Both the position numbers and the translations under genes were made by a program. From the IMG/VR virus record IMGVR_UViG_3300021957_000283, positions 1 to 24,971 of that record: 24,971 nucleotides of DNA. One strand, 5' to 3'. The DNA is from a virus. The notes below the pieces were generated by a model. It was not told where the DNA came from, ran no database searches, and saw only the letters and a list, made by a program, of their open reading frames with translations. Below, piece by piece: positions 1 through 24,971 of this stretch; the first letter of the stretch is position 1; every line of letters starts with the position of its first letter.

Positions 1-1
1 A

Positions 2-157
2 GACATTGAATTTATTATTTATCACCAACTAGGGGAAAATCCTGATAAAGGTATACTTGATATAACAATAGACAGTATAACCACAGATGAAGGATTAGCT
101 GCTCCTTACGGAATAGCAGAGGTCAATCTAAACACAGCCTATAGGCTAGAAAATTAA
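2..157 (+). CDS. C-terminal end of a preceding virion gene, possibly tail terminator (partial)
   Basis: An open frame runs from base 2 to the TAA at 155-157, giving the last 51 residues of a protein that starts before the window. The visible tail includes ...LDITIDSITTDEGLA... and ends in NTAYRLEN. In lambda-type modules the gene just before the major tail protein is usually the tail terminator or completion protein, which caps the tail tube and joins it to the head. The position fits that role, but no diagnostic motif is visible, so the function is an inference from order. The next gene starts 11 bases after the stop. Confidence 0.55.
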   Translation, partial: DIEFIIYHQLGENPDKGILDITIDSITTDEGLAAPYGIAEVNLNTAYRLEN

Positions 158-168
158 GGAGAAATAAC

Positions 169-1467
169 ATGGCATCCTCTCTCAATTTACAGAGAAATTC
201 TGAAGTGTTCTTTTCAACAGTTGATATTAATAGTGGTTCAGTTGCAGTAGCAATGACCCCGGCTAACACCTGGAAACTAGAAGTATTAGCTGGTTTTGCT
301 GCTACCTCTACATCAGCTACTCAAGACATCACTTCTCTTGAATCCGGTCTAAGCCCTGATCGGTCACAACAAAGATTTAATACGGCAATCAACCCTGTTG
401 ATTGGAATATTCAGGTATATATGCGCCCAACAGGTGTAGAAACTACTGGTGCTGCTAACGGTACTACTGCAAAAACTAATGAATCAGGTAATACAAAACC
501 TCTTGCAGACTGGTATATGTGGCAAGCTCTTACTTCAAGTACTTTAGCTGCTGCAAAATCACAAGTAGCTGCTACACGAGTAGCAGAGCAATCTATTTGG
601 CAAACTGGTGGTACACTAAAAACTAATACTATCACAGCTGGAACTCGTATTCATGCTTCAACATCTAATTGGGCTGTTGCTCCAGAATACTTTATGTACT
701 TTAAACTTGATAATGTTATTTATCAGGTAGATAAAGCTACAGTAAACTCAGCTTCTGTTGATGCAGGCATTGAAGATATTGCTGCTGTTACTTGGAGTGG
801 TTTTGGTACTACCATGAAAGAACTAGTAGGAGCACCAAGAGATATTGCTGTTGCAACCTTTGGCGGAATTAAAAATTCTGGTGGTACTGCTGTTGTTGGC
901 AACTCTAACGCACATGCTCTGAGCGCTGCATCTTCTTATCACCCATTCAATACTATGAATGTTGCTGGCACAGTGACCACTAACGCATTTATTAAGAATC
1001 GTTTGAGTGCCATTGAGTTTCACCATAAAGCAACTGCATCAGCTTCTGATGAAAAGTTTACTTTCCCAGTAACTTCTATGAATATTGAGTATACCAACAA
1101 TATTACATATCTCACTCCAGAACAAATCTCTGCCCTTAACGAGCCAATCGGTCAGTTCTCAGGAACTAGATCTGTAACCGGCTCTACTACTATGTATCTT
1201 CGTTCAGGAGATTTAGAATCTGCAGGATTCTTACGTAATATTAGTGAAGATACACGTACTAACTCAGCCCAAACATCTAATGCTAATGTTATCATTGGTG
1301 GAGCTACAGCTCCATATGTTGCTTTCCAAATGAATGCAGCACAGTTTAGTTTTCCAGCAATTCAAACTGAAGATGTTATCTCTATGACTGTTGACTTTAT
1401 GGCACAAGAACTTGATGCTAATAAAGGCGATGGTGGAGAAGTTGAAATTGTAGCTATAAAAGCTTAA
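169..1467 (+). CDS. Probable major tail tube protein (lambda gpV position)
   Basis: A 432-residue protein with ATG at 169, preceded by a strong AAGGAG ribosome binding site at 156-161. It is Ala/Thr/Ser/Asn-rich with no signal peptide or membrane segment, as expected for a self-assembling virion protein. Its place directly before a frameshifted chaperone pair and the tape measure gene is the classic position of the tail tube subunit that polymerises around the tape measure. At 432 residues it is much longer than lambda gpV (about 246), so an added surface domain is possible. Its codons are more mixed (CGT/CGC/CGG arginine, more C-ending codons) than in the later tail genes, which fits high expression. 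I do not recognise a specific family, so the call rests on context. Confidence 0.7.
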   Translation: MASSLNLQRNSEVFFSTVDINSGSVAVAMTPANTWKLEVLAGFAATSTSATQDITSLESGLSPDRSQQRFNTAINPVDWNIQVYMRPTGVETTGAANGTTAKTNESGNTKPLADWYMWQALTSSTLAAAKSQVAATRVAEQSIWQTGGTLKTNTITAGTRIHASTSNWAVAPEYFMYFKLDNVIYQVDKATVNSASVDAGIEDIAAVTWSGFGTTMKELVGAPRDIAVATFGGIKNSGGTAVVGNSNAHALSAASSYHPFNTMNVAGTVTTNAFIKNRLSAIEFHHKATASASDEKFTFPVTSMNIEYTNNITYLTPEQISALNEPIGQFSGTRSVTGSTTMYLRSGDLESAGFLRNISEDTRTNSAQTSNANVIIGGATAPYVAFQMNAAQFSFPAIQTEDVISMTVDFMAQELDANKGDGGEVEIVAIKA

Positions 1468-1486
1468 TTAAAAATTAATGTGTTTC

Positions 1487-1583
1487 TGAGGGGGAACACC
1501 ACATTATTAACCAGAAGAACACCCACTACTTGCAAGTCCAGGTTCCCCCTCACCTAAGACAAGCAGATATGTAGTGGGTGTTC
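1487..1583 (+). ncRNA. Interleaved inverted repeats: predicted intercistronic RNA pseudoknot
   Basis: The 142-base gap between the tail tube gene and the chaperone gene is not coding. It contains two perfect complementary pairs in the order A-B-A'-B'. Arm A (1487-1497, TGAGGGGGAAC) pairs with A' (1542-1552, GTTCCCCCTCA) over 11 bp. Arm B (1517-1529, GAACACCCACTAC) pairs with B' (1571-1583, GTAGTGGGTGTTC) over 13 bp. This order is the topology of an H-type pseudoknot, with connecting loops of about 19, 12 and 18 bases. A 10-base palindrome, ACTTGCAAGT, lies at 1528-1537. The element ends 13 bases before the GAGGGG ribosome binding site at 1597-1602 of the chaperone gene. A cis-regulatory role is inferred; the complementarity is seen directly. 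I do not recognise it as a known riboswitch. Confidence 0.6.
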
Positions 1584-1609
1584 GTTTATCATCCTAGAGG
1601 GGAAAAACT

Positions 1610-2041
1610 ATGAGTAAAATTAAAGGCTTAATTGCTAAAGAAACCGCAACTTGGGTTCAGTTTCCAGAAATGGAAGAGTTTGAAATTCATCTTCGTTATC
1701 TAACTCGTGAAGATCTAATGAAGATTCGTAACAAGGCTCTTACATATAAGTTTAATAAACGCACTCGTCAACGGGAAGAAGAAGTTGACAACGAAAAGTT
1801 TCTTGAAGCATATGCTGAAAAAGCAATTGCAGGCTGGAAAGGGCTTAAGGTAAAACATTTACCGGTTCTTTTACCTGTTGATATTTCAACAATGGACGCC
1901 GCAGAAGAAGTAGAGTATTCTATGGAAGATGCAATTGAACTTTTAAAAAATTCTACAATTTTTGATCAGTTTATTACAGATACCATGAATGACTTTGAAC
2001 AATTTTCAGTTAAGAAGAAAGAAACAAACTCAAAAAACTAA
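1610..2041 (+). CDS. Tail assembly chaperone, short form (lambda gpG-like)
   Basis: A 143-residue protein with ATG at 1610, preceded by AGAGGGG at 1596-1602. The sequence has the look of siphophage tail assembly chaperones: a WVQFPxMEEFEIHLRYLTRED start, a charged helical middle, IAGWKGL near residue 75, and a C-terminal helix ending in DFEQF. Length is close to lambda gpG (about 140). Such chaperones coat the tape measure protein and recruit tube subunits during tail assembly, and are absent from the mature virion. The last codons, TCA AAA AAC TAA, form a slippery site, so a fraction of ribosomes should continue into the overlapping frame to give a longer product. The upstream intergenic RNA element may regulate its translation. 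Confidence 0.85.
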   Translation: MSKIKGLIAKETATWVQFPEMEEFEIHLRYLTREDLMKIRNKALTYKFNKRTRQREEEVDNEKFLEAYAEKAIAGWKGLKVKHLPVLLPVDISTMDAAEEVEYSMEDAIELLKNSTIFDQFITDTMNDFEQFSVKKKETNSKN

Positions 2042-2069
2042 CTGACTACCTCCAAAGTTCTTTTGGGGG
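2032..2069 (+). promoter_or_regulatory. Programmed -1 ribosomal frameshift signal
   Basis: The heptamer A AAA AAC at 2032-2038 is in the correct register for -1 slippage (TCA AAA AAC TAA in the zero frame), with the stop immediately after it. Ten bases downstream, 2049-2056 (CCTCCAAA) pairs with 2062-2069 (TTTGGGGG) in an 8-bp stem with one G-U pair and a 5-base loop, at the usual distance for a stimulatory hairpin. After slippage the reading frame continues at CTA (2038) without a stop to 2397. This is the typical G/GT mechanism of long-tailed phages. Confidence 0.85.
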
Positions 2070-2397
2070 TGGGGGTTTAACAGCAGATCAATATATATTG
2101 ATGTGCGAACAGATGGGTTGGGAACCAAAAGAGGAAGATTTACCTCAAGACGGCTCCAACCTATCTTTAGAGTGTCAACAAGCTCTAACAGTTTTAAATG
2201 CTCTTCCTGATATATTCGAAGGTATGAATGGTACATGGATGGGAAAAGACTATAGCGGTCTAAGTGCTATTATGGATATTTATGAAATTGATGATAGACG
2301 TTCAGTATTTGAATTGTTAAAAGAAGCTGAGTCTATGTTAGGAAAATACTACGCACAAGAAGCTAAGCAACAAAGCAGAAGCTTAAAAAAGGGGTAA
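2038..2397 (+). CDS. Frameshift extension of tail assembly chaperone (lambda T-like part of GT)
   Basis: This is the -1 frame continuation of the chaperone gene, not a separate gene. From 2038 it reads LTDYLQSSFGGGGLTADQYILMCEQMGWEP and onward to the TAA at 2395-2397, adding about 119 residues for a fusion of about 262. This compares well with lambda gpGT (279). An internal ATG at 2101 exists but has no good ribosome binding site, and the open frame upstream of it is continuous back to the slippery site, so translation by frameshift is the better reading. The known role of the T part is to bind tail tube subunits while the G part binds the tape measure. The tape measure gene starts 3 bases after the stop. 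Confidence 0.8.
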   Translation, partial: LTDYLQSSFGGGGLTADQYILMCEQMGWEPKEEDLPQDGSNLSLECQQALTVLNALPDIFEGMNGTWMGKDYSGLSAIMDIYEIDDRRSVFELLKEAESMLGKYYAQEAKQQSRSLKKG

Positions 2398-2400
2398 TCG

Positions 2401-5400
2401 TTGGCAACTATTAGAAATACTATTGATACACAGTTTACAAGCAGAGGTGCGAGGCGAGTTAGAGAAGAAACTGAGTCTATTGGTAGAGCTCAAACTCGCC
2501 TTGGACAAGCGTCTGCAGGTGCTGGTCGTTCCTTTTCTGCTCAATCTACTGGGATGGGTGGATTAGTTGGTGTATATGCAGCTGCCGCTGCAAATGTATT
2601 TGCTATTAGTGCTGCTTTTGAAGCATTAAATGCTGCCGCAAAATTTCAAACAATTATTAGAGGTACTGAGCAACTTGCCAACGCTGTTGGTACAAGTGCT
2701 GAAACTGTTATAAATAGTATGAAAGATATAACTAATGGCCAGCTATCTATAGCAGAAGCAGCAAAAGCTGCTAACATGGCACTTTCAGCAGGTTTTAATG
2801 TAAATCAAATTCAAGATTTTACTATGGTAGCTACCAAAGCAGCTAAAACATTAGGTAGAGATTTAACCGATTCAATCCAACGTGTGACGAGAGGTATTAT
2901 TAAACTTGAACCAGAACTTTTAGATGAATTAGGTATTTTTACGCGTATTGAACCTGCTGTTAATGCTTACGCACTACAATTAGGTAAATCTGCTTCACAA
3001 TTAACTACATTTGAAAAAAGACAAGCTTTTGCTGTTCAAGTTACAAAAGATGGTACTAATGCGTTTAAAGATGTTACCTTAGCAGCAGACTCTTCCCAAG
3101 CTTCTTTTGAAAAATTAGTAGCTACTTTTAGTGATCTGGCTATTCAAGGAGCAGGTTTGATTGCTAATGCATTAGCTCCTTTAGCTGATTTTTTAAATGA
3201 TAGCTTAGGTAATCAATTAATTCTTTTAGGTGCTGTAGGAACTTTAGTTTTTGGTAAGTTAGCTACAGCTGTCGGCGGTTTTGTAGCTGGGGGAGTAGCT
3301 TCTCTTAGTATAGGTTTAAATACACTTGCTCTTGAAATGGCAGCTGTTGGTACTAGTGCTACTGCTATGGCTACTCGAACTGCGGCAGCTTCTGCTGCCT
3401 TTACAGGCGCAGGCGCTTTAGCAGGATCCAGTAGAGGTATGGGTTCTCAACTTAAAAAAGATTTAGCTAAAGGACCATTAAGTTTAGAGCAAGCACAAGA
3501 GTATGATCCTAAAATAAAAAAAGCTCTTGAAGCAGAGAGAAAAGAAAGAATGAAGTTACACCGTATAAGAAGATCGGGTGTAGCACTAAGTGTACAACAG
3601 AATAGACAAATGCAGATGTCTCTCCAGAGAAGTAGAGCATTAGGCATAAGCATGAGAGTAGTTAGAGATCAAATACATTTAGCGGGTACTGGTGCTAATA
3701 TGCTAACAAGAGGTTTAGCAAAAGCTTCTGCTGCTGCTGCTGTTTTTGGGACTGTTATGAATTTTGCATTGGCTGCGGTAAATTATATAGTAATCGCACT
3801 GGTCGCAATACAAGCAGGTTTTAAATTCTTTGCAGATATAGATGTTTTTCAAATACTACTTGATGCCTATAAAGAAATGACCAAAGAATCTAGACAACAC
3901 GCTGCAGGATTAAAAGAAGTTAATAGCTTGATAGATGTTCAAGGTAGTAAATTAACAGATGTAGTAGCAATCATGGATGCTGCAAGAATAGATCCAGAAA
4001 ATAGAACTACTGAAGGCCTAAGAGACTCTATGGAGACTCAAGTAGAGGCTATACAAGATTATCAAAATCAAATACTGCAAATAGAAAAAGTAATTGCTCG
4101 TAGCGCGCAACTTAATCAAAGTTTCTTGCCAGCCAATGCTGGTGGCAGCCCTGGTATTGCACAACTTGCATTAGGTGGTTTTGGATCTCAGCAAGACTTT
4201 GCAGATGCAGTAATAGAGGTAGCAGAGTTAAAAGACAAAATAATGGATGCACAAGCTGCTATTAATATACTTGGAGGTGCTTTTAGTAATGTTCAAGATA
4301 TAGATAACTTTACTAAATTTATAGGTAAGGCAAAAGAAGAAATTGAAGGATTAACTACTGCTTTATCTAAAGCATTTGCAAAAGGTAGACTTGATGTTAG
4401 TGAGTTATTGCCTACCCAAATTAATAGTGGGAATCAAATTAATAGTGGAACTATGAAAAAACAAGTACTCGAAACAAGAGGAATTAAAAGAAGAGACTTT
4501 GCCGATTCAACACAGAACATAACAAGTCCTTTTTTTGCTGGATCCAGAACTGGTGCTCTCGAGAACGTCGAAAATATGCAGTTTGGTGAACAAAATAATA
4601 AGTTAACTCTATTTGTAGATGCACAAGATAAATATACTAAAGGTAGTGCAGCTTTTATTAAAGCTACAGATGATACTTCTGATGCATATAATAAAATAGA
4701 AGAATTATTTGCAGGTTTAGCTACTGGTCTGATTAGTGATGAAAATGCTGGTAAACTACTTGCTACAATTAGAGCTCAAATGGAAGCAGCACAGGCAACA
4801 ATAGAAGCAGCTAAGACAGATGGCATATTTGAAGGTAGGCAAATAAGCCAAGCTGAAAAGTATTTGGCGACAATTGAAGAAGGTTTAGCATTTATTAATC
4901 AGGAACTGAGTAGAGGTACTGAAAGATTTATAGCACAAGAAAAGCTATTTCTTGCATTAAATAAACAATTTTCTAATGTTAATAAATTTATTGACGAGGC
5001 AGGCAATACAGGAGCAATAAATGCTGCAACTGGAGAAATTGCTACCAGTCAAAAACAACAATTAAAATTTCAACGAGAAAACTTTCTAATATTGTCTAAA
5101 AGACTTGAAGTGCTGAAAAAATATACTCCTGAAGAGATAAAACAGAGAGGTTTACTGGCTGAAAAGCAAGGTTTAGAGGCAAATCTATTACTAATAGCTA
5201 AAGAATCATTTGCTGAGTCTGTTAAACTACTACTTAATAGTAAAAAACAGATAGATGCGCAGACAACAAAAACTAAGCAGATGCAAGATCAACTTGATAT
5301 ATTAAAAATGCAAAATGCAGAAGCAGTAAGACTATCTGGTATACGTGCGCGTGATGCTTCCCAACAACTTGGACTACAAGTTGGTAATGCTGCTAAGGGA

Positions 5401-7233
5401 GAAATGGCTGGTACTTCTATAAGAGAACCTGTTATGTCTACCTTTTCCAAAGGAAAGGGAGGTACTGCAGGTGACATATTAGGATTTGCTGGAGGTGATG
5501 TAGGCATTCAGAATATGAAGCAAACTCAAAGTGCTTTTGATGCAATAATAAAGAGAGAAGAACGTAGAGTATCATTAGTGAAACAACGAGTGGCTATTGA
5601 AAATGAAGGTGCAGCTATTCAAAGAGGTATGCGTATGAGTGCTGTGCAAGCTAAAGCAGATGCAGCATCGGGTGCAGGATCTCTTATGGTAATGAGAGCT
5701 GAAGAAGCTGCTACTATCATTGAAGAAAGATCACTATCTACTACACAAGAAATATTAGATGGTAGAATAGCAGTAATGAAAGCTGAAAGAGATGCAGCGT
5801 TAGCTTCTATTGGCGGACAAATGGCCGTAGCTGCAGAAGAGTTTAAACAAGCAAAAGAAGTTATACAAGAACGTAGAGACGCGCTAATTCTTGAACAAGA
5901 AACTCAAAGAGATGCAGAGCTTAATAGAAAAACACGTAGAGCAGATAACTTAGAAATTATAAGAGCTGAAAGACAACAAGCGATTGCAAGAAAAGCTTTA
6001 GAAATTCAAAAAGTTGCAGATGAAAAACAAGCTATTATTTCAAGAAGAGATATAACTATAAAACAAGCACGTATGGAAAAAGAAAAAGCACTTATTGAAG
6101 TTGATATGATGCAAAAACAGTTTAATCTATTAAAATTTAAAATAGAATCTGATAACAAATTTTTAACAAGATACTCTGATATAACACGAGATTTAGGAAA
6201 AGCTTTAGGTGTTACCTATGAGCCTACTGAGTCAACTGTAAAAGACCCTACTAAAGAGGCATTAAAATTTATTGAAAGAGTGGCTGGAATAGGTGGATTT
6301 TTAGATCAACAAAGAGGTATTATAGGGGATACTGCAAAAAGTAAAATAGAGACTGCAGGAACAGTCGCAACTGATGATGAATCAGCTCGTGCAGATAATC
6401 AAAAAAGATTAGAGAGTCAGTTTGAACAGCTTAAAAACCTTGACGCATTAAAAACGTCTATGGAAGATCAAGAAACTACGTTTTTAGAGCAGGAAGCACA
6501 AAAACAAGCTGAAATGATTGCTATGAAATTAGAGAATTTAGACCTTGAAGATCAAGCGGTAAAACAAGCTTTTGATGAAAAAATGGGTGCTTTAGGTGTT
6601 GAAGCAGCAGTAGCTAAAGAAGCATATAGATTAGCTAAAGAAGCTGCTGAATATGACTTATCAGCTAAAAAACGCATGGTCGAGCTAGGCAAAAGTATGG
6701 CCTTTACTATATCTGACACTTTAGGTAACGCTATGATGAAGTTCTTAACCAATCTACAAGAAGGTAAACCACTCATAGAAGGTATTGGTGAGCTATTTAC
6801 TCAGATGTTGTTTGATATACAACAACAAATACTTCAAAAAACGCTTATTGATCCTATGACTAATGCAGTATCTGATACTCTTATAAAATCATTTGCTGGT
6901 TTTATGCTAGCAAGTGGTGGTACTGTTCGTCACATGGCTGAAGGTGGACAAGTTAACTCACTCCGTGACCGTGTACCTGCCATGTTAGAACCTGGAGAAT
7001 TTGTAATTCGTAAATCAGCTGCTAAGTCTATTGGACAAAGTAGATTAGGTCAAATGAATGCTACTGGTGCTGGTGGTATGGGTAACGTACAATTTAATAT
7101 TGTTAACAATGGCGAACCAAAGTCAGCAGAACAGCAAGGTGCACCTAAAATTGATACAGATAAAATTGTTATTGATGTTGTTATGCGTGATTTAAAATCT
7201 AACGGACCTATTAGACAAGCCATGAGAAATTGA
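2401..7233 (+). CDS. Tail tape measure protein
   Basis: A 1610-residue protein with a TTG start at 2401 preceded by AAGGGG (2389-2394). It is the largest protein after the chaperone pair, as expected for a tape measure. Early residues are Ala/Gly-rich. Two hydrophobic stretches, around residues 270-305 and 444-480, could become membrane segments on DNA ejection. Long charged helical regions follow, with a dense Glu/Arg/Lys/Gln coiled-coil zone at about 1140-1255. Near the C terminus (about 1505-1540) is the motif GGxVxxMAEGGQVN...DRVPAMLEPGEFVIRKSA, which recurs in siphophage tape measures. No lysozyme or peptidase domain is obvious. At the roughly 0.15 nm per residue usual for tape measures, a tail somewhat above 200 nm is expected, which is an inference. 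A 6-codon tandem duplication lies at 4417-4448. Confidence 0.93.
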   Translation: MATIRNTIDTQFTSRGARRVREETESIGRAQTRLGQASAGAGRSFSAQSTGMGGLVGVYAAAAANVFAISAAFEALNAAAKFQTIIRGTEQLANAVGTSAETVINSMKDITNGQLSIAEAAKAANMALSAGFNVNQIQDFTMVATKAAKTLGRDLTDSIQRVTRGIIKLEPELLDELGIFTRIEPAVNAYALQLGKSASQLTTFEKRQAFAVQVTKDGTNAFKDVTLAADSSQASFEKLVATFSDLAIQGAGLIANALAPLADFLNDSLGNQLILLGAVGTLVFGKLATAVGGFVAGGVASLSIGLNTLALEMAAVGTSATAMATRTAAASAAFTGAGALAGSSRGMGSQLKKDLAKGPLSLEQAQEYDPKIKKALEAERKERMKLHRIRRSGVALSVQQNRQMQMSLQRSRALGISMRVVRDQIHLAGTGANMLTRGLAKASAAAAVFGTVMNFALAAVNYIVIALVAIQAGFKFFADIDVFQILLDAYKEMTKESRQHAAGLKEVNSLIDVQGSKLTDVVAIMDAARIDPENRTTEGLRDSMETQVEAIQDYQNQILQIEKVIARSAQLNQSFLPANAGGSPGIAQLALGGFGSQQDFADAVIEVAELKDKIMDAQAAINILGGAFSNVQDIDNFTKFIGKAKEEIEGLTTALSKAFAKGRLDVSELLPTQINSGNQINSGTMKKQVLETRGIKRRDFADSTQNITSPFFAGSRTGALENVENMQFGEQNNKLTLFVDAQDKYTKGSAAFIKATDDTSDAYNKIEELFAGLATGLISDENAGKLLATIRAQMEAAQATIEAAKTDGIFEGRQISQAEKYLATIEEGLAFINQELSRGTERFIAQEKLFLALNKQFSNVNKFIDEAGNTGAINAATGEIATSQKQQLKFQRENFLILSKRLEVLKKYTPEEIKQRGLLAEKQGLEANLLLIAKESFAESVKLLLNSKKQIDAQTTKTKQMQDQLDILKMQNAEAVRLSGIRARDASQQLGLQVGNAAKGEMAGTSIREPVMSTFSKGKGGTAGDILGFAGGDVGIQNMKQTQSAFDAIIKREERRVSLVKQRVAIENEGAAIQRGMRMSAVQAKADAASGAGSLMVMRAEEAATIIEERSLSTTQEILDGRIAVMKAERDAALASIGGQMAVAAEEFKQAKEVIQERRDALILEQETQRDAELNRKTRRADNLEIIRAERQQAIARKALEIQKVADEKQAIISRRDITIKQARMEKEKALIEVDMMQKQFNLLKFKIESDNKFLTRYSDITRDLGKALGVTYEPTESTVKDPTKEALKFIERVAGIGGFLDQQRGIIGDTAKSKIETAGTVATDDESARADNQKRLESQFEQLKNLDALKTSMEDQETTFLEQEAQKQAEMIAMKLENLDLEDQAVKQAFDEKMGALGVEAAVAKEAYRLAKEAAEYDLSAKKRMVELGKSMAFTISDTLGNAMMKFLTNLQEGKPLIEGIGELFTQMLFDIQQQILQKTLIDPMTNAVSDTLIKSFAGFMLASGGTVRHMAEGGQVNSLRDRVPAMLEPGEFVIRKSAAKSIGQSRLGQMNATGAGGMGNVQFNIVNNGEPKSAEQQGAPKIDTDKIVIDVVMRDLKSNGPIRQAMRN
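4417..4448 (+). repeat. Short in-frame tandem duplication in tape measure gene
   Basis: The 14-base word CAAATTAATAGTGG occurs at 4417-4430 and again at 4435-4448, an 18-base period that encodes QINSGN followed by QINSGT. It looks like a recent in-frame slippage or duplication event. Tape measures tolerate such length changes. Confidence 0.8.
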
Positions 7234-7247
7234 TAAGGAAATAAACT

Positions 7248-8864
7248 ATGAGTACCGCTACTTACCCTGATGATGCTATAGCCCCTATAACAGCTTTTTC
7301 TGTTATAGGTGCTATTACATATAATAATACAAGTACTACTAGAGAATTTGCGTTACCTAGTACTGTTACTAATAAAGGAGAAGTTACTGCTTTTCAAGAA
7401 GGAGTCTTACAGTCTACTAGTTCTTATAGTTTAGCAGCTGGTGGTGATTCTATTACTTTTTTAATAGCTCCCAATGCTACTCAATTAATAATAAAAACTA
7501 TATCATTTCCTAGTACATTTCGAGTACTTAGAAAATTCCCTAAAGTAGTTGGTCAAGACTATGCTAGTGCTACTGTAACTGTAAATGGTAATAACTTTAC
7601 CCTTAATGGTATAACAGAATCTTTTTCACTTCCTGCAGGTGTCAATGTAACATCTAGTAGTGACTTTATGGTATATGTTAGTGGTATCTTTCAACAAGAA
7701 TCTGCTTATAGTTTTCCTTCTACAGCTTTAGGCAGTAATGGTATAGATATAGGCGATAACAGCGCTGTTAAACTTTTAACTAATTTTGCTTCTAACTTAA
7801 CAGATATAAGTCCTTCTCCACATACCGTAGCTATAAACTCAGGATCTGCTACATTTAGTGCAAGTAATGTAGTACTAGATGCTACTAAATATATAAGCAC
7901 AGCTTCTAGTGATGACTTTGCTGTGGGAGAAGAAACTTCTTTTACTATTGATACTATAGTAACACCTGATTCAGGTGCTAGTATGAGTGCAAACCAAACT
8001 TTATTATCTCGTTTTCAAAATTCTTCTAACTACTATATGTTAAGAACTGTTGGTACAAATTCTAACGTAGGATTCGTGGTAAATCATGAAGGAACAATGA
8101 CAGAAGTATATGGAGGTAACTGTAATGGAGGAACCACCTATAATGTAGCGGTATCCTATGATAAAGTAACTTCTAGACTTCGTTTATATGTACAAAATTC
8201 TTTAGTAGGTAATGTAGCATATACTCCTAGTGTTAATAAATTTTCTTCTGGTCCTTTAGTTATAGGAGCTAATGCTGCAGTAGCTGGAGGATCTGCTGCG
8301 AGTCAAGAACGTTTTAAAGGTAAAATGGAATATATGCGTTTAGCAAAAGTAGCTAAACTTAGAGATGCTACTGCACCTGGTCAAGCTTTTCCTACTACTG
8401 CTACTGTTATAGGAGGAGCGCCTTTAGGCGCTTCAGATATTGCAGATACTTTATCTGTGCGAGTATTTGATGCAGAAGTTACAGAAACTGATAGATTTAA
8501 TTCTATGGCAGATAGAAAACCTGATGCGGGTTTTTCTACTGAGAAAGTGTTCGGTGTAGAAACTTTTACTTCTCAAGCTGGTTATGAAAAAAGAAGATTA
8601 CAGTCTAGAAGACCTCTTCGTAGTTATAAATTACAGTATACTAATATTACAGGAGTAGAAAGAACTGCTATTGAGAATTTTTATAATGCTAGAAGTGGAA
8701 CATTTGAATCTTTTAGTTTTGACTTGTCACATTTAAATGAGAGTGGTATAATAACTACAAGATTTGATGGAGCTTTAGCTATAACTCAAGTTTTATCTGC
8801 AGGAACAGCTTTGACAGAGAATTTTTTTACTGTGAGTTTTAATTTGAAAGAGACATTTGACTAA
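7248..8864 (+). CDS. Distal tail protein with LamG-like domain and gpM/DUF2460-like C terminus
   Basis: A 538-residue protein with ATG at 7248 after AAGGAA (7235-7240). The N terminus (about 20-170) holds two similar small beta modules (FALPS...VTAFQEGVLQSTSSYSL and FSLPA...MVYVSGIFQQESAYSF). Residues about 175-385 resemble a LamG / concanavalin A-like jelly roll: SFTIDTIVTPDSG, TLLSRFQ, NYYMLRTVG, YNVAVSYDKVTSRLRLYVQNSLVG, and PLVIGAN...FKGKMEYMRLAK. The last about 120 residues look like the DUF2460 / gpM-type minor tail protein fold: FNSMADRKPDAGFS, QAGYEKRRLQSR, ERTAIENFYNARSGTFESFSFD. Its place after the tape measure and before a gpL homologue fits a tail-tip component that connects tube to tip. 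The lectin-like domain suggests a role in binding surface sugar, by inference. The stop overlaps the next start (TAATG). Confidence 0.75.
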   Translation: MSTATYPDDAIAPITAFSVIGAITYNNTSTTREFALPSTVTNKGEVTAFQEGVLQSTSSYSLAAGGDSITFLIAPNATQLIIKTISFPSTFRVLRKFPKVVGQDYASATVTVNGNNFTLNGITESFSLPAGVNVTSSSDFMVYVSGIFQQESAYSFPSTALGSNGIDIGDNSAVKLLTNFASNLTDISPSPHTVAINSGSATFSASNVVLDATKYISTASSDDFAVGEETSFTIDTIVTPDSGASMSANQTLLSRFQNSSNYYMLRTVGTNSNVGFVVNHEGTMTEVYGGNCNGGTTYNVAVSYDKVTSRLRLYVQNSLVGNVAYTPSVNKFSSGPLVIGANAAVAGGSAASQERFKGKMEYMRLAKVAKLRDATAPGQAFPTTATVIGGAPLGASDIADTLSVRVFDAEVTETDRFNSMADRKPDAGFSTEKVFGVETFTSQAGYEKRRLQSRRPLRSYKLQYTNITGVERTAIENFYNARSGTFESFSFDLSHLNESGIITTRFDGALAITQVLSAGTALTENFFTVSFNLKETFD

Positions 8865-10438
8865 TGAGTGCTAGAAACTACGATGTAATTTTAACTGTTG
8901 CCGATGCTGGACCTTTTGTACCTGGTAACTCTATTGTAGGATCTGCCAGTGGGACCGTAGGTTTTATAGCTAATGTTAATGTAACTACTGATCAATTAAA
9001 AATTAAATTAAATAATGTACTGCAAGAATTTCATACTAATGAAACTATACAATCTAAATCAGCTGTGATAAGTAAAAATGCTAATGGAGCATTAAATACT
9101 CTTTCTGTACCGTTTCAGTCAAATGTATGGTCTAGTGAACAAATTACAGGTAGTACTACTATTTCTTCACAGGCTCCTAGCCCATTTATAGCAGCAAAAA
9201 ATGCATTTACACAAAATCCTATAGTAAGGTTATATGAAATATATTATCCAGGAGAGTGGTTTCCTACCACTCCTGAAGGTAATCCTACTAATGATGGAGA
9301 GGGTAGGGCTTGGCCCACTAATTTTCCTATAAAATTTGCAGATGTAGCAGGAGATTTAGTTTCTGATTTACAATATAATGTAACTTATGATGGAGATTCA
9401 TATATACCTTTTCCTGTAGATATATCTAGTATTAGTCAAGCAACTGATGGCCAAATTAATGAACTTACTTTAACAGTATTTAATGTAGACAATATTATAT
9501 CAGCAATAGTTGAAGATCCATATATTGTAGGTAATAATATTAGTAATTCTTGTGTAGCTAATGTTAATGGTATACCTTGTCACGGTATTGATCCTAGAAC
9601 TATTAACTTTACTCCTGCACAAGTAGGTAATGCTGGAGAAATTGCTTTTGATACCTTAACTAGAGCAAGAGCTAATAATTTACTTTATAGTGCTACTATA
9701 GAAGGAACCTATGGACAATCTAATGCCTCCTATACTAAAGATCAGACAGAACTTACTAATGGAACTTGGCAAGACTTAAAAACTGATTCTAGAGATCTAT
9801 CAGGGGCTGTAGTTAATATTAAAACTACTTTTGCTAATTTTTTAGATGTATGGCCCGAACATAGTTCCATTAAATATCTTACAGGAAATGTTATAGAAGT
9901 TTATAATGCTATGCCTTATAGAGTAGGAGACTCTGTAAAGTCCATAAAAGGATCTACTAATGCCTCTGTAGTAAGTATAGAAGAAAATAGATTTTTATTC
10001 TTATCAAATCCTTTAGAGTCAAATACTGCTGTAGGAGATGAAGTTTATATTATTAATGATGATGTAGATACAGAATCTTATATAGAAGATAGATTTAAAA
10101 TAGATCAATTAGAAGAATTAGGACCACAAGTAGCATCCTTTAATTTAGTTACTTGGTTGCAATATTTTAAACAAGTAACTCCCAGACGTAAATATTATAA
10201 AAATACCTGTCAATGGCAATACAAAGGTGAAGAGTGTCAATATCCTGGTCCTGCAGGTGGTACTATACCTGGTACTACTCTTACTGCTAATAATAATCCT
10301 ATTGGTGTTGATAACACAACTGCATCTGGACCTGAAGGTGATATATGTGGTAAGAATATATTAGCTTGTACTATTAGAAATAATTCTATACACTTTGGAG
10401 GCTTCCCTGCAACAGGACGTACAATTCCCAAACAATAA
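8864..10438 (+). CDS. Tail-tip protein, lambda gpL-like, with four-Cys Fe-S site
   Basis: A 524-residue protein with ATG at 8864 inside TAATG. The C-terminal part carries C449-x8-C458 (TCQWQYKGEECQYPG) and C495-x6-C502 (CGKNILACTIR), followed by HFGGFPATGR. This matches lambda gpL, whose tail-tip domain binds an iron-sulfur cluster through four cysteines and ends in a GGFP-like motif. The central part (VRLYEIYYPGEWFP, DSYIPFPVDISSIS, and ELTLTVFNVDN) also fits minor tail protein L. Two regions are extra relative to lambda gpL (232 residues): an N-terminal module (about 15-65, VPGNSIVGSASGTVGFI...FHTNETI) and a similar one near 345-400 (YRVGDSVKSIKGSTNASVVSI). Modules of this look are common in marine phage virion proteins. 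The gene end overlaps the radical SAM gene. Confidence 0.85.
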   Translation: MSARNYDVILTVADAGPFVPGNSIVGSASGTVGFIANVNVTTDQLKIKLNNVLQEFHTNETIQSKSAVISKNANGALNTLSVPFQSNVWSSEQITGSTTISSQAPSPFIAAKNAFTQNPIVRLYEIYYPGEWFPTTPEGNPTNDGEGRAWPTNFPIKFADVAGDLVSDLQYNVTYDGDSYIPFPVDISSISQATDGQINELTLTVFNVDNIISAIVEDPYIVGNNISNSCVANVNGIPCHGIDPRTINFTPAQVGNAGEIAFDTLTRARANNLLYSATIEGTYGQSNASYTKDQTELTNGTWQDLKTDSRDLSGAVVNIKTTFANFLDVWPEHSSIKYLTGNVIEVYNAMPYRVGDSVKSIKGSTNASVVSIEENRFLFLSNPLESNTAVGDEVYIINDDVDTESYIEDRFKIDQLEELGPQVASFNLVTWLQYFKQVTPRRKYYKNTCQWQYKGEECQYPGPAGGTIPGTTLTANNNPIGVDNTTASGPEGDICGKNILACTIRNNSIHFGGFPATGRTIPKQ

Positions 10439-11606
10439 AATTAAAGGTTGTATACTTCCTTGGATGCATATTTTTGGAGGATTAACTGGTAATTTTTATT
10501 TATGCTGTCATGCACAATTTCAAACAGATACTACTATAGTAGGAACCTATGATCAATCCTTAGGTGATATATGGAATAGTGCTCAATATAAAAAAACACG
10601 TTTAGATTTTTTGAAAAATAAAATACCTACAGAATGTATAAAAGCATGTTATGATAAAGAAAAACAAGGTAGTGGTAGTAACAGATTACAAGTAAATAAA
10701 CGATTTGCTAAAGATGTATATCTACAATCTCAAACTAATGAAGATGGAAGTTTAGATAATAAACCTACTTATCTAGATATTAGGTTTGGTAATCTGTGTA
10801 ACTTTAAATGTAGAATGTGTGGTCCTGATGCCTCTACTAGTTGGTATAAAGATACTTTAGAAACAGGTTGGTCTAAAACTATGGACTACTATACTGATAA
10901 TGAAAACTTTTGGGCAGATGTTCCACAATTTATTCCTGATCTAGAAGAAGTATATTTTGCAGGGGGTGAACCTTTTATACAAGAAGGTCACTATAAGATG
11001 CTTACATTACTTATAGAATCTGGTTATGCTAAAAATATACACCTAAGTTATAATACAAATTTAAGTTATCATAAATTTAAAAAATATAATCTTCCCGAAC
11101 TATGGGGTAACTTTAAAAAAGTGTCTTTATGGCCTAGTGTAGATGGCTATGGAAGTCGCGTAGAGTATTCTAGGAAGGGATTATCCTGGTCTAAATTTGA
11201 AAAACATGCTATTATGTTTAAAGACAATATAACTACTATAAGTGCAGTTATAAGTATATATAGTATAACATCTATGCCTGATTTAATACTATGGTGTAAA
11301 CGTAATAATTTTTATTTCTACGGTACAACTTTGATAGAGCCTATATATCAAAAAGTTACTTGCCTACCTAAAGAGTCTAAACAAGATGTAATACAACTTT
11401 ATAAAAAATTTACTACAGAGTATAAAGCACTTTTAAGTCTACATGATCTAGAACAAATTAAGAGCTGGCTATCTTTTATGGTTAGTACTGATGATTCTTA
11501 TTTACTACCTGAATTTAAAAAAGAAACTGAAAGACTAGATATACTACGTAAAGAATCCTTTACAGATACCTTTCCGGAGTTTTGCTCATGGTACAAAAAT
11601 ATTTAG
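10395..11606 (+). CDS. Radical SAM protein with N-terminal twitch/SPASM-like Fe-S domain
   Basis: About 400 residues. The radical SAM core has the C-x3-C-x2-C motif (C135, C139, C142 in LCNFKCRMC), which holds the [4Fe-4S] cluster that cleaves S-adenosylmethionine. It is followed by FAGGEPF (190-193, SAM binding) and WPSVDGYGSR (248-255). Before the core is an auxiliary cysteine module: C19 (CILPWMH), C37-C38 (GNFYLCCHA), then C81-x3-C85. This layout is that of 'twitch domain-containing radical SAM' proteins, thought to modify peptides; the substrate here is unknown. Start choice is uncertain. TTG at 10395 has no ribosome binding site. A GGAGG at 10397-10401 sits 5 bases before an in-frame CTG (10407). 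The first ATG (10464) would remove C19. The gene lies between gpL-like and gpK-like genes and overlaps both, so it is part of the tail-tip operon. Confidence 0.88.
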   Translation: MEASLQQDVQFPNNKIKGCILPWMHIFGGLTGNFYLCCHAQFQTDTTIVGTYDQSLGDIWNSAQYKKTRLDFLKNKIPTECIKACYDKEKQGSGSNRLQVNKRFAKDVYLQSQTNEDGSLDNKPTYLDIRFGNLCNFKCRMCGPDASTSWYKDTLETGWSKTMDYYTDNENFWADVPQFIPDLEEVYFAGGEPFIQEGHYKMLTLLIESGYAKNIHLSYNTNLSYHKFKKYNLPELWGNFKKVSLWPSVDGYGSRVEYSRKGLSWSKFEKHAIMFKDNITTISAVISIYSITSMPDLILWCKRNNFYFYGTTLIEPIYQKVTCLPKESKQDVIQLYKKFTTEYKALLSLHDLEQIKSWLSFMVSTDDSYLLPEFKKETERLDILRKESFTDTFPEFCSWYKNI

Positions 11607-11980
11607 GTTTATATCACTCATATGAAGATATAAATTGTATAACACTAATTAAAAATTTCTATTTTTTAGAATTGAATTTACAATTCTCTTTACCAGATTA
11701 CCCTGTTTCTAGACACTGGATTAAACAATTTACTACAACTAGTATAGATAGTTGGGCAGCTCAATGTGCTAAAAAAGTAAGTTTGACAAACGCTAAAGAT
11801 TATGATGTAATAGCATTTAAGTCAGAAAAAACAAATTTAATAATACATTTTGGTATGTACTTAATGCCTTCCAAAATGTTACACATCGAAGAAGGGGGAA
11901 TTTCGCGTGTGGAGACTCTATCAGATTATTGGATAGAAAGTATACATTCGATTTATAGACATGACAGCTTGGTATCATAA
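11588..11980 (+). CDS. NlpC/P60-like cell wall peptidase a (gpK C-terminal domain-like)
   Basis: 130 residues from ATG 11588, which has GGAG at 11576-11579, 8 bases upstream; a TTG at 11582 is less likely. The likely nucleophile is C17 in YEDINCITLIKNFY. A YDVIAF strand follows, then the His motif IIHFGMYL (H87), SKMLHIEEGGISRVE (H99) and an ending DYWIESIHSIYRH. This pattern (NC...D-hydrophobic...HxGxYL...LHxxxGxxSR...W...xRH) is close to the NlpC/P60 half of lambda tail protein K, a tail-tip peptidase thought to cut peptidoglycan peptides or process tip proteins. Catalytic assignments are from motif reading only. It overlaps the radical SAM gene by 19 bases and the next gene by 20 bases, so translation is probably coupled. 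Confidence 0.6.
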   Translation: MVQKYLGLYHSYEDINCITLIKNFYFLELNLQFSLPDYPVSRHWIKQFTTTSIDSWAAQCAKKVSLTNAKDYDVIAFKSEKTNLIIHFGMYLMPSKMLHIEEGGISRVETLSDYWIESIHSIYRHDSLVS

Positions 11981-12386
11981 ATACAAAGATTTTCCGTATT
12001 TACATTTAGGTAATAATACAGAAACAGGGATTGACTGCTTTAATCTCTGTAAATATGTATATCTACATGAATTAAATATAGACATTCCTTACACTACAGA
12101 TCATTTTTGTAAAATAGTAGACGAAGATTGGTATAGTAAAACTCAAGAAAGACTCTTTGAAATAAATGCAAATGAAAAGACTGGGTGGAGAAGAGTTAGA
12201 GAACCTAAACCTTATGATATAATAACTATGAGTCTAGGATCTACTAATGTTACAAATCATTGTGCATTGTATGTTGATAGGAATAAAATCTTACAAACTA
12301 TGATTAAGCATAAAAGCTGGGTCTCTATTTATGGAAATTACTATAAACAATATACTACGGGGGTGTATAGATGGAAAGATTTATAA
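11961..12386 (+). CDS. NlpC/P60-like cell wall peptidase b
   Basis: 141 residues with ATG at 11961 inside the end of the preceding gene. There is no clear ribosome binding site, so coupling is expected. The segment YLHLGNNTETGIDCFNLCKY puts a likely nucleophile at C26. PYDIITMSLG precedes a His motif TNHCALYVDRNKILQT (H100), and H117 could be a third catalytic residue. These fit the NlpC/P60 fold, and the N-terminal LGNNTETGIDC context is typical of phage tail peptidases. It is therefore a second peptidase of the same class, directly after the first. The sequences have diverged strongly outside the motifs, so this is an old duplication or two separate acquisitions. It overlaps the JAB gene by 16 bases. 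Confidence 0.65.
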   Translation: MTAWYHKYKDFPYLHLGNNTETGIDCFNLCKYVYLHELNIDIPYTTDHFCKIVDEDWYSKTQERLFEINANEKTGWRRVREPKPYDIITMSLGSTNVTNHCALYVDRNKILQTMIKHKSWVSIYGNYYKQYTTGVYRWKDL

Positions 12387-12742
12387 AATTAAAAGAAGAT
12401 ATGAATGCGCATTCAATGTTAGAGTACCCTAAAGAGTGCGTAGGTATCATAACTAAAGACTTTATTTATATTCCTTGTACAAACGTATCTCCCATGCCTA
12501 AACAAACTTTTATATTAGACCCTGCAGATTTAGTTAGAAATGACGAGAATATATGGGGCATATTTCATTCACATCCTGGAGACGAAAATCCAATACCCAG
12601 TAAAGAAGATAAAGTAAGTGCAGCTTTTCAGGAATATAAATTTTTAGTAGGATTTAATAATAAATTTTATATATACTGGCTAGACCACGATATAGACGCA
12701 CTCATATTTGATGAGTTTAAGGAAGAAAATCTTGTTAATTAA
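12371..12742 (+). CDS. JAB/MPN (JAMM) metallopeptidase, gpK N-terminal domain-like
   Basis: 123 residues from ATG 12371, preceded by GGGGG at 12359-12363. The zinc site of the JAMM family is readable: E22 in PKECVGII, then IFHSHPGDENPIPSKEDK with H66, H68, S77 and D80. The spacing between HSH and S is 8 residues, one more than the usual 7, which is a small oddity. In lambda gpK this domain is fused in front of an NlpC/P60 domain. Here it is a separate gene placed after two NlpC/P60-like genes. It probably acts with them at the tail tip, either in cell wall degradation or in maturation of the tip. It overlaps the gpI-like gene by about 32 bases. Confidence 0.85.
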   Translation: MERFIKLKEDMNAHSMLEYPKECVGIITKDFIYIPCTNVSPMPKQTFILDPADLVRNDENIWGIFHSHPGDENPIPSKEDKVSAAFQEYKFLVGFNNKFYIYWLDHDIDALIFDEFKEENLVN

Positions 12743-13475
12743 TCTTAAAATACATTCAGCTTATAATAAATTCTTTGATGAAAAAACATATACTTTTGAA
12801 GCTTATGTAGCTACTGATATTATATTATATCTTAAAGGTATACATCCTAAATTTGCTAAATATATGACTCAGATACTTTCTGGAGAATCTGAAGAGGCTT
12901 TTTCTCTACTTGATAGTAACTTAAAAGAAATATCTGAAGATATGTTAGAAGTTAAAAAATTTAAAGATGGAGATACTGTACACTTAGTCCCTAATATATC
13001 AGGTGGGGGCGGTAAACGTTTTAGAAATATGCTTTTATTTATGGCACTTGTTGTAGCAGCTCCTTATGCTATAGCTGCCCTGCAAACTTCTGCTGCAGTA
13101 GCATCTGCATCAGCTTCTATGGCAGGTACAACAGCAGTTACTACTGGTGGTGCTACTGTTGTTGCGGGTACTGCTAAAGCAGGTGTTACTGCTATGAGTG
13201 TTATGAAAACAATAGGACTTAACTTAGCTATATCAGCTATTACATCTATGATGGTTAAGTCTCCTGCAGCAAGATCCAGTAAACAAACAGATTCTACGGT
13301 AAGAGAAAATGGTATGTTTGGTGGTTTAACTAATAGTTCTACAAGTGGTACTCCTATTGCTTTAATATATGGTTATAATAGAGTTGGCGGTCAATTTTTA
13401 AGTGGCTATATATCTTCTACATCACATGGTAGCGGTGATCCTATTCAAGTAGGAAACCAGTTTGGGAGTGGGTAA
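12711..13475 (+). CDS. Tail assembly protein, lambda gpI-like
   Basis: About 254 residues. The best ATG is 12711 (MSLRKKILLINLKIHSAYNKFF). TTG codons at 12708 and 12732 are alternatives, the latter 7 bases after AAGGAA at 12719-12724. The N-terminal about 95 residues look like the beta-grasp-like domain of gpI (LKIHSAYNKFF, YVATDIILYLKGIHPKFAKYM, KFKDGDTVHLVPNISGGGG). An Ala/Ser/Thr/Gly-rich hydrophobic segment follows at about 105-170, as in lambda gpI. The C-terminal part ends in GTPIALIYGYNRVGGQFLSGYISS, resembling the strand found before gpJ in related modules. gpI takes part in tail-tip initiation with L, K and J. The stop shares one base with the gpJ start (TAATG). Confidence 0.8.
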   Translation: MSLRKKILLINLKIHSAYNKFFDEKTYTFEAYVATDIILYLKGIHPKFAKYMTQILSGESEEAFSLLDSNLKEISEDMLEVKKFKDGDTVHLVPNISGGGGKRFRNMLLFMALVVAAPYAIAALQTSAAVASASASMAGTTAVTTGGATVVAGTAKAGVTAMSVMKTIGLNLAISAITSMMVKSPAARSSKQTDSTVRENGMFGGLTNSSTSGTPIALIYGYNRVGGQFLSGYISSTSHGSGDPIQVGNQFGSG

Positions 13476-16400
13476 TGGCCTACAGAAATTTTATTAATTA
13501 TTCTAATACATTAGTACCACAAATACAAGGAGCAAAAGGCGGTAAGGGAGGTGGATCAGCACCTCGTGATCCTATAGAAGATCCACAAAGTTTATTTTCT
13601 ACTGATATTCTTTTTGTAGTAGTAGGATTAGGAGAAGGTCCTGTATATAGAATTAACTCTAATGGTCCTCAAGATATAGAATTAAGTGATGGATCAATTG
13701 ATGATCTTATTAATATAGATGGCGATGGACAAGAGTCTTTTTCTAAATTTAAAACTCTATCTACTACTGGAACAACTGTACAAGATAGATTAGAGGTATT
13801 TGGCGAAACAACTATTACTCCTCAAAATTTTGCATCACCAGTAGGATTAAAAAATGGTGGTGCGGGAGTTCCTGCTAATGGTGTAACTTTACAAGAAACT
13901 TCTTCTAAAGATTGGGATGCTCTAGAATTTGTTTTTCAAATAGGATCACTGCAAAAAATAACAAAAGATGGTGATGTACTAAGACATAGTATATCGGTAG
14001 CTATTAGAGTTTTTGATAGTACTGGTAGTACAGTAATTGCTTCTGGAAGTAGAAATATACATGGTAAAACAACTGCTGCTTTTAAGTTTACTGTAAAGAT
14101 TAACATACCCGAAGCTAGTAAAAGTGTAAATGGATATAAATTTACAGTAACAAAAACATCTGGAGATTCTACTAGTTCTGGTACAACTGATGATGTAAGT
14201 TTACTAGGTTGGAATGAGATTGAAAACTCTCCACAAGCATATCCTAGAACAGCACATATAGGTTTTGCTATGAAAGCCAGTAATGAGCATAATGGTATAC
14301 CTAGATTTACTTCTCTAGTAAAGGGGCTAGTACTTAGAGTGCCTTCTAACTATAATCAACCTACTTTAGCTAATGGAGAGATTGACTGGAGACATATAGA
14401 AGTTCCTGCTTCTGGTTCTACTAGTGCAGCGACTGCTGGTTACTATCTACAACAAACAGGAACATCTGTACAAACTAGTTCTACTATAAATTTATATAAA
14501 GGTACTTGGGATGGAAGTTTTGTTTACTCTTGGTCTCAAAATCCTGTTTGGATTATATATGACATCTTAACTAATAAAACTTATGGTTTAAGTATACCTG
14601 AAAAAAATATTGATAAATATAGATTTTATCAAATAGCACAATACTGTGATGCTTGTGATTTTACTACTGGTAATTTTTTAGGCGTAGATGGTATAGCTGA
14701 TGGTTCTTTTAGAAGTAAACCTAGAAATACTTTTACAAGTGTTAGAGAGAATCAACTTGGATTAGCACAAGGTACAAAAATTAAAGAAAGAAGATTTACT
14801 CTAGATATTACTATAGCAGATCAAGCTCAATCATTTGATACATTAAATGGTTTAGCTTCTTCTTTTAGAGGAGCATTAATATATGCTCACGGTAAAATTA
14901 CTCTAGCATGTGACCTACCTGATGAAACTCCTGTTATGGTGTTTAACGAAACTAACATAAAAGAAAGTAGTTTTATAATAGGAGGAAATAAAGAAAGCGA
15001 AATATTAACAGGAGTTGATGTTAGTTATGTAGACCCTACCAATCATTTTAAAAGAGAAACAGTACGTATTGATCAATTAGGTAGTAATGACGGTATTAGA
15101 AAAACAGAAATAGAAAATATTATGGCACTTGATCTTGCTGGAGTGACTAGAAGAAGTCAAGCACTCAGATTTGCTCAGTATCAAATAGCTGCTTCTAGAT
15201 ATTTAAAAAGAACAGCTAATTTTACTACAAGTGTAGATGCTTTACAATTAATTCCTGGAGACGTAATAGCTGTAGCTTTTCAAGCAAGTGGTATAGCTTA
15301 TGGTTTTGGAGGAAAAATAGAAAAAAATTCTGCTGTGGCTTCTTCTAATACTAACGTATATCTTGAACATTATACAGTGCCTTCTCTAGCCAGTACTGAT
15401 TTTACAGCTAATACAGGGGCATTAACTTTACGAGTAATTAAAGCAGCTAGTGATAGAATTGATTTATACTTAGTATCAAACACTGCTTTTGCTCTAAGTA
15501 CTACTGATAACGTAACTATAGGTAGTGATAGGGCTACAGTAAATCCTATTAAGAGATTTAATCCTATTACTAAAGTTTGGGATAGTTATACTGCGTTTAC
15601 TGCTAATAATGTACCCCAAAAAGGAGACCTATGGACTTTTGGAGAACTTGTTAAAGAAGATAATAATATATATGGCGCTAAAAGCGATAAACTTTTTAAA
15701 GTAACTCAAGTTGAACGAGAAATGGATACTAATGAAGTTAACATAGCTAGTGTAGAATATATTTCTAATGTATATGTAGACTCTGATACATTTATTGATT
15801 ATAAACCTACTGCGTACACAGATATACAATCTTCTCTTACGGTTCCTCCTGTTCCTGCTTTTACTTTACAAGCTAGTCCTAGACGAAGAGTAGATGGATC
15901 AGTTATTATAGATGCTTTACTAAGAACTAGTACAGAACGTGAAGGTTATGGTATTAGTTATGCAACAGAGTATGAACTTTCTAATCCTTTAGAAAGTACT
16001 TTATTAACAACTGCTAACTTATCTGGTCTTAATAATCAAAGTATAAGTGTAGAACATTCTAATGTATTAGTAGGCGAAATTAATCCTGCTACTTTATCAG
16101 GTAAGAATGGTTTTACTAGTGGTGTAGGAGAAATAAAATTATTATGTACTGATGTTAATGTTGTAGATACAGCTAGTGGAACTACTACTGGTAATATAGA
16201 ATTAACTGTACAAGGTTTTGGTCAAGTATTCGATGAAAATTTTCAATCTAATATACTAGATGCAAATGATGATAGTGTTTTTGGTACTTTAAAAGGTACG
16301 GATAATATTACTATACCTATCAATGAAAAAACTGAACAACAAAGCGCTATAAATTTTGTAGGTTTTGCTGGTATTGTTACAGCTCTTAGTCAACCTATTG

Positions 16401-19400
16401 TAGGATTTACTACTGCTACTGATAAAATAAAAATTGAAAATAAAACTACAGATAGTGTTAATCTTGTTAATAAAATTCCAGATGCTCCTTTTTATGTTAC
16501 TTTAAATCAACTTTTAGATTCTAGACACTATTCAAATAATAGTTTCTATGTATCTGGATCTACTCAAACATATGTAAAATCTGGAGAAATAAATGGTACA
16601 GATAGTATAACTATTGATTTACCTGTAAGACCTAGAGACGTAGCTTTTGTTAGATTCTTAGTAGATGGTATAGAAAAAAGCACAGGTCAGTTTACTCTAA
16701 ATCATACTAATGTACAAATGAATGCAAATATAGTATATGCAACTAGTGCCGAAGATTCTGCATTTAGAGCAGAAGTAGATGATTATAATGTGCCCATATT
16801 TGAAATAGGAGATAATGTACAATCTTTAGCATCTAATGTATTTAGTATTGCTACTAATAGTTATGACCCTGCTTCTCCTAAATATAATGCAGCTTTAACT
16901 GCTAATTATATATATAGAGTGCACACAGCTACCAAACCTACTTCTAATTTAGGCGGATTATTATTTGTAAATATATCTAGAGATCCTTTAGGATCTATAA
17001 GTAATGTAAGTGGTGGTACAGGTACTTTTGACTATGACACATCAGAATATCCTGGTAAGTTTCATTTAGCTAATAATAGAGTATATAGACTAGAAACAGG
17101 TTCAGAATTTGAATCAATATTTTTAACTAAAGATAATAAAATACCTGATTTACAACTAGGCACAACCTCAATTAGGGCTAGGAATAAAGCTAGAGGTGGT
17201 AGAACTAGTGCTTATAATACTAAATCTATTAATGTGGGTTCTATTCCTATACAAAAAGTACAGAATGGTGCTATTATAGAATCTTTGTATCGTGAACAAA
17301 CTGGTGGAGCTGCTGTTAGGGTAACTGTACAATTTGATCATATTACGGGTCAAGAAGTTACTGACTATGAAATATCTTATAAATTAGATAGTGTTGACGA
17401 TGTAGGTGTAGATGATGGAGGTACTGATTTAACCTCTTTTAACACGGTAAAAGTACCTGCTTCAGGTGTTGATGCTGATAATAAAATTAGATTTACTGTA
17501 AATGGTGTAAATAGAGGTTTAACTAGTGATACTAGAAATATTATTTTCAGAATAGTTCCTTTGAATAAAACTATAAGAGGTTTAGAAGCTACTTTAACTA
17601 AATCTATTATTGGTAAAACAGCTAAACCAGCAAATATATTTAATTTTACTGGTGGACAACAAACTGATCAAATTACTTTACTATGGTCTTATGTGCGTAC
17701 AGCAGACGGAGAATTAGCAGATATTGATCTTAAAGAAGTAGTAATAAAAAGATTACCAGGAACATTAACAAATAGTATAGATAATTTTGTTATAGCAGAT
17801 GATTTAGTAACAGTATCTGCAGGTACTGCTCGTAAGTCTATACCTATAGATACTTTTGGAGAATTTACTTACTTTGCAAGAACTAGAGATACTAGCGGTA
17901 ACTTTAGTGATGATGTAGTTTCAATTACTCTTGTTACTTCTCGACCTATTAGAAGTAGCGTGGTAGCTGCATTTAGTGAAGACAGTCCTTCTGTTAATTT
18001 TACTTCTATAACTAATACAAATGCAGGAGAAGACAATTTTCCTTCTTTTGCAGATTCTAATACGGGTGGTTTAGCTTTTAATAAGTCTGACTCACCATTT
18101 GATTCTAGTACTACAGATAATGCTAATGGTACTTCTACTGGTTGGTCTGCTATTTCTGCTGCTACTGACTTATTGGCTACAGGTACTGCTGAGTATATAA
18201 CCCAAATTAGAGATTTTGGATCAACAGTGACCGGTTCTATATTTGTGGATATCGAAGCTACTCAATCTGTGCAAACTAATTGGACAGATACTAAAGAGAC
18301 GTATATATCAGGTGTTACAGAAGTATCAGGTACTAGTGGTGTACTAAAAGAAGTTCAATTTGGTGGAATTGGTCATGTGTTAGGGTTTAGCAATACTGCT
18401 GTGATAAATCCAAGATTTGATTCAAATAATCAAACTATGATGAGCGGTGGTACTGATGGTAATGTTTTTGCTATCTGGAATGATGGTCAATATACTGGTA
18501 ATGTTATATCTATTACAGGAATTACAAAAGCTAGTCCTGCAGTTATAACTACTGATGGTGTTCATGGTATAGCTAATGGTGATAGAGTTATTATTCATGA
18601 TGTAAAGGGTATGACAGAGATAAATGATAGAGAACTTTATGTAAATGCTCCTTCTACAACTACTATACAACTATATACTGATACAGGTAGAACTGCAGCT
18701 CTTAATTCTAGTGGTTTTGGTACATATACTTCTTCTGGTGTAGTAGATGAAGGTGACTATTCAAATTCAAACTCCTATGCACTAATAGCGGGAGTCATAG
18801 ATGTTGATGAAATTAGACTGGGTGCTACTTATCATGCAAATGGAGATGCTACTGGCGGTAATGCTTTAGCTAATATAACAAGTGTGGCTTCTAACTATAA
18901 ATTAGTAAATTTAAAACAATATAATGATACAGGCTCTGGTGATACTTTTGCAGGTACATTAGGAGCTATTACAGCACAAACACAAATTAGAACTACTACT
19001 GCTGCTGATGCTCAGTTATTTCATGCAAATGGTAATGTAATTATTAGTCAGTTTGTAGGTGGTACTGTTAATGATGGTTATCAAACTTATCAAGCCGGAA
19101 CTAGAACATTCAGACAATTCCAGTTAAAATTTATCTTAAAAAATGATCAACCCGAAGAATTTGACTTTACAATTGATAAATTTAGGTATACTATAGAAAA
19201 GGATACAGTTACTTTTACAGATACTACTGCATATAATGCTACTACTAAAACTATAGATATTACTAGTGCAGGCTTCTTAAATAGGCCTGTTATAAGTTAC
19301 GCACTATTAGATGAAGACTCAAACAAGCCTCACATAGTGGTAACTACAGCTGCTTCAAATCAAGCAGTTAGTTATCAAGTATTTAAAAGTAGTGACGGAA

Positions 19401-19456
19401 GTGCAGGTTCTACCTCTGCAGGGATGTCTGTGATGATGACAGCAACAGGAGTTTAA
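13475..19456 (+). CDS. Central tail-tip / host specificity protein, lambda gpJ-like (very large)
   Basis: 1993 residues with ATG at 13475. The opening GAKGGKGGGSAPRDPIEDPQSLFSTDI, then VVVGLGEGPVYRI, is typical of gpJ-family tip proteins. Residues about 360-400 contain NPVWIIYDILTNKTYGLSIP, then YQIAQYCDACDF, the hallmark of the phage-tail_3 / gpJ central domain. FN3-like beta regions follow (about 1275-1500). Near 1675-1760 is a module of the ITGITKASPAVITTDGVHGIANGDRV / GMTEINDRELYV type, widespread in phage fibres. Lambda gpJ is 1132 residues, so this protein carries a long C-terminal extension where receptor binding is expected. gpJ trimers form the tail tip and contact the host receptor. 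Codons are strongly A/T-ending, with AGA for arginine. The next gene starts directly after the stop. Confidence 0.9.
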   Translation: MAYRNFINYSNTLVPQIQGAKGGKGGGSAPRDPIEDPQSLFSTDILFVVVGLGEGPVYRINSNGPQDIELSDGSIDDLINIDGDGQESFSKFKTLSTTGTTVQDRLEVFGETTITPQNFASPVGLKNGGAGVPANGVTLQETSSKDWDALEFVFQIGSLQKITKDGDVLRHSISVAIRVFDSTGSTVIASGSRNIHGKTTAAFKFTVKINIPEASKSVNGYKFTVTKTSGDSTSSGTTDDVSLLGWNEIENSPQAYPRTAHIGFAMKASNEHNGIPRFTSLVKGLVLRVPSNYNQPTLANGEIDWRHIEVPASGSTSAATAGYYLQQTGTSVQTSSTINLYKGTWDGSFVYSWSQNPVWIIYDILTNKTYGLSIPEKNIDKYRFYQIAQYCDACDFTTGNFLGVDGIADGSFRSKPRNTFTSVRENQLGLAQGTKIKERRFTLDITIADQAQSFDTLNGLASSFRGALIYAHGKITLACDLPDETPVMVFNETNIKESSFIIGGNKESEILTGVDVSYVDPTNHFKRETVRIDQLGSNDGIRKTEIENIMALDLAGVTRRSQALRFAQYQIAASRYLKRTANFTTSVDALQLIPGDVIAVAFQASGIAYGFGGKIEKNSAVASSNTNVYLEHYTVPSLASTDFTANTGALTLRVIKAASDRIDLYLVSNTAFALSTTDNVTIGSDRATVNPIKRFNPITKVWDSYTAFTANNVPQKGDLWTFGELVKEDNNIYGAKSDKLFKVTQVEREMDTNEVNIASVEYISNVYVDSDTFIDYKPTAYTDIQSSLTVPPVPAFTLQASPRRRVDGSVIIDALLRTSTEREGYGISYATEYELSNPLESTLLTTANLSGLNNQSISVEHSNVLVGEINPATLSGKNGFTSGVGEIKLLCTDVNVVDTASGTTTGNIELTVQGFGQVFDENFQSNILDANDDSVFGTLKGTDNITIPINEKTEQQSAINFVGFAGIVTALSQPIVGFTTATDKIKIENKTTDSVNLVNKIPDAPFYVTLNQLLDSRHYSNNSFYVSGSTQTYVKSGEINGTDSITIDLPVRPRDVAFVRFLVDGIEKSTGQFTLNHTNVQMNANIVYATSAEDSAFRAEVDDYNVPIFEIGDNVQSLASNVFSIATNSYDPASPKYNAALTANYIYRVHTATKPTSNLGGLLFVNISRDPLGSISNVSGGTGTFDYDTSEYPGKFHLANNRVYRLETGSEFESIFLTKDNKIPDLQLGTTSIRARNKARGGRTSAYNTKSINVGSIPIQKVQNGAIIESLYREQTGGAAVRVTVQFDHITGQEVTDYEISYKLDSVDDVGVDDGGTDLTSFNTVKVPASGVDADNKIRFTVNGVNRGLTSDTRNIIFRIVPLNKTIRGLEATLTKSIIGKTAKPANIFNFTGGQQTDQITLLWSYVRTADGELADIDLKEVVIKRLPGTLTNSIDNFVIADDLVTVSAGTARKSIPIDTFGEFTYFARTRDTSGNFSDDVVSITLVTSRPIRSSVVAAFSEDSPSVNFTSITNTNAGEDNFPSFADSNTGGLAFNKSDSPFDSSTTDNANGTSTGWSAISAATDLLATGTAEYITQIRDFGSTVTGSIFVDIEATQSVQTNWTDTKETYISGVTEVSGTSGVLKEVQFGGIGHVLGFSNTAVINPRFDSNNQTMMSGGTDGNVFAIWNDGQYTGNVISITGITKASPAVITTDGVHGIANGDRVIIHDVKGMTEINDRELYVNAPSTTTIQLYTDTGRTAALNSSGFGTYTSSGVVDEGDYSNSNSYALIAGVIDVDEIRLGATYHANGDATGGNALANITSVASNYKLVNLKQYNDTGSGDTFAGTLGAITAQTQIRTTTAADAQLFHANGNVIISQFVGGTVNDGYQTYQAGTRTFRQFQLKFILKNDQPEEFDFTIDKFRYTIEKDTVTFTDTTAYNATTKTIDITSAGFLNRPVISYALLDEDSNKPHIVVTTAASNQAVSYQVFKSSDGSAGSTSAGMSVMMTATGV

Positions 19457-20707
19457 ATGGCATTACAAGATTCAAATACGTATATAGAACCTACAGCAGG
19501 TACTTCACTGAATGCTTCTCGTACTCAGTTTAATAACTCTTTACGTTCATTATTAACTAATTTTAGAAGCTCAAGTCCCCCTGCTACAGTAAATATATCA
19601 GCATCTGGTGAGGGTATAAGTGTACCCGATGGTACTATTATGCATTTTGCTAATTCTAATGTTAATGCTTTATTCGTGTCTGATGCTGGTAATAAAAAGT
19701 CTTCTCCAATTGGTGGTAATTTCACTAGAAGTGGTATAGGTCATCGTAATGAGAATGGTATCACAGTAATGATGGCTAATGCTCCTTCTTATGAAATAGG
19801 CGAATTAGCTACTACTGTTACTGCAGGTGCTACCGCAGCTAATGCTAGATTATATCTTGTAACTGCTAATAATAGAACTGCTGCTGATTTTATTGATGTA
19901 GGCATACCTCCTACTAATGGATCTGTTGTAAATACTATGATTGCTATTAGTGGTGTTACTTCTGATAGAGTTAATTTAACTACAAGTGGTGTATCTACTA
20001 ATAATCTTACAGTAACTGCAAGTACTGCAGGTGGAGGTAAAAAATGGTTTCCAGAAGCTATAGGAGTAGGACACGCAGCTCTTAAAGTATCAAGTTTAGG
20101 TTCTTCGGACAATACAGCTATACTATTTAATTTTGGTAGTTCTAGTGCTAATGTATCTTTAGCACATCAACCAGGTGTCGCATCTACTAAAAATGGTTTA
20201 AATATTGTACAACAAGATGGTACTTACGCACCTATAGCAGCAAATGTTGTACTATCTTCTGCTATAACAGGGTCTGGTACTGCACCAGTACCTTTATTAC
20301 CGGCAGGAGTTATTGTAGCTATGGCAGGTACAGTACCTACTGGTTGGTTAGAATGTAATGGGCAAGCAGTTACTAGAACAACTTATGCTGCTTTATTTGC
20401 AGTAACAGGTACTGTCTATGGAGCAGGAAATGGTTCTACAACCTTTAATGTTCCTAATTTTGAAAGTAAAGTCTTAATAGGAGAATCTTCTACATTTTCT
20501 TTGGGACCAGGAGCTGGTGCTTTTGCCTCTGGAGGAACTATTACTACTGCTTCAGGCTCTGCTGCCTTAAGTTTAGCTACTACTTCTGTCGCTACTAGCG
20601 CTAAAGATAGTAGTACTGCCGCTGTGATATCTGGCGTTACTGCTGGTGGTCACACACATACAGCTGTGGTTCCACATGCTGTCGCACGTTATATGATAAA
20701 AACATAA
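19457..20707 (+). CDS. Tail fibre protein with phage tail-collar domain
   Basis: 416 residues with ATG at 19457 immediately after the gpJ stop. The N-terminal two-thirds is a Thr/Ser/Asn/Ala-rich beta-type shaft region. Residues about 282-345 form a phage Tail Collar domain (Pfam family of that name): GVIVAMAGTVPTGWLECNG, YAALFAVTGTVYGAGNGSTTF and NVPNFESKVLIG. The C terminus GGHTHTAVVPHAVARYMIKT contains HTH and a YMIKT ending, as in fibre tips that coordinate metal ions and bind receptors. It likely attaches to the gpJ tip and helps host recognition. The following gene starts 9 bases downstream after a GAGGG site. Confidence 0.87.
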   Translation: MALQDSNTYIEPTAGTSLNASRTQFNNSLRSLLTNFRSSSPPATVNISASGEGISVPDGTIMHFANSNVNALFVSDAGNKKSSPIGGNFTRSGIGHRNENGITVMMANAPSYEIGELATTVTAGATAANARLYLVTANNRTAADFIDVGIPPTNGSVVNTMIAISGVTSDRVNLTTSGVSTNNLTVTASTAGGGKKWFPEAIGVGHAALKVSSLGSSDNTAILFNFGSSSANVSLAHQPGVASTKNGLNIVQQDGTYAPIAANVVLSSAITGSGTAPVPLLPAGVIVAMAGTVPTGWLECNGQAVTRTTYAALFAVTGTVYGAGNGSTTFNVPNFESKVLIGESSTFSLGPGAGAFASGGTITTASGSAALSLATTSVATSAKDSSTAAVISGVTAGGHTHTAVVPHAVARYMIKT

Positions 20708-20716
20708 GAGGGAATA

Positions 20717-21286
20717 ATGGAATATATTAAAGTTCATATAGATGAGATGTTTCAAAAATTTGTATTTTTTGAATACAGACTTATAGAAGAGGATAAAAGT
20801 AATGATATGGTTAGCAGAGCTTTTCCTTTCGCTAAATTAATAGAAAAAGAACCAAAAATAGAAGAGCTAGTTGCAGGTACTATTATTGGTATTTATTATG
20901 AACAAAGAGGTAATAGTTACGTAAGTGAACGTCAATGGCTTGATAAAAGTGAAGAATTAGATCAAGATACTATTGACTATGTTAAACGACTTGCAATAAA
21001 AGTATGTGTAGACTTAACTTATGATGAAATACTAAAGCCTCCGACAATTGATGAACAAGTTGAAGACTTTATAAAAGAGTTTTTTGAAGAAGGTGATTCA
21101 GAACCTTTAGAGCAAAAGGACTTTTTAGCTGAGTTTTTTGAAGAATTATCAGATGATAATAAAGAAATAGTTAATGTACCTAATAAAAAAACTATATCTT
21201 CTCAGATAGAAGAAAAATTTAATAACACTACTTTACCGCAAAAGGACTTTTTAGCTGAGTTTTTTGAACAACTAGAAGATGAGTAG
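20717..21286 (+). CDS. Acidic protein with repeated KDFLAEFFE motif between fibre genes
   Basis: 189 residues with ATG at 20717. I do not recognise the family. The N-terminal about 110 residues look like a compact folded domain (EYIKVHIDEMFQKFVFFEYR, AGTIIGIYYEQRG, DYVKRLAIKVCVDLTYDEIL). The C-terminal about 75 residues are acidic and contain three copies of one motif: EDFIKEFFEE (116-125), QKDFLAEFFEEL (133-144) and QKDFLAEFFEQL (175-186), joined by low-complexity linkers. The motif is an amphipathic helix, so the tail may offer several copies of one binding site to a partner. Its position between two fibre genes suggests a fibre assembly chaperone or adaptor, or a modification substrate; all are inference. 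It has no signal peptide or membrane segment. Confidence 0.75.
   Translation: MEYIKVHIDEMFQKFVFFEYRLIEEDKSNDMVSRAFPFAKLIEKEPKIEELVAGTIIGIYYEQRGNSYVSERQWLDKSEELDQDTIDYVKRLAIKVCVDLTYDEILKPPTIDEQVEDFIKEFFEEGDSEPLEQKDFLAEFFEELSDDNKEIVNVPNKKTISSQIEEKFNNTTLPQKDFLAEFFEQLEDE
21112..21268 (+). repeat. Two exact 31-base direct repeats encoding QKDFLAEFFE
   Basis: Bases 21112-21142 and 21238-21268 are identical over 31 bases (start GCAAAAGGAC, end GTTTTTTGAA), with a period of 126 bases (42 codons). They encode the second and third copies of the acidic helix motif. A third, diverged copy lies just before, at about 21062-21091. Exact identity at third codon positions points to a recent duplication or gene conversion. 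Confidence 0.9.
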
Positions 21287-21299
21287 TTAAGGAGCGAAT

Positions 21300-22997
21300 A
21301 TGGCGCTTACGCGTGTAACATCTACAGTTTTAGAGTCTAATGCAGTTTCTGCAGAAAAAATGGCTAATGGTTCTATAGTAACAAGACTATATGGTATAAA
21401 GTCTATTGAGGCTAAGCATTTAGCCGCTAGTGCAAATGCTGCTAGTTTAACTACTAACGTAAATTTATTACAAAGTAATATTAATGTTGTTCATGCTAAT
21501 GTGGTAGCAGCACAAGCTAATATAATATCTGCCAATACTGCTGTATTTAATGCAGCTAAATCTAATGATTTTGTTACATTTACTGCTGCAGAATCACGTA
21601 TTAATGCTACTACTAATAATGTTGATACAGTTTCAGGTAATGTAACAATAGTTGAGAATAGAAGAGTAAATAATATTGCTGGTGCAGTATCCACTATAAC
21701 AACAGCAGATTTAACAGCTTCTAGAGCACTTGTATCTAGTGGTAGTGGTAAAGTAGCTATTTCAGATGTTACTAGTACAGAACTTGGTTACGTAGATGGC
21801 GTTACTAGTGCTATTCAAACTCAACTTAACGCAGGTGTTACAAATACTAATACTGTTCATGCTAATGTAGTAGCAGCAGAAGCTAATATTGCAGGAGTAC
21901 TTGCTGGTACTAAAAACTTTACTGGTGGAGTTACTATGGGTGATGATTTAATCATTCAAGGTAATTTAACAGTACTTGGTGATAGTGTTACAGCTAATAC
22001 TATTAATGCAGTTATACAAGATAGATTCTTATTCTTAGCTAATTCTGTATCAGGTGCTTCTGCTGCTGATGTAGGTATTCTTATGAATAGAGGTAACGAT
22101 GGTAATGCTGCTATCTACTATGATGAATCTACTTTTTCGTTTACTATGGCAGAGACAAGAGATCCTGACTCTAATGTTATTATTAGTCCTACAGGTTTAG
22201 CTAATTTAGTAGTAGGTACATTAAAATATAATGGAGCAGATTTAAATACTGCTATTACTGATAATAGATCTGGTGCTGTATCTACTGTTTATAAAGATAA
22301 TCTTACAGCTTCCCGTGCTTTAGCTTCTGATGGTAGTGGTAAGATTGCTATTTCAGATGTTACTAGTACAGAACTTGGTTATCTAGATGGCGTTACTAGT
22401 GCAATACAAACTCAGTTAACTGCTGGAGTAAGTAATGCTGCCGCTGTTGTTACTGAGGCCGTAGGTATAGAAGCTAGAAGAGCGGCAAATATAGCAGGTG
22501 CTGTATCTACTATTACTACTGGGAATCTTACTGCCTCAAGAGCTTTAGTATCCGATGGTAGCGGTAAAGTAGCTGCTTTAGCATCTGTTACCTCTACTGA
22601 ATTAGCTTTTTTAGATGCTACCAGTTCTATTCAGACACAACTAGATACTAAAGGAAGTACTGCAGGATTTCAAGCTAATGACTATATAACATTTCAAAGA
22701 CTAAATGCTAATATTAACATAGTCTCTTCTAATGTAGCATTAGGACTAAAACAACTTATAAATGTTGCAGCAAGTGCTACAGGAGAAGGAACAGGAAGTA
22801 ATAACTTTTTTGTAGCTACTCCTCCAGGAGCCAATCCTGTGGCTATTAATAATGTTGTAGTAACTCTTAATGGAATTACACAGACTAAAACAACTGATTA
22901 TATATATACTCCTGCATCTGGTAAAGTTACTTTTACTGACGCAGCTATTCCGTCAGGTTTGACTGTGCAAATTGTAACTCTTAATCCGCCAGCCTAA
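21300..22997 (+). CDS. Tail fibre / virion structural protein with ELGYLDGVTSAIQTQL repeats
   Basis: 565 residues with ATG at 21300 and a strong AAGGAG at 21288-21293. The N terminus (LTRVTSTVLESNAVSAEKMANGSI) is of a common marine phage fibre type. Three copies of a 55-residue unit occur at about 124-180, 321-378 and 395-455. Each has GAVSTI...LTASRAL, GSGKVA and STELGYLDGVTSAIQTQL-like parts. Between them (about 215-300) is a segment with LIIQGNLTVLGDSVTANTI, DRFLFLAN and GILMNRGNDG, seen in T4-like and cyanophage structural proteins. A C-terminal beta module (VVVTLNGITQTKTTDYIYTP, then VTFTDAAIPSGLTVQIV) resembles those at the N terminus of the distal tail protein at 7248. It probably forms a trimeric fibre or whisker. 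Its stop shares a base with the radical SAM start (TAATG), so the two are translated together. Confidence 0.83.
   Translation: MALTRVTSTVLESNAVSAEKMANGSIVTRLYGIKSIEAKHLAASANAASLTTNVNLLQSNINVVHANVVAAQANIISANTAVFNAAKSNDFVTFTAAESRINATTNNVDTVSGNVTIVENRRVNNIAGAVSTITTADLTASRALVSSGSGKVAISDVTSTELGYVDGVTSAIQTQLNAGVTNTNTVHANVVAAEANIAGVLAGTKNFTGGVTMGDDLIIQGNLTVLGDSVTANTINAVIQDRFLFLANSVSGASAADVGILMNRGNDGNAAIYYDESTFSFTMAETRDPDSNVIISPTGLANLVVGTLKYNGADLNTAITDNRSGAVSTVYKDNLTASRALASDGSGKIAISDVTSTELGYLDGVTSAIQTQLTAGVSNAAAVVTEAVGIEARRAANIAGAVSTITTGNLTASRALVSDGSGKVAALASVTSTELAFLDATSSIQTQLDTKGSTAGFQANDYITFQRLNANINIVSSNVALGLKQLINVAASATGEGTGSNNFFVATPPGANPVAINNVVVTLNGITQTKTTDYIYTPASGKVTFTDAAIPSGLTVQIVTLNPPA
21756..22381 (+). 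repeat. Pair of exact 35-base repeats inside the fibre gene
   Basis: Bases 21756-21790 and 22347-22381 are identical over 35 bases, and the match resumes after a few differences (TAGATGGCGTTACTAGTGC). They encode AISDVTSTELGY, the core of the fibre repeat unit. A third protein-level copy near 22590 has diverged in DNA. Such repeats can drive in-frame gain or loss of fibre units by recombination. Confidence 0.85.
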
Positions 22998-23986
22998 TGA
23001 AAAAATATAGACAACTAACAACAGAACTAACTTTCAGATGTAATGCTAAGTGTCCTGCTTGTCATAGAGTTAAACCTCTTCGTGTTAACTTAAATGATAA
23101 GAAATATACTATATCATTAAGTAAGTTTAAAGAACTATTTTATCCTGAGTTACTTAGAAACTTAGACTGGTTAGTTATTAATGGTAATTTTGGTGATTCT
23201 GTAATGAATAAACAGTTTCGTGAAATTATAACATACGTTAAAGAACATGATACAAGAATATTAATTCATACTAATGGAGGTATTCATGGTCATGATTATT
23301 GGACAGATGTAGGTAATATACTAACAAAACGTGATATAATTAATTTTGATATGGATGGTTTATCAGACACTCATTCAAAATACCGTATTAATACTAAATT
23401 TGAAGATGTATTTAGTAATGCTTGCTCGGTTATTAAAGCAGGTAATGCACAAGTGCATTGGAAATATATTGTTTTTGAACATAATAAACATCAAGTAGAA
23501 GAAGCTAGGAAAATGGCTGTAGATCATAGTTTTCATACTTTTTCTACTGTTAAAACTTCAAGAGATGTATTCGCACCTAAAACAGGTAATTTTATACATT
23601 CTAAAAAGAATAAAGAAAATATGGACAATGCTGAACGCGTTATTAAGTGTGTTTGGGATAATTGGGGTAAATGGTATATCTCTCCAGAAGGCCTAGTGTT
23701 TAGATGTTGTTGGACTGGTGGGCATTACTATGATGAACAACAATCTCGTTTTTATTACCCACCTAAATTCGAAAATTTATTTAATGGGCTTCATGTACCT
23801 TTAGAAAAGATTTTAAGTTATGAGTACTGGGCTAAGCTACAAAACTACTTAAAAGGCTATGATAGATCATTTAAACTTTGTAAGTCTCAGTGCGGTAAGA
23901 TAGTATCTTCTATTGAGAAAACAGAAGAAAACTTAGCAACAGGGCAACGAACATTTTTTGACTCAGATAATCAAATGGGAAACTAG
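22997..23986 (+). CDS. Radical SAM protein with C-terminal SPASM/twitch-like Fe-S domain
   Basis: 329 residues with ATG at 22997 in a TAATG junction with the fibre gene. The radical SAM motif is C15-x3-C19-x2-C22 (FRCNAKCPACHR). The usual GGE motif is replaced by NGNFGD (62-67). LIHTNGG (89-95) and FDMDGLSDTH (117-126) fit later strands of the SAM barrel. The C terminus has an auxiliary cluster motif: C218, then YISPEGLVFRCC (C237-C238), then C295-x3-C299. SPASM/twitch domains of this kind are known in enzymes that modify peptides or proteins. The substrate is unknown. Because it is translationally coupled to the fibre gene and lies inside the tail region, the fibre or another virion protein is a reasonable candidate. 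It is distinct in sequence from the first radical SAM protein of this window. Confidence 0.87.
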   Translation: MKKYRQLTTELTFRCNAKCPACHRVKPLRVNLNDKKYTISLSKFKELFYPELLRNLDWLVINGNFGDSVMNKQFREIITYVKEHDTRILIHTNGGIHGHDYWTDVGNILTKRDIINFDMDGLSDTHSKYRINTKFEDVFSNACSVIKAGNAQVHWKYIVFEHNKHQVEEARKMAVDHSFHTFSTVKTSRDVFAPKTGNFIHSKKNKENMDNAERVIKCVWDNWGKWYISPEGLVFRCCWTGGHYYDEQQSRFYYPPKFENLFNGLHVPLEKILSYEYWAKLQNYLKGYDRSFKLCKSQCGKIVSSIEKTEENLATGQRTFFDSDNQMGN

Positions 23987-24007
23987 TTTAATACTAAGAT
24001 TAAAAAT

Positions 24008-24036
24008 TTGCCATAACCATAATTTTAAAGTATTCT
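24008..24036 (+). promoter_or_regulatory. Possible sigma70-like promoter
   Basis: In the 82-base gap after the second radical SAM gene, TTGCCA (24008-24013) and TATTCT (24031-24036) are spaced by 17 bases. They match 5 of 6 and 4 of 6 bases of the -35 and -10 consensus. They lie about 33 bases before the next start codon. In an A+T-rich genome such matches arise by chance, so support is weak. Confidence 0.3.
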
Positions 24037-24068
24037 ACATGTAAGAATTAATTTGTAAAGGATAAGCT

Positions 24069-24437
24069 ATGAATAAAGACGGACACACTGATGTTGCATC
24101 CTCTAAACGTATGATGCAAACTATTATTGAAGACGCCAAAGATATACTGAACGCTCTTCCTTCAGATGAAGAAGCTTCGTTACCTACTTGGTGGACTAAC
24201 AAATTAGCTGTTTCTTCTGCTTATATTAATTCTGCTAGAGATTATTTAGTTTATGGTTCTGATACTGGTGATACTCCTGTAACATCGACTTGTGATGATT
24301 GCGATATGGAAGATTGCCAATGTGATGAAATAGAAGAAGTTATAGAAGATATAATGGATGAGATGCAAGAAGTGACTGAAGTATTAGATGATGATATGAT
24401 GCCTCCTTCTTACAGATACATAACTAATGCCTCTTAA
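24069..24437 (+). CDS. Small phage protein with GHTDVxS / LPTWWTNK motif and Cys cluster
   Basis: 122 residues with ATG at 24069 after AAAGGA (24057-24062). The N-terminal about 62 residues (KDGHTDVASSKRMMQ, SLPTWWTNKLAVSSAYINSARDYLVY) belong, as I recall, to a short protein type common in marine phage structural regions; its role is unknown to me. A very acidic C-terminal half follows, with a cysteine group C75-x2-C78-x4-C83-x-C85 (TCDDCDMEDCQCDE) that could bind metal or an Fe-S cluster. A methionine- and glutamate-rich helix comes next. It overlaps the next gene by 11 bases. Other ideas, such as a partner or substrate of the upstream radical SAM enzyme, are speculative. Confidence 0.75.
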   Translation: MNKDGHTDVASSKRMMQTIIEDAKDILNALPSDEEASLPTWWTNKLAVSSAYINSARDYLVYGSDTGDTPVTSTCDDCDMEDCQCDEIEEVIEDIMDEMQEVTEVLDDDMMPPSYRYITNAS

Positions 24438-24621
24438 AAGAGGTAAGTCTAAAAAGGCTATCTCAAAGAATATAACAGAGCTAATGAAAAAACCCTCAAA
24501 GGCTCGATCTAAAGGCGTTAGTACTTTAGCAAAAAGATTGGGTATAACTAAGAAAGAGGCTCAAAGACGGCAATCAGTAGCAATAGCTCTAAATGCTGCG
24601 GGCAAGTCTCGAAAAAAATAA
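24427..24621 (+). CDS. Small basic phage protein (MPLKRGKSKKAIS...SVAIALNAAGK type)
   Basis: 64 residues with ATG at 24427 overlapping the preceding stop. It is very rich in Lys/Arg/Ser. The ends, MPLKRGKSKKAISKNITELM and SVAIALNAAGKSRKK, match a short basic protein type that recurs in many phages and is usually of unknown function. The middle, LAKRLGITKKEAQRRQ, looks like an extra helical insert compared with the short versions I recall. The charge suggests nucleic acid binding or a virion/packaging accessory role, but this is not shown. It pairs with the preceding acidic protein in an overlapping two-gene unit. Confidence 0.7.
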   Translation: MPLKRGKSKKAISKNITELMKKPSKARSKGVSTLAKRLGITKKEAQRRQSVAIALNAAGKSRKK

Positions 24622-24625
24622 TTTA

Positions 24626-24650
24626 TGTAGCAAATAGCTGCATTTTCTTT
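24626..24650 (+). terminator. Weak terminator-like hairpin with T tract
   Basis: TGTAGC (24626-24631) can pair with GCTGCA (24637-24642) in a 6-bp stem with one G-U pair and a 5-base loop, followed at once by TTTTCTTT (24643-24650). It lies 4 bases after a stop codon and before a fresh ribosome binding site. The stem is short, so it may be leaky or fortuitous. Confidence 0.4.
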
Positions 24651-24664
24651 AAAGGAGAAAAATA

Positions 24665-24971
24665 ATGTCTACAAATGGAACAACTTATAGCGTTGGGGGA
24701 CCATTCTCTACATACGCAACACCAGCAGAACTTCCTACAAGTGTATTTTCAGAAAGTGGAAGTATCATCGAAATTCATGCCGGTACACACGTCTGGCCTG
24801 CTACTGACTTCCCATTCAATAATACTACTATTGTGGGTGTTGGTGGAAAAGATGCTTGTATTCTTACAGGCTCTATCAACGGAAGCACAGCTTCTCAAGG
24901 TGAGAACTTTATATCAGGTCTTACCATCAATGGTACAGCTTCTGTACCTGCAATTGATATGAAAGCTACAG
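24665..24971 (+). CDS. Beta-helix-like virion or surface protein, N-terminal part (runs off window)
   Basis: ATG at 24665 with a strong AAAGGAG at 24651-24657. The frame is open to the window end, giving at least 102 residues starting MSTNGTTYSVGGPFSTYATP. It reads SIIEIHAGTHVW, then NNTTIVGVGGKDACILTG, then GENFISGLTINGT, the pattern of a right-handed parallel beta-helix (short strands with N/G turns), as found in tailspikes and polysaccharide-active or decoration proteins. Codon use (ATC, TTC, GGC) is more balanced than in the fibre genes and resembles the tail tube gene, which fits a highly expressed structural protein. The full function cannot be judged from this fragment. The overlapping frame at 24675-24962 is a shadow. 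Confidence 0.75.
   Translation, partial: MSTNGTTYSVGGPFSTYATPAELPTSVFSESGSIIEIHAGTHVWPATDFPFNNTTIVGVGGKDACILTGSINGSTASQGENFISGLTINGTASVPAIDMKAT

Follow-up and report, generated by a model that had tools for sequence, protein, structure and literature searches.

We analyzed a stretch of 24,971 nucleotides, called the window below, that comprises positions 1 to 24,971 of the IMG/VR virus record IMGVR_UViG_3300021957_000283. Its tail module carries a gene for the tail tube protein followed by a tail assembly chaperone gene. The 142 nt between the two ORFs (1468-1609) form the longest gap in the window according to the ORF list; the runner-up measures 82 nt (23987-24068). Among the best 40 of 902 matching records, the tube protein is 26-28% identical to T5-like major tail proteins. 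The locus contains the following features.

169-1467, + strand: gene for the tail tube (major tail) protein, 5' of the element; matches phrog_3575 (major tail protein) with E 2.5e-43
1480-1486, + strand: 5' strand of the P1 hairpin, GTGTTTC; a covarying stem
1487-1497, + strand: arm A, which coevolves with A'; TGAGGG at 1487-1492 is the P1 hexaloop and the kiss core
1493-1499, + strand: 3' strand of the P1 hairpin, GGAACAC, overlapping the 3' part of A
1517-1529, + strand: 5' strand of helix B (covariation)
1530-1533, + strand: 5' strand of stem C, TTGC (one compensatory event)
1540-1543, + strand: 5' strand of stem D, AGGT; kiss formation competes with its last pair
1542-1552, + strand: arm A', the apical loop of the B hairpin; CCCTCA at 1547-1552 can pair with 1487-1492
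1552-1555, + strand: 3' strand of stem D, ACCT (structure comparison)
1563-1566, + strand: 3' strand of stem C, GCAG (structure comparison)
1571-1583, + strand: 3' strand of helix B, arm B' (covariation)
1584-1590, + strand: weak U-rich stretch after B', GTTTATC; the U-tract is longer in most of clade II
1597-1602, + strand: chaperone Shine-Dalgarno (SD) sequence GAGGGG, which repeats letters of A
1610-2041, + strand: gene for the tail assembly chaperone, 3' of the element; matches phrog_313 (tail assembly chaperone) with E 9.9e-14

A sequence-only reading of this DNA had described perfect, interleaved inverted repeats of 11 and 13 bp in the gap, and both were recovered. A (1487-1497) and A' (1542-1552) are 100% complementary over 11 nt, as are B (1517-1529) and B' (1571-1583) over 13 nt, and the arms cross in the order A-B-A'-B'. 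Crossing perfect inverted repeats of at least 7, 8, 9, 10 and 11 bp arose in 178, 15, 3, 0 and 0, respectively, of 5000 dinucleotide-preserving shuffles of the gap. Folded without a pseudoknot, positions 1465-1615 reach -45.3 kcal/mol (z -3.68), and none of 200 shuffles folded as well. The P1 hairpin around A, the inner stems C and D, and the repetition of A letters in the chaperone SD (GAGGGG) were absent from that reading.

The neighboring genes show features of their own. A canonical -1 slippery heptamer, A_AAA_AAC (2032-2038), lies directly before the chaperone stop, with GGGGGTGGGGG just downstream of it, and the -1 frame is open across the chaperone end (2014-2397). The heptamer and open frame together predict a programmed frameshift of the gpG/gpGT type. 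The chaperone ends in KN in all 11 sequences of alignment A1, and that of locus L226 continues past KN. The tape-measure ORF has a predicted start, TTG at 2401, behind AAAAGGGG in the ORF list. Further along the tail module is a SPASM/radical-SAM-like gene (10395-11606; SPASM above the cut-off, Radical_SAM slightly below), followed by two tandem NlpC/P60 genes (11582-11980 and 11961-12386) and a JAB-domain gene (12371-12742). A second gene with a CxxxCxxC-like N-terminus lies at 22997-23986 and has no Pfam match.

Homologous gaps and compensatory change

We assembled homologous loci from a tube-protein scan (71 loci) and from five alignment scans of viral contigs, which supplied the best 80 of 280, 239, 280, 242 and 286 relatives, respectively. 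Four isolate loci, one MAG contig, the window and the window's own copy (L072) were also in the sample. The tube gene was detected in 429 of the 438 records, the chaperone in 409, and both in 400. Some of the 38 records without both genes detected are visibly cut by contig ends (e.g. L018, L019 and L023). Counts are given as distinct gaps because many locus identifiers are overlapping stretches of one contig. The sample holds at least 112 distinct tube-chaperone gaps of 120-159 nt, drawn from 396 records. The remaining four of the 400 are the T5-like isolates (L073-L076), where the site spans 882-909 nt and another gene takes the place of the RNA: a minor tail protein gene in three and one annotated as phage tail fibers in the fourth. 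Model searches of these four genomes, run without a positive control, gave no match. Extra coding in the gap was considered and rejected: 103 of the 112 distinct gaps contain no stop-free forward frame (nine have one), and gap length varies.

The A' core CCCTC is present in all 112 distinct gaps, and its partner GAGGG stands at A in 111. The exception, L284, has GGGGG at A and retains a G-U pair. Homologues that lack one helix, named by the sequence-only reading as evidence that would count against its proposal, were looked for and not found. A distant tube homologue with 46% identity (L067) has a different ORF directly behind the tube gene and no such gap. This homologue and another, L042, lie near the two ends of one 33.8-kb contig, on which the element and chaperone are seen only behind the L042 copy.

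We chose 65 representatives at <93% identity, 43 from clade I (including the window; alignment A6) and 22 from clade II/freshwater phages (alignment A7). GAGGG starts 8-24 nt 3' of the tube stop in the 111 distinct gaps that have it, and B' ends 18-36 nt 5' of the chaperone AUG in the 65 representatives. In A6, which was aligned by sequence only, the 33 pairs of the structure are paired in 96.5% of cells; partners slid out of place as a control pair in 45-50%. Double-sided change occurs in 113 cells compared with 33.9 in shuffles (0/500 as high). Helix B changes on both sides at 13 of its 14 pairs in clade I. RNAalifold applied to A7 recovers helix B alone, with 12 pairs, nine of which show double-sided change. 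Eleven to 14 contiguous pairs (G-U counted) form helix B in 63 of the 65 representatives, and the long hairpin is computed at -25 to -36 kcal/mol.

The smaller stems are also kept. P1 is paired in 86.3% of cells in its own register, with 25 double-sided cells, compared with 42.7% one column off. Its stem around A averages 6.6 bp versus 4.0 bp with shuffled flanks in the 65 representatives; it reaches at least 4 bp in 60 of them and just 3 bp in the other five. The D stem averages 5.7 versus 3.0. Conservation is weak for the "mid" pairs that lie between C and D, with 14/41 and 8/43 cells unpaired at two of the three pairs. Parsimony on the A6 tree, with ties broken arbitrarily, counts about 31 compensatory events in B, nine in P1, three in D, one in C and two in the kiss. 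In our own R-scape-like, phylogeny-aware test, four of 36 pairs reached significance, of which three belong to B and the fourth to P1. When every column pair was tested in the same way, only two passed, and both lie within the structure. The compensatory change that the sequence-only reading asked of homologues is thus present for B and P1, and as coevolution of A with A' (below); the kiss taken alone falls short in the phylogeny-aware test. We conclude from these comparisons that a folded RNA is kept at the junction of the tube gene and the next tail gene in an uncultured phage group from marine and fresh waters.

Pairing between the two loops

In all 65 representatives, the minimum free energy fold of the long hairpin leaves at least four of the five A' core letters (CCCTC) unpaired. 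Because a P1 stem surrounds A and the A' core is unpaired, the invariant TGAGGG and CCCTCA lie in two loops. Sequence and fold comparison thus places both partners in the loops of their own hairpins, the arrangement that defines a kissing loop. The kiss core UGAGGG:CCCUCA does not vary across the 43 clade I representatives, so covariation is uninformative for the kiss in that clade.

We therefore compared each A with its own A'. Complementarity across the 65 representatives was 9.09 for own partners and 7.97 for reassigned ones, a value that none of 2000 shuffles reached, these shuffles ignoring relatedness. The excess (Watson-Crick pairs) was also unmatched in 2000 shuffles for 111 distinct gaps, for clade I alone and for clade II alone; L284 was dropped from the 111-gap test as it is without GAGGG. 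With G-U pairs allowed, coevolution in clade II was not significant (477/2000). The phylogeny-aware test did not find the kiss alone significant (edge pair p 0.0063, E 0.23). L372 carries GAGGGA with TCCCTC; as we read the alignment rows, this resembles a third change in the kiss that a misplaced gap obscures.

The chaperone SD served as an internal control, and it bears on a switch in which A' would hide the SD unless A takes A'. The SD region contains GAGGGG in 43 of 65 representatives and GAGGG in 56, both complementary to A'; A' matches A and the SD equally well in five representatives and the SD better in four. The SD:A' complementarity is no better than reshuffled (6.57 versus 6.76, with 1979/2000 as high, in the 56 of 65 representatives with GAGGG in the SD; nine were dropped), whereas that of A:A' is. 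Compared with SD:A', A:A' gives the longer match in 56 of 65 representatives and the more stable duplex in 60 of 65; the SDs of L325 and L372 match A' by just 3 and 4 nt. An anti-SD that coevolves with the SD, the mark of a switch that sequesters the ribosome binding site, is not found among the 56 usable representatives, and hiding of the SD by A' is contradicted. We consider this switch very unlikely and rejected it.

On this evidence the RNA is an intramolecular kissing-loop pseudoknot, in which the P1 loop (A) is predicted to pair with the apical loop of the B/C/D hairpin (A'). Its two crossing helices are kept by compensatory change, with the invariant kiss core as the weak point. The H-type pseudoknot proposed from the sequence alone therefore needs revision: the crossing helices stand, through coevolution and compensatory change, but a bare H-type fold does not, since A sits in its own hairpin P1 and A' is an apical loop. 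In the window, pairing of A with A' over all 11 bp is in competition with inner P1 pairs and one D pair; the longer and the core pairing alike cross helix B.

Related folds are known from other RNAs. The TAR/TAR* and ColE1 RNA I/II kissing complexes also form between complementary hairpin loops of six to seven bases; unlike them, the two loops of the window lie in cis within one mRNA. The T4 gene 32 leader, an H-type pseudoknot, likewise places crossing helices in a phage mRNA. In contrast to that leader, the element lies between two cistrons, presents A in a separate hairpin and caps A' with stems C and D.

Strand, copy number and distribution

G-U combinations occupy 98 cells of the paired columns, compared with 28 for A-C and 48 for other mismatches. 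The excess of G-U over A-C suggests that the sense RNA is selected. With a model built from clade I, 11 of 12 large phage records each gave a single strong match (E 8.4e-5 or better). This model found no match in the freshwater record L305 or the SAR86 MAG, though both carry the element. All 10 records searched with the clade II/freshwater model yielded a single strong match each, including two from clade I that its alignment does not contain (E 4e-7 and 5e-7). This second model also finds the L305 contig and the SAR86 MAG; its alignment includes L226 and L050, the latter being the gap of the L305 contig. Strong matches fall on the tube-chaperone gap when their positions are compared with the locus ranges, and all further matches have E >0.1; the second-best match within the window has E 0.21. 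The predicted fold is thus a conserved feature of the sense strand, present as a single strong copy, at the tube-chaperone gap, in each phage record searched.

Chance or an alignment artefact would be compatible with a kiss core that is invariant in clade I and so shows no covariation there. We find it scarcely credible, given the crossing repeats (0/5000 shuffles), the reciprocal matches of models across clades and the coevolution of A with A' with the SD as internal control.

The proposal that this is no named RNA family agrees with our searches. Comparing window positions 1300-1800 with Rfam 15 yielded nothing up to E 5. The two matches up to E 1 across 11 diverse loci (0.37 and 0.6) scored far short of the gathering thresholds, and neither lay in a gap. 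Comparison with the Rfam models of self-cleaving ribozymes gave no match within the gaps tested. A phage collection had no DNA match to the element, and its records that match the tube proteins are all <60% identical (902, 903 and 902 records). Among the titles and abstract beginnings listed from open-access PMC, none concerns an RNA of this sort next to a tail tube gene. The RNA is without a name so far, and no RNA at this site is described in the literature searched. The element marks a widely sampled, uncultured group of T5-like phages. In a scan of bacterial genomes, the element module appeared on one contig only, in a SAR86 MAG: L226 is a 5-kb contig binned in that MAG, with the same module and element. 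This binning is a weak lead to SAR86 as host.

Candidate roles at the tube-chaperone boundary

The sequence-only reading had set a simple terminator aside, and rightly so. The crossing helices co-occur in homologues. A terminator score is positive in none of the 43 clade I representatives (window, -39.6). By this score, neither the window nor clade I shows the GC-rich hairpin with an immediate U-tract that defines an intrinsic terminator. The score is positive in 14 of the 22 clade II/freshwater representatives. T makes up 64% of the 8 nt after B' in the 65 representatives, compared with 36-37% in two other linkers; TTTT occurs within these 8 nt in 39 of 65, and fewer than four T in 10 of 65. 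L120 and L130 have no U-tract, yet they retain B, P1 and the A:A' match. A simple terminator scan limited to loops of 3-8 did not report B, as expected from that limit. A leaky intrinsic terminator between tube and chaperone as the universal job of the element would account for the T-rich stretch and the positive scores in clade II; the scores reject it for clade I, L120 and L130 keep the structure without a U-tract, and we consider it unlikely. On the + strand of window positions 1-3762, a search for sigma-70-like promoters found no site, so the tube and chaperone genes may share a transcript.

Tube protein is needed in far more copies than the chaperone or the tape measure. Our preferred reading, held tentatively at a probability of roughly 0.4, is that the element may be a boundary element that favors the tube message over the chaperone and tape-measure message through decay resistance, plus a terminator-like ending in clade II. 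The element would be an intercistronic structured RNA of the late tail mRNA and would act in cis. P1, with its loop UGAGGG, would form just 3' of the tube stop and the long B/C/D hairpin before the chaperone AUG, and their loops would pair. The hairpins locked by this kiss would give the tube message a decay-resistant 3' structure. Many tube proteins and few chaperone and tape-measure proteins would result. In clade II, a fraction of the transcripts probably stops at the hairpin with its U-tract. For the window's clade, nuclease processing or another kind of stop would have to generate the 3' end of the tube message.

Several observations favor a boundary role. The element occupies the gap after the tube gene, whose product is in far greater demand than the chaperone or tape measure, the letters after B' are T-rich, terminator scores are positive in 14 of 22 clade II/freshwater representatives, a shared transcript is possible, and T7 offers a precedent. 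PMC5592923 describes a phage-RNAP terminator, T-phi, with some readthrough, directly after the T7 capsid gene 10. Both cases place an RNA signal behind an abundant structural gene with partial downstream expression, which for the window is a deduction. Unlike T-phi, the window has two kissing hairpins, and its clade lacks a terminator-like tail. The L17 downstream element is a structured RNA in a bacterial 3' UTR, according to PMC2864571. It too is a conserved structured RNA after a gene; its neighboring genes differ, and the gaps we tested match no Rfam family. Against a boundary role, the U-tract is not universal and none of the clade I representatives passes the terminator score. Since a hairpin without a kiss would already suffice to shield a 3' end, this role leaves unexplained why the kiss core is so strongly conserved.

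The short spacer from B' to the AUG (minimum 18 nt) fits a translational role equally well, and control of chaperone translation is the main rival, though we think it somewhat unlikely. Here the kissing fold would be bound by a protein, with tube or chaperone protein as candidates, or remodeled as ribosomes finish translating the tube gene, and would set initiation or coupling. The element does lie between stop and start with short linkers (8-24 and 18-36 nt), and some unpaired letters are invariant in clade I representatives, e.g. A100 and T101 of the gap (window 1567-1568). The proposed fold nevertheless leaves the SD free, the distance from the stop to A varies, and by eye the internal-loop letters of clade I are not retained in clade II.

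Two further roles were considered. A nuclease processing site, such as RNase III acting on the long hairpin, could divide tube from chaperone mRNA, and a long imperfect hairpin between the genes, computed as stable (see above), would suit it. Usual RNase III substrates are longer than the 11-14 contiguous pairs of helix B, and we regard this role as improbable. The element might also be excised or terminated as a small RNA whose loops pair between molecules, giving multimers that act in tail assembly or late-gene timing. The model is the phi29 pRNA, here transferred to tails; we think such a role in these phages highly improbable.

The boundary role remains our preferred reading. Whichever role applies, the element is a conserved, covarying phage RNA, unmatched in Rfam 15, that lies where one gene's product is needed in many copies and that of the following gene in few. 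It gives a concrete sequence with which to approach how long-tailed phages may set the ratio of tube to chaperone outside their coding regions, and its homologues form a natural set of compensatory variants.

Follow-up and report, generated by a model that had tools for sequence, protein, structure and literature searches.

Two predicted radical SAM enzymes with twitch domains at opposite ends in the tail operon of marine siphophages

The tail operon of a group of uncultured marine siphophages holds two genes, here called rS1 and rS2, whose products are predicted to be radical SAM enzymes sharing a twitch (half-SPASM) auxiliary-cluster domain, N-terminal in rS1 and C-terminal in rS2. The placement of two such Fe-S radical enzymes in a tail operon suggests that these phages may chemically modify their own tail proteins. 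Our preferred reading, held tentatively and with somewhat less than even confidence, is that rS1 and rS2 are two independent enzymes, probably expressed late, that act post-translationally on virion tail proteins encoded by neighbouring genes; gene linkage in a single phage lineage is, however, a weak guide to the substrate. Both genes were studied in a window of 24,971 nucleotides (IMG/VR record IMGVR_UViG_3300021957_000283) and in its relatives. The features are listed in Table 1.

Table 1. Tail-operon features of the window, in order of position.
Feature	Position	Strand	Description	Evidence
gpL	8864..10438	+	gpL-like tail-tip hub, C-terminal Fe-S domain; 44-nt overlap with rS1	PF05100 Phage_tail_L, E 5e-24
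rS1	10395..11606	+	Predicted radical SAM enzyme with N-terminal twitch, 403 aa, flanked by gpL and K1	NF033640, AF2
rS1 twitch/SPASM domain	10449..10649	+	Residues 19-85: C19, G32, C37, C38, C81, C85	Pfam SPASM, BtrN alignment
rS1 radical-SAM motif CNFKCRMC	10797..10820	+	C135-C142	Conservation in 88 sequences, PF04055
K1	11582..11980	+	NlpC/P60-like; 25-nt overlap with rS1	PF00877, E 2.8e-5
K2	11961..12386	+	Second NlpC/P60-like protein	PF00877, E 1e-10
JAB/JAMM protein	12371..12742	+	Counterpart of one half of a split gpK	PF14464, E 4e-10
gpI	12708..13475	+	gpI-like tail protein	phrog_32, E 8.5e-17
gpJ	13475..19456	+	gpJ-like central tail fibre / host-specificity protein, 1993 aa	phrog_31, E 1e-96
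fib1	19457..20707	+	Collar-domain tail fibre	PF07484, E 2.5e-19
u20	20717..21286	+	Always accompanies rS2; acidic C-terminal tail, repeated [DS]F[IL]x[EDN]FF motif
u20 [DS]F[IL]x[EDN]FF copies	21065-21085, 21119-21139, 21245-21265	+
fib2	21300..22997	+	Variable fibre-like protein	phrog_16122 virion structural protein, E 1.3e-17
rS2	22997..23986	+	Predicted radical SAM enzyme of 329 aa, twitch-like domain at the C-terminus; closes the fibre cassette	phrog_21308, BlsE, AF2
rS2 radical-SAM motif CNAKCPAC	23039..23062	+	C15-C22	Conservation in 37 sequences
rS2 twitch-like domain	23648..23893	+	Residues 218-299: C218, G232, C237, C238, C295, C299	Profile match to rS1 twitch; Pfam SPASM
u24	24069..24437	+	Small conserved HTDVASxRR...WWTNKLA protein downstream of rS2

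The same auxiliary domain lies on opposite sides of the core

rS1 matches the NCBIfam family NF033640 ("N_Twi_rSAM") end to end, with 356.9 bits (cut-off 170) over profile positions 5-398 of 398. Pfam SPASM was found at residues 19-85 (E 4e-7, model positions 1-66 of 67), preceding Radical_SAM at residues 130-227 (PF04055, E 2.8e-8), and an AGGEPF motif follows CNFKCRMC at residues 189-194. The cysteine set reads C19, CC37-38 and C81-x3-C85, then C135-x3-C139-x2-C142. In a deep alignment of 88 sequences, C37, C38, C81, C85, C135, C139, C142 and G190-G191-E192 were invariant, and C19 and G32 were at least 90% conserved. The N-terminal twitch could be aligned to the one that BtrN carries at its C-terminus (i-E 4.9e-5). 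The AlphaFold2 model has a pLDDT of 93.9, with low confidence at residues 1-13. The start codon at 10395 is a TTG, where most relatives have ATG, and falls within gpL; as these first residues are also poorly modelled, translation may in fact begin a little further downstream.

rS2 matches phrog_21308 (E 3.7e-30), and its best profile match and best Foldseek match are both BlsE (E 4.8e-8 and 6.5e-10, respectively). Here the auxiliary domain is C-terminal, and a search with NF033640 gave nothing at E<=1. The radical-SAM cysteines C15-x3-C19-x2-C22 are followed by C218, CC237-238 and C295-x3-C299, and all of these, together with G232, were invariant in a deep alignment of 37 sequences. Pfam SPASM matched residues 218-299 weakly (E 0.12), at the same model positions as in rS1. 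The AF2 model (pLDDT 76.4) is of low confidence in part of the twitch region.

When the two profiles were compared, residues 10-110 of rS1 aligned with residues 205-329 of rS2 (score 42, probability 93%, E 2.9e-7), the maximum score of 100 column-permuted control profiles being 19.4. The two cores aligned as well (97%), and the crossed pairs, the twitch of one against the core of the other, gave no profile match. SPASM and twitch domains carry the signature C-x(9-15)-G-x4-C, which both proteins fit (C19-x12-G32-x4-C37 in rS1, C218-x13-G232-x4-C237 in rS2). Among close relatives, the radical-SAM and auxiliary cysteines of both are all invariant. Membership of the viperins is not supported, the scores being far below both curated cut-offs (18.6 bits against 180 for NF038283, 17.9 against 450 for TIGR04278). 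An earlier sequence-only reading of this DNA had given coordinates, reading frames and cysteine positions for both proteins, which were exactly confirmed, and the G-x-F/V-hydrophobic-x-CC strand that it described in each fits the signature. Its proposal that the auxiliary domain is permuted relative to the core is supported by NF033640, the BtrN alignment and the controlled profile comparison. The domain order, however, is no novelty: through the curated NF033640, the predicted twitch-before-core order of rS1 is already known.

Both genes hold fixed positions in a lambda-type tail operon

The genes for gpL, NlpC/P60, JAB, gpI and gpJ follow each other in lambda-type order. Lambda gpL bears a surface [4Fe-4S] cluster, and four cysteines of the gpL studied here are spaced by 9 and 7 residues, as are Cys173/182 and Cys205/212 in the lambda protein (PMC10721106). 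The overlap between gpL and rS1 measures 44 nt in 72 of 88 relatives and that between rS1 and K1 25 nt in 72 of 84. The fib2 stop runs into the rS2 start as TAATG, and 74 of 90 loci show this 1-nt overlap. Overlaps are kept across relatives diverged to about 40% identity, which is consistent with translational coupling. The assignment of both genes to the tail module is borne out by their fixed position in relatives and by the conserved overlaps. Median dN/dS was 0.094 for rS2, the most constrained gene measured, 0.19 for rS1 and 0.34 for fib2, indicating that both enzyme genes are under purifying selection.

rS1 and rS2 are separable

The two enzymes had been proposed to act as one system. 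This fails because 25 sister tail modules lack rS1 and five records without rS1 keep rS2 (G268, G270, G277, G280 and G294). The 25 modules came from an unbiased scan anchored on a tail gene, with divergent JAMM proteins, and not on the enzymes. Their gpL-K1 junction is mostly clean, and K1 abuts gpL in most rS1-minus relatives. The same scan overturned a count in which 134 of 134 tail loci carried rS1; we rejected it as a sampling artefact, since those loci came mostly from enzyme-anchored or close-relative searches. On the tail-tip tree, the presence of rS1 needs six changes, at least four of them forced. rS1 is missing in many phages whose gpL retains the C-terminal cysteine pair, and a search for substrate residues by contrasting the tail-tip proteins of rS1-plus and rS1-minus phages gave no convincing column tracking rS1.

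rS2 is tied to one fibre cassette

rS2 was present in all 72 u20 loci with at least 3.6 kb downstream and in all 51 fib1 loci whose downstream sequence exceeds 5.5 kb. A single gene separates u20 from rS2 in 121 of 124 loci, and in three records (G265, G274 and G278) u20, fib2 and rS2 are all missing. The repeated u20 motif was absent near rS1 and rS2 homologues outside this phage group, and was therefore rejected as a general radical SAM substrate signature. u24 was considered as a cysteine-rich substrate and is not a likely one, because its CxxCxxxxCxC motif is not conserved.

Homologues beyond the tail module

The earlier reading would have counted frequent occurrence remote from tail genes against itself. 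Such occurrence is seen in the wider N_Twi family, whose genes form arrays within glycan-type islands of marine phages and also turn up on contigs of bacterial MAGs. It is not seen in the orthologous clade: the tail rS1 genes form one clade, in which only two members lie away from tail genes. One of them (L147) is on a 43-kb contig with no tail genes, and the other (L287) comes from a Neomarinimicrobiota MAG, on a contig that looks bacterial. Because 1 of 199 genomes of that phylum has such a gene, a binning error or an isolated transfer probably accounts for L287, and Neomarinimicrobiota was rejected as host. In other marine phages, distant N_Twi and rS2-like genes adjoin genes for GT7, UDP-glucose dehydrogenase, carbamoyltransferase and epimerase. 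Cultured phages gave distant matches only, the best being two Vibrio phages (86% of rS1 at 23% identity). In the library searched, no literature on radical SAM modification of phage virions was found.

Possible functions of the two enzymes

If rS1 and rS2 modify tail proteins, rS2 would most likely act on a conserved element of fib2 or of its partner u20. It is predicted to cleave SAM at a [4Fe-4S] cluster held by C15, C19 and C22 and then to abstract hydrogen from its substrate, and the twitch cluster may serve in electron transfer or substrate binding. rS1 would be optional, its gene coupled to those of gpL and K1, and would perform the same chemistry at the tail tip. In a more specific form, which we consider unlikely, rS2 is dedicated to one fibre cassette and places a radical-derived modification (a cross-link, an epimerisation or a thioether, for example) either on the fibre or on the DF[IL]xEFF repeats of u20, rS1 being an independent, optional tail-tip counterpart. 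Such rS2-dependent fibre maturation, if true, would be an enzymatic virion step not yet described.

Alternatively, the substrate could be a sugar rather than a protein (host LPS, a nucleotide sugar or a fibre glycan), which the enzymes would oxidise, decarboxylate or change in another way, with an effect on adsorption or superinfection. BtrN and BlsE, the solved relatives that best match the rS1 twitch and the rS2 profile, both act on sugar-like substrates, distant homologues sit among sugar genes, and radical SAM cassettes share the host-recognition cluster of pelagimyophages with glycosyltransferases (PMC7029224). A phage-encoded glycan route is nevertheless less likely here, since 12 long records of the group, 33-72 kb in length, yielded neither a GT2 nor a GT7 glycosyltransferase, and UDP-glucose dehydrogenase matches are weak and sporadic. 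The genes adjoin tail proteins with conserved overlaps instead, and rS2 is tied to one particular fibre; we regard a sugar substrate as somewhat unlikely, yet as an alternative to be taken seriously.

A role unrelated to the tail, with host-takeover or metabolic genes riding in a late operon after a single old insertion and the linkage devoid of functional meaning, appears quite improbable. It would agree with rS1 being optional and repeatedly gained or lost, and with a single tail clade of which two members are now without tail genes. It does not agree with rS2, which was never found apart from u20-fib2 and is missing when both are missing, nor with overlaps that outlast such divergence. That the proteins are non-enzymatic Fe-S components of the virion or of its assembly, as scaffolds or redox sensors beside the Fe-S hub, is highly improbable: lambda gpL itself has a surface cluster and rS1 is coupled to gpL, but the CxxxCxxC motif is conserved, as is GGE in rS1, which one would expect of an active enzyme, and many phages whose gpL keeps the C-terminal cysteine pair do without rS1.

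Should rS2 modify a fibre protein, radical enzymology would extend to the machinery of phage adsorption, and it would be necessary to look again for modified residues in marine metaproteomes and cryo-EM maps. rS2 with fib2/u20 offers a testable enzyme-substrate pairing, and rS1 a natural plus/minus series in which the empty site is precisely defined. Some radical SAM genes of phages that have been classed as metabolic add-ons may instead serve structural maturation, and enzymology gains two marine clades of function-unassigned twitch enzymes, one with a permuted auxiliary domain.

Comparison with known systems

NF033640 is a model without functional name in which, as in rS1, the twitch comes first and the core second; the clade described here differs in its location, the gpL-K1 interval of siphophage tail operons. 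BtrN is a twitch radical SAM dehydrogenase (PDB 4M7T) whose auxiliary cysteine, glycine, GN...IW...R and final cysteine pair align with the rS1 N-terminus, although its twitch is C-terminal and its substrate an aminocyclitol (PMC9012708). The cytosylglucuronate decarboxylase BlsE (PDB 7VOB) resembles rS2 in profile and fold, but the sequence alignment is limited to the core (rS2 profile 6-195), and BlsE is a non-phage enzyme with a nucleoside-sugar substrate.

Peptide- and protein-modifying SPASM enzymes are also among the top Foldseek matches: the RiPP maturases CteB, SkfB and SuiB and the sulfatase maturase anSME combine, like rS1 and rS2, a radical SAM core with a SPASM-type auxiliary domain. 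RiPP maturases as a rule carry an RRE and have a precursor peptide as substrate, whereas no RRE/PqqD domain was detected in rS1 or rS2 (Pfam, E<=1). As for a neighbouring precursor, u20, with its repeated conserved motifs and its constant company with rS2, would be at most a candidate.

In pelagimyophages, radical SAM genes share a region with tail fibres and glycosyltransferases (PMC7029224). The N_Twi arrays observed here beside sheath and glycan genes resemble this arrangement. The pelagimyophage cassettes are variable and belong to large T4-like phages, whereas rS2 occurs singly and at a constant place in the fibre cassette of a siphophage group in which no GT2/GT7 was found. Finally, the order gpL-gpK-gpI-gpJ and the Fe-S cysteine spacing of gpL are those of lambda, but gpK is here split into K1, K2 and the JAMM protein, and rS1 is sometimes inserted between gpL and K1.

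The tail region

The 25-kb uncultured virus contig encodes most of a lambda-type siphophage tail region, and its tail genes are listed in their order in the table. All records used here are environmental fragments. A related 54-kb record couples the tail operon with family A DNA polymerase, ribonucleotide reductase, ThyX, PhoH and other lytic-phage-type genes.

Tail genes of the window in their order along the contig
Feature	Position	Remark
Major tail protein (probable)	169-1467	without family match in this analysis
Tail assembly chaperone		phrog_313
Tape measure (probable)	2401-7233	
M7		DUF2460/LamG protein, between tape measure and gpL
gpL	8864-10438	
rS1	10395-11606	radical SAM, N-terminal twitch domain
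K1	11582-11980	NlpC/P60 protein
K2	11961-12386	NlpC/P60 protein
JAB	12371-12742	JAB/JAMM protein
gpI	12708-13475	
gpJ	13475-19456	
fib1	19457-20707	collar fibre
u20	20717-21286	
fib2	21300-22997	fibre-like
rS2	22997-23986	radical SAM, C-terminal twitch-like domain
u24	24069-24437	HTDVAS...WWTNKLA domain

The counterpart of lambda gpK is split into K1, K2 and the JAB protein (11582-12742). K1 and rS1 are both missing from three related loci (L430, L431 and L433), and neither K1 nor K2 was detected in another (L460). The u24-type domain is occasionally fused to another domain of about 170 residues in relatives (e.g. L092, L187 and L211). A siphophage record of the same group (G020, loci L332 and L400) carries a tripartite tricarboxylate transporter TctA gene at 1664-2914 (E 8e-87), matched in none of 11 related records. 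A 117-kb record (G283, locus L500) with the same lambda-type tail operon has another, divergent N_Twi gene as well, besides replication genes apparently of T4 type and an apparent aspartate carbamoyltransferase.

Two radical SAM enzymes with opposite domain order

The sequence-only reading had proposed that the auxiliary cysteine domain is permuted between the two enzymes, and we found that each indeed combines a radical SAM core with a single twitch-type auxiliary domain, placed before the core in rS1 and after it in rS2. Every cysteine it had named is present and invariant among close relatives; in deep alignments they remain invariant, except rS1 C19 (at least 90%). When profiles were compared, the auxiliary domains of rS1 and rS2 matched each other with a probability of 93% and a score of 42, against a maximum of 19.4 in 100 column-permuted controls. 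The two cores matched at 97%, and crossed comparisons of core with auxiliary domain gave nothing. The N-terminus of the rS1 profile aligned with the twitch of BtrN, which is C-terminal there (domain E 4.9e-5); among the features aligned are the Cys-Gly-Cys spacing, the GN...IW...R stretch and the final pair of cysteines. AlphaFold2 models reached a pLDDT of 93.9 for rS1 and 76.4 for rS2, whose auxiliary region is uncertain in part. The predicted rS1 start (window 10370-10410) is also uncertain: it is a TTG within gpL overlapped by GGAGG, and relatives mostly use ATG.

The N-terminal twitch is not new, since rS1 matches the NCBIfam family N_Twi_rSAM over 5-398 of 398 positions, and its full fold is common to many predicted viral proteins (TM up to 0.84). 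It is a catalogued family, though little discussed, as a review presents SPASM/twitch domains as C-terminal extensions (PMC9012708). For rS2, no specific family fits, all NCBIfam matches lying far under cut-off; its best solved relative is BlsE. Marine phage contigs (L155-L186 and L288-L290, e.g. L166, L163 and L171) contain arrays of up to eight N_Twi-type genes adjoining glycosyltransferase 7, UDP-glucose dehydrogenase, carbamoyltransferase and Fe-S assembly genes, some with an rS2-like gene next to an N_Twi gene. A solo rS1-clade gene (L287, 7878-9065, 50% identity) lies beside apparent lipoprotein genes on a Neomarinimicrobiota MAG contig; 1 of 199 Neomarinimicrobiota genomes has such a gene.

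rS1 is an optional gene and rS2 belongs to a fibre cassette

In searches anchored on either enzyme, the positions were constant (gpL-rS1-K1 and fib2-rS2-u24), and rS1 was present in 21 of the 26 records found through rS2, the remaining five starting downstream of its site. Since such searches are unable to reveal absence, we rescanned with the JAB protein of divergent members as the anchor. Among all loci then collected, 136 tail modules had rS1 and 25 lacked it. Of 15 loci without rS1 that were inspected, 12 have a gpL stop codon overlapping the start of K1 by a few bases, and in three the tail gene that comes next lies at most 51 bases away. A tree of the gpL C-terminus, JAMM and K2 requires six changes in rS1 presence, at least four of them forced by supported branches. 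Tail-operon rS1 genes form one clade (support 100/99), two members of which live without tail genes. These results indicate that rS1 is an old, optional cassette at a single site.

Whole-record searches revealed rS2 without rS1 in G268 (61.5 kb), G270 (70 kb), G277, G280 and G294, the gpL-K1 junction lying within each record. With the 25 modules lacking rS1, this contradicts the idea of one two-enzyme modification system. Instead, rS2 accompanies u20 (72/72 loci) and fib1 (51/51) wherever enough downstream sequence exists, counts that come from one phage group and are not independent evidence. Exactly one fibre gene separates u20 from rS2 in 121 of 124 loci. Three records that also lack rS1 (G265, G274 and G278) lack u20, fib2 and rS2 together and have unrelated genes after fib1 or gpJ. 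Thus, u20-fib2-rS2 behaves as a single unit in this one group, with only three records lacking it.

Constraint and possible substrates

Median dN/dS, computed against relatives with measurable dS, was 0.094 for rS2, 0.19 for rS1, 0.18 for gpL and u20, 0.22 for gpJ and 0.34 for fib2. Most relatives have the same gene overlaps: 44 nt between gpL and rS1, 25 nt between rS1 and K1, and 1 nt (TAATG) between fib2 and rS2. Together these indicate that both enzymes are held under constraint, and they are probably translated together with tail proteins. As the constraint on rS2 far exceeds that on the adjoining fib2, the target of rS2, if fib2 is the substrate, must be a conserved element such as the N-terminal MALTR(V/I)T...SNAxS segment, which recurs in many diverse fib2 proteins. 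In u20, a variable N-terminal part is followed by an acidic C-terminal tail that holds the motif [DS]F[IL]x[EDN]FF two or three times in near-invariant form, and this motif is essentially restricted to u20 in 3.8 Mb searched. The repeats could be targets of modification or, if u20 is a fibre chaperone, its binding motifs.

In radical SAM enzymes, the CxxxCxxC cluster reduces SAM to give a 5'-deoxyadenosyl radical that abstracts hydrogen. In twitch/SPASM enzymes, the auxiliary cluster accepts an electron or binds substrate (PMC9012708). We tentatively suggest that rS1 and rS2 may modify a protein, to which gene position, coupling, the fibre cassette and fold matches to CteB, SkfB, SuiB and anSME point. 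Action on a sugar, which we regard as less likely, would accord with BtrN and BlsE being among the nearest solved sequences and with the islands in which distant homologues lie together with genes for GT7, UDP-glucose dehydrogenase, carbamoyltransferase and epimerases; the lack of GT2/GT7 genes in 12 long records of this phage group counts for a protein. One array of these homologues adjoins a tail sheath gene, and radical SAM cassettes were already described in the pelagimyophage host-recognition cluster (PMC7029224).

Altogether, what remains is one fibre-cassette enzyme (rS2) and one optional tail-tip enzyme (rS1), and a credible, testable case that radical chemistry may act on phage tails. 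We found no convincing residue tracking rS1 in M7, gpL, K1, K2, JAMM, gpI, gpJ or the tape measure. The gpL of lambda has a [4Fe-4S] cluster exposed on its surface (PMC10721106), with a cysteine spacing that recurs in the gpL of the window. The gpL of rS1-minus phages retains its C-terminal Cys pair, so rS1 is unnecessary for keeping that site.
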